Shown: positions 1 through 64,000 of the stretch, piece after piece | How the letters are laid out: each line of letters opens with the position of its first letter | Position numbering within the stretch: the stretch's first letter is position 1 | Origin: Pelagomonas calceolata | Lineage: Eukaryota; Sar; Pelagophyceae; Pelagomonadales; Pelagomonadaceae | DNA: 64,000 nt | Direction: 5' to 3' | Assembly (NCBI GenBank): GCA_918797485.1 | Contig: CAKKNE010000002.1 | Location: forward strand, 3,624,501 to 3,688,500 | Program-made: the position numbers and the translations under genes | The notes under the pieces: generated by a model | Database searches by the model: none | What the model was told of the DNA's origin: nothing | What the model saw: the letters and a program-made list of their open reading frames with translations, nothing else

Positions 1-3000
1 GACGAGACGGCTCTCGAGTACATATTTGGTAGCACCGCCAGGCCCAGCGCGCCAGTTGAGGACAATGGCTTTTGTTTCATCTCGAACGATGATTGGGGAC
101 GATGGTGGAGCAGGGGCGGTCCAGACCTCCAGTGGGGGGGAAAGGCGCGAATGTGACCGCGGCGAGACAAGCCGAAGCGTAAACTTGTAGCGCGTGTTTG
201 GCTCGAGGCCATGAACCTGCGCGCATAAAACCAAAATTTCTCGCTTGGGACCTTGCGTTGCCTGTTGCAGCGCAGATTGCGTCTAACGCCACTCCCGGGA
301 AGCTTGGCCCAGCTGAGCTGTCTGTGTATTTGGGACGGAAGAAGGGGGCTCAATCCAGCTCAAGTAATTGAATTTTGTGTTGGGTACGGGGAAGACGTCG
401 AGTCCCGCGCAGTAGACGTGCCTCAGTGCCGCGGCCGCTGCCACGGTACGTTGTCACGGTTCCGAGCGACGGGCCGCCAGCACTGCGCCCTGCGGGTACG
501 CCTTGATCGCGTTGAAGGATGTGGGTGACCACATCCGCGTTCCACCAGGCCGCAAAGTGCGCCGTGCGCACTACATCTCGCGCGGCGTCACGAAGTTCGT
601 CCCAGGCGGCGCGCAGCGCGGTGTCCTCAGCGTCGTGCGTCCGATGCGCACCTAGTCGCGTCAACACGTCGGGGAGTACCTTGCCGTCGAACGTGGCATC
701 TTCACGTCCGTGGGAATAGCGTGCGAGAACAGCCGTGAGGCTCACGGCGCCCTCGTCCTCGCCAGCCGCACCAGTCCACTCTGCAAGGATCCGATCCGAA
801 GGGCCGCCGCCACGACCGTTCAGCCCATGACCACCAGTCAACTTATCGGTCGCGCCCAGCCACACGAGTTTCACTGTCGTAGAAGATACTGCGAAGCGCC
901 TCTCAAAGCCCCCCACACCAACAACATCGCCATACGGTGGTGCAGAGGCACGCGGGTGTCGATTGGTGGTAGCGCGCACATGTGCACGCGCAAGCCGTGG
1001 CGGAGGTGGACTGTTGAGGAGCGTGTTTATGACTGTTGCGCGGCCAGACGGCGATGCCGCACCCGCTGCGTTGACTGCACGTACCCGAAACTGGTGCGCC
1101 GCGCCAGCGTCAAGCCCATTAATAGTCGCCTCACCAAAACGTGTTCGCAGGACTTCCTCCCACTCGCCATGCAATTCTGAAAGGCAGCGCTCAAGCACGT
1201 ATGTCGTCGGCGAGGCGAGGCGCTGAACATGGCGAGCGACAGCTGCATCAGCCGCTGCGCCGGCTGTGGCGTGTCCGCCGGCGCACGTGAGTGCATCTGC
1301 CAAAAATTGTGTCGTCTCCTCGCCATCACGACAGGTCGCGGTACCAAGGCAATCGCACAGCCAGGCCCAGTCGATGATGTCGTGATCCGAGCTTTCGAGA
1401 ATGTCGAGGAGTGATTGCCTCGCAGGGCCACTGTGGCCTGCACTACCGCTGCCGCTGAGGTGTGTGGCCGCCCCGCGTGTTGTTGTCACGCCCTGCAGGA
1501 ATGATAGGAGCGGTGCGTAGTGCGCAGCAACAACACGGAGCCATTCAACGCGCGATGCATGCAAGCTACCGGCGGATACTTCGTCAAATGATCGTCGGAG
1601 CTCGACAGCACGACGCGCAACCATGTCAGGCACAGTCCACCGCAGCACGACCGCTCGCGCGCCCACGCGGACCGGGACCGGTGCGATTGGTCGCGCGGGT
1701 GGCGTCGAGAATCGCCGCCACACGTACGGACCCGGGCCAACGCCATTGAATGCGCGGAGGCGAAACACATATGTCGTGTCCGGTGTGAGGCCTGATACGA
1801 CATGCTGAAACGAAAAAGAGTCATCACGTGCGGTCGGTGGATCGCGAGCGATTTCGGAGAACGCATTTTCGCGCTGAGCGCGCGACCCCAGTGCTCCCGA
1901 GAACTCAAGCGAGAAAAACGAAACCGGTCCCACGACCTGCGCGACCCCACCAATCTGATGCGACACGGACGAGCAAAGGCACGGTAGCGCACGGTTGTTT
2001 CATCTCCGTCCCCATTGTTTACACCCGGCCGCCACCGGAGGACGAGCCGTGACAGCAGCGCGTCCGACGGCGCGCCCTCGGCACGAAGCTCGTCAGGTCC
2101 TGCCGCCCAGAGGTCGGGAGCTGCGGGCGGTGTGCCGCGCGCAAGAGCCAGGCGCAGTCGCGCTTCTTTCCGTGCATTGTCGCTCACCGCCAAGAGTGCG
2201 TCAAGCGCCGCGCGCCGTGGTGCGCCCCAGACGCCAAACGCCTCTGCCTGCGACGAGGCTGGCGGAACATCCGAGGCGCTAAACCATGCACTGTATGCGG
2301 CGAGGTCCGAGCGAGGTTCGCTTGCCCCCGATAATGCCGCGGCAGAGATGCTGCAGCTGTCGGGGAGCTCGGAAGCAAGATCATGCGGCAGCGCGCAGCG
2401 TAGATCGTGTGGAAGCGGACAAAGTGTCTCGATGTCGTGGTGAGCCAGCGATTTGCTTACCATGCCAATGCGGCAGAGCAGTTCGATGCGCGCGGTCCGC
2501 TCCGGATTTTTCCAGCGGCGCCGCACCTCGCCATTCGCGAGCGTCACATCAACCTCGCACCTGCACCGAGTGGGGGGGAAAGGGGGGGTTGGGGGTTGAC
2601 GCTAGACAAAATCATCCACGCCGCTGCGCACGGACCCGCACGAACGCGCGCAGGACTTGCCGTGACGCGGAACCTGCGCGGGGCTCGTCTGGCACCTCAG
2701 GTTGTTCCATCCCGAGCTCATTCGAGATGCCTGAGCGCGCAACCAGAGCCTGATTTGCTTTTGGCAAACGCAGCCTGAACAAGACCAGAGGGAGCCTGCT
2801 AGCAATCGCGACCAGTAGATTCGGCGCGAAGATCACACAAAATTTGACGCAGGCACAGCACGCATTCGGCATGCCCGTTTCAGGACACGTCGCCTCAAAG
2901 TGCGTCAAGCGTCGTAGGGCACGCCGGACGCCACCTGGACGAACAGGCGTAGCTAGCAGAGCCGAAATCTCGTCAAACGGCGCTGTTCCGTAGCCACTGT

Positions 3001-5175
3001 ACGCGTCGACACCTGCGTGACTTCAATATATATATACGAATCTACCACTTGACCTATTCCAAACCCAAAGAGTCGTCGCTTGTCCACGCAGAGCTATGCA
3101 GTCGATCAATTGTCTCGCCTCTTCGCGGGACAATGCAAGGCCACCTTCGTGGCAGCATCGCCGTAAGTCCCGCGCTGTGACCGTCGGCGGCACCTCGCCG
3201 CCCGATGCTGCGAGGCGCTTCCGAAGCCGCTCAAATGCACTTGCAAGATCACAACTTGACCCAAGCACCTTAACAAGCGATGCGCGAAGCGCACTGACGC
3301 CGCCGCACGACGGGTGGCGCGACACGTCACAGCCACGAGGTGCGAGTGCGCACCATACTGCGGTTGCGTTTGCCGGGGAAGCCGGTGCTTTGAGCGGCTG
3401 CGCCCACTCAAATACGTCACTGGCACGAGTTACACCTGCGGCGCTATCGTTGCCACCAAGCTGAGACCATTCCACCCAGTCACCGAGGAGCCCGCCGTCT
3501 ACGGCCTTGAGCAGGCCCCCAATACGGCGCCAGTACCGCAGCGCCGCTGCTGCACCAGCCTCGGCCGCCATATGCGCTGGTGGCTGGAGTGCTCTAAGAC
3601 AATCGAGCGCGCGAGCACGCCCTCGCCGAGCCGCGTTCCATCGCTCGAATTCACGTCGCGCATCGATGCGCCGCGCCCTTGCCGCACGCCGTCGCGCGGC
3701 GGTGTACTTCTCGTGTATCTCCTCAAAGCGATCTGCGTCAAAGTCTTCATCGGTGGCGTCACGTGTAGCGTCGAAGTTTGCCCGGAGCACGTGGCCGCGC
3801 GCCTGTGAGTGGGAACCGACGAATGTGGGGCATCGCAAAATCAACCCTTCCCATTTTGTGGCATCATCTGGTTGTGTGCCAGCATTTTGAAGGCCAAGCT
3901 GCTAGGTTTGGGTTTTGGGATCACTTCCACGCGGGTTGCGCGCCAGAAGCTGTCGCCGCGAACGCTCAAGATCGCCGTCCCGCCCAGGTGCGCCACGACC
4001 GAGCGCATGAACCCACACTAGACCCTGTCCGCGTGCGAGATCGAGCGCTGTGCTTGACACACGCTCCACACGTGGCCTTGTCGGTCCATTCTCGCCCCGG
4101 GAGAGATCCAGGCGCGGAATTGGCGGCGCTGGCTGGGCCGCTTCAGTCACTGGTACTCGGAGTCGTGTTCTATCCTTGCGTTTGACGAATCGAGCATGCG
4201 TAACCTGCGAGCGGAAAAATGCGCCTGCCGCTCGCACTGCTAGATTTGTTGACTCGTCACATAAATAGTGGGCCATGAGGCTCGGGGGAACAGGGCCTGC
4301 CGCGGATGAGTTCCACTCAGTCGGGTGACACGAGCCTTCTCCTCGCGCTCGCGCATCGCATCACGTGCCGCCACCCGCTGGATCTCTGAATCCGTCTCGA
4401 CCCAGGCTGCGAGTTGGCCTATTCCAAGGGCCCGCAGGCCAGCGGCCGCCGCACGGTTACGATCCACGGCCCCAGCGTCTGCCAGCGCACGGCCAAGGCG
4501 CGTTCGCGCCTCGCGTTGCGCTTCGCGCCACATAGTCCGACAATACCTTAGGAATATGGCATTCTGTGCACGCTGGTCGGCCGTCAGGTGTCCTACAGCC
4601 GGTGCTACTGTACCACTGTGCTGTTGAGCGGGCCACGCATACCGTAGCGTGGGCATGACGAGCCGGCCAGCCTCGTCACGGACTAGTTGTTGCGTCAGAG
4701 CATCGCTTAGACTACGTTCATTGGCTGCGGTGAGGGTCACGTCAGTAAAAGTGACGTCCCGTGTCGCACGCCGGCGGAAGACTTCAAATACTGACCGCCG
4801 CGTACCACGCACACCGTCGAGGGGCGGCGGCGCGCAAGTCTGCCGCGGCCTGTCGCCCCCGTGGGTTACCTCTTCCTCACTTTCCCCCGGTCCGGCCTCT
4901 GTCCGGAGGCTCTGGTCAACTGCCGCCAATGCAACGATGACATCACGAAACTTGGCCGGATCGTCCCAGCGCGACACATCTAGCGCATCAAGTAGGCGGC
5001 ATCCGCGTTCAAAAGTGTCCTGCGGGGGTGGTTATCCACGAGAACAGGATTAACTAGCGTAAGTCCCACGCACCTTGCGCTTCACCCACTGCTCAAACCC
5101 ATTGCGCGTCTTCGCTGACAGGTGTTCCTTCTTCTCGTCCCATCTGCTGGTCGCGGGCTGCTTGTGGTTTGCCAT
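1..5175 (-). CDS. Fibronectin type III repeat protein, 3' end outside window
   Basis: A large multi-exon gene read right to left that runs off the left edge. Exon 1 is 5175-5074 (start ATG at 5175, MANHKQPATSRWDEKKE...). A 54-nt GT-AG intron (5073-5020) joins it in frame to an exon from 5019 (DTFERGCRLLDALDVSRWDD...). Further open blocks follow at about 4276-3902, 3844-3023, 2547-1990, 1966-350 and 290-1; their exact junctions are unresolved. The 3' half has several FN3 signatures: GLTPDTTYVFRLRAFNGVGP, AAHQFRVRAVNAAGAASPSG, and near base 200 GLEPNTRYKFTLRLVSPRS. The segment around 3180-3080 (ALSREEARQLIDCIALRG) looks like half of an EF-hand pair. FN3 domains are beta-sandwich binding modules. 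With so many ciliary genes nearby, a ciliary or cytoskeletal scaffold is possible, but that is inference. Very GC-rich and alanine/arginine-rich. Confidence 0.75.
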
Positions 5176-5891
5176 GGACGCCGGAGTTTGACGGTTGCTT
5201 GATAAGCGGCAAACGGCTACCAAAGCGACTACGACTGACAAAAATAACGACTCTACAAAAACATTTGGAACAAGTCGACTGGGTAGCCGGGCAGCCTGTA
5301 GGACATTCCAACGTCGATTGGAGTGGCGGATCCCAGGAGGGGAAATTGACTACACCAATCATGATGTACTAGTCACCCGGGCCGTAGTCACGGCGGGGAC
5401 TCCGAGTCCGACTCGGAGTCGCCAGGCTCCGGGCTAGCCGCAGTCATGGCCCGGGTAGGCTGAGTACATCATGAGTCTACTGACTTAAGTAAGGACGCAC
5501 TGGGCCACGGCCCACTGGCAGGCCGTGATTCAGAGTGTCCGAGTCTCAGTGCGATAAATAGGGTGAAATACCCCCCCTTATCCTATACCCTTCTATATAC
5601 ACTTACACACACACAACACGCCACGCGTAATTAAACACCGTCCGTAAACCAAACCACTTAGTGTATTTTAAGGTAGCTCTCCCCGCCGAGTCCCCGGCAG
5701 ACTATCTCAGCCGCCGTACTCCCAAAGGTGCGTACTCCTTTGGTCTTGCTTCATTCGCAGGTTATGGGCCCACAGTCCGAGTCCTAAGAGATACTTCGCC
5801 GTATTACCTTTTGAAATCCGACACATTGGCGAGTGACCACACTTCACTCGTTGGGAGAGAAAACCCAGCCCTTTGTTAGCATTTTAATAAA
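5176..5891. other. Intergenic spacer, divergent upstream region
   Basis: Spacer between the FN3 gene (leftward) and the next rightward ORF. It contains a short palindromic cluster of ACTCGGA/TCCGAGT words at 5398-5425 and CCACTGGCAG at 5511-5520, both recurring words of this genome's spacers. There is a CA-rich and TA-rich stretch at about 5580-5620. No gene recognised. Confidence 0.5.
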
Positions 5892-6338
5892 ATGAGCACA
5901 GACTCAAATGGGCCTGATCAGGCTCAGAGTCAATCTGAGTCAGGTGTTGAAGCTTCCGAGTCTGACTCGGAGCCAACCACTCTGAATCCGGACAACATAG
6001 TCCAAAGCATATTAAATGAATGTTGTGAAGGCAAACCACAGTTTCAAGACTATGTCTTGAACCCACTGGCAGGACGAGGCTTGGACTCGGATTGGTCCGA
6101 CTCGGACTCCGAGTCGGCGAGTCGAGATAAACCCCGTCGGCGTGTACCCGAACCGGCGGCCAGCCCTCAAAGACGCATCACGGGTTTGCTCTGCCCTAGT
6201 AACCCAGCTTCAAGTTCGAGTTCTCCCCGCGTCCAACCTCAATTTGAAGTAAAGGTAGTCATGGGTAGCCACGGACCCCCTCAGACTTCCAAAATCTACT
6301 CTTGCTGGGCTTTTTTTTTGAAGCTGTTGGACGTCTAA
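5892..6338 (+). CDS. Hypothetical Ser/Asp/Glu-rich protein, doubtful
   Basis: An uninterrupted 148-codon frame starting ATG at 5892. It has an acidic serine-rich N-terminus (SGVEASESDSEPT, later DSDWSDSDSESASRDKPRRRV) and no domain I recognise. The acidic stretches are encoded largely by copies of the spacer word GACTCGGAG, so this may be spacer DNA that happens to be open rather than a gene. The end (SCWAFFLKLLDV) falls on a T-run. It could also be the first exon of an unrecognised gene or an eroded transposase N-terminus. Confidence 0.25.
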   Translation: MSTDSNGPDQAQSQSESGVEASESDSEPTTLNPDNIVQSILNECCEGKPQFQDYVLNPLAGRGLDSDWSDSDSESASRDKPRRRVPEPAASPQRRITGLLCPSNPASSSSSPRVQPQFEVKVVMGSHGPPQTSKIYSCWAFFLKLLDV

Positions 6339-6567
6339 CTTAGCGCTAAAAGTAATTATGTCGAGGGAAGTGTTTTTTAGTCTAACTTAGCCTGTCAGCA
6401 GGAGTCAAAGAGACATAATATGAATGACAGTGCATATTGCGGTATTTCCTCAAATGCTAGCATGGGCGAATCTGGCTCTCTGCTTTCCAAACCGCTCAAT
6501 AATATGATGTTGGAAGGTGTCTGCGCTTGCTGGAACTGAAATATGTATATCTTGCTTAGATCCTAAT

Positions 6568-7713
6568 ATGCACAAACGCACCGACACCGATGAAATCGTG
6601 GGAAAACATGTCTTGCGTCGCCTAGAGCTTTGTCATCGCATTGGAAACGGTGCACATGGCATGGTATGGAAAGCTATAGAGAAACGTACCCGGCGAGCTG
6701 TTGCCGTGAAGAAATGCTTCAATGTACTGAGCCGAGTCAGAGATGCACAGCAAATGTACCGCGAGATAATGTACCTGCATCGGCTAACTGGCCACGACAA
6801 CATTATCAATATGCAGCATGTGATTCTGGCGGGTAACGGGCAAGATATGTACATTACATTTGAGTACATGCAAACTGACATGTACGCGGTCATTCGAGCG
6901 GCGATCTTGACACCAATTCATACAAAGTATATAGTATATCAACTTCTAAAGGCGCTCAAGTTTATTCACAGCGCGGGTGTGGTGCATCGAGATATAAAAC
7001 CATCAAATCTACTTTTAAATGACGACTGCCACTTAAAGGTCTGCGACTTTAGTCTCGCGCGCACTTTGGATCTAGACCAACTCGCTACAGAAGCTCCACT
7101 TACAGGTTATGTAGGGACTAGGTGGTATCGGGCAATTGAACTGTTACTAGGAAGTACGCACTACACGGTTGCTATAGACGTGTGGGCGGTCGGATGCGTC
7201 TATGCGGAGATGCTTTTGGGTCGACCGGTATTTCCGGGTGCATCAACGACAGGCCAAATCGTAAAAATACTGGAACTGATTGGCAGGCCCAGTATCCAAG
7301 AAATAGAGTCAGTTAATTCTGCTTATGCTTCGACTCTACTTGATATGCTTCCAATTGTTAGACCAGTGTCGTTTGTAGAAATGTTTCCAAATGTTAGCGC
7401 TGAAGCCCTTAATTTCCTAAGTCAGTGCTTATGTTATAATCCAAAGAGAGGTAATCGTTGTTCTGTGATAGACGGCTTGAGACATCCCCTGGTTGCTGAA
7501 TTTCATGATGCTGATGACGAACCCTCATCGACTAAGATATGTCTTGGGCTTAACGACAAACAACTCTTTAGAGCAATCGAGTACCAACGAGCTATATGTG
7601 ATGCTGTTTCGAAACGAAAGCTCACTGCGCGTAAGTTAGAACGTGCACTTATGGCAAATCCAGCTAGGACCATCCTGATGGAAAATGAAGAAACACTACC
7701 CGAGCCATTCTAA
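6568..7713 (+). CDS. ERK7/MAPK15-like MAP kinase with altered DFG and activation motifs
   Basis: Single-exon, 381 aa. The first in-frame ATG is at 6568; a stop lies upstream at 6505. Kinase landmarks in order: glycine loop IGNGAHGMVW, VAVKK lysine, VVHRDIKPSNLLLN catalytic loop, then CDFSLAR where DFG is expected, and TGYVGTRWYRAIELLLG where most MAP kinases have TxYVATRWYRAPE. The downstream GRPSIQEIESVNSAYASTLL segment is typical of ERK7/MAPK15 and not of ERK1/2, p38 or CDKs. ERK7 family kinases act at basal bodies and cilia. Family ERK7s usually carry TEY; here the dual-phosphorylation motif reads TGY, as in p38. The Gly-to-Ser change in DFG and loss of the APE proline could lower activity. 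The C-terminal extension beyond the kinase domain is short (about 60 aa). Upstream region at 6339-6567 has nothing recognised. Confidence 0.85.
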   Translation: MHKRTDTDEIVGKHVLRRLELCHRIGNGAHGMVWKAIEKRTRRAVAVKKCFNVLSRVRDAQQMYREIMYLHRLTGHDNIINMQHVILAGNGQDMYITFEYMQTDMYAVIRAAILTPIHTKYIVYQLLKALKFIHSAGVVHRDIKPSNLLLNDDCHLKVCDFSLARTLDLDQLATEAPLTGYVGTRWYRAIELLLGSTHYTVAIDVWAVGCVYAEMLLGRPVFPGASTTGQIVKILELIGRPSIQEIESVNSAYASTLLDMLPIVRPVSFVEMFPNVSAEALNFLSQCLCYNPKRGNRCSVIDGLRHPLVAEFHDADDEPSSTKICLGLNDKQLFRAIEYQRAICDAVSKRKLTARKLERALMANPARTILMENEETLPEPF

Positions 7714-8972
7714 TGCAATAGATTAGTTTCAAGCTGTCATTTGGTGCCGCATCATCGGTTAATTCCACTATGCTCCCGTCCAGATCAAAAGTCAGAGAGT
7801 CATCGACGCACACATTCCGCGAAATAGTGCGAAATAGCGAGCTGCTGTTAAGAGCAAATTGGCGCTCTCATCCAGGTCTCGTGCCTAATGCAGTGGTCCA
7901 TAATTTTTTTTTGGTCGGCTGAATAGCGAATGGGGAGGCACTGCCCCGACGTGTTGCCCCAGGTTGGCAAGGTCTACCGACAAGCTCTAAAGTTGCTTCA
8001 TATTCGGCCTAAGGGCGGCGACTTCTAGTCGACTCTACCACAGATACAACTCGGACTTCTCTATAAACCCCTACGGATCTTGAATGAACTTCCTGGCGTT
8101 ATTGTGGGCCGCGCCAATGCCTGACTTTTTTTCTTCGTGTTCGTGTGATACAAGTGTACCGAGACATGCGCACACGAGTCATGCGCACACGAGTCATGGA
8201 GTCGTTTCGATGCCACCCCGCAACCCATCAACACGTTTACCATCGCTCAGTCGCTTTAGCCCACAGACTGGCGTTGCGACGTGCTTCGTCGCCGCTGCAC
8301 TGGCAAACTCTTCTTTTGTCCAAGTATGATCGAGAAAATTCCGGGCTCATACGAGCGCCCGGAAGCAAGGGACGGCCAAGTCATGCCGTTTTGTGGGCGC
8401 CCCTGCGAGATTATATAATCGCCTGACGTGCAGAGACCTTCATAGCTTGGCCTCTGACCTCGGCCCTCGTTCTGACCAAGAACCTTACCGACGCTGGAGG
8501 CAATTTCGCTAGCGTGTAATTCTATAACATCAGTGCCGTCGTACTTGAATCAGCAGCTTCCGAGTCAAGTTGGTCCTTGGGCCGGACCGATAGTATACGA
8601 CATACCCAAGGCGGTTCACGCGGATTAAGCACCTCGTTGATTCGTTGAACCCGGGGCCTGCTGAAGATGACCAGATCAAGACGCGTATTTGAATTGCGTC
8701 AACGAAGAAAGCCGTCACGGTCAACCTCAACTCGCACTCCCCCTCAACCTTGACATGAGCGCCGGGCCGGGCCGCCGGTTGCGCCAGCCGCCACCTACAA
8801 CTAGGGATCGACCTCTGGGCCCGATTAAGAGTCACCGGTCCACCTTTGAGGTGGGATGCATGGGTCTGAGGCTAGCAGGATGGACTAGTACGTATCATTG
8901 CAGATATATCTTTGAGGCAGTCGCGTTGTTTGTGAGCTATCTTCATCGCATCGTCCAGCGGGGTCTCGTGCG
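7714..8972. other. Intergenic spacer
   Basis: 1.26 kb between the ERK7-like and Sfi1-like genes, both rightward. The only structure seen is a short tandem duplication of GCGCACACGAGTCAT around 8168-8198. No convincing ORF or RNA gene. Confidence 0.5.
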
Positions 8973-10670
8973 ATGAGCCAATCCTCTTATGCAGCAAAGC
9001 GCGATTTGGATGCAAGAGAGGCCCAGTGGTACGGTGGCAAACAGCCTAGGCTGACGCACGAGGGTTACCCAGCAAGTAATTATGCATCGAAAGTACACTC
9101 TCCAGGAGCCAAAAAAGCATTCACGGGCAACAACTCACTACTACCACATGTGGACCAAAAGTTAAGCGAGTCAGCTGCCATGGAAATGGAGCAGGTACGC
9201 TTGCGCATGCAGGAACAGCGTGATCAGACGGAAGCAATGATTGAACAATTAATGATTGCACATGAGGAAGCAAGGAAGGAGCGCGAGTCCTTGGTGGTTG
9301 AGCTCGCATCTATGTCGGCAGACTCGGGGAAGAAGCTACTAGTGAAGGTCATAACTCGGATGTGCCGAATGCAGTTAGTCATGGCCTGGCAGGCCTGGCA
9401 CGGAAACACTACACAATTCACAAAAATGCAGCTGCAAGAGAAGTCGAAAGCGTTGAAGGCAGATCTGGCGTCTTTGAGACGCCGCATTGAGGAGGCTCAA
9501 AGGGATATAGATGAGCGGATCCAGCTTGCAGCAGATTCCGCTTTCAAAAATGCAACCGTAAAGCAGCGCCAGCTCCTACTCAATATATTCGGAAGACTGG
9601 CGGGACAGAAGTCCCGGGAGTCTTTTTATGTGTGGAGAGACGCCATGGAGGACTTTCGACGGAAATATACACTAACATTACGCATGTTGATGCGACTATC
9701 CAACGCTAGAATTATGATTGGATGGAAGAAATGGTACTATGAAACATTCCTGAAGTCAAAGATGAGCTTAGAAGAAAAGACTAAGGCCCTCTATTACGAG
9801 ATCGGTCTTGCCCGTGAATTATGTAATGTAAAGGAAAAGCAACTTGAGAAAGTCGTCAGCGAGATCACACGCTTGATGATCCAGAATGCTTCCCCAAAGC
9901 AACGAGCCCTCATGGTAAAGATTCTAAGCAAGTGCTGTTCGATGCTACTGCGCTATGGAGTAAAGAAATGGAAACAAAAAACCCATCTCTTCAAACATGC
10001 TCGTAAGACAATGGGTATAATCATCTCCCGTCTCTGTAACTCAGAAATTAACTACGGCTTTCGCAAGTGGCATATGGTCTGCATCAAGATGACAGAAACA
10101 TCGGGGGAGCTGGTGGTCGCCAAGCTCAAGGGCCAAATTTCTATTTTGAAGGGCCATCATGAGACCTCAACAAATCGTATTGAAGAAATGAGCACAAACA
10201 TAAGGAAAATGCGCGAATCGGTGACTCTGAGACACAGTGCTATGTCTCAGATAGCCCAGGGGGCGGAGGAGGTTGACCTTGAGATAAAGTTGTTGATTGC
10301 AGAATGCCGTGGTGATACCGTGAGCATAGCCCAAGGACGTGCCAAATTTGGCAGCAACTCGATGCACGGAAGTCCCCCTCAACGCAGGCGTAGGGATAAT
10401 GGCGAAATTTTGGGACTTGAATCTGTTGATGCAAACACAAGGGCCCACCTTCTTGTCTTTTTGCAAAACCTAGACCATGCTCAACCACAAGATACAATTG
10501 GCGCCCTAGCAACACATCCTGGGCTCCCTAAGCACAAGGCGTGGCTAAAGAAGTATGTGCTTCTTGGTGATCAGCAAGTAGCCGCTGCTATTCGGGCGTA
10601 CGAGTTTACTTTAGATACTGATGACTTCATCGAATCCTTGGACATGATTAAGAAACTCTCGGACGTGTGA
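8973..10670 (+). CDS. Sfi1-like centrin-binding repeat protein
   Basis: A single uninterrupted 565-aa frame, ATG at 8973 and TGA at 10668. The middle (about residues 115-375) repeats the Sfi1 pattern, in which a long helix carries a small/large hydrophobic-x-x-Trp core: MAWQAWHG, SFYVWRDAMEDFRRK, IGWKKWYYE, YGVKKWKQK, YGFRKWHMV, spaced 65-75 residues apart. Between them lie predicted coiled coils rich in Glu, Lys and Gln. Sfi1 repeats bind centrin and form contractile or scaffold fibres at basal bodies and centrosomes. Spacing here is wider than the roughly 33 aa of yeast Sfi1, so this is a diverged or sparse form. The C-terminal 110 residues (after RRRRDNGEILGLES) look like a separate small helical domain. 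It has no introns, in contrast with its spliced neighbours. Confidence 0.7.
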   Translation: MSQSSYAAKRDLDAREAQWYGGKQPRLTHEGYPASNYASKVHSPGAKKAFTGNNSLLPHVDQKLSESAAMEMEQVRLRMQEQRDQTEAMIEQLMIAHEEARKERESLVVELASMSADSGKKLLVKVITRMCRMQLVMAWQAWHGNTTQFTKMQLQEKSKALKADLASLRRRIEEAQRDIDERIQLAADSAFKNATVKQRQLLLNIFGRLAGQKSRESFYVWRDAMEDFRRKYTLTLRMLMRLSNARIMIGWKKWYYETFLKSKMSLEEKTKALYYEIGLARELCNVKEKQLEKVVSEITRLMIQNASPKQRALMVKILSKCCSMLLRYGVKKWKQKTHLFKHARKTMGIIISRLCNSEINYGFRKWHMVCIKMTETSGELVVAKLKGQISILKGHHETSTNRIEEMSTNIRKMRESVTLRHSAMSQIAQGAEEVDLEIKLLIAECRGDTVSIAQGRAKFGSNSMHGSPPQRRRRDNGEILGLESVDANTRAHLLVFLQNLDHAQPQDTIGALATHPGLPKHKAWLKKYVLLGDQQVAAAIRAYEFTLDTDDFIESLDMIKKLSDV

Positions 10671-13177
10671 GCAAGGCCCTCCTGGGAACTGCTTAAGGTC
10701 ACTGACAAGAAGACCGCAAGGACAGGAGCCAAAAAAGCACCATAATTCTTTGCACCGAGTGCGTGTAAATGAACCCCCCCTACGATGCCCGGCCTGCCTA
10801 GGAACCCCCAAACTAATCGACATTACTTCTAGTTCCCGCTACTGGCTCTGACTACTGGCATCACTGGCATTCTTAAAATTTACTAAACTTGAAGGTTTAG
10901 ATTGAACATGGGGGGGGACACCAGACTAGGATTGCTCCATAGCAAATATAACCGGAGCCCAGTGAGGTGAATTTTCTAAAACGAAGGTTAACTAGGTCGA
11001 TTCCCGTCCCCTAACAAAATTTGGGATGGGGTCGTCGGGATTTGGCGTTTTGGCAGACCGATGACTGCAAAAAATACCCGCACGATGTGATTCGGCTCGC
11101 TACTAAGCGGCCTTCATCGGCCCGAACGGCGTCCAGAGCCGCCACTAAGTCATCACCTTGCTTCAGCATCCTTGAAGGCCGTTGTAGCCGCCGCGCCGAG
11201 CGCATGCAGCTGCAGCCGGCACGCCGCTAAACCTACTAAACGGGTTTTTGACGATTTGGAGCTCTCCCTCTCATCGTCATCGACCTCCGTACAGACCCCT
11301 GACCTAGGGCGGGGCTACCGACCCCTCTCGGAGGCTCCATGCGAAAAAGCACGTAATTTCGGATCGATTAAGACTCGCTCAGGACCTGGCGACGGTCCCC
11401 GGCCCCCCCCTGATTGAACTTGAAGGTTCTCTTCTTCAAGTTGAACTCCCCCGGCGTAAACTCTCTAAACTGAGTACTAGTAGACCACGACTCCTCCCTG
11501 GGGGGGGGAACTCGACAGCCACAGCGCAAACAAAACAATCCTCAGGCTGTAGACAGGGTTTTTCCAAACTAAGGTTCCTTACGTATATAACCACCTTTTT
11601 GACAAGCCTGAGGGAGCCTGACTCGGAGGACTCCGAGGCAGAACGGTTAGGATCTGACTATTTTAGTGGACCGCGAACGTCGCCGGTGGCGTTTCGTGCC
11701 GCGTCGCGCCGGGCGATACTTTTAGCACGCCATCAAACTAGATGGTCGCATTTGCGCATCAGCCCCCGGGCAAAAGGTACTTAAGGGGGCTCGGGAGACA
11801 AAATCAATTAAAATCATCACTAGCCTATGTTCTTTTTTGGCAAAGGAACTGAAAGTGGTGGGGCGAAAACCTGAATGGCTGGCAAAAATATGGTTCTTGC
11901 CAGTGGCCGCCGCGGCGTCCCACCACCCCGAAAGTGACCCCACCCGAATAAAGCGGTGTCGGGGCGTCCTTGGAATAAAGCGGCTTTAGGATTGATTAAG
12001 TGAGATTTCGGCATCCAGCTTCCCCCCCCCCATCAGTGAACCCACCGTGACCACGTAAGGGCAGGGGGGGCTAGAGCGGCCGCAGTGGGTACTTATATAT
12101 AAAGTATGATTTTTTTACCGGGACTACAGGACGGGTGGAGAGGCCACTGAAGGAGACGTTTCCGAGTCGCGTGGAGGCTTCGATCTTCATAACAGCAATT
12201 TTTTAGCTAAAATTGCTGAACTTTTTTGCCGTGGTTCTCAGCAATTTTGCGCATGCGCGCAAAAGAAAAGATGCCGAGGGCCGCTTGGGTGCTCGCATGC
12301 CCACACGCACCGCGCATGGACGCCGCGGCCAAACGCAATATCGGACTCAAGCCCAACATGCGGGTATTTAGCCCCAGGAGGGTATTTGGCTACAGCCTGA
12401 GTACTTTAAAAAGTTTATTGTAGGCGCGCGCCCCCGCAACCCGAATTGACTATAGCTATTTTATATTATAAAAAGGGGGGGAGGGGGGGGAGGCAATGGT
12501 TTCATATCATGATCTTAATTTTTTTAACACCCTTTTTTTATATTTAGGGTCATGCGACCGCCAAGTTTTGTCATTGGGGCTTTTTTTAACGCCTGCTTCG
12601 AGTTAGGGGACGTCATGACCTGTGAGCGTAGCGAAAACAGCTCGTGACTAGCTCGTGACGACCTCTAAAATCTCGAAATGGTGCAAAAAATGCTACAACT
12701 ATATCATCATCACGGTCTAGGGGCGGCGGCCCGGGCCGGCACTGGCACCCACTCTCACGGTAGAGATTCCATCGAGCGCCCGAAGTTCGCGCAATCGTCC
12801 AGGGGAGCACGTGCACGCCCCTTGGGATAGGCGTCACTCCGCAAGGCCGGATGAAAAACGAGCTGGATTTTTTCCTAGGTACGCGTGGTGGCGCTGATGA
12901 ACAGGGACTTAGTTTGGCCATATTTCGATGTTTGGCTAGTCTACGGCCCATAAATGGTTTCGTCAGAAGGAACATGCGCTGCGATGTGGACTCGGATTTG
13001 ACCGTAAAATGCATCCTCGATGCGGATTGCGTCACGCCTAAGGACCAAAACCTGTGTCGGACTTTGATGTACTAGTGAAATCGCAATTCGAATTTGGATG
13101 TCGTTCCTGCTATCGTAATTGTCTGGGGCCTGCAATTATAGCATGCGATTAGCCAAGGAACATTAAGTGAAACGCTC
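10671..13177. other. Long gene-free spacer
   Basis: 2.5 kb with no plausible gene. It contains several spacer words (ACTTGAAG at about 10888 and 11418, GACTCGGAGGACTCCGAG at 11618-11636), a run of 7-9 G/C homopolymers, a perfect 8-bp stem hairpin at 12190-12211 (GCAATTTT...AAAATTGC), a near-palindrome rich in GCGC at 12247-12264, and a G-rich tract at 12475-12493 that could form a quadruplex. It separates two converging genes (Sfi1-like rightward, hydrolase-like leftward). Confidence 0.5.
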
Positions 13178-16100
13178 CTACACCCCCCTGACACCCCTCC
13201 GTCTCCTTGGCTGTGCAATATCCCATTCACGTAGAAGCTGCGCAGATGCCATCTCCCTCGTGATATCGTCCTCCTTTGAAGCCAAGGTTTCTTGTCCCCG
13301 AGGCTCAGGGCTAAGGTGAATGTTTGCATCTGAAAATAATGTCTCTGGATCATGTCGATGTGCAATTGATGAGGGCATGAAGCTCTCTCTATAAGCAACA
13401 GGTGGTGGATGCAACACTGGTTGCTGCACACCTGGCTGGGTCTTGTATACAGGAACGACTTGGGCAGTTACTAGTCTTATTTCAGCTCTATCAACATTGA
13501 CATTGCGCTGCATCTCTATGAGTTGCCTGGTTCTGGTTCTGCTCCCCTCGTCATCTTCTATTGATGTGCTTGCATTGTCCGTCTGATCTACATGTAGCCC
13601 AGCTTGTCGTTGAGTCTCGGTAGAAAGCTGGCTTTGGACAGAGCTAGTGCTGTCCTGTGGTAGCTGGTGCTTCAATCCGCCTTTGTTCTCTTGACGACGA
13701 GAGATCGAAAGAAACGTAGGTCTCCCCCAAGCCGTTGCACAATTTGAAGATGTCAAGGCCCGATTGAGTGCATCTGTGATGGTATCGGCAAAAGTTGCTG
13801 CATCCATGCTACTAGGCGCTCCCGCAGTAATATGGGCACTTACAACTAGGGAACCTGCATATATCGCCCTCATGACGACATCCTCGACTTGAATATGCAC
13901 TACGGCATCGGCTAAACTGGTTGAGACAATTTTAAAAAAGGAATACCTCCTACGTCGCGTGAAGTCGTGCGTAGCCACATTTGGAAACGAAACGCCAAAT
14001 GTGAGCCCAAACGAGAGTGGAGGTTCCTCGAACAGATCTGCGTGATGGGACATATCTTGATCCGTTTTCCCTTCTTCCCTGCCTGCCCCCTTGGCAGCTT
14101 TTTTGGAATCGTAGAGTCGTGGTTCGCATTTTAGTGTCATCAATGGTTCGGAACGCAGGACATTAGAACTTGAAAAATGCGTTTTCTGTCTTTCTCCGGT
14201 GAGATTTGTTTGGGGGGGGGGGGCGAGTCGAATATCCGCAGCAATTGCATCTACCCCCGCTGGCTCTCTCTCGCTATGTGGTGTAGGCTCGAATACTGAT
14301 CTCGTTAGTCCAGCGCTTATTGCCGTGGTAGATGGAGCTATGATATCAAAAAAGTCTAGCATTACATTTGGTGCTTCCTGCCGTATTTCATGACCTGCAC
14401 GAACCCAAACAACGCAGGCACTTCCCGCACTATTATCCTTAATCCTTTCGACCATACCTCGTATAGTGGCTCGAGTGCGAGCCCCAAAATAAGCTCCCTC
14501 ACCCAAAGCACCAACACGCACTTCATGAGACCATACATGATTCGTGATTCGGCCACGCACTATTACCTCGACATTCGACGGAGTGACAAGAAGATTCTCT
14601 GTAGATTGAAGAGCAAAAATTGGGAGAGAGACACGAGACAAGAGGTCAATATCAAGGTAGTTCTGCAGTGCACCTCGTGCAAGTGCAGCACGTCCCTGCA
14701 ATGTAATTGGGTTGGCAACAGCAGTATAGATATTCAGCGCAAGTTGTGGATGAACACGAGCAAGATATCTGTCACTAAATTGAAATCGCGAAAGGTAAGA
14801 GACAGGTAGATCAAAACGCTCTTTTGGAAATCTGTCACACGAGTCGAGTAAGGCATGTAATATGGCTGCATATTGTCTGTCAATCTGCGCAGTGCCATTT
14901 ACACTGACCAGACCCTTGAGCATTTGATAAACTGAGCTCCTTGGGTCCTGCTCACAGTAATGTGAAATTACAAACTGTGTGCAGATGCTAAATCCATATC
15001 CAATACCCACCAAGTAAAATGGTCCGCTGCTTAACAGCATCTTGCCCCGCAAATTCACATGTTGGAGTAGTTCGGCTAAGTGACTCGCGTGTAGTCCTGT
15101 TCTGACAGAATTGCCGGTCAAAAAGGTAGTTCCAGCCTGCCCTGAATAATTGTAAATTAAAATCTGACAGGCAGGATGGCGATGAAGTAATCTTTGAAAA
15201 AATATTTTAGTACTGTCGAGTGTGTCGAAAATGTCGTGAACGACAACAAAGTTGTGACTTGACGCAGCAAGAGAAGCCTCACCAAGAATTTCATAAGGTA
15301 GCGTCGTAAGTCCATCGGAACAAATAAATACTCCGCGACAGTTTTCCGTAAGACCAGATGACAAATTCTCGTGATTGCCCATTAGCCTAGTGTGGGGCCG
15401 GGAAGCCAAGCGCGCCATTTGTCGTCTCTGAGTCATCAATTGCGCAGATCGCTCTTGTCTAGAAAACTCGCAGTGTTCTCCCCACTTTAAATTCTTATGA
15501 GAATTGCTCTTAGGAAAGACATTTTGCAGCTGGATAGGGAATAGGTCAGTGGTTCTTAAAAAAAGTAGTGATGAAACCAATGATTCCGGTGGCAGGGACT
15601 GCCGAGAGGGGGTCGAGATTGGCATAAGAGCGAAACCATCTCTTTCAGTCCCCATCACGGCCGCGACAACGTGACGTCCATCAACTTGATTTCTTTTACT
15701 AGAAATCCTCATAGCAATACCTTTTTTACTGCGTGATGGCATTTCCCTTCGTTCCTGCCGCTCACCATTCCCAGCATCAAACGAATCCAAGACCAAGAAA
15801 TCGAGGCGATCGTGGCCCCTACCAGCACGCCATTTATGTGCTTCCAGCATTCCCAAAACCCACAAACAACCCCGGGAAGCCGATGTACTGGCATGTGCTA
15901 TCGTGTTTGGACGAAACAGGGTATTGTGGATATAGGGTTCAATCGCACGTTCAACTCGTGGAGTAATAGAGTCGCAGTTAAATTCAAGCAGCGAGCGCCT
16001 GCATAGTCACTCAGTTTTTGAACAAATTACAGGAGAAATTTGGGCGCAGTTGTCTAGCAGAAAAATGTCGCCACTGGCCATGGCGTGGCGAGTCTGTTTC

Positions 16101-16919
16101 CAACTGAGGGTCTTGCCACCAGACAAAAGAATGAACATGGCTTTGGTCACCAGCGAGACTGCCGGCGGCGGGGAAATATAGCTGCGAAGCTCTGCGACAT
16201 CCAGATTTGTAAGACAGGAGATTGCTGTTTCTGCTCTAGCCACCGCGCACGCCTCTAGCGTCAATGCAGGTGTGATGTGACAGGCTAGGTCTTTTTTTGC
16301 AAATACCTTTTTCTTGGTGTGTACTGCCTTTGGTGCACGTGAGCTTGCTGTAATGCCCCCCCGTCTAGACAAATATCTTGCGTGTTCGATGAGATCATAC
16401 ACACAAAAACAAGCAAGACATACACGAACCGTACCATAACACCGACCGGGGAATTCCCCTGGAGTAGAGCTGGTTTTGTCCCAAGTACCTTTAAACACGG
16501 TGTTGATTGGTTGGTCAGCGCAGTACCGTCTAAGTACGAGTCTAACAAGCTTACTCTCTTCTCTGGCACGAGCAATAGACTGAAATGGTAATTCAATGAC
16601 TCCCTGAGATGACACGTCCGTTGGTGATACATCCGTCAAAGAGTCTTTGATTCTATTATCATCATTGGCTAGCATTTTTCTTTTGAATTCCGATAAGTAT
16701 TTTCCGCTGGCTACACCTGGGCAGTCCGTCACTCGCCGCAAGCTCACGTCGAAGCCACAGAAGTCGCCTGCACATCCTATGGATCAGTGTGGTCAGATAC
16801 ATCCTTGTGATTGCGTACGTCACACCTGAACCATGCGAGGACCCAAGGTGTTCGGTCACGCGTGCCTTAGATGTAGAGACACAAGTCGCGCTACAAAATC
16901 GCGGTGTTTCCCATCCCAT
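13178..16919 (-). CDS. Dynein-stalk-like segment joined to a degenerate alpha/beta-hydrolase
   Basis: Read right to left. A plausible start is ATG at 16919. Exon 1 ends at 16826 and a 58-nt GT-AG intron (16825-16768) keeps the frame. Residues just before 16058 (SPPPAVSLVTKAMFILLSGG) and just after the next junction (RSLLEFNCDSITPRVERAIE, then ASRGCLWVLGMLEAHKW) align with the part of dynein heavy chains next to the microtubule-binding stalk. This alignment fixes a 60-nt GC-AG intron at 16058-15999. At least one more intron is likely near 16430-16370. The last exon (about 15998-13178) encodes an alpha/beta-hydrolase-like region with VVVHDIFDTLDSTKIFFQ and an elbow reading GIGYG, where active enzymes have GxSxG. 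The nucleophile is therefore missing and it is probably a non-catalytic scaffold. A low-complexity, charged C-terminus follows. The shared 110-bp upstream region with ODAD3 supports a ciliary role. Confidence 0.65.
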
Positions 16920-17029
16920 TTTTCGCTGCGGAGATTATCTTGCTATGAACATATATCTAAAGTAGGGCCAGCCTTGTATCTATATGTGCCGCTGCGGTAC
17001 GCGGTAACGCGGTAACGCGCTTTGAGAAA
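16920..17029. promoter_or_regulatory. Bidirectional promoter region with repeated GCGGTAAC
   Basis: Only 110 bp separate two divergent start codons. At 16994-17018, just before the ODAD3 start, there are three direct copies of GCGGTA(A)C. The core GGTAAC fits one half-site of an RFX X-box (RGYAAC), and RFX factors drive ciliary genes in many eukaryotes. The link to RFX here is inference; the repeats and the short divergent spacing are seen directly. Confidence 0.4.
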
Positions 17030-18842
17030 ATGTACAGAGGGCAGAGCGAGGGTGGAGGAAGTGTAGCTGAACAAGTAGACGATCTTCGCGAGCGGATGCG
17101 TTTACTCCAAGGTGCCTTTTTTGTTCGTTTCTTATAACAACAAGCTTCTGCAGGAGACAGGCGCGCTAATGTTGACATCCTTGAAGCGAACAAGTCTGCT
17201 AACAACAATGAAATCAAACGTAATCTCTTGCTTGTTGCCTGCTGTCCTTTCATAATATAGAGCGCGACGCAGGTCTCCGGGAAGAAAACAAAGAGATTCG
17301 AATCAAACTCTCGATTGTGCAGCGCAGTTGTAGTTCAGCCTGCGCTACGCATGATACCTTAGAAGGTGACTTAATCAAAGTTCGAAAGCATTTCGACACC
17401 CTGCGAGAACAAACTCTCCTGAAATGTCAAACGCTGAAGAAGCTGAAAGACGGTGCGCGAGATCTGGAACTTCAATCAAAAAGTAACGCTCAAGAAGATA
17501 CCCCAGTCACAAGAAATATCAGGATGCTTGAGAATCGCCTAGACAAAGCGCTTATAAAATTCAATGAGGCCCAGGTACTTTTTATTCTATTTGCATTAGC
17601 ATCAACATATCAATTTTGCAGTCAATCAAAAGAACATATGAGCAAATTGTAAAACGGCTGAGAGAAGAGCGCATTGGTTTTGATCACCAGCTGACCGCAC
17701 TCGAACGCACATTTGCTGCCAAGCAGCGTGATTATGAGGAGCTCTTGCTTCTCTCAGGGGATGCAAATCATGCACGCGAAGTGGCACAATCAGAACTCAG
17801 CCATGTTCGTAATGGGTATGAGGAGGAGCGCCGTAGGCGTGACCTGGAGCTTCGCGAGCGCCACCAAATGGTGCAGTTGAGAAAACAGACCCTTGGAACG
17901 TTCCAAAGACACGAGAGCGCGCGTCAGCAGAATATTTATGACGAACATGTCCCAAACGATGGTCAGGGGCCAGTGGCTGTTGTCAAAAGCACAACATTGC
18001 AGCGATCAAAAGAGCGCACTGAACAGCGAACAAAAATCGACATTTTTGAGAGGGCCTTCCGAAAGATCAAGGAAGCGACAGGTAACAGCTGCTGGGTGAT
18101 TGGAGATAAATCACAGGTGTATAATTTAGGTGTTTCTGACGTCAACGAAGTTATACAGAAAATCATTGTTCAAGAAAGCACCACGGAAAATCTCATGAGC
18201 TTGACCAGAGACAATCAACAGAAGATCGAAGCTCTAAGTGAACAGAAGGTTGGCATAAAAATGCATGTCGAGGAAGTAAAATACTCAGGGCCAGGAGGGG
18301 GGCACCGACGCAAATTGGTAGACAAACATGAAGCACAACTTGCATCAGCTGCTGCGAGACTTGAACGATGCCGCATTAAGCACGAGAGGCTCACTCGAAT
18401 GGTGATTGCCGTCAAAGCGGGCGTAAAGCATCTCCAAGATAAGTTGGACGGAGTTCGAGAGGAGCTTGGTGGACGGCACATCCAGTTGACAGATGCAACC
18501 ACTTTTCGAGTTATGGCAGAAAACGAAATCATAATGGCTGAACTCATGGCGCGAATTAGAGTAGCCACGGACAATGAGTCAAACATTACTAACGGCGCCG
18601 CAAGGAGCACAGATGTGCACGAGATTGACCTGCTTCGAGCACGTCCTTACAATCAGCGCATTGACTTGCCACTGCTTGATGAAGAATGGGATCGTGACGG
18701 CCTACTCAAAGACAATGATGATTTCAAGGGTGAGGTGGACGATGAGCTTACGCGAGAAAAAGTCAAAAAAGCATCGTCGCAAATTCTGATAGCGCAAGAT
18801 AAAAGAAAGCAAAAAATGCACGACCAAGATGCGAGTAATTGA
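17030..18842 (+). CDS. ODAD3: Outer dynein arm docking complex protein ODAD3/CCDC151
   Basis: Exons 17030-17111, 17154-17219, 17261-17574 and 17622-18842, joined by GT-AG introns of 42, 41 and 47 nt. The joined frame is exactly 561 codons (560 aa). The protein is almost entirely coiled coil. Segments matching the CCDC151/ODA10 family include ENRLDKALIKFNEAQ followed by YEQIVKRLREER, then VAQSELSHVRNGYEEERRRR, FRKIKEATG, HVEEVKYSG, and the C-terminal YNQRIDLPL (family: EYNTRI.LPL). In ciliated organisms this protein helps assemble and dock outer dynein arms on the doublet microtubules. Its presence shows that the host makes motile flagella with outer arms. Divergently paired with the dynein-stalk-like gene. 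Confidence 0.85.
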
Positions 18843-20150
18843 GCAGCCGGTCATCTTTAGCGTCCAGCAACCCTTCGCTGAGTCTTTAACAAAATCTCTT
18901 ACTGGCAGACTGTAGATGAAACACAAGTGCCCGTGCAAGCGTGAGTTCGAGTCCGCCGTTTTCTGCCGCGTATAAGCCATGCCACGCCGCCCCTATGATC
19001 GCTACGCTACGCGGTGCCTTTAAATTTGGCGTAAGTTTAAGAGCTCGACTCGGAGTACCTAGGTGGCGGCCGAAAGTCGACTTGGCGGCCGCGGTCCGTC
19101 GGTGCGCCAGTGCTACTCTCACTCTCTACTTTACTCTCTCATCCCAAGCCCTAGAGGCCTCCGACTGGTCACAGTAGCCACCCCGCAAAAAATCCCAAGG
19201 CCCAAGGGGGCCATCACCTCTAGCCACGCCGCCCACACTTAGAGCTGTCTACCACTGGCATAGGGAGTTTAGAGAGAGAGCCACTTATTGAACCCACCCC
19301 CAGGTAGTACGGACCCCGAACGAGTTTACGCTAGCCGCTTTAATTCCACTAGATTCTAGAGGACTTAGTAAGAACTTCAACTTAGAACTAAGTCTTACAG
19401 GTGCCAGCCTGGGATTCAGATTGAACAAGCATGGCGGAGCATGGCCGAGCGCCGAGGGGCAGCCCCGGCTGGGCCCCGGCAGTCGGACGACGCATTGCAA
19501 AAAACGCGGCAGCAAACGCGGCTCTTCTCGCCGAGAAAACGGCCAAAAACCATGCAAAATGACCTACGATCGTCTTTTTTGGCGCCGTTTCGAGCCGATC
19601 GGGCCACCGCAGCGTCGGACATCATTCACCACGTGGCCGACGACGATCTGAGACGAGTTCGGCAGCAGCGGCTCGTAAGATGTCGGTCTATGTGTGGTCC
19701 GCGTTTCTCGCCGGGACGCGGTTTCGGGCAAAAATCGCGCCGTGGGTCGCGAGATTTGGCAGGGACCCTCCCAGCCACCACGGCGTGCGCGCGCGGGGGT
19801 TGGTCGCGGAAATCGGCGCGCCCGAAGCGGCCCAACGCCCCGCCAGGCAACTTTCCCAGCCTGGCCGTTCTTGGGGCCCGCCGCATCGTTTGCGGCCGGC
19901 TCTTCGGCGCGCAGGCTAGTCGAGCGAAATGAAGCTCGCCAACGACGAGCGGCCCAGGCTTCCGCTGCCCACCCGCGCGGCAGACCGTTCCTGAAGTAGC
20001 CCAGCGTAAACTCTCTACATGTATAGACTAGTATAGTTCTAGTGTAATCATTGTAATTTTATTTCCGGTATAAGGGTACTGGCATAATCGTCTCCAAGCC
20101 AGCTCCAGTGTGCAGATTGCCCCCAAGCGCTTGGCAAAGCGCTTGGCACG
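18843..20150. other. Intergenic spacer with a dispersed repeat
   Basis: 1.3 kb. Includes spacer words (GACTCGGAGTA at 19045, ACTGGCA at 19254 and 20079) and the dispersed repeat copy annotated at 19473-19917. The GC content rises sharply towards the next gene. No convincing coding region; the open frames here are by-products of high GC. Confidence 0.5.
19473..19917 (+). repeat. Dispersed repeat A, copy 1
   Basis: Closely similar to 30381-30763 in the same orientation. Shared blocks include GGCGCCGTTTCGAGCC, TCGGGCCACCGCAGCGTCGG, GATCTGAGACGA and AAGATGTCGGTCTATGTGTG, followed by GTGGGTCGCGAGATTTGG and CCAGCCACCACGGCGTG. The two copies differ by small indels, so no single reading frame is conserved. 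The nature of the element is unknown. Confidence 0.7.
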
Positions 20151-23100
20151 ATGAGCTCGCGCGAAGCAACGATCAGGTCGTTTAGGGCGAGATCGGTCAA
20201 GGTTGTGTGGGACGGGGCCGCGCCGCCGTCAGTCGAAGCGCTGCAGGCGGCCTTCGCGCCCTTCGGGGCCATCTCGACGGTCCGCGTGAAGCAGCGCACA
20301 GCGCTGGTGCTCTACCGGGACGCGCGGTCGGTGGCGTCGGCGGTCGATGGCACCCGCGGCCCCTGGATCGCGACCGCGGTCGCCACCGAGAGAGCGGATC
20401 CGCGGCGCGGGTCCCCCAGCGCGCCGTTTGGACAAGCGCCGGCCGCGGAGGCGTTCTCGGGCGCGCCGTTTGGACAAGCGCCGGCCGCGGAGGCGCCGGC
20501 GGGAGCAAGCGAGCCGCCGGCCGCAGAAACGTTCTCGGGCGGCGCGCCGTTTGGACAAGCGCCGGCCGCGGAGACGTTCTCGGGCGCGCCGTTTGGACAA
20601 GCGCCGGCCGCGGAGGCGCCGGCGGGAGCAAGCGAGCCGCCGGCCGCAGAAACGTTCTCGGGCGGCGCGCCGTTTGGACAAGCGCCGGCCGCGGAGACGT
20701 TCTCGGGCGCGCCGTTTGGACAAGCGCCGGCCGCGGAGGCGCCGGCGGGAGCAAGCGAGCCGCCGGCCGCAGAAACGTTCTCGGGCGGCGCGCCGTTTGG
20801 ACAAGCGCCGGCCGCGGCACGTTCGCCGGGCGCGCCGTTTGGACAAGCGCCGGCCGCGGAGGCGCCGGCGGGAGCAAGCGAGCCGCCGGCCGCAGAAACG
20901 TTCTCGGGCGGCGCGCCGTTTGGACAAGCGCCGGCCGCGGAGACGTTCTCGGGCGCGCCGTTTGGACAAGCGCCGGCCGCGGAGGCGCCGGCGGGAGCAA
21001 GCGAGCCGCCGGCCGCAGAAACGTTCTCGGGCGGCGCGCCGTTTGGACAAGCGCCCGGCCGCGGGCACGCCGGGCGCGCCGTTTGGACAAGCGCCGGCGC
21101 GGAGGCGCCGGCGGGAGCAAGCGAGCCGCCGGCCGCATAAAACGTTCTCGGGCGGCGCGCCGTTTGGACAAGCGCCCGGCCGCGGACGCCGGGCGCGCCC
21201 GTTTGGACAAGCGCCCGCCGCGGAGGCGCCGGCGGGAGCAAGCGAGCCGCCGGCCGCAGAAACGTTCTCGGGCGGCGCGCCGTTTGGACAAGCGCCGGCC
21301 GCGGGAGACGTTCTCGGGCGCGCCGTTTGGACAAGCGCCCGGCCGCGGAGGCGCCGGCGGGAGCAAGCGAGCCGCCGGCCGCAGAAACGTTCTCGGGCGG
21401 CGCGCCGTTTGGACAAGCGCCGGCCGCGGCACGTTCTCGGGCGCGCCGTTTGGACAAGCGCCCGGCCGCGGAGGCGCCGGGCGGGAGCAAGCGAGCCGCC
21501 GGCCGCAGAAACGTTCTCGGGCGGCGCGCCGTTTGGACAAGCGCCGGCCGCGGAGACGTTCTCGGCGCGCCGTTTGGACAAGCGCCGGCCGGGCACGCTC
21601 GGGCGCGCCCGTTTGGACAAGCGCCCGGCCGCGGAGGCGCCCGGCGGGAGCAAGCGAGCCGCCGGCCGCAGAAACGTTCTCGGGCGGCGCGCCGTTTGGA
21701 CAAGCGCCGGCCGCGGAGACGTTCTCGGGCGCGCCGTTTGGACAAGCGCCGGCCGCGGAGGCGCCGGCGGGAGCAAGCGAGCCGCCGGCCGCAGAAACGT
21801 TCTCGGGCGGCGCGCCGTTTGGACAAGCGCCCGGCCGCGGAGACGCGTTCTCGGGCGCGCCCGTTTGGACAAGCGCCGGCCGCGGAGGCGCCGGGGGAGC
21901 AAGCGAGCCGCCGGCCGCAGAAACGTTCTCGGGCGGCGCGCCGTTTGGACAAGCGCCGGCCGCGGCGGGGACGTTCTCGGGCGCGCCGTTTGGACAAGCG
22001 CCGGCCGCGGAGGCGCCGGCGGGAGCAAGCGAGCCGCCGGCCGCAGAAACGTTCTCGGGCGGCGCGCCGTTTGGACAAGCGCCCGGCCGCGGAGGCGTTC
22101 GGGCGCGCCCGTTTGGACAAGCGGCCGGCCGCGGAGGCGCCGGCGGGAGCAAGCGAGCCGCCGGCCGCAGAAACGTTCTCGGGCGGCGCGCCGTTTGGAC
22201 AAGCGCCGGCCGCGGAGACGTTCTCGGGCGCGCCGTTTGGACAAGCGCCGGCCGCGGAGGCGCCGGCGGGAGCAAGCGAGCCGCCGGCCGCAGAAACGTT
22301 CTCGGGCGGCGCGCCGTTTGGACAAGCGCCGGCCGCGGAGACGTTCTCGGGCGCGCCGTTTGGACAAGCGCCGGCCGCGGAGGCGCCGGGCGGGAGCAAG
22401 CGAGCCGCCCGGCCGCAGAAACGTTCTCGGGCGGCGCGCCGTTTGGACAAGCGCCGGCCGCGGAGACGTTCTCGGGCGCGCCCGTTTGGACAAGCGCCGG
22501 CCGCGGAGGCGCCGGGCGGGAGCAAGCGAGCCGCCGGCCGCAGAAACGTTCTCGGGCGGCGCGCCCGTTTGGACAAGCGCCCGGCCGCGGAGACGTTCTC
22601 GGGCGCGCCCGTTTGGACAAGCGCCGGCCGCGGAGGCGCCGGCGGGAGCAAGCGAGCCGCCCGGCCGCAGAAACGTTCTCGGGCGGCGCGCCGTTTGGAC
22701 AAGCGCCGGCCGCGGATACGTTTCGGGCGCGCCGTTTGGACAAGCGCCGGCCGCGGAGGCGCCGGGCGGGAGCAAGCGAGCCGCCCGGCCGCAGAAACGT
22801 TCTCGGGCGGCGCGCCGTTTGGACAAGCGCCGGCCGGGCACGCGCCGGGCGCGCCGTTTGGACAAGCGCCCGGCCGCGGAGGCGCCGGCGGGAGCAAGCG
22901 AGCCGCCGGCCGCAGAAACGTTCTCGGGCGGCGCGCCGTTTGGACAAGCGCCGGCCGCGGGCACGTTCCGGGCGCGCCGTTTGGACAAGCGCCCGGCCGC
23001 GGAGGCGCCGGCGGGAGCAAGCGAGCCGCCGGCCGCAGAAACGTTCTCGGGCGGCGCGCCGTTTGGACAAGCGCCGGCCGCGGAGACGTTCTCGGGCGCG

Positions 23101-24884
23101 CCGTTTGGACAAGCGCCGGCCGCGGAGGCGCCGGCGGGAGCAAGCGAGCCGCCGGCCGCAGAAACGTTCTCGGGCGGCGCGCCGTTTGGACAAGCGCCGG
23201 CCGCGGAGGCGCCGGCGGGAGCAAGCGAGCCGCCGGCCGCAGAAACGTTCTCGGGCGGCGCGCCGTTTGGACAAGCGCCGGCCCGCGGCACGCCGGGCGC
23301 GCGTTTGGACAAGCGCCCGGCCGCGGAGGCGCCGGCGGGAGCAAGCGAGCCGCCGGCCGCAGAAACGTTCTCGGGCGGCGCGCCGTTTGGACAAGCGCCG
23401 GCCGCGGGCACGTTCTCGGGGCGCGCCGTTTGGACAAGCGCCCGGCCGCGGAGGCGCCGGCGGGAGCAAGCGAGCCGCCGGCCGCAGAAACGTTCTCGGG
23501 CGGCGCGCCGTTTGGACAAGCGCCGGCCGCGGAGACGTTCTCGGGCGCGCCGTTTGGACAAGCGCCGGCCGCGGAGGCGCCGGCGGGAGCAAGCGAGCCG
23601 CCGGCCGCAGAAACGTTCTCGGGCGGCGCGCCGTTTGGACAAGCGCCGGCCGCGGAGACGTTCTCGGGCGCGCCGTTTGGACAAGCGCCGGCCGCGGAGG
23701 CGCCGGCGGGAGCAAGCGAGCCGCCGGCCGCAGAAACGTTCTCGGGCGGCGCGCCGTTTGGACAAGCGCCGGCCGCGGAGACGTTCTCGGGCGCGCCGTT
23801 TGGACAAGCGCCGGCCGCGGAGGCGCTGGCGGGAGCGGGGGAGCCTCGGCCGCATCGCAGCCCCAGAGCCTCGCCGCGCGCCGCGTGCGTAGCGCTTGGT
23901 TTCGGTGGGCGCTTCGCCCGCGGCGGCGGCGGCGCGGCCCCTGGCGTTTTGCGACTCGGACGATTGTGCGACCTTGGCGGCGAGGAGGTCGTCCTCTTCG
24001 GCGTTGCACGCGCGTCGCCGGCGGCACTCGCGGCTGCGCTCCGCCGCACCGAGGTCCTGGCCACCGCGCGGTGCGGCCCGGGCGGCGACGACGGCGGGGT
24101 CGCCGGGCGCCTCCGCGTCGCGCACGTGGCGCTCCTCTGCGACGCAGGGCAATCCGACGCCGCCCTAAGCCGCTGCGCCGCTACGTGCACCGCCGCAGCG
24201 CCGCGCGGCCCTGCCCGCACGGCGCTCGCCGCTGCTGTCGCCCTCGAGGACCGCGTGCGACGGAGTCGCGACGGCAGCCCCATTCCGCGCGCTGCACTTG
24301 CGGCCGCCGCGGCGCCGTCGTCCTTCGATCAGCTCGGGTCGCGGGCTGGCGGCCGCCTCAACGCGCTGACCGCCGCGGAGGCCGCGCCTGCGCCCGCCCC
24401 CGTCGCGCGACCGCCGCCGCCGGCTGCGCCCGCCGTGTTGTGCCCTGCGCGGACTGACGCCATCGACGCCAAGCCTGGGTGGTTCCGACGCAAGCTTTCC
24501 GCCGTCCTCTACCCAGACGCGACGCGCGTCGACCTCGCCGAAGCGTCTGCACCTGCGGCCTACTACGACAAAGCCTGCGGTCGATGGATCCTTCCTGACA
24601 CCGATGGAAAGGACGGGCACTCAACTGCTGCCCCCCCGCTGCGCGCCCCGCCGCCGTCGGCGTCGATGCGCCCCCCGGGGCTTGCGCCCGCGGGTCAATC
24701 TAGCCCCCCGCTGCCCTCGCCGCGGCGCGCGGCCTCGACGTCTGCCATGGCCGCCGATCCGCTCGCCGCCATGATGGCGCCACCGCCAATGCGCGCCGTG
24801 CCACGTGCCCAACGCGTCGGAGATGCCATGACAATCCGTGCGCCACAATCACAATCGACACCTTCCTTCGCAACCTTTGCATAA
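20151..24884 (+). CDS. RRM-like / PFG-repeat / Sec16-like C-terminus protein, frame disrupted
   Basis: Starts ATG at 20151. Residues about 15-70 form an RRM-like fold (VKVVWDGAAPPSVEALQAAF, then FGAISTVRVKQRTALVLY). A long array of 41-residue units follows (GAPFGQAPAAEAPAGASEPP plus AAETFSG), then a unique region from 23830. There GFGGRF and the C-terminal motif KPGWFRRKLSAVLYPD followed by AYYDKACGRWILPDTD resemble the end of Sec16, the ER exit site scaffold (family: GWF..., then YYD...RWV). The PFG motifs also resemble nucleoporin FG repeats, so a nucleoporin is the main alternative. As given, the frame breaks: a TAA at 21138-21140 and many 1-nt C insertions inside the array shift the frame, yet the start and end are in the same frame. 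Either the assembly has errors in this repeat or the gene is decaying. Extremely GC-rich. Confidence 0.55.
20429..23825 (+). repeat. Tandem array of about 27 units of ~123 bp
   Basis: Each unit contains two copies of CGCCGTTTGGACAAGCGCC, one GCGGGAGCAAGCGAGCCGCC and one GCAGAAACGTTCTCGGGCGG block. Unit length of 123 bp is 41 codons. First and last units are nearly perfect; units from about 21050 to 23450 show scattered CC/CCC and GG/GGG length changes. The unit has no stop in any of the six frames, which is why long frames appear on both strands. Confidence 0.95.
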
Positions 24885-25523
24885 GAGAGGGCATTCATCC
24901 TAGTCGTGTCTTTTCTAAGGTCTTCCGACTCGGAGTCAAGTTCCGTACCGTGACTAATTTCAATGAATTCGTAGCATCGCGCCGGGTATCCGAGCTCGCC
25001 GATGGCTTTAAGGAAATGTCGACCCTCCAAAACACGAGAAAATGGGTTCGGAAGGAACGATTCGGCCTGCCAGAATATTTACTCAGAACGTGCCCCTCGT
25101 CCCTTCGGGAAGGGCGGAGGTTGAAGACGAAGTTCCGCTTGGGTTGCCACGATCTCCGGAGCTCGAGTTGCCGAATGCAACGTGTCCGTAACGCGCAATG
25201 CCCCTGTTGCGAATCCCGCGAGTCGGAAACGATTCAACACGCGTTGTTTGAATGCAAGGCCTTTGAGGAAGAACGTGAGGTATTTCTTTCGAGATTATAC
25301 TCGGTTTGCCCCCTCGCACGGCAATTGACTGATGAGTGCCGTTGTCGGTTGGTCATGGGGGACAATTTACCCCGGGAGATTGAAAATCCGTTTTACCGTT
25401 ATCTTATTGCTATTTCGAAGCTCCGGTTGGGTATCCTGACTGAGCAGGGAGAAGGCTCTTAGGAGCTTGTTCCTATTTTAGGTCTTCCTTTATTTATTTA
25501 TTTATTTATTTATTTATTTGGAC
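24885..25523 (+). mobile_element. 5'-truncated non-LTR retrotransposon (LINE), 3' end
   Basis: The frame ending at 25462 encodes the C-terminal zinc-binding part of a LINE reverse transcriptase protein: TKFRLGCHDLRSSS, then CPCCESRESETIQHALFECK, matching the CxxC...H...C pattern of zf-RVT domains. No reverse transcriptase catalytic region is present upstream, so the copy is truncated at its 5' end, as is usual for LINEs. The frame is open back to about 24885, directly after the stop of the preceding gene. The element ends in a (TTTA)n tail at 25489-25519. The coding part is intact, so the insertion could be fairly recent. Confidence 0.75.
25489..25519 (+). repeat. (TTTA)n microsatellite, probable LINE tail
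   Basis: About eight uninterrupted TTTA units located just after the LINE stop codon, where non-LTR elements carry a simple-repeat tail used in target-primed reverse transcription. Confidence 0.85.
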
Positions 25524-26340
25524 CGAGAGTCGTGACCCCGTGAATAATAAGTGTCGGGATTTGCTCCGACTGGATTGAATATTCATACCGTCCCCGGGGC
25601 GCGGCTTCCAGGGCTCCCGCGCTTAGGAAATCCCGCGTGAGCTAGCGGCCTGTACGACTCGGAAGAGGTTCCTGGAGATTGCGGGTTGGATCGGGTTGGT
25701 GATGGAGATTGCTAACTAACAGTGTCTTGGGATTCACTTCCCTGGTCTCCACTTTCAATACCGCTTTATTCCTCGCTTTACCTTCTCCGGTTGTGTCTGT
25801 CGGGGCTCGGTGCTTCGTCTAGATGGGGGGTCGTCTCGCTATTATTAAGTGGCGGTCTAGTCGGCCGGGGGGGGGGGGGGCGTTGCCGAGAGTTCCTCAT
25901 GCTACGCATGGGAAGGGCTCCATGCTATAGCTGGAGTGTCGCTCCTGGGGAGCCTAGGGGCGCGGGGCGGAGGTCTTTAATTAATTAGAATCGAGGACGG
26001 AGGACACACAGTGGTCCACATCACAGCGCTTGGCGCTTTTCGCCCCGCGCCCCCAGGCTTCCCAAGAGACACCCCAGTTATCGCATTGAGCCCTTCCCAT
26101 GCATGCGGCCCATGCCATGAGGAATTCTCGGCGGCGTCTCAACTTCGGGGCCCAATCATGATGACTAGTAATTTCAATGTTTTTGTTTTATGATTTATTT
26201 CGTCCTTGAGGATACTCCCCCTTTAATATGTCAATAACTTGCTTTTTGGGTACTAGGTAGTACTAGCCGTAGTAGAGTATGTACTAGTCGCGTAGCCACG
26301 ACGCAGGTGGCGCACCAAGTACGCAAGAAGCTTCCATACG
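25524..26340. other. Intergenic spacer
   Basis: 0.8 kb with no recognised gene. A G13 run at about 25869-25881. The stretch at 26010-26065 (GGTCCACATCACAGCGCTTGGCG) is similar to 58820-58890, so it is part of another low-copy dispersed repeat. Confidence 0.45.
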
Positions 26341-27000
26341 CTAGAGATCGCGCTTCCAGTCGTCTGTCTCCCAGAGCGGATGCTGTAGGAGTGCCTTGAG
26401 CAGCTGTGTTCCCCTGAGCGCTGACGTTAGTGGGAGGTGGCCCTTCGGCGCTTCCTGTAATGTGTAAAAAAACTCGGACTGACCGAACCAGCGGCGCTTG
26501 CGCGCTTGACCAGTGACCTCGTCCTTGGTAGTCCAACCGATCTTGTCGCAGAAACGGTCGAAGACGCCCTTCTGGCGGCGCCAGACGTCTTTCTGCACAG
26601 TGTACCCGAACTTGCCGTCGCTGTAGTGCAGCCACAAGTTTTCGACAGCGCCGAGCGCGGCGGCGTCGAGCGTCCGCGCCTCGGTCCAGTACACGTAGCC
26701 ACGCTTGGTAGCATCTGCGCCAGCAATCTCGATAAGGAGGTCGCGCGTAGTCTGGTCCGCCGCCTCGAAGTCCCCGGCGCGGAGCTGGTCGATCAACGGA
26801 GTTGGGTCGATGCCGCCGGCATCCTCAATGGTTACGGCCGGCCGCGGGCCCGTCTCCATCGCCTGAGGCGGCCCGGCGAGCGCCGCGGCCAAGCGCGCGG
26901 CGTGCGGGCGCCGCGCAGGCGCGGCGGGCGTGAGTGCGAGCGTCGGGCTCAGCCAGAGGAGGCATACCGCCTCGGTTCGCCGAGAACGCCTCATTGCCAT
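26341..27000 (-). CDS. GUN4: GUN4-domain protein, plastid-targeted
   Basis: 219 aa in one exon, ATG at 27000 and TAG at 26341. The GUN4 domain spans about residues 70-190: LIDQLRAGDFEAADQTTRDL, IEIAG, ENLWLHYSDGKFGYTVQKDV, FCDKIGW, and EAPKGHLPL near the end. GUN4 binds protoporphyrin IX and its Mg form and stimulates Mg-chelatase, the first committed step of chlorophyll synthesis in the plastid. The first 45 residues have a hydrophobic stretch (AVCLLWLSPTLALTPAA) and then an Arg/Ala/Pro-rich stretch lacking acidic residues. This fits a signal peptide plus transit peptide for a complex plastid. It is the main evidence that the host is photosynthetic or descends from such an ancestor. A foldback repeat lies 37 bp upstream. 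Confidence 0.85.
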   Translation of the reverse strand: MAMRRSRRTEAVCLLWLSPTLALTPAAPARRPHAARLAAALAGPPQAMETGPRPAVTIEDAGGIDPTPLIDQLRAGDFEAADQTTRDLLIEIAGADATKRGYVYWTEARTLDAAALGAVENLWLHYSDGKFGYTVQKDVWRRQKGVFDRFCDKIGWTTKDEVTGQARKRRWFGQSEFFYTLQEAPKGHLPLTSALRGTQLLKALLQHPLWETDDWKRDL

Positions 27001-27036
27001 GTTCAAGCTCACAAAGCTCACAGGCTAATAAAAGCT

Positions 27037-27241
27037 AGCCCCTAGGGCAATTGGAGGCGGGCTGTTAACTTGAGTCGTTGGCTTCGTGCATCGCATCTGA
27101 GGCAGCCAGGCCCCAAGCGCGCGGCGACGAGGAGCCAGCCGGTAGAGCTAGCTGTACCCGCGAGCTTTGGGTCTGGCTGCCCTCAGGTGCGACGCACGAG
27201 GCCAACGACTCAAGTTACAGCCCGCCTCAGCACTAGGGGCT
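27037..27241. repeat. Foldback inverted repeat upstream of GUN4
   Basis: The left arm 27037-27117 and the right arm 27165-27241 are imperfect inverted copies. Both carry AGCCCCTAG, AGGCGGGCTGT, AACTTGAGTCGTTGGC and a GCAGCCAG block when one is reverse-complemented. The loop is about 47 bp. Arms of about 80 bp would form a long hairpin. It may be a MITE-like element or a relic of one. Confidence 0.8.
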
Positions 27242-28027
27242 CCCTACGACCGTACCGACCCCGGGCATTCAGCCCGCCGTACACAACGCTCTCGACGTCT
27301 CGGCCAGGCCTCCACGCGTACCACCGGTCCAATCTGAGCAAACTAAGGCCGCGGTGCGCCTCTTATGGTCCCATACGACCTTATTGTGACGCTTTGCCGT
27401 TTTAGGAAAAACGCCGAGTTCAGCGTCCGCGTTCTATGCGCAGCCCGCATCAAATTCCAAGCGGGTTTGCCTCCGTGTAGTCTATGGGGTGTTGGGCCGG
27501 CGCACCGCCGCTGCCTCCGCATCTAGTCCGGTGTGGCGCACACACAGTGTCTAAAAATGGGCTGCCACGCCATCTAAGCGTTTTTAGGGGACGGAGCACT
27601 AGAATCAGTCCGCAACGCCGGGTTGCGATCGACCAATCCCCACGAAAAGCTGAGGGGCGCTTTTGTGCCCCCCTGGGGCCAGCCTGAGGAGAGTCACGGT
27701 CCCCAGACGGAGTATCCCTGTACAAGCTCCCCCGGAAGCAACTTGAACCGGCTAAAACCGGCGACCCCCCCCATACAAACTACAACAAACTACCTCAACC
27801 TCTTCAAGTTCACCCGGGCCTGGTGTGCCAGTGACAGTGCCAGTGGGCCGACTCGGAGCGGCTGGTTTTTAGTTTCGGAGGAAACTTGAGGAGGTACTTC
27901 TTTTCAACCTTCGATAGGGCTGTGTTTCTTAAAATACTATTACTTGGCGTGGCAATATTACTGAACCCTGATAATGGTAGCTCTGTATTTTGTTACCCCC
28001 CCTTGCTGCGGTGATCATCTCCTCGGC
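27242..28027. other. Intergenic spacer
   Basis: 0.8 kb between the GUN4 upstream repeat and eRF1. It contains spacer words (CAACTTGAACCGG at 27747, GTGCCAGTGACAGTGCCAGT at 27825-27844, CCGACTCGGAGCGG at 27848). Nothing coding recognised. Confidence 0.45.
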
Positions 28028-29564
28028 ATGGCAGATGACGCACACGACAAACAGGTTGAGATTTGGAAAGTTAAGAAACTTGTGAAGTCCCTGACGCTCG
28101 CGCGCGGCAATGGGACCTCAATGATATCTTTGGTGATACCGCCACGAGATCAGATATCACGTGTCGCCAAAATGCTGGCCGACGAGTATGGCACTGCCTC
28201 AAACATAAAAAGTCGGGTTAATCGTCTGTCAGTACTTGGTGCCATAACAAGTGAGCATCATAGAAAGTTCAAACTATATAATGATTATGCAGGCACACAG
28301 CAACGGCTGAAATTGTATTCACGTGTTCCACCTCATGGTTTAGTGGTGTATTGTGGAACCATCATGACTGATGAAGGCAAAGAAAGACGTGTCAATATTG
28401 ACTTTGAGCCGTGCCCCCCAGAGCATGTCCCACAGATAATTCTCATATAATGCACTGGCTGCAGATTTAAACCAATTAATACATCCCTTTACTTGTGTGA
28501 CAACAAGTTTCATACGGAGGCTCTAGATGAACTCTTGGAGGATGACGAAAAGTTCGGGTTCATTATTATGGATGGCAACGGTTCACTTTATGGCAATACC
28601 AGTCCGAATTGCAATGACCTTGATGCAGTGTTTAATAGGTACGCTGCAGGGCAACAACAGAGACGTGTTGCATAAATTTTCGGTTGACCTACCCAAAAAG
28701 TGAAAATCATGAACTATAGTCTGGTTTCCGAATGTTTGGCCTATAGGCATGGTCGTGGAGGTCAGTCTGCTCTCAGATTTGCACGTCTCCGCCTGGAGAA
28801 ACGTCATAACTATGTCCGAAAAGTAGCAGAACTGGCCGTGCAGATGTTTATTACTGCAGACAAACCTAACGTGTCTGGGCTTGTGTTGGCGGGTTCAGCC
28901 GATTTCAAAAGCGAGCTGCAAACATCTGATATGTTTGACCAAAGACTTGCGTCTGACTATCAGTGTTGCAATTAACATGGCACCGTCGTCAACTAAAATT
29001 AGGCGCATTGTAATCAAGATGGTTGATGTCAGTTATGGTGGAGAAATTGGTTTTAACCAGGCTATTGAGTTATCGGCAGAGACGCTAGGGTCTGTGAAGC
29101 TGGTTCAAGAGAAGCGTTTACTACAAAAGTTTTTCGACGAAATTTCGCAGGATACTGGCAAATATTGTTTTATGGTTGTTGACACGCTACGTGCACTAGA
29201 GCTGGGCGCAGTGGAGACCCTTATCGTATGGGAGAATCTAGATATAGATCGCATCAAATTGCGTAATCACGCAGCGTCGGAGGATAGAGTACTGCATCTT
29301 TCTAAGGAACAACAAGCACATGAACATTATTTTCATGACAGTGTATCTGGCGTTGAACTTGAAGAGATAGAGAAGTTGCCACTGGTTGAGTGGCTTGCGA
29401 ACAACTACAAGTCGTTTGGAACAACCCTCGAGTTCATCACCAACCGTTCCCAAGAAGGCTCACAGTTTTGCCGAGGTTTTGGTGGCATTGGTGGTATACT
29501 ACGTTGGCGAGTAGACTTTCTTGAAATTGACATGGCTGAAGATACCGCGGGGGAGTGCACTTAG
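28028..29564 (+). CDS. ETF1: Eukaryotic peptide chain release factor 1 (eRF1)
   Basis: Exons 28028-28250, 28293-28410, 28465-28592, 28639-28699, 28747-28962 and 29003-29564 give 436 codons (435 aa), the normal length of eRF1. Key motifs are all present: [15 protein letters not shown] (stop codon recognition loop), YLCDNKF (YxCxxxF), [11 protein letters not shown] (the GGQ loop that triggers peptide release) and the C-terminal [15 protein letters not shown]. Introns are 42, 54, 46, 47 and 40 nt. Intron 1 (28251-28292) is 42 nt without an in-frame stop and would read through as 14 extra residues; alignment to the family ([11 protein letters not shown]) shows it must be removed. Intron 3 (28593-28638) starts GC, not GT. 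Standard NIKS and YxCxxxF agree with a standard genetic code. Confidence 0.95.
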
Positions 29565-30907
29565 GATTTTAAAATCAGCAGCGCAATGACATGACGGGAC
29601 GAGGGGGGTCCACTTCCATTCTTGTCAGATGAGCTCGCTTACCCTGGCCCTGGCGATCCGACACGAAGTAGCCGGTAGAGACCGGTAACTTTTCCTACTA
29701 GGCAGGAATAAATTTCGATTTTCGGATACCACGGTAGTTTTTAGCAATATAAAACACTGGCAGGCGCGCGCGCGCGGCTCACTTACATAGATACGACCCG
29801 GTAGAAAATAAATGGGGTTCCGAATTCAGAATTCACCATAGTCGTTCACCGAGACAAAATATTCTAGAGTAGCGGCCCGGGAACATACCCACGAGGCTCC
29901 CGAAAGACGCTGCCGCGGACGACTCAGGCTGTACGTTGACGGACGACTGTAGGTTGGTCTTGTCGCCGCGCTCCTGAGTCGACGTTGTTGTAGGTAGCCG
30001 CGGCGAGAATGCCATAGGAAATATGGCCCGGGCCCAGCGGGTCCGGGCGGGCCCAGCGGGTCCGGGCCCGAGGGATAAATAGGGTCTGGTGGGAATTTCA
30101 AGTTTTTAGTCGAGACTTCGTCCAGGGCTCTCTGTAGCCTGAGGGGTGGGATGAGTGGTATCATGTGTCGAGGGTGTCCCCCCCTGCCTGTTCTTGCCCC
30201 CCCTGCCTGTTCTTGCCAGGGGTGAGGGTTGCCAGTGCTTCAAGCTATCTTGAGGGCCAATTACAGTGTTCCGAGTCGCGCATAGGCCTACTTTGTGAAG
30301 CTCCGTCTTGCTAATTTTAATCCGTCCGTAACACGGCGCGAGGGCATCCTCGCGAAAGGCACTTAGTCTAATGTCGTGGGCACGGGCAGCCGGACTACGC
30401 ATTGAAAAAACGTGGCACTAAGTGGGCTGCCGTTTGCCGAGAAAGCCATACGATCGGCTTTCTGGCGCCGTTTCGAGCCCATCGGGCCACCGCAGCGTCG
30501 GACATCGGTCACCACGTGGCCGTCGATGATCTGAGACGAAGTCTGGCAGCAGCGGCCCGTAAGATGTCGGTCTATGTGTGGACGGTTTCGGGTGGAAATC
30601 GTGCCGTGGGTCGCGAGATTTGGGGGCTTCCCAGCCACCACGGCGTGAATACGCGAGAGGGGAAGGGGGGGGGGGGCGGAGATTGGCCGAGGCGGCCATA
30701 CCCCGCAGTAGCGGAGTTCGTGGGGGCTGTTGCACCGCTTGCGGCCGGCTCTTCGCCCGTAGGCCGCCCAAGACCGCGGTGGGGTAGTGCGGGGCTGCGG
30801 AGCGCCGGGCGGCTCATCATGGCCGATTTAGGGCTTGGTATGCTTGGTATCAAAACAAAAACTCTCTAGTAATCTGTCGACAATAACCTATTAATAATTG
30901 CAGACTG
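29565..30907. other. Intergenic spacer with a dispersed repeat
   Basis: 1.3 kb between eRF1 and RTF1. Contains a G/C-rich GGGCCCAGCGGGTCCGG direct repeat around 30025-30068, a CCCCCCCTGCCTGTTCTTG tandem duplication at 30179-30217, and dispersed repeat A copy 2 at 30381-30763. No gene seen. Confidence 0.5.
30381..30763 (+). repeat. Dispersed repeat A, copy 2
   Basis: Second copy of the sequence at 19473-19917, same orientation, slightly shorter. It lies less than 150 bp upstream of the RTF1 start. Includes a G11 run at about 30667. Confidence 0.7.
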
Positions 30908-33269
30908 ATGTTTGGCAAGAGAGCTTTTGACGAAAGGAATAGGTGTGCATCGGCCGTCCAGAAGCGTTGTCGCGCTGACACAGACGGGCAAGATGAAGTT
31001 GGTGTGCCGCCCCCCAAAACTGCAATAGAACTAGCAATGGAAGAAGCTGAAGAGTACGAACGACGAAAAGAGGCGGAGCAGCGCCGTTTGCTTGGCGGCG
31101 CCACTGTTTAAGTAAATACCTCATTTCTGAACATAGGATTACAACAACTCAAGCTGGAGTCTCTAGATAAGGAGAAAACCAGGTGGGCTAGATATTTGTG
31201 AATATTAATAATCAGATGATTTGTGGTAGACTTCTTGCTCCTGTGCATCATGACGCTTCGCCTCCATATGATTCACAGAAAAACCATCAATTGGATCGGC
31301 ATGGGTGTGATGAATACGAAGACAAATTGGCTGCCTCCTGTCCAATGCCAGAGAAAGCTGTCGTGTCCAGCGCATGCTCGAAGAAAACTATCCCCCACCG
31401 TTCCCTCACCCTAGCCCGTCTCTATTTCCCATCTTATTTTTTATAGTTTTTCGAGATCTGTGGCACATAGGACGTGATGTTTGGATCCCAGTTATATAAC
31501 GATGAATTGCCACATTCCAGCGAAAATTTGCCGGAAAATAAAATTATGGCCATCAACAAATTGCGTCTGCCACGCAAATTGCTCGAGAAGTGGGTGGAAG
31601 AACCATTTTTTGATACGGCAGTTGTCGGCTGCTTTGTTCGTCTTGGTGTGGGTGCGTTCGATTTGTGCTCCTTACTGGTTCAATGGGCATCTTGCCTGCA
31701 GGTAAAGCACCTGGTTTGCGTGGTGAACCCCAATACAAGGTTTGCGAAATTATTGGCGTGGGGGAATATAAACATTCCTATGCACTGGGGGAATTCCAGA
31801 CCAAAAAAGCGCTCTTGCTTCGCATCGGTCGTAATACACGCCTCTGGCGCATGAATGTTATCTCTAATCATCGGTCCTGGGACAGCGTGAAATTTAGGTA
31901 GTTTGTGTTTGACTTCTCCCTTCCCCACTGTAGGTTCACACCCGATGAGCTAAATGAGTATGAACTGTGCCGATGAAATTCTTGATTATGCATTGTTGGT
32001 GATAGGTGGCAAAGTACCATGTTTGCTGCGCGTCAAAAGATACCATCGGCAGAGGAGATCAGCAAACGCAAAGCACGCATGCGAGAAACAGTATTTGGCG
32101 CTTCTAGTCATCCTGCTCAGAATATAACAGACACCAACATATTCAGCAAGGCCAGCGAAAGATACTCAGAAGGTGATGTTGCAAGGCTTGTTAATTCAAG
32201 ACGGAAGCGCAGCGAGGCTGTGGTCCTCCCGAGTTAAATTTTTTTGGAAGACACAAAAATCCTAGTGCTAGGCACGATTCCGGGAGCGCCAAACCACAAC
32301 AGTATCTCGCCTTAACCATGGTCAAATTCGAACTCGGTACGAGCACGAGGTATGCGCTGCACGCCAGGCATACCTAGCGCTTTTGATTGCGCAAAGTACA
32401 AAAGTCCGCACAACCCCGGAAATTCAGACTGCCATAAAAAAGGTCTACATGATCAGCGAGAAGTACACAAGCTCTTATTCATGCCAACAAATAAGTAATA
32501 TCGTAGGTGGATGATCATGATGCATGCGTTAAACTTGATGATAATTCTTTTGAGCGCAACCTTGATACTCTCGCGTCAAGCCTTATGCGAGCACAACAGA
32601 CGCAGCTCCATGCAAGTGCGGTGGAGGAGGCGCTGGCGGAATGCCGCGCTACACGCAACCTGCTTAGTCAAATGCAGTGTGATTTTCTTTGACAGCATGG
32701 ATACCATCAATCTGCTTTGTTTGTGTAGGTCAAGCCTGTGAAAAACTCAAGGATTTCCGTAAGAATGCCCTTGATGTGCGTAAACTGCGTGACACCGAAG
32801 TGCCTTCGCGCACATCTACCCTGTATTTTGTGAACGAGGCAAAGCGGCGAGAAAATTCCCTTGCTGATATGACTCACGGGGAAAGAAAACTGCAAGACGA
32901 GTCAACTTCAGCGTGCTATATTTTTTCAACGTGATAATATCACTGGCTACTAGGCAACATGACGATGATGATGCAGAACGTGCTGTATTTCAACGTCGTG
33001 CAACGAAACCGACGATGCTGTGGACTACGGACACAGGGTTTTGTCAGCGAACACATAAACTGACGCAGCCAATGTGCAACAGAGCCAAGCTCAATACTAA
33101 TTCAAATACCCAAGGGGCCGGCGACTCTGGAGCAGCTATTGAAGAGACAGAAACCGCAAACTGTGCCCTGGACGAGAGCATAAGCCCACGCCCCCGCAAA
33201 AGAACTGGAATGTCCTTGCAAGAATATATGACCAAAGCGCATGCAGATGCATCGAGATTTACGCTCTAA
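30908..33269 (+). CDS. RTF1: RTF1, Paf1 complex subunit with Plus3 domain
   Basis: Start ATG at 30908; last codon ends 33269. The Plus3 domain is clear: NKLRLPRKLLEKWVEEPFF, DTAVVGCFVRLGVG, then QYKVCEIIGVGEYKHSYALG and RLWRMNVISN. A later block (TLYFVNEAKRRENSLADM, and AVFQRRATKPTMLW) matches the conserved Rtf1 C-terminal region ending in the DPFxRRxCKP motif. Rtf1 links the Paf1 complex to Spt5 on elongating RNA polymerase II and promotes H2B ubiquitylation. Supported introns: 31183-31229, 31652-31701, 31874-31933, 31967-32005 (all GT-AG, 39-60 nt), and 31095-31136, which only restores the frame if it starts GC. Boundaries around 31370-31470 and 32235-32930 are not resolved. The N-terminal region is Lys/Glu-rich as in the family. 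Confidence 0.85.
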
Positions 33270-33879
33270 GGATTGTCCCCTGAGAGGCAGGATGTCCTTT
33301 GTTTGACTACCCTGATGGTGACCTTGGTATTTGCTTAGTACCCGTATTGACTTATAGCAAGTAGCCAATTCTCAGAACTTGAAAATGCCAGTGAAAATAA
33401 TCAGCCGTGCTTGACAAGACACAAAGGATCGAAAAGATGCTTTGAGAAAATGATGGAACGTGTCGCCTGGAACTCGGACTCGGACTCGGGAGTCTGTGCT
33501 TAGTCCGTCATGATACCATCCAAGTCAATAAGACCATCAACTGAATCATGAACAACCTCTCAGAAACAAATAAAGCAGAACGAGCTAGGGGAGATGGATG
33601 CGATGCGGGATCTACTTCACGCCCCTCGTTTGCATCAAGATCTACCCGCACCCAACATGGGGTCGACGACATATGTCATGCGAGTAATAAACAAATAAAC
33701 AAACTTGAACTAAGGGAAGACCTAAAACAAAGCTTATTAAAAGGAACACGGGCAAGCTCGCTCCTAATTAGTGGCACCGTCACGGTGACTGGCAGGGTAT
33801 AGTTCAATAAGTTAGTAAGCCTTTCCAGCGAAATTCCTCCGCATTAGAAAGAAGGACTCACGGTAGTATAGATGCCTCA

Positions 33880-34170
33880 GGCTCGGGGCCGGCCGGCCGG
33901 ACAGGACTCGGATAGAGGGTCCTTTTCGGAGCACTGGCACTGCCAGTGGCAGTTCTAAGTGTGGCAGTCTTCAAAAGTTCGCCAGTGCCCGGTGGGCCCG
34001 GGCCCAGGCCACTGGCAGTCACTGAGTCACGGTGTGTAAGCTCAGGCTCACGCCGACTCGGAGCCTTCCCACAGCACAGCACTCAGGCTTCAAGTCACGG
34101 TTGGGCGGCCCCGGCCCGGGCGGCGGCTCCGAGTCATGCCAGCCTGGGTGGTCACTGGCCCGGGCACTCA
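33880..34170. repeat. Cluster of short spacer words
   Basis: Within 290 bp there are copies of CTCAGGCT (at least four), ACTGGCA or GCCAGTG (at least six), GACTCGGA or TCCGAGTC (three) and CTTCAAGT/CTTCAAAAG (two), many abutting each other, for example GCACTGGCACTGCCAGTGGC at 33931-33950. Confidence 0.8.
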
Positions 34171-34709
34171 GGCTCAGGCTGACATTGGGGGCGCGGCGGT
34201 TGGGGCTAAGCGTGAGATATTTGACCCCTTCGTCGTGCTCTCCGTCCTCGATTTGTTCTTTCTTCGTAGGTAATGTACCGTAGGTACCGTATTCACTAGA
34301 CCTACTTTATCCAGGAATTCAAGGTATACGCACATATCATAGCAGGACTGCGGTATAGGTGATTTTTCTTTTCTAGGCATTCACTGTAAAACACTGGCAC
34401 TCCCGGGCCGAGTCTACGTCAATAGGCGGAACCTTGTGGGCCCATAACCTAGCAAGAGTATGTCGCAGCATTATTTAAGGTAGCAGGGTCCTAGCTCACC
34501 AGCCAACTTGAAAGGCTGCCAGTGGCCCGGGGCCAGTGGCAACTTGAACCCGGCCCGGGCGGGCCTAACCGTGACTACGAGACTCGGAGTGTTTTATAGC
34601 AAATTGTGTTTACACCGTAGTGTCAATAAATACTCGATGTATAGACTCAAATTTAGAGAGTGGGAGATACATATCCAGGGTAGGAAGGGCTAGTAGGTTT
34701 CTCTCTCTA

Positions 34710-34795
34710 TAGGTAGGTACTTACGGTACCGTACCGTACCGTAGGTAGGTACCGTAGGTACCTACAGGTAGGTCCTACCTACGGTACGGTAGGCG
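34710..34795. repeat. GGTACC/ACGGTA palindromic array
   Basis: A run built from GGTA, TACC and ACGGTACC units in both orientations (for example GGTACCGTACCGTACCGTAG). Almost fully self-complementary, so it could form cruciforms or slipped structures. Confidence 0.75.
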
Positions 34796-34993
34796 TACGA
34801 GTATAAAAATTATATGACGACATCGATTTTTGTTCCTGAAGTGGGATAATATTTACGCCAGGATCCAGCGACGCGCCGTAATTGCCTCAGCTACCACCCC
34901 CAGCGTAATGCCTCTCAGTTCGGATCACCCCGTTTTTTTTCGCATGGCCCGGGTGCACCGCAGTTACCAGTCTTGCTGTGAGACCTGAAATTA

Positions 34994-36789
34994 ATGGGTT
35001 GTGGTATTTCCAGCAAAGTCGAGTCGACGTCTATAAGGGGCCCTCAGACCGCAGACCAGTCATCAACCTTGACCCTAGGGCTATTGCCTGCTCCGCGAGA
35101 ATCCCACGTGCTTCGTGGGGGCGGGCATGATTCCAGAAATTCGCATGTATCTTGGCGAAGAGGTGATCTGATTGGCACCGGAGCGAATGGACGGGTATAC
35201 CTTGGACTCGAAGAAGATAGTGGTGCAATTATTGCAGTCAAAGAGATGGCATTCAGCAACGAGCAACATTCCAGCGTCCTGCTCAAGAATATAGAGAATG
35301 CACACGCAGGCAAGAACTGGAGGAACTGGCCCAAATGCAAGAGGAAATAGAGTTGCTTCGATCCTTGCAGCATCCTAACATTGTGACTTACCTTGGCACA
35401 GACATCTGTGATGAAAATAAATTGCTTTATATCTTCACAGAGTGGGTTCCTGGCGGGTCGATCCAAGCGCAAACGCAGTGTAGAATATACCTGGCGCGAT
35501 TCACGGCCAATTCTATAGTCTCAGGCACTGATTACAAAATTTGGTCGCTTATCAGAGGCAATTGTGCGCAAATACGTTGCTCAGCTACTTGTCGGTCTTA
35601 AATATTTGCACGAACAACAAGTGATTCATCGCGACATAAAAGCTGCAAACATTTTAGTTGATGATCGAGGTACAATTAAGCTCGCAGACTTTGGCAGCTC
35701 AAAAAGACTGGACTCAATGGGCATGATAAACAATGGTAACCTTTCACTCAGAGGGACGCCGTACTTTATGGCGCCCGAAGTTATCATGCAAATAGGGCAT
35801 GGGCGAAAGGCTGATATCTGGAGTGTAGGGTGCACAATCTTGCAGATGGTCACTGGGCAGCCTCCGTGGAAAAACCTTCGCCTCGGAACGCCCGCTGCAC
35901 TCATGTTTCATATAGCAAATGCTCAATCTCCTCCCCCAATGCCGTGAGATTCAGTGGTCTCTGTATGCCTTTGTCTATGGGGAGAGAGCGGGTTGGGATA
36001 GGGTTGAGTATCATTTTTACTTCAACTATAGGTCAATGTTGTCCATTGAGCTCAATAACTTGCTCCTCGCCACATTCTCTCGCGACACAAATAGACGTCC
36101 AGCAGCCAATGACTTACTCAGATACCCTTTTGTTGTTGCAAATGGTGCAGCAGCAGAGGCAAATGCAGCCGAAAGTCGAGCGGCGCTGCGGAGTACACCA
36201 CTTGCGCGAAGCATGCGGGCTGCCATGCCTAATCAGGTCAGCACCATCGAGGACGCTGCAGACCATACTTTGGCATGTCAGGCAATTGGAATCTTGAGTT
36301 AGATGCCAGAGTCCACCACATATCAATGATGCCTCATTTTCACACTCAGGCAAAGAGTCTGATAGCGCCGAGGGCTTCTTCTTTGAATCATTTCGCATGC
36401 CCCCAGGCGGCGAAGATCCACTTACAGCGAAAGTTGACAAAGAGGGACAGGATGTTTGTGGCCAGATGAACCCCAACTTGAGAATGGAAAAGCAATTTTT
36501 GGGCTCAACACATAGCAATGGAGTGGACAATGAAGCCCTTGTCACTATGTTCCTCTCCAGAGAGGCGGCAGCTCAACTTGCTGGTGCAGACAAACATTTC
36601 CCAGGTCATCCACCAACAGCACAACCAACCCCATCAAGCCAAAGGCACAATGGCAAGATTAGATTGCGAGGGTTTGCAGCAATTCTACCTTCTAGAACTC
36701 GCGGTTGTGATGAATCCTCAGTGGCCCATTCGAATCACCGAACAAGGAAAAGTCCGCTTCTAATGACAAAACTGCCCCGACGTAAATAA
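34994..36789 (+). CDS. MAP3K (STE11/ANP-like) protein kinase, N-myristoylation signal
   Basis: Exons 34994-35262, 35310-35466, 35525-35943, 36032-36276 and 36350-36789 give exactly 510 codons (509 aa). The N-terminus MGCGISSK fits N-myristoylation plus palmitoylation, so membrane attachment is likely. The kinase domain resembles plant ANP/NPK1 and other MEKK kinases: SWRRGDLIGTGANGRVYLG, IIAVKEM, LLRSLQHPNIVTYLG, WVPGGSIQ|ALITKFG, IHRDIKAANILVDD, LADFGSSKR, GTPYFMAPEVIMQ and ADIWSVGCTILQM. All catalytic residues are present. Two introns start with GC: 35263-35309 (47 nt) and 35467-35524 (58 nt). The second is pinned by residue-for-residue agreement with ANP kinases across the join. The C-terminal tail of about 160 aa is unlike known families. 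Role: activates a MAP2K by phosphorylation. Confidence 0.85.
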
Positions 36790-38587
36790 CAACAACACCC
36801 CAAACAAGAAAGCCTCACTCGTTGTCCATCCACCAACGACTCATTATGTAACCTACCCGCGGCCAGTCAGGTAGGAATACTAGCAGCACCATTATCTTGA
36901 GATAGGCGCAGATAAGTCCCGCAAAATTCATGCAGGCACAACACGAGCGCTATGAACAGTTTCCAAGTCCCCTTGTCTTCAATGACAACCACATAATGGT
37001 CCAATTCATTCAATGCTTGCCCCTGCCGATTGTCTTAACTGCACCTGCGGCTTCATTTGCATGTCAAACGCAATTGCTGTAGCGCGAGTCCATAGGAGCG
37101 GGCTTGAGTGCTCTGGCCTCCGCAGTCAGAATGCCGCGCGGTTACTTTGAGCTGGGCCAGGGCATGCAGTCACATGGTGTGTTCTCCGAGCGTAAATGAC
37201 GAGCCCAGTAGGACAAACCCCAGTTGGAGTTCTTGGCAAGTGCGATTGACGGGAAGGTAACCCGCTCTAGATACCTCCACTCTTATATTCGCACACCCAA
37301 ATCGGGACCGCACACCGCGCAACAACAATGGCCAACCAGATGATAAAATAGCTGCCATCAAAGTTGCCAGTGACTTAAACTTAAACTTGAATAACTTATG
37401 CCAGTCACGGGCCCGGGCATAATTTTGAAATAAATTTGTGTGGATTAATACACTGGATTAATCATGATTGAAGTGGACCACCCCAATAAATGTCACGGTA
37501 ACACCGCGACCCCTCCAAGACCCACTGTGTTTTACCTTATTTTTTATTTTTTTTTCAATTTCGCATGCTAACTTGAAGCTGGCAGACTTCAAGTTACTGG
37601 CACAGTGACTACTAGTATTAGTATGGTGATGATGATGATGATGATACTGTTGTTAGGGGACTGTTAGGGGAGACTAGTGGAGGTACCGTCCCCTAGGCCG
37701 GAACTTGAAGTCGGTTAATTCGTTGGAGTAACATTCTTCCTTACCTTCTCTTAGCTCTAATTAGAATGAATTAGCCTGCGACGCTTAAGGCTCCTTGGAG
37801 ACTTCGAAATTTATAGGGGGGTCGGGCGCAATAGTCGACGTTGGCAGGTTTTGGCGCAATGAGCGTACAGCCACACGCCGGCCGAATGGCGGCAAACTTT
37901 TGCTGAGGCGCAGCTTCCGTATGCTAAAATAATGGGTTGCGTGCAAAGTTTGGTGCATGCGGGCAGCCTCGCGCTGAAAAATCAGCTGCGACGCGGTGAT
38001 GGTCCGAGATAAAACCCGCCCGAAAAACAATCTCTCCAATGGACGGGATAAACCGGCCTCGAATGATCCACTAATTATTTCCTATCGTTCCATATCTATA
38101 TAGGGCTGCTAGGGAATATCCTGCTTCCGGCCCTGCTTAGAGGTACCGTGCGTCGCAATGAGTTTGCACCGCAGGAATCTTGACAGAAAGCGTCAAGGTG
38201 GGCCCCACTAGAAGTCCTGGCAGCTAATTCCCGCTGGTTCAAAACTAATCTGGCCCGGGCAGTTTGGTAAATTTGGCGACACTCTCTGAGGATACACTCT
38301 CGGCGCTTTGCGCGCTAAATACGCGGCGGGAGCGCACATTAGGCGCCTGCGCGGCCCGCAGCAAGCTGTACCGGCATGGGGCAGCTGTACCAGCAAATGA
38401 CGGCCCGGGACTGCGTTTATCTTACCGCTGCGCATTCGCACGTGGCTCGCCGGTTGACACGTAGGACGTCATACGCCCATCTCCATGTGGAACGAGCCGT
38501 AGGCCCAAACACATTCTCGGCCGAGATTGTCATCAACTCACCCACGGTCAACATCGCGGCGTCACAAGGTCAGGCATGTTTGTGTAA
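36790..38587. other. Intergenic spacer with dispersed repeat B
   Basis: 1.8 kb between converging genes. Contains ACTTGAAG/ACTGGCA words at 37360-37400 and 37570-37610, a (GAT)n stretch at about 37626-37644, and dispersed repeat B copy 1 at 37688-38129. No gene recognised. Confidence 0.5.
37688..38129 (+). repeat. Dispersed repeat B, copy 1
   Basis: Almost identical to 50562-50930 (same orientation) over long blocks, such as GTCGGTTAATTCGTTGGAGT and GGCTCCTTGGAGACTTCGAA. This copy has a 6-nt ACTTGA insertion near 37702 and about 80 extra bases near 37922-38010. It lacks a GCCTGAG and a 13-nt segment that copy 2 has. No open frame is conserved. Confidence 0.9.
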
Positions 38588-40950
38588 TTACGCAATGAAA
38601 CTTCGGTGGCTGTTCTTTTGGGGGCCACATACTTTTGCCTGCAACGCATGCAACCCGGCAAAACTAGCGTCAAGGAAATGAGTTTGCTGCAGAAGTAGAT
38701 TTCCCAGAAGATCCAGTGGGCTTTTCCCCGCAAATAGTACTTGACATGATGCGCCCGCACTTGTCACGCTGTCACGTGTGGCATCGGCAGAAACATAGAC
38801 GCGGTGCTTTTCACGGCTTACCAGTTCAGGGATACGCGACAATTGGGCGGTGAGAATTCCGAGATCATGGAAGTAGCAGCGTTCACACAGTGACAGATGT
38901 GGAGTTAATTCAGCACCAGCACTATTGAGCAAGGCAGCGCGGCTATTAACGCCCTTTTGTCGAGCGATGGCCATATGCACTACCACTTTGAGTAAACTGT
39001 TATTCAAGACCTATACAAGGTCAACTACCCACTCCAAATTAAATCTGGCATCTTCACTGGTTCCACATTCAATGTTTTGTTTGCTAATGTAAGTTGTGGG
39101 AAGCGCCTGCTGCAAATCAAGCAAAGGGCATTGGCAACTGCCATTGATCGCCTGGCGTAGTCCAGAATTGGCACGGTGACATAACCTTCTAAATATTCAC
39201 GAATATCATTAAGCCAGATTAATGTTTTCCTGCGGGAGGTAAAAATTGCGAGACGCCCAAAAGCGTTGTTAACATCGTCGACCACAGTGATCACTTCAGC
39301 TACAAAATGTAGCATGTCACTGCTGCTGTGCGGGATTTGGCTACGTACAAGCTCTGAAGGTACATAATGATTTGCAGATACATCAATAGCACAGCACGAG
39401 CAATCATCAAACCAGCCTATGCACAAGGGTTAGAGCGGAGTGATATCTTAGCAATATGGCGCAGTGACACAGGGACAAACACAGCATTGTCGCGGAATGG
39501 CTTGCACTGCCTCCAAGGAGACAACTGCTCACAACCTTTAGGTGTGGGTCTGAAGAAATGAAGGTATGACTACAGCGGGCTGGACTTTTGGAGATTACGG
39601 ACTTGATGTCTAAAAAGGCATCCTTTTGTTTCATAATGATCTCAATCAAGCTAAGTAAATGGATAGTGGTCACATCATGCCTGACAACATAGTGTACACC
39701 ACAGCCTGAAGTTTCCAAGCGCAAAGCAGCCTCCTCCACCGCATCAGCAACAAACAGAGACTCAATATGATGCATCATAAAGCTTTCCTGAGTACGCCAT
39801 GCAGGCATGAAAATATCAACTCCACAGAGAATCATGTCGACATGGCCATCATCAGTGGCTATGAGAAGGATCGTTAGTGCGTCTCTGTCACGTGCAACCA
39901 TTTGCAGCGGAGAACTGCCACGTAAGTTCAATGTAAATGATTGGATCAAAGGCGGTTCATGATCAAAGTTTCTTTGCTCTTCTCCTTCAATCCAAGAGAA
40001 ACTGCTCTTTGTAGCCTCACTACTATCCACACTTGAAATGTTTATGAGGTATGGGAAGGTAGCATAGAGCCATCGCAATGGAATTTCCCATTTTCCTTGA
40101 GTTTCATTGCTATTTGCGTAATTCCAGCCATCAACACACGCATCTCTAAGAGCCAAAACTTCACTCTGTGAAGCACAGCTTTGCCGTGGTGCCACGGGAA
40201 ATAGAGTGACGAGCTGATTAGGTGCAAGAAGAAAAACCCCAAAGCGGCTGTGCCTACGGCACATGCAGTTGACAGGCCAAAATCCTGTTACACTGGCTGT
40301 GCTGCTCTGATCCAAAGCAGAGCATTTGTACATGAGGAACACCAGTTATGAGAGATGTTGTGTCTCCCCCATAAATATCCCAAAACGTAATAACACCGGA
40401 GGCATCGATTGTGCAGATGTGGTTATCAAATTGTTGCGGAAAAGTTGCATCCAAGATTTGAGTGGAACTAGAGTTGCTGGGATCATTGAGGAATATCTCC
40501 AGTCTCCACTCATCTGAAGGGCACAGCGCGCCATTTTGGTCGCGTGGTGGAGGCAACACCTAGAAACTCGCATAAAAAGACGTTGTTGTGTGTTCTCTGA
40601 TCGCTCGCAACACCCAAAAAATGGCGCCCCGCAAGGATAACTGCATCAGCTTTATGATTAAAGCGTACAATGCAAAGCGAAGTGTGCTCCAACCTCTTGT
40701 GGGGGATGCACACCGGATAGAGCTTCTGAAATGCATGGTGACTGTAGCCCAATGCATTATTCCGCGTCACAATTAGCAGGTCTCCGCGGCAGGATGTGGC
40801 AACTAACGCGTCCTCCATACTACTGCAACAAAGACAGCCAGACAGTGTGGCCCACGCGAAAAGTTCTCCACTGTCTTTGTTGTTGCGTGTCGTGACGGTC
40901 ACGATTGTTGTCCAATTGAATTGCCTGCCATCCCTGCACCGAGATCTTGG
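38588..40950 (-). CDS. NUP88: Nup88-like nucleoporin
   Basis: Multi-exon leftward gene. The start is uncertain (around 40950-40902, upstream of VTVTTRNNKDSGELFAW). Supported introns: 40559-40514 (46 nt, joins CEFL to DEWRLEIFL) and one of about 41 nt near 40270 (joins GSEQHSQ to HSRFGVFLL). The first half has a beta-propeller pattern: HKADAVILAG, HICTIDASGVITFWDIYGG, and FGVFLLAPNQLVTLFPVAP, the last matching the conserved 'F.VFVL..DG.IY.LCPV.P' stretch of plant and animal Nup88. Further down, GCGVHYVVRHDVTTIHLLSL fits the conserved 'Y..TH..G.H...L.W' block. Nup88 anchors Nup214/Nup62 on the cytoplasmic face of the nuclear pore. The 3' part (39426-38588) is diverged and the end is approximate. 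Assignment rests on pattern recognition, not a search. Confidence 0.55.
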
Positions 40951-41027
40951 GCGGAGCGTCTTAAAAAAAACGAACCCAGAGTACGGTACGGGTTTTTACC
41001 CCCCCCTCGCCCACTAGCTAGCGGTTG

Positions 41028-41147
41028 CGAAAACCAGAGTGTCTACTAGGGCTTACCTGACGAGCACATTTGGCCGCAGAGTAAATTAAGGCTAAAGATA
41101 AATCAATTAGCGGCGAGCCCCGGGCCCTAGTAGACACTCTGGTTTCG
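41028..41147. mobile_element. 120-bp MITE-like inverted-repeat element
   Basis: Terminal inverted repeats of 24-25 bp (41028-41052 and 41124-41147) containing AACCAGAGTGTCTACTAGGG and its reverse complement, with a single-base length difference. The interior is about 70 bp and AT-rich with no coding capacity. A target site duplication is not obvious. Confidence 0.75.
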
Positions 41148-42858
41148 AGCTGACTGCCTCTCGGCCCCGTCGTAGTGGTCTTCAAAGTCCCATTCAGGCT
41201 GAGGCGTCATTGGTTGCAACGCGTCAATAATGATCTTCGCTGCCTCATGGCCGTGTCGCGGGCACGGCGACGCGCCAAGGCATCCGAGGCCCCTCGGGCA
41301 CGCGAGCCTTCTGAGACGAGGCGGAGGTGTTCTAACGGCGTATCAGACGCCGATGCACACCAGGCGGGGAGTGTAGACTGTGATCATTCTATCGTCCACG
41401 GGAAACATATATGCACGTCCTACCGATCGAATTTGTCAAGAACAGATCCTACCGATCGAATATGGTCCCCCGATGGAAAACTGACCGGTGGCAGTGTGGG
41501 CTTCTGGAGACTAGAGGCGAACCGGTGTGCCTTCTCTACCAGCACCCTGGAGATATATTTGCCGTTCGCGCCGCTCCGGCTTTGGGCCTCGCGGAGAGCG
41601 GCAGCTCTCGGGCCCTGGAAGACCGCTGAACCGCGGTCTTTCAGCGCGCGCGGCGCTTAAGGCACGAGATGATGAAATAGTTATGCCCATTTTTACACCA
41701 AAATGACCTGTTTTTACTCTAATCTGCAAGATTTCCGCTCTAAGGCGAGCGGAAATTTTCAGACATGATTCAAACACATTTTTTTGATAAAAATGGGTCA
41801 TAACCATGTGCCCCTTTTGGCCAACAAAACCCGAACCTTCCCCGAAAAATCGCCGAAGTCGACGTTCCTAGGGGGTAGATCAGGAAAATAAATTTCGACG
41901 TCAATCTCCCCAGACAGACGTGGACACCCCACGCTTAAATTCCGATCAACCTTTCAAATGACACTCGGGGCGATAAGGGCGATAAGGGTGATGTTTTGAG
42001 GTTTTATGAAAATGTAATTTTAGTCTAGGGGGGCGGAATCCTACTAGGAAGGGGTGATGGTGGTCTTAGGGGTGGTGTTTTTTAATCTTCAGGGTAATAA
42101 GGTGTGGCAATGACGGGTGTGGCAATGACGGGCCCTTGCTCCTCGAACTGGCTGTTTTCATTGTTAGACGCATCCGTCCGTACCGTATGAAGTCAAATAT
42201 TATCCAAATAGCGACCATGGCTGTACGGCGTTTTGCGCAAAAAGCACATCAACCGTGACGGCGCAAAAGCGCTTACCCCCCCTAAAAATCGAAGTCTCCA
42301 CGGAACATTAAGTGTCGCAGGGTAATTCAGCACGAATTTACCTTAGGGAGGATCGCTCGGAATCTTACTGTAAAAAAATTCCCGGTGTCCGGCCCTGCTT
42401 ACGTTTCTACTACTACTAGAACTTGAAGTATATTTTAAAGCTCTCAGGGTAAATAGCGTCTCCGAGTCATCCGCTATTCAAAGTTCGCCCCAGGCCGAGT
42501 AATTCACCTGCGGAGCCTGCAACGTCCAGGGTGATACGCTGGGCTGATCGCCAAGCTAACGCCCCGCGAGTAAGATTTCTACACGTACACCTAAAGCGGC
42601 TCGGGCTGTTAATTTTATGTGTCATGGAGAAGGCGCTGTATGTAGTGCTTCGGGCCGTGCACCTGCAAAAGTGTGCGTTATCTTGGGTACTGGCAAGATT
42701 AGGCGCCTAGATATAACCTCTCAGGGAGAGCGCCAACCAGACGTCTTGAGCTATACACTTTAACACCCACACCATTTCACACTGACTAACCAAATGACCG
42801 CGACTCTTGGTGAGGGACAGCGGAAATCTAAGGGGCTAGTCTCAAAGAGTTGGCAATC
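41148..42858. other. Intergenic spacer
   Basis: 1.7 kb, no gene recognised. 41405-41520 resembles 44095-44235 (shared ...CGTCCTACCGATCGAATTTGTC-type sequence and GGGCTTCTGGAG). The segment TTCCGGCCCTGCTTA-like at 42388-42402 also occurs at the end of dispersed repeat B. A tandem GGTGTGGCAATGACGGG duplication lies at about 42100-42132. Confidence 0.45.
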
Positions 42859-43863
42859 TCACTCGAGGTGGATTTGGTAGATGTCCGATGTGGCCTGCTT
42901 TCCATTCCAGCCACCAATGATGTATAGTCTTGTGCCCACAGCGCTCATGGTGTGGCCATACTTGTGGGCAATTTCCTGATAAGTTTGGGGAACAGTCCAT
43001 CGCTCAATGGAGGTTCCAGGGCTTGATTCAAGTAGGCGGAACGAACCTGAACCTTCTTGATTACAAGCTCTATTCTGAAGGCCCCCACTGCCCCAACCTC
43101 CAAATACAATTAAACCATTGCCAACTTTCGTTGTTGTGTGACCATGCCTCTTCGAAGGCGGTTCCCCCCCCTGAATAGTTGACTTCGTCCAGATCATAGT
43201 CTCGGTGTCGAGTTGGCGCAAATCATTGTGATACTGCGGCACAGGAAATATTGAACTAACGGTACAGCCACCAAAACACAAGATACGACCGTCAGTGAGC
43301 AGGCTGAGAGAGTGGCCATATCGCGGCGATGGTTGAATTCCTGCACACCTAGGCTGTACCCACGTAAAAGTATCAGAGTTAAAGACCCAAAGATCACCCA
43401 TGCACTGCATATGGCCGTCCCAACCACCATGGACCACAACTTTCCTGCCCACAAGCAAGGATGCGTGAAAGAATCTGGGTGATGGACATGCGCTTGTAAC
43501 TGACAGAGGGACCCAGCTCCATTCAACTAAGTCAAGGAAATACATATCTCTCAGCGTGCCGACTTCCCCACGACCTCCAAAGACGAACATCCGTGAGCCA
43601 ATCAACTCCGCGGAATGCCCGTATCGAGGTGTTGGCGCCTCCCCAGAGCAGGCTACCTTGTGCCACAGATGATGCTCTGTGTCAAGAGTAAAAGTATCGT
43701 TAAAGTACGCAAATCTTCCGCCGGAAGTGTAGCATGAACCACCAAATATGATGACCTGATCCTCCGCCATCGCGGCGGAATGTCCACCGCGCGCGGAGGG
43801 GCTGTCTCCATCGGTAACGATTCGGGCAAAGCTTAAAGCCGGCATGCCTCCGTTACCTTGCAT
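42859..43863 (-). CDS. Kelch-repeat beta-propeller protein
   Basis: 334 aa, single exon, ATG at 43863. Six kelch-type blades are visible: RGGHSAAMAEDQVIIFGG, RYGHSAELIGSRMFVFGG, RFFHASLLVGRKVVVHGG, RYGHSLSLLTDGRILCFGG, RHGHTTTKVGNGLIVFGG and KYGHTMSAVGTRLYIIGG. Each blade has the paired Gly residues and a later Trp. The whole protein is the propeller; there is no BTB, Rab-binding or phosphatase domain. Kelch propellers of this type (KLHDC/RABEPK-like) act as protein-binding adaptors, for example substrate receptors of ubiquitin ligases. The partner cannot be told from sequence. Confidence 0.9.
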   Translation of the reverse strand: MQGNGGMPALSFARIVTDGDSPSARGGHSAAMAEDQVIIFGGSCYTSGGRFAYFNDTFTLDTEHHLWHKVACSGEAPTPRYGHSAELIGSRMFVFGGRGEVGTLRDMYFLDLVEWSWVPLSVTSACPSPRFFHASLLVGRKVVVHGGWDGHMQCMGDLWVFNSDTFTWVQPRCAGIQPSPRYGHSLSLLTDGRILCFGGCTVSSIFPVPQYHNDLRQLDTETMIWTKSTIQGGEPPSKRHGHTTTKVGNGLIVFGGWGSGGLQNRACNQEGSGSFRLLESSPGTSIERWTVPQTYQEIAHKYGHTMSAVGTRLYIIGGWNGKQATSDIYQIHLE

Positions 43864-44626
43864 TTCTCGCGGTATGTACAGTAAGTATCTCGTGAAACAG
43901 GGATACCACGGCCGTGACTATGAAACTAATACGCAGTAATACTCCTACTCGCCCCAGGCGCGCGCCTTGATAGTAGCCGCGGCCCGCGCGGCAAGAGTGA
44001 GGAAGGACACACTCCCCGCGGTCGGCGTCGCGGGCCCTAAGTCCCTTCCACTGGCCGCACGGCGCGTCGGCGCGTCGTTCCAACATCCGCTGGAATGCAC
44101 ACGTACGTCATACCGGTCGAATTTTGTCGATAGATGCCGAAGCGGCCCGCGATCGACATTCACCGAATATGCTCTCGCGACCGGCCGTGGGTTGACATGT
44201 GGCGACGGATAGCTGGTGGACTTCTGGAGGTGCACCGCTGTTTGCGTTGGTCAGGTGCTTCTCTACATTCGCATACGTATAACGATGAAATTAATTGATA
44301 TAGAATATATGATGATGTGCTTACGGATTTACCCAAACCTGAAACTCGCGTGGTACGCCGCGGCGGCCCTTTTCGAGAAGAAGAAGGAGGGAGGTCCGTG
44401 CGACCACCTTACTCTGTCCTAGCCCGACGGATGGGTCCCGGAGGAGCGGGAGCGACTAGGGGGTCGCGCGCCGTGTAAAACCCGAACCCGAACCCAGATG
44501 GCTCTCACGGAACCGACCCAATAATTGCCGGCATCCGGCAAACTCGAGTGCACAGTTGGGCCAGCGTAAAATGACCGCATCCTGTCGTACTTTGGCGCGT
44601 AGGCGTAAAAACTTTTAACTGCCAGA
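43864..44626. other. Intergenic spacer
   Basis: Divergent upstream region of the kelch and acyltransferase genes. Contains a copy of a diverged dispersed repeat at 44095-44235 (see 41405-41520). No gene recognised. Confidence 0.45.
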
Positions 44627-45619
44627 ATGAGGAGCTGCCAGCGAGTCTGTTTCTTTTGCTTCGAATGGAGTATGCTTGCCCTAGGACCATGCCTAATCAC
44701 CACGGTGCTGCTACTTGTGACCTGGGAAATATATTGGGTCCTGACCGCACTCGTCCCACGCATCAGCCCGCTAGGGACGACGAGGTGGTGGGCGCACGTC
44801 ACCTGGATTTATTTCCTATCATTTAATGGACTCTTCAACTATTTCTCCTGCGTGCTCACCGACCCTGGCACTCACTTATCCCCATTATACCGTGCGCTAG
44901 TCCTTGTGGCAGATGTGGACGGTGCGCTTGCCCCTTCGGACGTGGCTACAGGCCTTACGAGGGAGTCATTGTCACATACCAGAGCTTTGACCGCATCGTG
45001 GCTTGAGCGCGGTCCTTATGAGTGGGGTTATTGCAAGCAGTCGCGGGGGCCAAAAGCCCCGCGGTCTCATTATGACCACGTAACCCGCAAGCTTGTTCTC
45101 AATATGGACCACTATTGCCCTTGGATGTTCAATTGCGTCGGTTTTGCAAATTATAGGTATTTTGTGCTCTTTTTGTTTTATGTTACGGTAGCATGTGGTT
45201 ATGGTGCTGCGCTTACCTTCCCCGACTTCTCAACAGTCGCTGGGCTGCGGAGTTTTGCTGCGTTTCGTGGTCCACGCCCCACAAGTCGCGCCCATACTGC
45301 GGTCATGTTTACCTTTGTTCTTTCCATCTCGGTTGGAATCGCGGTCATGCTCCTTTTTAGCTGGCATCTCTATCTTGTTCTAACGGCTCAGACAACTATT
45401 GAGTTCTATGGAAATTGCACATTGCGCCGTCGCGCGCGTGTGCGAGGCCATGACTTTCGTAACCCTTATCATCGCAGCTACTCCACGAATTGGCAACATT
45501 TATTTGGCACCATGCGCCCTATAATCGCACTCCTGCCGAGCTCTCGTCCACCTCCAGGGAGGCCGTGGCCTTGCTTCCAGCTGCGGCCTTGCATGGTGAA
45601 ATCTGAAATCGAGGTCTGA
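44627..45619 (+). CDS. DHHC-family protein S-acyltransferase, DHYC variant
   Basis: 330 aa, one exon, ATG at 44627. Four membrane segments are visible: about residues 15-40 (LALGPCLITTVLLLVTW), 55-75 (WIYFLSFNGLFNYF), 180-205 (YFVLFLFYVTVACGYGAAL) and 225-255 (VMFTFVLSISVGIAVMLLFS). The cysteine-rich loop lies between the second and third, as in the family. The active site reads MDHYCPWMFNCVGFANYRYF, i.e. DHYC in place of DHHC, as in yeast Akr1 and Pfa5. Unusually, the zinc-binding part upstream is eroded: where HHCxxCxRC is expected the sequence reads SHYDHVTRKLV, so several zinc ligands are missing. The C-terminal TTIE (AQTTIEFYGN) motif is kept. It should transfer palmitate to cysteines of membrane-associated proteins, but activity is uncertain. 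Confidence 0.85.
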   Translation: MRSCQRVCFFCFEWSMLALGPCLITTVLLLVTWEIYWVLTALVPRISPLGTTRWWAHVTWIYFLSFNGLFNYFSCVLTDPGTHLSPLYRALVLVADVDGALAPSDVATGLTRESLSHTRALTASWLERGPYEWGYCKQSRGPKAPRSHYDHVTRKLVLNMDHYCPWMFNCVGFANYRYFVLFLFYVTVACGYGAALTFPDFSTVAGLRSFAAFRGPRPTSRAHTAVMFTFVLSISVGIAVMLLFSWHLYLVLTAQTTIEFYGNCTLRRRARVRGHDFRNPYHRSYSTNWQHLFGTMRPIIALLPSSRPPPGRPWPCFQLRPCMVKSEIEV

Positions 45620-46613
45620 ACCTCATGAGGTTATTGTTCAGATATCATCCACCTGATAGAAGAACTCGGGAGCATCATTATCCCGTGACCTTACTTTCTT
45701 AAAATGGCGGCGTGGCTGCCAATGATCAGGATGCCCCTTTCGGACCCTTCCTTGTTCACATACGGCGGATGCTCAAGCGGCAGGCACGGTCGTCTGACGC
45801 AGGGAACTTCCAGACGGCAAAACTTACCTTTAGGCGGTCCAGATGGCCCTGGCTGGGTACTATTAAAGGCGTCGCCGCGGACGCGTAGACGGTGAGAGCG
45901 AGGACTCCTCGAGGACACGTGGGTACTTTATGTAGAATCTCAGAAATAATCCCAGCGGCGCTGCTCGCGACTGCTTTCGGCGAATCCGGAAAATCGACCC
46001 ACCCTGGTGTCCTGGGGGAATTCGGGGCCGTAGCGGCGCGTCGCACACGTTTCTTGTACGAGAGGAACGGTGCTGCGATAGAACTGCCCTTGGTCGTACG
46101 TGGGTGTCGGAGCGATGCTGTGGGCCGACGGAGCCGCCGAATTTTACGGCCCACGAACGCCAAACCTCCCTGCGTGCATACGTCATGGCGCTCGGAACGA
46201 AGGCGTAAAACCAGATCGCTTAGTGAACGGAACGTTCACGTGGTGTGTATAGATGTGCTCGTGGCGCGGGACGACGTGGCATTGCGTATACAGCGATCCA
46301 GTCACGTCGCGAAGCTACTGGCGGAACTAGCAGAGCTGTGCGGGGCGCGCGGTGCGGCACTGCGCAAATCGCGCCGTCGGTCCCTAGTTTGCGCCCACAA
46401 GGGCGGAATCGAACAAAAAAAAAGACTCGGAGCTTTAGGCGTTTCTCTTTTTGCGCAAAGGCGTGGCCGTTTGATCAAAAGCGAGCCATTGGGAGCCTGA
46501 GCCATTGGGAGCCTGATACCCTGGGTGTTGCTAGTGGGAGCCTAGTACCCCCCAGGTAAAAGGCCGACAGGATATGTTACAGGATATACCCTACTTACTA
46601 TCGTGCATAAGCC
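45620..46613. other. Intergenic spacer with diverged repeat
   Basis: 1 kb. The part 46000-46440 is a diverged copy of the sequence at 56310-56740. GCCATTGGGAGCCTGA is tandemly duplicated at 46484-46515. No complete gene recognised. Confidence 0.45.
46000..46440 (+). repeat. Dispersed repeat C, copy 1
   Basis: Recognisably related to 56310-56740 in the same orientation, with blocks such as GGAGCGATGCTGTGGGCCGA versus GAAGCGATGCTACGAGCCGA, GTGTATAGATGTGCTCGT versus GCGTATAGAGGTGCTCGT, and AGCAGAGCT followed by GCGCG-rich sequence. Translation of both copies around YERN/YKRN also looks related. It may derive from an old coding repeat, but both copies have broken frames. Confidence 0.5.
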
Positions 46614-46836
46614 CCTGCTGAGACGCTATCGACACTCAAGTTCGCCATGCGCGCCAAGCGCGTGACCAATGTACCGCGCCTCAACGAGGACCTTGACCAG
46701 GCATCACTACTGCGCAAGTATGAGCGAGAGCTTAGACGCCTCAGTGCCAAGCTCGAAGAGCGAAATCGCAATGTAGTCGATCAACGGTGTCTACTCGAGC
46801 TCGAAGAGCGCCGCCGTCGCGCCGAGAAGAACAAGC
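46614..46836 (+). pseudogene. Inverted fragment of the neighbouring kinesin gene
   Basis: Encodes LKFAMRAKRVTNVPRLNEDL and about 45 further residues, nearly identical to the kinesin neck region at about 48215-48000 on the opposite strand. Differences are few (for example RRLSAKLEERN here, RRLRAELEERN in the gene). The copy starts within the end of the motor domain and stops abruptly at 46836, so it is a partial duplication in inverted orientation, 270 bp beyond the 3' end of the parent. It cannot make a kinesin, but transcripts from it would be antisense to the parent mRNA. Confidence 0.85.
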
Positions 46837-47107
46837 ATGGAGGACGCAGGCGCCCACATCTCGTCGCTTGGCGATCTTCGCCCTCCGGCCGTCCCAGGCC
46901 TCACAAGGGCGACAGGAAGAAGTGGAATCAAAAGAGAAAAATAACACCGAGAGACGGTTTTAAGACGTATACATGAGGAACCGCGAGTATTTATTTGACC
47001 AATACCATATTGGACTCGGGAGAGAAATATATGCCGTCCGTAAATTCATTCATTTTTACATCATTACCTCCTAGGATTATTTCGTGATTGTAGGATTCCG
47101 CCTGATC

Positions 47108-49396
47108 TCAAAGATTCCTTTCTGAGGTGGCAAGGCGCCTCCCAAGCTCGCCTTGGCCGGCCTGTTTCAGCGCTTCGACAGACGCACGGATGAGGCGCCG
47201 CAGTGCGCCAAGATCTTTGAGTGCAAAGGCACGTGCAGCACCGGGCGCTACGTTTTGACGGTCGAGATTTGAGGCGACGCTGTCGACCAGGACCGCAATT
47301 TTCTTTTCGAAGATGGTCTGGACAGCATGGCGCTCCTTGTCGCGAAGCTCAAGTAGGGTCAAGAGCTCGGCGACGCGTTTGTCTGCGCTTGTACCACCGG
47401 CCGCAGCACCACCGACCGCAGCGGCCGCGGCAGGAGCACAATCAAGGGGTCGCATTAGCTTTGCATTATCTGCGCGGCGCACAGTGACGTCATGTCGAGC
47501 TGCGTCTGCCTCGTGAAGTGCCGCCCGCGCTCCACCCTCGAGCTCAAGGCGCTGAATTTGGATGCACTGGGTGGTCTTCTCATCAAGCTTGTTTTCGAGC
47601 GCAGCCTGGTTCCGATCATACGCTTCAAGCTCATCCTGGAGTGCCATGATCTGCTCATCGCGCTCATTGAGCCGCTGAGTTAGCGCGATCATGATATCGC
47701 GCTGCTTGAGCAGTAACTGCTTGTAGCGCTCGACCTGAGCCTTCTCGTGCTCAATACGCTCACGCTCACGCTCGAGATCGGCCAGCCGCGCGTCGTACTC
47801 TGCCGCTGTGTGACGTGCAGGCGACACCTTAGCGTCGTCGATGCCGCCTACCCTGCCACCGACCATCCCGTTCCCCCCGACATCAGTCGAGATCATCTGC
47901 GACGTAAGTTTTAAAATACGCTCCTCGAGACGCGTCTTATCCTCCTTTTCGCGCATGAACTCACGCGAGCGTACTTCGAGCGCGCGAATCGCCGCACGCT
48001 TGTCCTCCTCGGCGCGACGGCGGCGCTCTTCGAGCTCGAGTAGACACCGTTGATCGACTACATTGCGATTTCGCTCTTCGAGCTCGGCGCGGAGGCGTCT
48101 AAGCTCTCGCTCATACTTGCGCAGTAGTGATGCCTGGTCAAGGTCCTCGTTGAGGCGCGGTACATTGGTCACGCGCTTGGCGCGCATGGCGAACTTGAGT
48201 GTCGATAGCGTCTCAGCAATCGACTCAGCTGCTGGCGAGATGGTCGCCAACATGGTTGTGCGACAATTGCCGCCAAGTGAGTCCTCCAGGAGCCGTGTGA
48301 GCTTAGAGTCGCGGTAGGGGACGTGCTTGCGTGTAGTACCGCTTGTCTGCCGCGTAGCAAGGGCGGCTATTACATTTCCGAGGGCTGACAATGACGCATT
48401 GATCTTCTTCGATTCTTCGAGTCGCTGGCCAGTAGCGCCTGAGACACCGACACGCTCGGAACCAGCGAGGTCGACAAGATTAAGCTTCCCCACGCGAAAT
48501 GTTTGCTTGACTCGGTTTTCCAGGCGCGCGAGTGCTTCGGCCCGCTTGAGGCCGGCCGATCGCATTTCACGGGCAAAATCGTCTGGCGCCAACTCACGTC
48601 CGTCCTCACCCACATAGACAGTCTCCGAATGCTCGACGATAACGACAAAAACTGCGTGTGACCGCGACGAGAAGTCATTCATCCTCGTGGCGCCAGTTGC
48701 GCGAGATCGCGAAGCGCGGTCCATTAGCGCGTAGACCTCCGAGGGCTGGCGAACAACCCACTCAGAGAGACCGTCGACGTACACGCCGCGCTTGGGATCC
48801 TCACGGATTGCGAGCGCTTCAAGCGGCGATGCTACCGCACTGGTTCCCTCAGGTGCTATGCCGTTGCGTGGGGGCGCCAAAAGATCCGAAACGATCTCCT
48901 GGTAGATCTGGATGCAAGACGCACGCGCGAGGAAGCGCACGTTTTTCTGTGCGTGTCCTGCAACGTGACGGAAGATCTGTTCGACCGACCGTGGGATGAT
49001 GCCACGTGCAACCGGATCACGGGCCTCAGAGCCGTCCATTGTGTAAGTTTTTCCAGTGCCTGTCTGACCATACGCAAACATCGTGGCATTATAGCCCTGA
49101 AGGCAGCTCTCTACAACCGGCTGTGCGGTTGTTTCGTAGACTTCCGCTTGTGTGCTGCCAGCATCGTACGCATCGTCAAACGCGAACGTGTGCACCGCCA
49201 CGCTGCGCTGGCGATTGATTGTCGGCACATCGTTGTCCACGTCGCTAATTGTCACCGTCTGCAGCCGCTTATCCACGCGCGCTACACTCCCCGACGACTC
49301 GTGCGCGAGTAGCGGCCGTACACGGACGACTACCTTGACCGCATCGTCATGCCCCCTGGGGGAGCGCGCCGCCGACGATCGGTCTAACTCATCCAT
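47108..49396 (-). CDS. N-terminal motor kinesin
   Basis: 762 aa, one exon, ATG at 49396. The motor domain occupies about residues 15-415: VKVVVRVRPLL, P-loop AYGQTGTGKTYTMDG, switch I NDFSSRSHAVF, switch II LVDLAGSERVG, and KHVPYRDSKLTRLLEDSLGG. The neck sequence KFAMRAKRVTNVPRLNED follows, then coiled coil to about residue 640, including YKQLLLKQRDIMIALTQRLN and a stretch with DEQIMALQDELEAYDR. A motor at the N-terminus implies plus-end-directed movement along microtubules. The coiled coil resembles a kinesin group common in protists rather than animal kinesin-1; the exact subfamily is not certain. A linker of about 50 residues inside the motor (between switch I and switch II, EHSETVYVGEDGRELAPDD...) is longer than usual. 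GC-rich with no introns. The neck region is duplicated in inverted orientation just downstream. Confidence 0.9.
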   Translation of the reverse strand: MDELDRSSAARSPRGHDDAVKVVVRVRPLLAHESSGSVARVDKRLQTVTISDVDNDVPTINRQRSVAVHTFAFDDAYDAGSTQAEVYETTAQPVVESCLQGYNATMFAYGQTGTGKTYTMDGSEARDPVARGIIPRSVEQIFRHVAGHAQKNVRFLARASCIQIYQEIVSDLLAPPRNGIAPEGTSAVASPLEALAIREDPKRGVYVDGLSEWVVRQPSEVYALMDRASRSRATGATRMNDFSSRSHAVFVVIVEHSETVYVGEDGRELAPDDFAREMRSAGLKRAEALARLENRVKQTFRVGKLNLVDLAGSERVGVSGATGQRLEESKKINASLSALGNVIAALATRQTSGTTRKHVPYRDSKLTRLLEDSLGGNCRTTMLATISPAAESIAETLSTLKFAMRAKRVTNVPRLNEDLDQASLLRKYERELRRLRAELEERNRNVVDQRCLLELEERRRRAEEDKRAAIRALEVRSREFMREKEDKTRLEERILKLTSQMISTDVGGNGMVGGRVGGIDDAKVSPARHTAAEYDARLADLERERERIEHEKAQVERYKQLLLKQRDIMIALTQRLNERDEQIMALQDELEAYDRNQAALENKLDEKTTQCIQIQRLELEGGARAALHEADAARHDVTVRRADNAKLMRPLDCAPAAAAAVGGAAAGGTSADKRVAELLTLLELRDKERHAVQTIFEKKIAVLVDSVASNLDRQNVAPGAARAFALKDLGALRRLIRASVEALKQAGQGELGRRLATSERNL

Positions 49397-51276
49397 TATC
49401 GACTGAATTGGCCCGCCGGCGCCCGCGGCGCCCGGGCGACGACGACGGGTTTTTAGCCCCCACCCCGCACGAAACGCGCGCGCGCGGCCGCGCGGCGAAG
49501 AGTATGGCGGCCTTGTCCGCCCCCAGGGAGCGTCAGCGGAGGCTTAACGCGCCGTATGCAGGGAGCCCCTCGCCACTCCAGCGCTTGGTAGTGTGCCTAC
49601 AGGAGGCGAGTGCACCTGCGGCTCCGTTGCCCTTCATTGCGCCGATTCCCCGCCAACCGACGATTTGGTCACGGAGGCGCCTGTCCACCATGACCCGAGG
49701 GCAAGCCCACGATGTAACGGACTCACTAGACATCGGTCGACGGGGGCTTGAGCCCGAGTGGTCGCGCCGAGGAAGAGCGACGACTCTATATCAACCACGC
49801 CACACGGCCGTGAACATCGAACCATAGTGTACTACGGCCGAGGAACACCAGGCACCGCCTCGATATTGAAATCAGTGACATGGCGTCGAACGCCGGGTCC
49901 TTGGCAGTCCCTTTTTCATTATAGGTAGAATTGATTTGAGCACCTCGCCCGTGCTGCCCGGTGGTCGCGTGCCGAAGTTTGTGTTTCAAATTTGGCGGTT
50001 CTGGTGCTGTGGCCCAGGAGCGCCAATTTAGGCAGCGTTTTTTGCGCGCGGCGCGTGCCGTAGTGTGTATAGAGGCTGCTGGCAGTGTGCGGTGTGTGTG
50101 GAAATTTAGTAACCGTGTATCTGGAAATTTAGTTAGGCCCGCGAAGTTACCGCGTCAGGCGATCTATTCGGCAGCCCATGAGGTACCCCGGCCGCGCGTG
50201 CGCATCCGCCCCACGCCGCGAGTACCCGAAGCCCTAGGTTCCCGGCAAGAAGCGGTTCTGAAATACCTGCTACGTAACCGCGGACTCCCCATCCTGGTCT
50301 GGAAGCGCAAAAAGTGACCGCAGCCTCTTGAAGAGCCCAACTGGGAATTTGAACCCTAATATCAGGGGACCGGACCGGGCCCCCGTAGTCTCCCTTCCTG
50401 ATCACTATGTTTAACTGTTCATTCAGACTAGTGCCTTTTTTCAAATTCTGTTGGCGAGAAGGGGCAAGGGGATATATCCAAACAAACATTTTAACAGCCT
50501 AAGAACGAACGAACGAACAAACAAAAAGAGGCTTAGGAGCTTACCGTGCCAGTGACTACTCCCCCTAGCCGGAAGTCGGTTAATTCGTTGGAGTAACATT
50601 CTTCCTTACCTTCTCTTAGCTCTAATTAGAATGAATTAGCCTGCGACGCTTAAGGCTCCTTGGAGACTTCGAAATTTATAGGGGGGTCGAGCGCAATAGT
50701 CGACGTTGGCAGCCTGAGGTTTTGGCGCAATTGAGCGTACAGCCACGCGGCGCCGACCGAATGGCGGCAAATTTTTGCTGAGGCGCAGGTTCCGTATGAA
50801 ACCCGCCCGAAACCCAATCGCTCCAACGGACGGGATAAATCGGCCTCTAATTCCCCACTAATTATTTCCTATCGTTCCATTATTAACTTCCATATCTATA
50901 TAGGGCTGCTAGGGAATATCCGACTTCCGAGGCTGGCTGCTTATTAAGTAAGTGACTACTAGTAGAATACCTCTGAGTCCGAGTCCGAGTTTCTTCTTCG
51001 GCGCCCATAATAAATACCCCGGGGGGTAGAGGCCGGACTTCGGACAGACTCGGGCCGGCGTGGACTTGATGCGTATCTGCCCGCGTGGGGCCGGCACTAG
51101 AGGCGGGCTGGCAATTAGTTTGCCTCAGTGAAAGTGATAGGAGATCGCTTTGCCTCTGCGAATGCGTGCACCGTGCGTAGGTGCTCGCATGAAAACTAGT
51201 GCGACTTGATTGACGGAACTAAAGTTCTTCTTCTTGCCCGCGCCCGTCGACAGCACCGTTACCCACGAGCCGGAGC
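49397..51276. other. Intergenic spacer with dispersed repeat B
   Basis: 1.9 kb. Contains dispersed repeat B copy 2 (50562-50930), a (GAAC)n stretch at about 50503-50525 and CTGAGTCCGAGTCCGAGT at 50972-50989. No gene or convincing tRNA seen. Confidence 0.5.
50562..50930 (+). repeat. Dispersed repeat B, copy 2
   Basis: Second copy of 37688-38129. Compared with copy 1 it lacks ACTTGA after CCGGA, has an extra GCCTGAG between GTTGGCA and GTTTTGGCGC, lacks an internal segment of about 80 nt and has 13 extra bases before the shared CATATCTATATAGGGCTGCT. Confidence 0.9.
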
Positions 51277-54200
51277 TTAGATGCGCATCCGCAGCGCACA
51301 AAGCAGGCGGAGGTTGTTCGCGTCGAAGAGGGGCAAGTCAGTCTCCTCTAGCTTGGTAGCCGGCGGTCCTTCGTCGATAAAGAGGTGCCGTCCAACGCGT
51401 CCGTGCCCTATCTCGGCTGCAACAGTCCACTCAATCGTGAGAGCGCCGCATGCGACTGCTGCGTCGCCAGGCGTTGCCGCACCTTGATCAAAGACCCTAC
51501 TTCGCGCCCGTCGAACCGCCTGAAGGGTCCGCGGCGCGTCTGGCGCGGCGCGCCTGGCCTCCTTCGCGACCGAATGAGTGTACCGTGCGGCGGCAATGGC
51601 CGCGTCAAACAGTGCGGCAGCTGGTGCCGTGCCAGTAAGTGCGTTCATGGGAGTGGCGAGGGCGACGTGGTGGACCGCGACGCGCTCACGCGGTAGAATC
51701 TTGACGCCGACAGTGCATGTCTCTGCTGCACGGACGTCCGTGACGAACATGTCGGCGCTGCCCACATTTGCGACCTCAACAGTGAGTACACGGCCGTGGG
51801 CGTGCGTGCTGACACAGAGTGACGGTGCGATGATGGCAGCAACGACGAGCGGCGCGAAGCGCGTGAGCGGCGCTGCCGCGGCTACGGTGGCGCCACGTGC
51901 GCGCGCGTGCCTGGCAAAGTCATCCTTCTCAGGGTCGCCATCGTGTATCGCCGGCCACGCAAGAGGAGCTACTATTGCCTGCGGCCCGCTGATTGCCTCA
52001 TAGCAGAGAGCTGCGTGGAGTGCAGCGGTCCCCATGCCACTAGGGGCGCAGACATGTGCCGGAACGTCGCGCGAGGCGCCTGGCTTAATGGCGTCCCCCA
52101 CACGCCACGCATTTCCCGACGCATCTAGCGGGTTTGCAAGTGCCAGCCAGGCGCGCTCTGTGCGAACGGTTAGGGAACCGGCGCGCGCGCGACCCACGTT
52201 GCGCAGTCGCAAGTGCGTGCGCACCACCTCACCCTCGAGTGCACGCCACGGTCCGCCACAGTCGGGTGCCAGTGTGGCTACGACACGTGGGAGATCTCCG
52301 ACGATGTGGATTGCCAGCGAAGCGTCTGGCGCGCGCGCGCCACGTGCGCGCTCGTCACGAGTCCGCCTGAGTGTTGGCCCCGCACGCGCAATCGCGGCAG
52401 CGCCCCAGACAGCGCCAGCGAGGCGCCAGCGAACGCCGACGACTCGCAGCGTACCCGTGCGTGTCGCACCGCACCGAAGGCGGACGACTCTCGCGCCAAG
52501 GGCAGGCACAACTATGCGCGTTCGCTCGGCAATCCACGCTGGCGTAGCTACGTTGGCGGTGTCTGCAGCTTGCCTCAGCTCTGCGAGGAACGCGTCATCA
52601 ATAGGACAGGAAGACACCATGTCGCATGGCAGAGGCATCGGAGGCGGCGGCGGCGACCACGGTCGGCGGGCCGCATCGTGACCCACGTCCATCGTGCAGA
52701 CAAGCTCAACAGCATCAATATCGAGGGGCGCGGCAAGTGGATTTTGCAAGGTCACGTCGACAGTGACGACTTCTCCGCGACCGCACCACCGTGGCCACGT
52801 CGCGCGACGCGCTCTTTGGGCGACCGCGTCAGCAAGGTGCGGCGGCCGCTCGGCAGCAGTGTCCTGAATGCTCTCGCCGGCTTTTGCTAAGCCGGCAAGT
52901 CGCTGCGCCCAGTCCACGGTACCACCACTGACTTCAAAAGCGAGCTCGTCGGGCATGCGTGCGCAGATGCCATCGGCAATAATGGTGGGCGCGGCGAGGC
53001 CGACAATGACAATGTCGTCTATCGCATCACGGCGTGCGCCCATTGCGGTCGAAGGAGGCGTCGCGAGCGCGTCAGCAACTGCGGCTGGGTCCTCGCCACC
53101 GCCGCAAGAAGCGCTGGGCGGCTGGTCGCGTGCAAGCAAGGCGGCGGCCACTCGGAGCGCGTCCGGATGAGCACGTGCCTGCGGCGAGCATGTGTTCTCC
53201 GCAGCCACCATCCATGACTACGTGGCGAGACGATGCGTGCGCACGGTTGCCAGGAATGTGCGCAGAAGCGCTGCATGGCGCAACGGCGGTGCACGCGCAA
53301 CCGCTATGAGCGCCTGCGTGGCACTCGATCGATTTAATGGGCCTGTCACCGCACCGACTCTGTCGAGGAGACCAACGGAATAACTCTTAAGTGACAGGGC
53401 ACTGGCACGCGCCAGAGTGCATCGAAGTGCGCGCGCATGGTAGCCGAGTGCCTCGAGCCTACGAAGTGGGTCGCTTAGCGTCTTCTAGCGATCGCACGCG
53501 TCGCACGTCCGTCCTTTATTGCACGGTCGCCGCACTGGCGGCCGAGTGCGTGCTCGATATGCTCGTCGATGCGAGGCCAGCCGCACGATGCCGTACCACC
53601 AGCAGCAATTCGGCATAACGAGGCATACTTCGCGCGCGCAGCAACGTAGCACTCGACCGCGTGCGCATCGGCGCCGCATGCGCGGTAACGATGCCCCGCC
53701 ATGACAAGATGCAGTGCACCTTTTCGATTGAGTCCGCCGGCCATGTAGCACCATGCCGCGCGCTCGTATAGGACTGCCACACATGGGCTCATTTCGAATT
53801 GGGCAGCAGCGACCAACGCGTCGGCAGCCGCCGCGGCCGCCGCGTGTGCCTCGCGGCAGCCATTTTTGGGCATACGACGACGGGACACCAGTGGTGACTG
53901 CGTTCTGTCGGCAGCCATCGCGGCGCGGCAGTCGGCTGAGACGAGCGCTGCACGCGTGAGCGCACGAGCAGCGCACGTCGCGCGTTGTTCTAAGCGCACA
54001 TGAGCACCAGTCGCATTTGTGCGGCGCGCCTTGCCAGCCGCAGCGAGTAGCGTCGCCACGGCTGCGTCTGCAGAGGCAATAGCGTCGCGCCAAAGAACGC
54101 TCGTGGCGGCTTTGGTGTCGGCGCCAGAGGCAGATGTGGCCGCGGATACGACAATAGATCCACCGCTGCCACGTACGGCGAGGCCCAGGAGTGACCGGGC

Positions 54201-55391
54201 AATCATTTCATGAGCAGCGCCAGCATGGAGTAGCGCGCGGTCTCGCTTGAAGTCGTCACGCGCCAAGCGGTAGTGCGCGAGGGCAGTTTCGAGGTCACCG
54301 ATAGCAAACGCTGTGTCGGCAAGGAGGCGAATCTGGGCCTCGATGGTTTCATGCGGGTACTGGGGCGGCGACATGTCGGGACTGGCGAGGGTGGCCACGG
54401 CTCCGGTAGATGCTTGTGGTGGCAACCCTCCGTCACGCGGCAGGCGGAGCCAGCTCTTGAGGACATTTCGGACGCCCCGTCGTGATGCGGCCACATTTGT
54501 GTGGAGCGCGGCCACTCGGCGTTCAAGCGCCGGAACAACAACAGCGTGCACTAGCTCAGCGGCGAGACGACGTAAGCCGTCGGCGTCGGCTGCGGAGAGA
54601 CGAGGGAAATGCGCATCGTGTGGCACGTCCGAGCACGCGCCTTCTCCGCCAAGTGCCACGAGCCGCGTGACCGCAGGTGCGGCGGCAACAGCAGCTGGAA
54701 GCGCATCGCGCGCGGCAGCAAGTGCGTCGCGCGCAACGCTTGCGCCGTGCTCACTGTCGTGGATAATTACAACGTGGCGTGGCGTCACGCGTGCATCGTA
54801 TCGGCCGTCTGCGAAGCCAGGCGCGAGGTGCCGCATTGATGCTAACTCTTCAACTGCTGCGCCGACACCTGCCGGTTCAGATGAAGCGACCACAACGACC
54901 ACGGCCGCCGGGCAGGCAAAGCTCTCGTGCGACGCGTGCGCCAAGGTCGCCTCTAGCGCGGTGCGCCACCGCAGAGTCCACGCGCCGGCCTCCCGGCGCG
55001 CGCAAAGGGAGGCCAGCGCAGTGTCAGCTCGGGAGTCGAGCAGCACCGTCGTGTCTACTTGTTCATCGTCGCGCAGCGACACAGCGGCCGCCAATTTGGT
55101 CTCGTCTTCAGCCGCTGGCGCTGACACCATGTCGCCGGCGGCGAGAAATCGCACACTCAGGCCTCCGGGCAAACTCAGGCGCCTGGACGCCGAGCGGAAG
55201 GCCAACGGTCCGGTTGCGGCCTCCGCCACATATGCTGCCAGCAGGTCGCGGAGACCAAAGCCGGCGAGGCGCCTGACGACGCGGTTGGCCTCGGAAGTCT
55301 CGACGCAGCAGACAACCGGACCGACGCCGGCGCGAAATTCCTCCTGGTTCGTCGAGGGGGGTCGCGCATTGGTCGCCTTGATGGGGTCCAT
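51277..55391 (-). CDS. TRAPPC8: TRAPPC8/Trs85, TRAPP complex subunit
   Basis: Read right to left. Likely start ATG at 55391 (MDPIKATNARPP); the frame is open upstream to 55628 but without ATG. Exon A ends near 53520 after IDEHIEHALGRQ. A short exon (KTLSDPLRRLEALGYHARAL...) lies at about 53485-53250. The last exon runs from about 53200 to 51277. Family signatures: ERRVAALHTNVAASRRGVRN, IEAQIRLLADTAFAIGDLE, LAHYRLARDDFKRDRALLHA, MAGHRYRACGADAHAVECY, and in the last exon GEVVTVDVTLQNPLAAPLDI, the start of the beta-sandwich part. The two intron borders are uncertain; the first may use a GC donor. Trs85/TRAPPC8 specifies the TRAPPIII complex, an exchange factor for Rab1/Ypt1 in secretion and autophagy. 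Very GC- and alanine-rich. Confidence 0.8.
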
Positions 55392-57104
55392 TTGAATCCG
55401 TACCTCGGTCTGCTCCGCTCCGCAGCCGTGGCCTGGTTCGTGGCGTCCAAAGCTAGGAGCAACGTAAACCGCAACGTAAACCGCAACTTCGCGAGTGCGG
55501 GCGTCTAACTCGACACGCCGAAAAGGCACGTCGCGCGACGGCGGAAAAAAACAACGCGCGCACGCGCACTGTCCGCGCGGGCCCGAACAGTCCTCTGGCA
55601 GCAGGAGAACGACGTAGTGGCGGCACAAAGCTGCTTAATTTACCTCTTATGCTAGAGCTAAAAAATCAAGGCTTGCAGTGTCTTAGCCTAATGTGGTACT
55701 AGGAGCTTGTATTATTATCTGCGAAATCGTACCCTGGCCTAACGCTAGTAGGATCCTCCCCCCCTTTCTCCTATCTTGTTCGCACTACATTCAAGCCTGT
55801 CTCACTTTGTCCGCGGCGCGCGCGGCACCCGCGGTTCGCGCTGTGACGCCTCTGCTAAACGAATTGCGGCGGCGCGGGCAGGGGTCTGCCTAGTAGAGCC
55901 CTAGCTCTAGGTAGAGAGTCGCTCTGCCTACCCAGCTCGGACGAAGTCGAGCCATAGGACGCTGCAGCCAGGCGGTTGTCTACGCACTCTGGCCGAGCTA
56001 TTTTCGTGGGAACATGATGACGATAGACAAAAAACTTCAAGTTGAAATGTATTACTAGTAAACACCAAAACTGCACTAATGGTGCTCCCGCCAGACGTCG
56101 TTCGCCAGCTCGCCCGATTGCTCCCAGGCCGGCGCGCCGTCCTTAGTAAGCTCTTAGTGGAGCTCCAGGGGACAACAGGTAAACCCGGCCCGGGAATATT
56201 TACCCAGCGGCGGCGTGGCCGCAGGGGAGCTGTTTCGCAAAATCGGGAACCGACTCCGAGTCAGCAGTGGCGTTCTCGGGAGTAAGCGTAAACGGTCGTC
56301 ACGGTTTCCAAGTCGCCCGTGAGTGGCCGTGGCACGCGTCGGCGGCGTGCGGCATGCGTCACACACTATTTTGGTACAAGCGAAACCGCAGCGTGGCACA
56401 TGCCCGCCTGCACATAGGTGCGGAAGCGATGCTACGAGCCGACAGAGTCGCCGAGGTCACCGGAAACGGCCCGCGCATGGCTAAACTCCTGCCGCGCTTA
56501 TGTCGCGGCGCGCGGCGCTCGGAGCCAAGTCATCTCTGGTGGTCGCTCATGGTGGAGAAACCGTTTACACGGGGCGTATAGAGGTGCTCGTAAAGTCGCA
56601 GGTGGTGGCGTTTGCGTACACGTGGACGCGTTTTTCACTCGTACCTGCCAGCGAAAGTAGCAGAGCTCGGTGCGCGACGGCGCGGCGCCTCGCCGGAATT
56701 GCGGCGGTTAGCCGAGTTTGGCACGGAAAGGCCGGGGTTATCGGCGCTATTTTGCGCGCGCACACAGGGGCAATCGGTCGAGAATCGAGAAGGCCAAGGA
56801 CCATCCCTGGATACTCTGAGATGGATTAGAGGTTCACAAGACGCCCGTGTGTGCGTGTGTGTCTCTCTCCCGCGACGCAGCGCAGACGTCCGGCGGCTAC
56901 GGCTGGCCCGCGTCAACGACGCTTTGAAAAAAAAAAAAACGCAACCACCCTCGACGACGCGCGGCCCCCGCGGTACATCACCACCCATCGAGCACGGGGT
57001 ATCTCTCCTAGGCTTCGAAACGCACCGGCCACTCATATATAAGTAGAGGAATCTTACTAAGGGAGGCGGCGATAGCGACGCTTTCGGGCTCGACGCGACC
57101 GACG
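55392..57104. other. Intergenic spacer with diverged repeat
   Basis: 1.7 kb (part could be 5' UTR of TRAPPC8). Contains dispersed repeat C copy 2 (56310-56740), GACTCCGAGTCAGC at 56250 and an A13 run at 56926-56938. No complete gene recognised. Confidence 0.45.
56310..56740 (+). repeat. Dispersed repeat C, copy 2
   Basis: Diverged relative of 46000-46440 in the same orientation; identity looks moderate with many small indels. Confidence 0.5.
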
Positions 57105-57344
57105 CTAGTATTCCCAGTTCCCAATACCCCTCCAGAAGCGCTTCAACGCTGTGAACTTGGCTCTGTCCCGGTCGTTGCCAACGATAAAATTGGTCATAAT
57201 ATAGAAAATTGCTTGCATGGCCGCCAAGCCGCCGCGGTCGTGAATCTCCTGGCCGATGTCTCTGATTCTTGATAATGTCCGGATGACGTGCTCCTTCCCG
57301 TCTGGAGACATTTGGTCCGGCTTCGAGGCCAGAAACAGATCCAT
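57105..57344 (-). CDS. Unrecognised 79-codon exon or fragment
   Basis: An open frame read leftward ending GIGNWEY-stop, with EHVIRTLSRIRDIGQEIHDR and LAAMQAIFYIMTNFIVGN. The amino acid mix is protein-like and codon use differs from the surrounding spacer. I do not recognise the family. It lies 60 bp downstream of a Helitron Rep relic on the same strand. It could be a captured host gene piece, a separate exon, or the 3' exon of a gene whose 5' part was replaced by the Helitron. Confidence 0.35.
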   Translation of the reverse strand: MDLFLASKPDQMSPDGKEHVIRTLSRIRDIGQEIHDRGGLAAMQAIFYIMTNFIVGNDRDRAKFTALKRFWRGIGNWEY

Positions 57345-57402
57345 TTCGCCTACCTGATCATCTGAAGTACCTAAATGAAGTACCTAAAATGGACACAATT
57401 GC

Positions 57403-57696
57403 TTACTCGCGGATCTCGTCCCTCACCTCGCCCGCCGAATGCGCGACAACGGTTAACGGTGGCCCGATGAGAGCCGGTGGCCCGTGCTCGCGGAGCAGGG
57501 CCAGCGCGTCTTGGTAGCTGCGACCGAACTGGCGCGCCGAACGGGTAAAGTTCGGGCCCAGGACCACGCGCCGCCCGACGTTCGCCGCATCCCCGCCCGC
57601 GTACGCGTCCATCATACCGCCGTAGAGTTCGGCGCGAATCGTCGCCTGGTCAGCTCGGAGCTCGTCGGTCTCGACCGTGCGCTCGACCTCGCCCAT
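57403..57696 (-). mobile_element. Helitron Rep/helicase-like fragment
   Basis: The leftward frame encodes RADQATIRAELYGGMMDAYA, then VGRRVVLGPNFTRSARQFGR and SYQDALALLREHGPPALIG. This matches the start of the Helitron helicase-like (Rep) domain (family pattern: R.e.y.g..da...gd....GrrviLp.sf.Gs.R.....yqDAmai.r..G.PdlfiT). It ends before the catalytic FiTfT, HxH and YxxxY motifs, so the copy is a dead fragment. The 5' and 3' Helitron termini (TC...CTRR with hairpin) were not found. Confidence 0.6.
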
Positions 57697-59096
57697 GCCG
57701 CCGCGCGCGGCCGTGCTGTTTGGTCAGTGCACTGGAACAGTTTTCGCAGGAGCACTCGGCACACGGGCCGCGTGCGACGCACGCGAAGCGGATGAGCTTC
57801 GAGCGCTGTGAAGGCGCGAGTCGCCGCCCGCGACGCGGAGAAACGCCGCGCGGGCGCGTGTGACCGCTGGAGCAAAAAAAACGGGTTTGGGGAGCGGGCC
57901 CGCGGCGCACGGCCTCTCAAGGAGTCGCTTCCGAGGCTGAATCTAACATTATTTCGCCGAGCGTGAGATCGGGGGGGAGGGGGAGGCTAACGCCTCCTCC
58001 CCCCCGAACCCCCCCCACCCCCTCCTGTGTTGCTGGAGCCGAAGTGCTCCGTGGAGCCGACGTCTAGGGCGGCGTCCCGTGTACGGCGTGGAATACGCTC
58101 CCCGAATTTTTATTTTCCGAGCCGACGCGCGCCCGGCGGGCGCCGGACCGGGGACCCATCCAAAAAAACAGGCGGCGGCACGCTCGCGACGCCGACCCGA
58201 ACGCGCCCGAAGCGCGAGGGCGCTCGCGGCGGACGCGGCGCGGAAAAAGTTGACTCGCCGTCGGCCGCGGCCACGCCGCCGCCCGGGCCCGGCAGGGCGC
58301 GCACGGCCGAGCTGGCCACGGCGAGGCGCCCGCGACCGATGCCGACTCCGGCCCGACGCGATCGCACCGCGGCCGGGCCGGTTTCGGCGGTTGACGCGCG
58401 GACCGTCGTCGGGGCCGCCCGACGCGCGGCCGGCGCGGCAGAGCGACGCGGCGCCGCAGCTGCGGCGCGCGGCCTCCAGAGGCGCGGCCCGGCGCGGCCG
58501 AGCCGCGGGCGCGCTTGGGCGGCCGTCACGCGGCGCGTCGCGTGTGTTCGCAGCGCTCGCAGCGCTCACGGGCCCAAAACGCTGGCTCTGCGCGCGCGCG
58601 GCGCCCGCGCTCGCGGAAAGAAGCGTCGCGCAGGGGTTCTAGGTCGCCGACGGCGGCCTCGACGCGAAAACTGCGTCCGTAAAGGGGGCGCTGTCCCCCT
58701 TTTGGGGGCCATTCCGCAAGCTCACGGACTGGTCAGTAGTGATGATAAAAGAAATAGATTAATCACTAAAGAAGAAATAGATAAATCGCTAGAAATCGAG
58801 GATGGGGGTCCGGTCTCCGGTCCACATCATAGCGCTTGGCGAAGTGCTTGGCGCCCTGGCTTTCGTCCGGGCCGGCCCCGCCGCGCCCCAGGCTTATGAA
58901 GTATCCCAGGAACTTGAAAGAAAGCCTGAGCGACCACTGGCAACCATCCATCAGATACGACTTCAAGCTCCTACCAGGCAAAATATTATTATTATTACAA
59001 AGGTATCAAATTCTAGAGAAGTTAAGCGGTCAGGTCACTCGGACGCTATAGACGACAGTTGTAGCGTATGTACAATGTCATGTGAATCTATGTGAC
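57697..59096. other. GC-rich spacer upstream of AHI1
   Basis: 1.4 kb. Extremely GC-rich between about 57700 and 58640, giving overlapping open frames on both strands with no protein-like composition. A polypurine/polypyrimidine tract of G8-A-G5 and its imperfect inverse lies at 57970-58025. Part at 58820-58890 resembles 26010-26065. Nothing coding recognised. Confidence 0.45.
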
Positions 59097-61526
59097 ATGT
59101 CGCAATCTGCCACTCAGCAGTCTGGAGGAGGGGTGCCTTCGCGCACCGCAGCTGCAAAATTGTCTAGGCCTATTGGATGGACTTGCGTTTACCGTAAATT
59201 AACTCGTGGATGGCCTCGCGAAAGTAGAAAAGAGTTGCGCGACCCGCCCAAAATACTTGAGCTAGATAGGGTCGCCAATGAACAAGTGAAGCGTGTACGT
59301 GACATGACACATTGCCAAGATGTTGTTTGTGTTTCAGTATTGGGGACTGGCATTTTTTGTGAGGAACCAAACATTATTCATCCGATTGTTCGCATTCACA
59401 CAATTGACGCTACCACTGGGCACTACTTAAAAGAAATAAAAGAAATAAAAAACCCTGGACGCACTGGCCATCACGGACGAGCATCATCATTGCAGATTAG
59501 CTCTCCTGGTGGTGATATTGGGGTGGATGGAATCAATATCCCCATTTTAAGCGTTACTCCAGTTTCCACGGCTCCTTGCCACCTTAAGGGCCTGAGTGTT
59601 GCGCCCACATGGAAAGAGACCAGTATTGTTGGCATTCCCTATAGGTGTCTTCTGGATCCCAATGTGATCATACTTTTTGAAATTGTTGATGTCAATCATA
59701 TTCAATCCTCCTCGCAACATCATGACCAACGTGGAGATGGAGTTTGCGGTCTAGCTTGGGCGTATCTACGGCCGGTGGGGATAAATGGCGATGTTTTAAT
59801 TAATACTTCCAAACCTGCTATGAATACGAGCACTCTGGAAAGCACAACAAACAAAAGCGGCAAAGATGTTAAGCAGCAATCTATTCAACTTCAGTTGTAC
59901 AAATACCAGGCACTCTCGTCGCTAGCGAGCTATCAAGCGCATAGGAGGGGCATCTTCTCTCCGCCAGCACCGGCTACTTCAAAAGTTCCTGCTGTCTACT
60001 TACAGTACCTACAAAAGCATTGGATTAAACACACCACCACACTTCTTGTTCAGATCAATCCCGTCCCACAACATGAGGGCAGAGTAGTGGCTTTTCATGA
60101 AAAAGGGTTCTTATGTCGCTCAAGCATATCTTCAAAGGGGGGGGCTTGCATGACAAGTGACGCCAGAATGCCTGCTGCGCGTCTGCTGAGAGGCCTCCGC
60201 ACGAGACGCCTCGAAACAGAGTGCTGCGTCCTGCCTGATTGCTTCCTTTGTCGGATCAACCCAGGCGCTCGTGGCGCGACGACAATACAGTTTTCTCCAC
60301 AGGGGCGACTGCTCGCCGTTGCCGCTGTAGAATTGCTTTGTCATCCTATTCGACTTTATGACGTGACTGGTATGGACGAGGGCATGCTGTCGCCTGGTGT
60401 GTCCTCTGCAGCTTCTGCTGCTACTGTATATGGCCTACAAGTGGATCAAAGCCATGAGGGTGCTCTTCTTGTTGCTGACCTTGATGGGCATCATGGCATG
60501 ATTTATGATTTGCGTTTCACCGACAACGAACGTTATCTCCTCTCTGCATCTGCGGACGCTCTGGTGAAAGTATGGGACCTCGGAGCACTTGCAGCCGTCT
60601 CAGCTTCCGTCCGTCCTAAATATGCACCTCGGATGCTGTGTATCTTCCATGAACCTTCTGCTCAATTTTTCTATGCTGCTATCTTTTTTATGAAGAACAA
60701 CTCCGCTACTCGTGCGCTACCGCTCTATACTCAATCCAAGGAGGATGACGGCAAGAACCATCAGAGAATATGTCCGCACGTTCTTACTGGTGCATTTAAT
60801 GGAGCAGTTGCGCATTGGGATCCCCGGACAAGTCAATGCCAAGGCCTTCTTGGTAATAGAATAGCACACAAAGGGCGAGTGCATTGTCTTGAGAGTGATC
60901 GACGATCTGGTCGAGTCTTCAGTGCTGATTCAAACGGCATCATATTTGTGTGGCGTTGTGAAAGAGACGGTGATTATCCCTCTGACTTCACCATTATTCG
61001 GAAGATAGAGCATCGTGATTTTAGAAACAAGCCCATTGTGTCAATGATGATTCGCCCCAGGAGGCGCCGAGTTCAACTTCTTGTCCAGGCTCAAGCATCA
61101 ACACTCAAGCTCGTAGATGTCACTACCTCCCAACCTGTTGCCCATTTCAAAGGCAACCTTGTGAGAGCAGGAGTGATAAGAGCTAAGTTCAGTCCAGATG
61201 GCACCTATGTGCTGGCTGGGTCTGAGGATGGAAAGGTTTATGCTTGGGATACTGTATCAGCTTCTCCAGTTTCATTTTTAGATGGTAAGTTCGGCTACAG
61301 TGCACCTCTTTGTGACCTATCGTTTCATCCAAAGCAGCATTTAGTGGCATTAACCTGTTTTGGCGGTGATCATCCAGTACTCGTATATTGTACTAATCGT
61401 CCAGACACGCCAAAATTGCTCGATGGTCAAGCTGGTTGCGACGCACGTGCTACAAAGGATCAGCCTAGCGAGATCAAAGCCCGCCGCAAGGCGTTGTCAT
61501 ATCAACTAACAACTGGAAGTAATTAG
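59097..61526 (+). CDS. AHI1: AHI1/jouberin homologue (transition-zone WD40 protein)
   Basis: 809 aa, single exon; ATG at 59097 (preceding in-frame codons lack ATG), TAG at 61526. The N-terminal third holds the C2-like domain typical of AHI1: VRIHTIDATTGHYLKEIK, LDPNVIILFEIVDV, and GLAWAYLRPVGINGDVLINT. WD40 repeats follow: HHGMIYDLRFTDNERYLLSA with SADALVKVWD, then VLTGAFNGAVAHWDPR and VFSADSNGIIFVWR. The last repeats RAKFSPDGTYVLAGSEDGKV and LCDLSFHPKQHLVALTCFGG match the best conserved end of AHI1. The SH3 domain of vertebrate AHI1 is absent, as in protists. AHI1 sits at the ciliary transition zone with MKS/NPHP proteins and is lost in Joubert syndrome. The long uninterrupted frame contrasts with spliced genes nearby. 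Confidence 0.85.
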   Translation: MSQSATQQSGGGVPSRTAAAKLSRPIGWTCVYRKLTRGWPRESRKELRDPPKILELDRVANEQVKRVRDMTHCQDVVCVSVLGTGIFCEEPNIIHPIVRIHTIDATTGHYLKEIKEIKNPGRTGHHGRASSLQISSPGGDIGVDGINIPILSVTPVSTAPCHLKGLSVAPTWKETSIVGIPYRCLLDPNVIILFEIVDVNHIQSSSQHHDQRGDGVCGLAWAYLRPVGINGDVLINTSKPAMNTSTLESTTNKSGKDVKQQSIQLQLYKYQALSSLASYQAHRRGIFSPPAPATSKVPAVYLQYLQKHWIKHTTTLLVQINPVPQHEGRVVAFHEKGFLCRSSISSKGGACMTSDARMPAARLLRGLRTRRLETECCVLPDCFLCRINPGARGATTIQFSPQGRLLAVAAVELLCHPIRLYDVTGMDEGMLSPGVSSAASAATVYGLQVDQSHEGALLVADLDGHHGMIYDLRFTDNERYLLSASADALVKVWDLGALAAVSASVRPKYAPRMLCIFHEPSAQFFYAAIFFMKNNSATRALPLYTQSKEDDGKNHQRICPHVLTGAFNGAVAHWDPRTSQCQGLLGNRIAHKGRVHCLESDRRSGRVFSADSNGIIFVWRCERDGDYPSDFTIIRKIEHRDFRNKPIVSMMIRPRRRRVQLLVQAQASTLKLVDVTTSQPVAHFKGNLVRAGVIRAKFSPDGTYVLAGSEDGKVYAWDTVSASPVSFLDGKFGYSAPLCDLSFHPKQHLVALTCFGGDHPVLVYCTNRPDTPKLLDGQAGCDARATKDQPSEIKARRKALSYQLTTGSN

Positions 61527-61670
61527 ATCGTAGAGGTTCTCAAATGCTCGACATTCATAGTCCGAAGCTTATAGGCGCGCAACCACCGGCTCCAATGGCG
61601 CAACTATACAACCCACGGTCCAAGTTGCATATACTAGTATACCAAATACACCTTTTTGCCAGTGCCCCTG

Positions 61671-61697
61671 CCCCCCCCCCCCCCCGGGGGGGGGGGG
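61671..61697. repeat. C15-G12 homopolymer palindrome
   Basis: Fifteen C followed directly by twelve G. It would fold as a perfect hairpin and is prone to slippage in replication and in sequencing. Confidence 0.9.
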
Positions 61698-61808
61698 TTC
61701 TGACGGGTGGGTGGAGGCCAAATTTTGATGTCCAGGCACAGCGCAAGGGTGCAGATTACGAAGGGGCCTGACCCCGATTAAATCGGGGGCTGTGGCGCCT
61801 CCCCTTTA

Positions 61809-62645
61809 ATAGCCCGAACGTCGCAACTTACTACGAAAGGGCCTTAGGGGGTGCCTCACATTCTGGCGGAGTGTGGGGCCCTGAAAATGCGAGGGGCCGG
61901 AAGGGCCCCCACGCGAACGTCGCGCCAGTCTAGGTTGGCACTTACCATATCCCGTCGGCGGGATATGTTATACGGCACTTACCCGAGGGGTTATTAACCC
62001 CAATCGTGGCCCGGGGTCAGTAACCCGGGTAATTACCCGTTAGTACGGGTTATTAACCCCGCCGGGATCTTATAGTACTAGACTTTCTTATAGAGGGGGA
62101 GGGGGAGGGGGCCTCACGGGCCACTGGCGCGGGCCTGGGCCGCGCCGGGCCACATGACTTGGTACTTGCCTTGGCGCACCTGTACGTACCCAAAAGCTCA
62201 ACGGGCTGCTTGCGCCCATCCGCTCGCCCGGAGGGGTCTTTCGCTAATCTCACTAAACGGGTTTAGTCGAAAACCTGTCGGGTTATTGAGCGGGTTATTG
62301 TCCCGGATCCCCTCCGAGGGGTAATTATAGGTTAATAACGGGTAATTAACAGGTAAGTGCCAACCTAGGCGCCAGTGGCGTTTCGCGTCGTGTTTGCGCA
62401 TCCTCAGGCTACCGACGCCACCGTGACGGGTACCAAGGGGGACTTCGAGGGGGAAATCACCAGCATAGAAGCGAGTTTTGATTTTCACCCCTGAAAACCC
62501 GCGAGTTGAGCTAAATACCCTCACGTTAGGTCATTTTGGGCACCTCACCCCATCTCGAGGGGGGCCCCTCCGTGGCAAGCTAGTGTCGCCGTGTGCTTAG
62601 GATGCCCCTGGGACCAAACGGGCCAAGTTGCGACGTTCGGGCTAT
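61809..62645. mobile_element. 837-bp non-coding element with terminal inverted repeats
   Basis: Perfect 21-bp terminal inverted repeats: 61809-61829 begins ATAGCCCGAACGTCGC, and 62625-62645 is its reverse complement. A second inner pair is also inverted: GTCTAGGTTGGCACTTACC at 61928-61946 and GGTAAGTGCCAACCTAGGC at 62352-62370. The middle is rich in GGTTATTAAC/GGGTAATTA words. There is no transposase frame, so it is non-autonomous. A clear target site duplication was not seen (flanks TTAA and TCAA are close). Confidence 0.8.
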
Positions 62646-63129
62646 CAATTGAAAATCTCACCAATTTGGCGTCAGGCCCTGTAGATTACGCGTAAAAAAG
62701 CGCGTAAATTACGGCGCACTGCATATAGCATCCGGTGGGCCCCTGAAGGAGATCCCACTTTAAAAACGGCGTAAAAAACAAGGAATCTAAAACTACTGCT
62801 AGCCTGAGGGCTCTCCTCAGCTAGAAGGCGGCCCGGCCGGGCGGGCCCGGGGCCCGGGAGGTACGCGACCCCGAACGTCGCTGATGCAGTCTGACGCCAG
62901 CTGCTCTCCGCGCCGTCATCCACGCGCGTCACATCCCGTAGCATGGTAGGACTCGGATGAGCCTGAGACTCGCCGGACAACTCAGTTTCGCCAGTGAACT
63001 TGACTCGGACTCACTGAGGCTGGCCGGGCAGCCTGCCAGTGAGTGAACCCACTCGGACTCGGAGCCTCTACTCGGATACAATACCCATCATCTCAATAGC
63101 TATAGCTAATATAGAAGCGAGCCAGCTCG
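62646..63129. other. Spacer upstream of DAW1
   Basis: 0.5 kb. 62940-63075 is another dense cluster of spacer words (GACTCGGACTCACTGAGGCT, CTGCCAGTGAGTG, ACTCGGACTCGGAGCC). No gene. Confidence 0.5.
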
Positions 63130-64000
63130 ATGAAGCTCAAAAGATTCTTACTGGTAAGGACTATCAATAAAAGATTGAATATTGAATATTGACCAGAGGT
63201 ACTATCCACCCGGTGTGATCTTGGAATACGAACTTCGCGATAAGAATCGAGAAACAAAAGAGATTGATTTGCTTCATTTAACCCCGGAGTAATTCACGAA
63301 AGAGCGATCTCTCCCAAAGTGCAAGGTTGTAGGACCGACGTGCAAGTTCTTGTGAATCAGATAACTTTTGAAGAGCCCCTGATAAGTGAAAGTCGTAAGC
63401 CCCAATTACGGCGTTTGATCTACAGTACGTACACTCGGTTCCTTCATCTGATATGTACATTTCACTCATTTAGAACTAATTGAGAAACTCGAGAGCAATG
63501 ATAGTAGTGATTATTATTTATTTAAGATTCTCCGTGCACATATTCTGCCTTTGACAAATTGTGCCTTCAACAAACAGGGCGACAAATTCATCACCGGGAG
63601 CTATGATAGAACTTGCAAAATCTGGCGAACCGAGACTGGAGAAGAGCTATTGACGTTAGAAGGACATCGAAATGTAGTCTATGCGATTGCTTTCAACAAC
63701 CCCTGGGGTAATAAGATAATCACGGGCTCTTTTGGTACTTTCCCTGGCCTTCCTTACTAGTAAGTTTACTAACTTTACGTAGATAAAACCTGCAAAATTT
63801 GGAATGCCGATAACGGGGATCTTTATCATACCTACCGTGGTCACGCCACAGAGATTGTGTGCTTGTCATTCAACCCCAATGGTTCTCTTGTCGCAACTGG
63901 CTCGATGGATAATACCGCAAGACTATGGGATGTGGAGTCTGGAGAATGTCTACATACGCTGCTTGGTCATACAGCCGAAATTGTCAGTTTGAACTTTGAT
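63130..64000 (+). CDS. DAW1: DAW1/ODA16, outer dynein arm transport factor, 3' end outside window
   Basis: Start ATG at 63130 (MKLKRFLL), then a 43-nt GT-AG intron (63154-63196), then [20 protein letters not shown] and [10 protein letters not shown]. Short exons encoding about [14 protein letters not shown] and [11 protein letters not shown] follow. WD40 repeats begin at 63540: [60 protein letters not shown], an intron at about 63730-63780, then [12 protein letters not shown] and [20 protein letters not shown]. These match DAW1/WDR69/ODA16 almost residue for residue in length. ODA16 is the adaptor that lets IFT carry outer dynein arms into the flagellum. Cut by the right edge in about the fourth repeat. 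Confidence 0.93.

Follow-up and report, generated by a model that had tools for sequence, protein, structure and literature searches.

The locus

Pelagomonas calceolata is among the most abundant eukaryotes in the ocean. The window analysed here, a stretch of 64,000 bp, covers positions 3,624,501-3,688,500 of contig 2. Its spacers (25,682 bp) were separated from the remaining 38,318 bp, mostly predicted coding sequence, by a self-trained codon model and some open reading frames added by hand, and the split is approximate. The reading frame at 47108-49396 codes for a kinesin motor with KIF3B and KIF3C as best PDB matches, and the frames at 16007-16747 and 17616-18842 gave a dynein-stalk match and an ODAD1 coiled-coil match; together with the kinesin, these are flagellar-type genes in one window. 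An inverted duplication of 224 bp, 97% identical (46616-46839 and 47995-48218), has one of its arms inside the kinesin reading frame.

The assembly of P. calceolata RCC100 is described as consisting of six nuclear contigs with a total of 32.4 Mb, a 90-kb plastid contig and a 39-kb mitochondrial contig (PMC9481584). According to the text of the genome paper, each nuclear contig has one low-GC region of about 259 kb, these regions are in Hi-C contact with each other and were taken for centromeres, and the authors saw no build-up of repeats in them (PMC9481584). In the window, 18 of 32 stretches of 2 kb have a GC content of 46-55%, as compared with 61-71% in 16 background loci of 10 kb, and we therefore infer that it lies in the low-GC trough of contig 2. 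Such troughs are probably centromeric DNA. Inside this low-GC region, a GC-rich tandem array (20419-23854, up to 77% GC) comprises about 28 copies of a 123-bp unit that is open in several frames.

One rule behind the spacer words

A preliminary description of the window had pointed to five short words that recur in its spacers. All five are indeed over-represented there relative to 200 dinucleotide shuffles: ACTCGGA occurs 31 times against a mean of 2.6 (maximum 8), ACTGGCA 27 times against 3.0 (maximum 8), ACTTGAAG 11 times against 0.6 (maximum 4), CTCAGGC 16 times against 3.4 (maximum 9) and GGGCCCGG 7 times against 2.1 (maximum 6). In the remaining 38,318 bp the corresponding counts, with 50 shuffles, were 10 against 3.8 (maximum 10), 9 against 4.5 (maximum 9), 1 against 0.9 (maximum 3), 10 against 5.9 (maximum 12) and 4 against 3.2 (maximum 8). 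In the spacers of the 16 background loci (39.1 kb) all five words stayed inside the shuffled range, so that they are not a feature of spacers in general. Words read backward gave 12 and 21 occurrences in the window spacers for two of the five, but they are a poor control for these two, because CGGACTC and GGCCCGGG belong to the rule words described below.

The five words were taken at first for the members of a small fixed vocabulary, a reading that we had to give up: they are fragments of 8-mers, and these 8-mers are cases of a single rule that is enriched for 15 of the 16 dinucleotides. Any dinucleotide xy is found extended to xy-C-rc(xy)-G-xy, where rc denotes the reverse complement, as in GACTCGGA, CACTGGCA and AACTTGAA. 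When the 8-mers of the window spacers are ranked against shuffled sequence, such words stand at or near the top beside poly-C, with 26 occurrences of GACTCGGA against 0.71 expected, 20 of CACTGGCA against 0.82, 17 of AACTTGAA against 0.74, 16 of AGCCTGAG against 0.82, 21 of CCCGGGCC against 2.04 and 11 of ACCGTGAC against 0.55; TACTAGTA (5 against 0.17) and ATCATGAT (4 against 0.24), which are rule words too, follow lower in the ranking. The two constant bases are specific, as the C...G form occurs 124 times in the window spacers against 7.4 in shuffles, whereas the 15 other choices of central bases give 5 to 30 occurrences against 5 to 8.

For a broader count, the window spacers were combined with one 10-kb locus on each of the remaining five chromosomes (L025-L029) to a low-GC set of 75.7 kb, which contains 240 rule words against 18.6 in dinucleotide shuffles. 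The enrichment is clear for every dinucleotide except CG (2 against 1.6). As to the length of the arm, one base showed no enrichment (294 against 310), two bases gave 240 against 21.8 and arms of three bases were very scarce (5 against 1.3), and the period is continued into the flanks only slightly (at best in 83 of 235 words, with about 59 expected by chance). From both results it follows that the unit is eight bases long and that what is conserved is a relation between bases and not the bases themselves. Forms that obey the rule in part are enriched only 1.0- to 2.4-fold in the same set, which decayed copies could explain, and forms with the direct repeat only (xyNxy) or lone 5-bp palindromes show no real enrichment (0.9- to 1.14-fold). 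Versions with a net gain of 5 bp, as predicted from other hairpin nicks, are scarcely enriched either (91 against 79 and 99 against 85.6), and xyCGxy was counted 235 times against 208.

The use of dinucleotides in the rule words roughly tracks dinucleotide frequency, with the self-complementary ones being low (CG 2 seen and 14.7 expected, GC 8 and 17.5, AT 9 and 14.3, TA 10 and 12.0). CG and GC were omitted from the core counts that underlie the locus-by-locus, spacing and nesting analyses. Isolated words show a slight bias towards a C before (45 of 131) and a G after them (45 of 131). The words are also clustered, with 110 pairs whose starts lie 9-20 bp apart against 23 expected under uniform placement within segments, and 16 pairs start exactly 6 bp apart.

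Rule words in the window

All 13 places that the preliminary description had named contain at least one rule word even when CG and GC are omitted, and its further observation that the words recur in both orientations, mainly in spacers, holds as well. That they would be rare in genes is true in so far as they are much rarer outside the window spacers, but they are not wholly at chance there, as the C...G form occurs 66 times in the non-spacer part against 27.8 and, without CG and GC, 24 times against about 10.4. Likewise, the words often abut one another as had been noted, while the palindromes seen at such places are the outcome of neighbouring and nested insertions.

The densest cluster (33876..34180), which is the part of the window that the preliminary description had singled out, holds 17 words in 305 bp with starts at 33876-34173, some of them overlapping or nested, which are built in this order on CT, GA, CA, TG, GG, CC, CA, GT, CT, GA, CT, GT, GG, TC, GG, CT and CT. 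It is followed at 34392..34588 by nine words (starts 34392-34581; CA, CC, AA, TG, GG, AA, GG, AC, GA). A short array of the GTACC/GTAGG type at 34710-34795 adjoins this region, and its pattern differs from the rule. Among the fourteen words at 5358..6115 are inverse pairs that abut, for example TCCGAGTC-c-GACTCGGA; this stretch may be partly coding, and there Ser/Asp/Glu codons can also yield GACTCGGA. The spacer at 10862..12996 has 17 words (CA, AA, AA, TT, TA, CT, AG, GA, TG, AC, TC, AG, AT, GG, CC, CA, GA), the cluster at 27681..27857 eight (AG, GT, AA, TT, CC, TG, TG, GA) and that at 37365..37709 nine (TG, AA, GG, AT, GT, AA, TT, TA, AA), of which the AA word at 37702 falls in the left end of a repeat copy at about 37.70-38.13 kb.

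Distribution along the chromosomes

Without CG and GC, the window contains 145 rule words, 120 of them in spacers, against 11.0 expected. The five 10-kb loci L025-L029 from the other chromosomes (48-51% GC) contain 13, 19, 14, 29 and 35 such words against 1.3-2.6 expected, and 14, 20, 16, 29 and 37 of the complete C...G form against 2.5-3.0 in shuffles. In L025 the lead of this form is moderate (14 against 2.5, beside 10 against 2.2 for G...G and 10 against 2.5 for G...T), and L029 has 36 C...C forms against 2.5, 16 of which are GCC-repeat 8-mers. These five loci had been placed at pattern matches for CA, GA or AA words, but the eight dinucleotides that played no part in this choice (AC, AG, AT, CC, CT, GG, GT, TA) still gave 54 words against about 5.8. 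L002 and L030-L033 were also chosen for matches. L005 and L008, which are contained in L027 and L028, were omitted before the counts, as were L001, L003, L004, L006 and L007 from the low-GC set. The 16 background loci (L009-L024), on the other hand, had been fixed beforehand at round coordinates, and their 53 rule words without CG and GC against a summed expectation of about 41 are near chance. Their spacers have 31 words of the C...G form against 18.3 (14 against about 8.8 without CG and GC), and their coding parts 290 against 129 (36 against about 35). In these background spacers the highest ranks are taken by 8-mers whose overlaps build up GTAAGACACTAGCAAG and by words similar to CATCGACGCG; at a guess, these are probably introner elements and another motif.

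A genome-wide search for CACTGGCACTGG placed 17 of 27 matches in one stretch per chromosome, at about 2.80-2.85 Mb on C1, 3.61 Mb on C2, 3.22-3.36 Mb on C3, 1.55-1.79 Mb on C4, 1.43-1.79 Mb on C5 and 1.62-1.88 Mb on C6, with two matches at 4.83 Mb on C3 and eight elsewhere. As the total of 27 is lower than that of the backward control (41), the clustering alone is informative here. Facing pairs of CA- and GA-type words within 30 bp were found at least 95 times against 18 for the backward control. TACTAGTA has 643 matches against 341 backward, and among the matches listed on C1, 36 lie before 2.70 Mb (six of them in one microsatellite) and 15 between 2.70 and 2.86 Mb. The occurrences of TACTAGTA in L032 form a microsatellite and are no scars. 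A poor marker is GACTCGGACTCG, with 176 matches against 131 backward and a wide spread among those listed; its background perhaps comes from runs of Ser/Asp codons.

The rule words thus lie mainly in the low-GC region of each of the six chromosomes, and at least two clusters are found elsewhere. L031 (C2:164501-168500, 67% GC) has 25 words in 4 kb, four of which form one tandem run of the TC word, and L030 (C3:4825001-4830000), outside the main low-GC regions, has 16 words in 5 kb; the counts for L030-L033 are raw word counts without a shuffled expectation. One of these two clusters sits between GC-rich genes. Both clusters, at 0.165 Mb on C2 and 4.83 Mb on C3, count against a purely centromeric reading.

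The words as six-base insertions

What the words are became apparent from diverged copies of repeats in the low-GC regions, for which the GC-rich array at 20-25 kb of the window was omitted. The alignments contain 16 rows with 6-bp indels that reduce to 12 distinct events, and ten of these agree with the rule in full, one (ACCGTGGC) deviates from it by a single base and one is unrelated. One of the ten, in L027, was missed by the position filter of the script, and its TCCGAGTC was read from the alignment row. In the fitting cases one copy has the bare xy and the other copy the 8-mer. Among background repeat copies, none of six 6-bp indels fits, a small control in which four of the six come from one locus.

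In the window, the repeat copy at 37707-37923 has a bare AG at 37846..37847 (+ strand), whereas its 93%-identical copy at 50572-50798 is 6 bp longer there and carries AGCCTGAG at 50711..50718 (+). The word TCCGAGTC at 12161..12168 (+) is bare in a related copy in L029, and CTCAGGCT at 62403..62410 (+) and ACCGTGAC at 62420..62427 (+) are both bare in a related copy in L025. Conversely, a bare AC at 44411..44412 (+; coordinate counted from the alignment) corresponds to ACCGTGAC in a related copy in L027.

The direction of the change can be read from a family with three copies, one each in L027, L028 and L029. It has five 6-bp insertions, one of which differs from the rule by a base, and none of them is shared between copies, which makes the gain the derived state. 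Besides these five insertions, the family has 27 single-copy substitutions, some of which stem from misaligned inserts; one TACTAGTA shows a difference of three instead of six bases, and a 5-bp insertion looks like a rule word lacking one base. Among the repeats in these loci are a dispersed one of about 300 bp whose ends, TGCRATG...CATYGCA, are imperfect (L027:8233-8542, L028:9597-9904 and L029:7499-7821) and whose L027 copy possibly has a flanking 5-bp duplication TAAGG, and a MITE-like element at L029:4550-5003 that has long inverted ends (agtatagggaaaatg...). A partial second copy of the latter lies at 8000-8255, and rule words occur in both.

A second line of evidence is provided by nesting. 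Removal of the insert exposes an older word that had been cut in two in 24 of 314 cases, whereas 200 swaps of right flanks between words gave a mean of 1.6 (maximum 5) and a shifted removal a mean of 2.7 (maximum 7). In the window, for example, taking the 6-bp insert out of TCCGAGTC at 8559..8566 (+) restores an older, interrupted TTCAAGTT, and doing the same with TGCCAGTG at 50547..50554 (+) restores an interrupted ACCGTGAC. Judged from these copies and nested words, each word is shown to be what we read as the scar of one 6-bp insertion that converts xy to xy-C-rc(xy)-G-xy, and the insertions are, on the same comparisons, separate events at arbitrary dinucleotides. An introner element was rejected as a candidate, as the insert is 6 bp long; introner-like introns are given as about 210 bp (PMC9481584).

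Origin of the insertions

The six-base insertions are most likely the scars of a mobile element or of another break-making process that cuts the chromosome. The reading that we prefer, with a probability of about one half, is that they would be the excision footprints left by a DNA element of the cut-and-paste type, or by an enzyme with the same way of cutting, that acts mainly in the low-GC, probably centromeric regions. Such an element would insert with a 2-bp target duplication (xy...xy), and at excision one terminal base per end, a C on the left and a G on the right, would stay with the flank. Each flank would then be closed into a hairpin, xy-C-rc(xy), whose tip is the C. A nick two bases past the tip would open these hairpins to 3' overhangs that end in rc(xy) on one side and in xy on the other, and after annealing and filling-in the same 8-mer would always result. 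The single product would follow from the target duplication, because it makes the overhangs complementary. Clusters of words would arise by repeated local events and nesting.

The observed parts of the scar are the net gain of six bases, the duplicated target dinucleotide, the inverted copy between and the constant C and G. Where a related copy is bare and has xy once, the filled copy has a short net insertion bordered by xy on both sides. A 2-bp duplication with palindromic bases agrees with the rule, which we count in favor of the excision footprint, but this model does not predict the under-use of self-complementary dinucleotides. Known transposon footprints vary; here the product is nearly invariant and neighbouring lengths are hardly enriched, so that the range of footprints that is usual, though not defining, for one transposon is absent. 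The scar works like an excision footprint, and we do not claim membership in this class as proven, since one product dominates and the searches described below gave no parent.

The footprints of hAT elements are variable, whereas the scars described here have a constant C and G and one dominant product. The likeness to Ac/Ds, a hAT element, lies in inverted copies of flank bases at the junction, since Ac/Ds footprints are described as palindromic flank sequence that points to hairpins at the break (PMC4561436); hAT duplications, however, are given as about 8 bp (PMC3706591) and the scars here have 2 bp. The P nucleotides at V(D)J coding joints are short palindromic additions from hairpins that are nicked off-centre. 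The additions described here are likewise short and palindromic and, in the proposed model, derived from hairpins, but there are no immune loci, only one fixed product is formed and it has accumulated in germ-line spacers. Mariner/Stowaway elements duplicate TA, while here TA is just one of 15 dinucleotides and the target determines the middle two bases; what both have in common is a 2-bp duplication that is kept with short pieces of the element end (PMC4561436). We know of no CACTA/CMC footprint of this form. There are CACTA/CMC elements with 5'-CAC and GTG-3' ends and a 2-bp duplication (ENS1_Cis, CMC-NA_1, CMC-NA_2), whose duplication and terminal C and G would supply every constant part of the scar (PMC6004678), but no such element was found in the rows examined here, and the Transposase_21 search was one without a positive control.

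The words match no element known to us, in line with the preliminary description, and no description of the rule was found in the literature searched or in the genome paper, its supplement excepted (PMC9481584). In about 126 kb, C...G-ended inverted repeats with a 2-bp duplication gave nothing recurrent but GC-rich ends, and CAC...GTG-ended copies with a 2-bp duplication no recurrent candidate, in both cases among the top eight of each locus and the 15 most frequent ends. None of the long inverted repeats in the window and L025-L029 fits as a parent, and neither do the larger inserts between repeat copies, of about 88 bp (about 37.92-38.01 kb) and about 390 bp net (about 61.92-62.39 kb). A hAT domain search had one weak match at C4:4.50 Mb, far from the troughs. 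The DDE_Tnp_4, DDE_Tnp_1_7, MULE, Transposase_21, KDZ and Plavaka domains had no match in the genome, with controls that matched in only two of the seven domain searches; Transposase_21 had none in the control genome either.

The main rival to the excision footprint is a cut made by a host enzyme without any element. Enzymes of the Spo11 or topoisomerase VI type leave overhangs of 2 nt, and the scars could be the signature of repeated breaks in the low-GC regions if the filled-in 3' end gained one untemplated C and were sealed as a hairpin onto its own strand, whereupon the opened ends would join as in the footprint model. Such an enzyme would account for the lack of a visible parent element, for nearly any dinucleotide being able to serve and for the concentration in regions that were taken for centromeres (PMC9481584). 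However, untemplated addition is then the only source of the constant C at both 3' ends, and dense clusters also exist outside the troughs, as in L031 with 67% GC and 25 words in 4 kb; we regard this explanation as unlikely, though well short of negligible. To our knowledge, there is no precedent for a polymerase-like or reverse-transcriptase-like enzyme that writes the six bases directly, copying the cut dinucleotide both ways around an added C and G, so that the insertion is the end product. The nearly invariant product and the hardly enriched other lengths would suit it, but a template step with a one-base turn is required, and we find it improbable. There is a real chance that a new kind of insertion process and not an excision footprint is at work. 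In its boldest form, which we put forward tentatively and at clearly less than even odds, a deterministic DNA-writing process that is tied to no mobile element would add six bases at arbitrary dinucleotides inside the putative centromeres, about once per five base substitutions in the one datable family.

Tandem pairs do exist, as seen from the 16 pairs exactly 6 bp apart and the run of four TC words in L031, and hexanucleotide microsatellites such as (GACTCG)n that grow by slippage could be behind them, but there is little continuation of the period into the flanks, the sites of insertion are bare dinucleotides within non-repetitive sequence, and slippage leaves 15 dinucleotides under one rule unexplained; a microsatellite origin was rejected on the flank and bare-site evidence and is very improbable. 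The location in spacers and low-GC regions would be in keeping with sites bound by a protein of centromeres or promoters, or with regulatory words under selection, yet 6-bp insertions differ between repeat copies, and as no base of xy is fixed and only the relation between positions is, the words would be invisible to a protein that reads sequence. This reading was rejected for the lack of fixed bases in xy, and we give it hardly any credence. The slightest chance of all is that of an artefact of assembly or polishing: the assembly is Nanopore-based (PMC9481584), but six added bases that depend on the local dinucleotide and lie mainly in particular regions are not what a polisher would produce, and older insertions are interrupted by newer ones.

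Significance

The rule is an exact and countable signature of a DNA-cutting process, and the nesting of its scars gives a relative dating. Judging from the five insertions beside 27 substitutions in one family, much of the change in the low-GC regions stems from this process. A specific repair mechanism, in which a hairpin is opened two bases from its tip and the ends anneal over 2 bp, becomes testable, and a one-line search for the rule can be applied to any genome. If it is true that the rule marks centromeres, it would be a sequence tag for such DNA in an alga where the authors of the genome paper saw no build-up of repeats in these regions.

Follow-up and report, generated by a model that had tools for sequence, protein, structure and literature searches.

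Short words in the spacers of Pelagomonas calceolata are rebuilt from the bases into which they are inserted and may be transposon excision footprints

Why do the same few short words recur in the spacer DNA of Pelagomonas calceolata, and why do two copies of one repeat differ by just such words? The window, a 64,000-nucleotide stretch (C2:3624501-3688500) of a genome of 32.45 Mb in 8 contigs, has a GC content close to the value of the published low-GC chromosome regions. Strain RCC100 was assembled into six nuclear contigs, a plastid of 90 kb and a mitochondrion of 39 kb, with one low-GC region per chromosome (~52% vs 63% overall) that was proposed to be centromeric (PMC9481584). The first-pass annotation had described two copies of a repeat in the window, repeat B, as nearly identical, and had suggested that the insertions between them are the recurring words themselves, spread by copying of a template. 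Our alignments confirm the insertions but lead to a different origin: each word is rebuilt from the two bases in which it lands and is not spread as a copy.

Copy B1 (37690..38139, + strand) is full-length, at ~450 bp, and is flanked by the direct repeat GAGGTACCGT (37680-37689 and 38140-38149). From its sequence and the alignment of ~40 repeat B loci, it carries one word insertion, which forms AACTTGAA at 37702..37709 (X = AA, C, X' = TT, G, X = AA); the inserted 6 nt, AACTTG, in the context CCGG-AACTTG-AAGTCGG, are private to B1 among the aligned copies. Copy B2 (50561..50950, + strand), flanked by AGTGACTACT (50551-50560 and 50951-50960), has an internal 89-bp deletion and contains the word AGCCTGAG at 50711..50718 (X = AG, C, X' = CT, G, X = AG), whose insert AGCCTG, in the context TTGGC-AGCCTG-AGGTTTT, is shared only with the copy L009 (C2:3.48 Mb). 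Since both words are missing from the consensus of the remaining copies, both are insertions. The insertion in B2 had been rightly noticed, but it measures 6 nt and not 7, and the near identity of the copies was overstated: they match at 93% over 227 bp, up to the 89-bp deletion in B2, and at 82% over the right part. Likewise, the two 6-nt insertions are words as proposed, but further indels of 13 nt and 3 nt are not. With target duplications of ~8-10 bp and ends like TAGGG (window 37680-38149 and 50551-50960; L015, L019, L020 and L021), repeat B looks like a hAT-type nonautonomous element, and the majority of its copies are clustered, on each contig.

Most six-nucleotide insertions in the ~40 repeat B loci and in 33 copies of an unrelated repeat (family 2), with the B indel list limited to events with well-aligned flanks, follow a simple rule, by which X-C-X'-G is inserted before X, where X stands for two bases of the target and X' for the reverse complement of X. 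Insertion lengths in repeat B peak at exactly 6 nt (21 events), and the deletions, two of which are of 6 nt, show no such peak. Exact fits to the rule make up 16 of the 21 six-nucleotide insertions in B and 5 of 6 in family 2 (21/27 in total), compared with 0.2% of spacer 6-mers placed at random and 1.5% of tandem duplications, and the remaining 15 middle-base pairs together fit only 1 of the 21 insertions in B. The small indels across B copies are thus not random. In the aligned loci the words come about through insertions a few bases long rather than through drift or common descent, in support of the earlier view. Both 8-nt insertions in B are a 3-bp version, AAT-C-ATT-G|AAT, so that X measures 2 bp in 21 events and 3 bp in these two. 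Among other repeats compared pairwise, 4 of 8 insertions obey the rule.

X among the exact events is AA, AG, AT, TT, GG, CC, CA, TA or GT, and X' follows X-C in all exact fits. Examples are AA-C-TT-G|AA (L009, L010, L014, L024, L035), AG-C-CT-G|AG (L009, B2), GG-C-CC-G|GG (L012), AT-C-AT-G|AT (L009, L017, L036), CA-C-TG-G|CA (L017), TA-C-TA-G|TA (L024) and TT-C-AA-G|TT (L027, L036). The rule permits only sixteen 8-mers, and most of the recurring words that we examined come from this set. The direction of change can be read directly: words are missing from most copies, and no word deletion was seen in the aligned sets. In L070, the element's own target duplication reads AGTAGGAC on the left and AG-CCTG-AG-TAGGAC on the right; as the two duplications were identical at birth and only one holds the word, the word entered after the element had landed. 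Consensus position 73 of repeat B was hit twice with a different length of X (AA in L035, AAT in L017), and 5 of the 7 family-2 sites lie within 25 bp (p ~0.001), which together indicate that targets are not uniform, although the flanking bases of the aligned events yielded no consensus.

Family 2, represented by the window copy and 32 further copies, served as an independent test set. It is a short element with more than 30 near-full copies, clustered like those of repeat B; the window copy (61976..62368, + strand) has the ends CTAGGTTG...CAACCTAG and ~8-bp target duplications, and some of the family's target duplications are words themselves (ACCGTGAC in L080). Part of the window copy (62005..62343, + strand) aligns to L055 7417-7780, where four words are nested. 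In this copy (L055/L090), the 30-base GACTCGGACTCGGCCCGGGAGCCTGAGGGG, which includes a 24-nt insertion, peels via exactly four events to the family consensus GAGGGG. Similarly, three events unwind the 18-nt insertion in L027 and two the 12-nt insertion in L016, ending at the consensus or one substitution away from it. The longer insertions are therefore nested repeats of the same event. Nesting is dense in the spacer at 33400..34199, where 24 peelable words account for 144 nt, or 18% of the DNA, while mirror grammars give 0 to 5. Nearby (34700-34800) lie arrays of GGTACCGTA/GGTAGG that resemble the word rule minus its G (ACCGT units) and that the rule leaves unexplained.

The rule is also evident in raw sequence. 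The window holds 163 rule strings where 22 are expected, with other middle-base choices near background; pooled low-GC material holds 422 against 23, with other choices reaching at most ~4 times expectation. Other grammars that we tried (no, other or two middle bases; X of 1, 4 or 5) were near background or little enriched. Words occur at 3.90/kb outside long open reading frames (ORFs) and at 0.65/kb inside them, and low-GC pieces from other chromosomes (n = 4) are enriched 8- to 15-fold. Gene-dense arm pieces show no enrichment above a general excess of such palindromic strings, and in plastid and mitochondrial pieces the rule is not enriched. Genome-wide, TACTAGTA occurs 643 times and its mirror TAGTACTA 290 times, ATCATGAT 507 times against 341 for its mirror, and AACTTGAA 1536 times against 988; on C1, AACTTGAA sites thicken sharply at 2.69-2.97 Mb. 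AGCCTGAG shows no excess (1614 vs 1717 for its mirror GAGTCCGA), which speaks against an origin as footprints; the mirror GAGTCCGA itself occurs within (TCCGAG)n word arrays. Relative to the consensus, the 17 best copies of repeat B have accumulated 328 substitutions and ~16 word events, roughly one event per 20 substitutions, and family 2 shows ~10 events and 653 substitutions. All event data come from a single assembly, which was polished with Illumina reads (PMC9481584); given this polishing and the strictness of the rule, sequencing error is an improbable source of the words.

Several other features of the material were recorded. At 20150-24450 of the window lies a tandem coding repeat of 74-77% GC, made up of FG-like units (GAPFGQAPAAEAPAGASEPPAAETFSG); several reading frames of both strands are open across it, and the N terminus resembles an RNA-recognition domain. 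A kinesin gene (ORF 47108-49396, - strand) contains a 224-bp piece (47995-48218) that recurs inverted and 97% identical just beyond the ORF (46616-46839). In 40 kb of chromosome arm DNA, a conserved motif of ~26 bp, GCTAGCGG(CC)TGTAAGACACTAGCAA, is found ~4 times (L050 2216 and 8706, L051 2386, L052 2110) and may be a promoter element. L055 213-1429 is an imperfect inverted repeat of 1.2 kb with arms of >200 bp and direct repeats GACAGTAAGAGATTTTAGCTAAAAATAGC at its flanks. The chromosome ends that are duplicated at >99% identity (PMC9481584) are mostly coding.

How could two target bases dictate an insertion of this form? When the target edge is followed by a single additional base and then by its own reverse complement, this is the mark of a hairpin end opened past its tip. 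We therefore favor, at a probability of about 0.58, the hypothesis that the words are footprints, with P-nucleotides, left by the excision of a hairpin-forming cut-and-paste DNA transposon with C...G ends. In this scenario, an element with the ends 5'-C...G-3' would land anywhere and duplicate 2 bp, sometimes 3, which become X. At its exit, the transposase would nick each end of the element a single base in from the boundary. The flank's 3' end, which consists of X and the terminal C, would then join the opposite strand precisely where element and flank meet, so that each flank becomes a hairpin whose tip is an unpaired C. A host nuclease might then open both hairpins about two bases beyond the tip, so that the left end would carry the 3' overhang C-X' and the right end the 3' overhang C-X. 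X' and X, complementary by virtue of the target duplication, would anneal, and gap filling would yield X-C-X'-G-X. The net gain would be 6 bp at any target, the same spot could be hit again, and thousands of scars alongside few elements would be expected from a small number of busy, ever-moving copies. A central C that never varies fits a nick placed a single base within an element bounded by C...G, and if the two overhangs paired by one base only, the expected product would be TTCAAAG, which L014 carries as an insertion. Weighing against the footprint hypothesis are the 6 of 27 six-nucleotide insertions that are not exact fits.

Transposon scars are known to arise by similar chemistry. Ac/Ds footprints contain P-nucleotide palindromes centered on a single base that arise from hairpin opening; as proposed here, the odd-centered palindromes come from near-tip opening of hairpinned flanks, joining is aided by microhomology, and the footprint stays at the empty site (PMC5873905). 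In P. calceolata, P-nucleotides of the type that hairpin opening leaves are present, with a hairpin as their presumed source. However, Ac/Ds duplications are of 8 bp, compared to 2 (3) bp here, and their tip base is the variable complement of the flanking base, whereas ours is always C (or G); neither the 8-bp duplication nor the flank-complementary center of the hAT group is found around the words. Furthermore, Ac/Ds footprints are heterogeneous, and the near uniformity of ours counts against the footprint hypothesis. The short duplications, 2 and sometimes 3 bp, together with the proposed C...G ends point to a CACTA-like element. CACTA elements start with CACTA, end with TAGTG and make 3-bp duplications (PMC4158355). 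The CACTA/En-Spm (CMC) group shares with the proposed element cut-and-paste movement, C...G ends (here predicted from the scar) and duplications of 2 to 3 bp (PMC4158355), a size that we do find around the scars, but no element or transposase of the group was found here. The literature that we searched holds nothing on whether CACTA/En-Spm footprints follow X-C-X'-G-X.

Other systems are less similar. Tc1/mariner and Stowaway elements leave a 2-bp duplication and a few terminal bases at the empty site (PMC4561436), but they use TA only and leave fixed bases, whereas the exact events here involve nine different X dinucleotides, with the reverse complement in the middle. Introner elements of pelagophytes, members of the same algal class, show DNA transposon-like activity on a genome scale (PMC9860276; PMC9481584); the example from Aureococcus combines 8-bp duplications with an intron-sized element, in contrast to our inserts, which are 6 nt long and not mobile intron-sized sequences with target duplications and terminal inverted repeats. 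In rice genomes, recent DNA-transposon polymorphism was surveyed genome-wide, and the elements themselves are present there (PMC4423477), whereas here we find scar-like words only. We found no precedent in the literature searched for the uniformity, the fixed C and G, the exact unit or the share of spacer DNA.

A search for the parental element gave no candidate that we could accept. At none of the repeat B or family-2 sites did we see an intact element that has C...G ends and a 2-bp duplication, a scan of ~105 kb of low-GC and 40 kb of arm DNA gave none either, and no CACTA...TAGTG-ended element appeared in the ~145 kb covered by terminal-repeat searches. Candidates from the search for terminal inverted repeats with C...G ends and 2- to 3-bp duplications, such as that at window 56411-61211 (CACATAGGTGC ends, CTG duplication), end inside a WD40-type ORF and were taken as chance. 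Pfam searches returned one hAT domain and no En/Spm, Plavaka, MULE, Harbinger or piggyBac domain, although the En/Spm, Plavaka and piggyBac searches also matched no control and are weak negatives; the same holds for the CMC-type DDE transposase (PF02992 and PF18759), for which neither genome nor controls gave a match. The sole hAT hit is a dimerization domain in a 721-aa open frame (C4:4499982-4500185). Viral contigs scanned for repeat cores gave no match. The words are also not remnants of repeat B or family 2: the target duplications of both measure ~8 bp, and words are found within as well as between copies of families unrelated to each other.

This absence of an element could be explained by a transposon with few copies, but an element-free process predicts it as well. 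In the latter, which we consider tentative and clearly less probable, no transposon was ever present: a nuclease or domesticated transposase would make 2-bp-staggered breaks, whose ends, hairpin-capped or extended with a 3' C by a polymerase that prefers C, would be opened and joined via 2-bp complementarity. It is possible on these terms, though we hold it with the same reserve, that a dedicated mutational process builds spacer in fixed 6-bp steps, with the target setting the word that is inserted, recurring at the same spots and contributing an appreciable share of new spacer. The ~70 repeat copies with ~35 events and no parental element, and the single intact hAT-like frame in the genome, favor such a process, and recurrence at the same sites (position 73 and the family-2 cluster) suggests a cleavage preference; together with the uniformity of the product, recurrence leaves room for this explanation. 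The fixed C and G, however, are hard to explain without an element end, since terminal additions are usually variable, and they favor an element. Moreover, we know of no repair path in which ordinary breaks are closed as hairpins with C at the tip.

Heterogeneous classical nonhomologous end joining after random breaks, with P-nucleotides and fillers, would account for the reverse complements of the break edge, but it is improbable and disfavored by the length distribution: the length hardly departs from 6 nt and the middle bases are constant (C and G), whereas joining at random would give variable lengths and fillers along with deletions. Template copying, in which existing words are copied or ligated elsewhere, is consistent with words that recur and are inserted, but we regard it as very unlikely and reject it because the word depends on the target: the two target bases dictate it in every exact fit, randomly placed spacer 6-mers, themselves drawn from word-rich DNA, obey the rule in only 0.2% of trials, nearly all possible X dinucleotides are used and the flanks lack a consensus. 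Hairpin and P-nucleotide repair of a 2-bp-staggered break fits better. Least credible is replication slippage or microsatellite growth combined with shared ancestry, since, even though some words form tandem (TCCGAG)n arrays and tandem duplications are common small insertions, the inserts do not copy adjacent sequence but hold a reverse complement and two fixed bases absent at the target, only 1.5% of tandem duplications obey the rule, and single words dominate (122 separate clusters of 147).

Pelagomonas calceolata is among the most numerous eukaryotes of the ocean. The rule can be read from sequence, as each insertion gives its target, size and nesting order, and the history of a spacer can thus be unwound event by event. 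At ~20 substitutions per event in repeat B, these insertions are a major source of change in the spacers of this genome. If they stem from a transposon, as we favor, it would be a very mobile one, known from its scars only; if not, they would represent a new way for DNA to grow.
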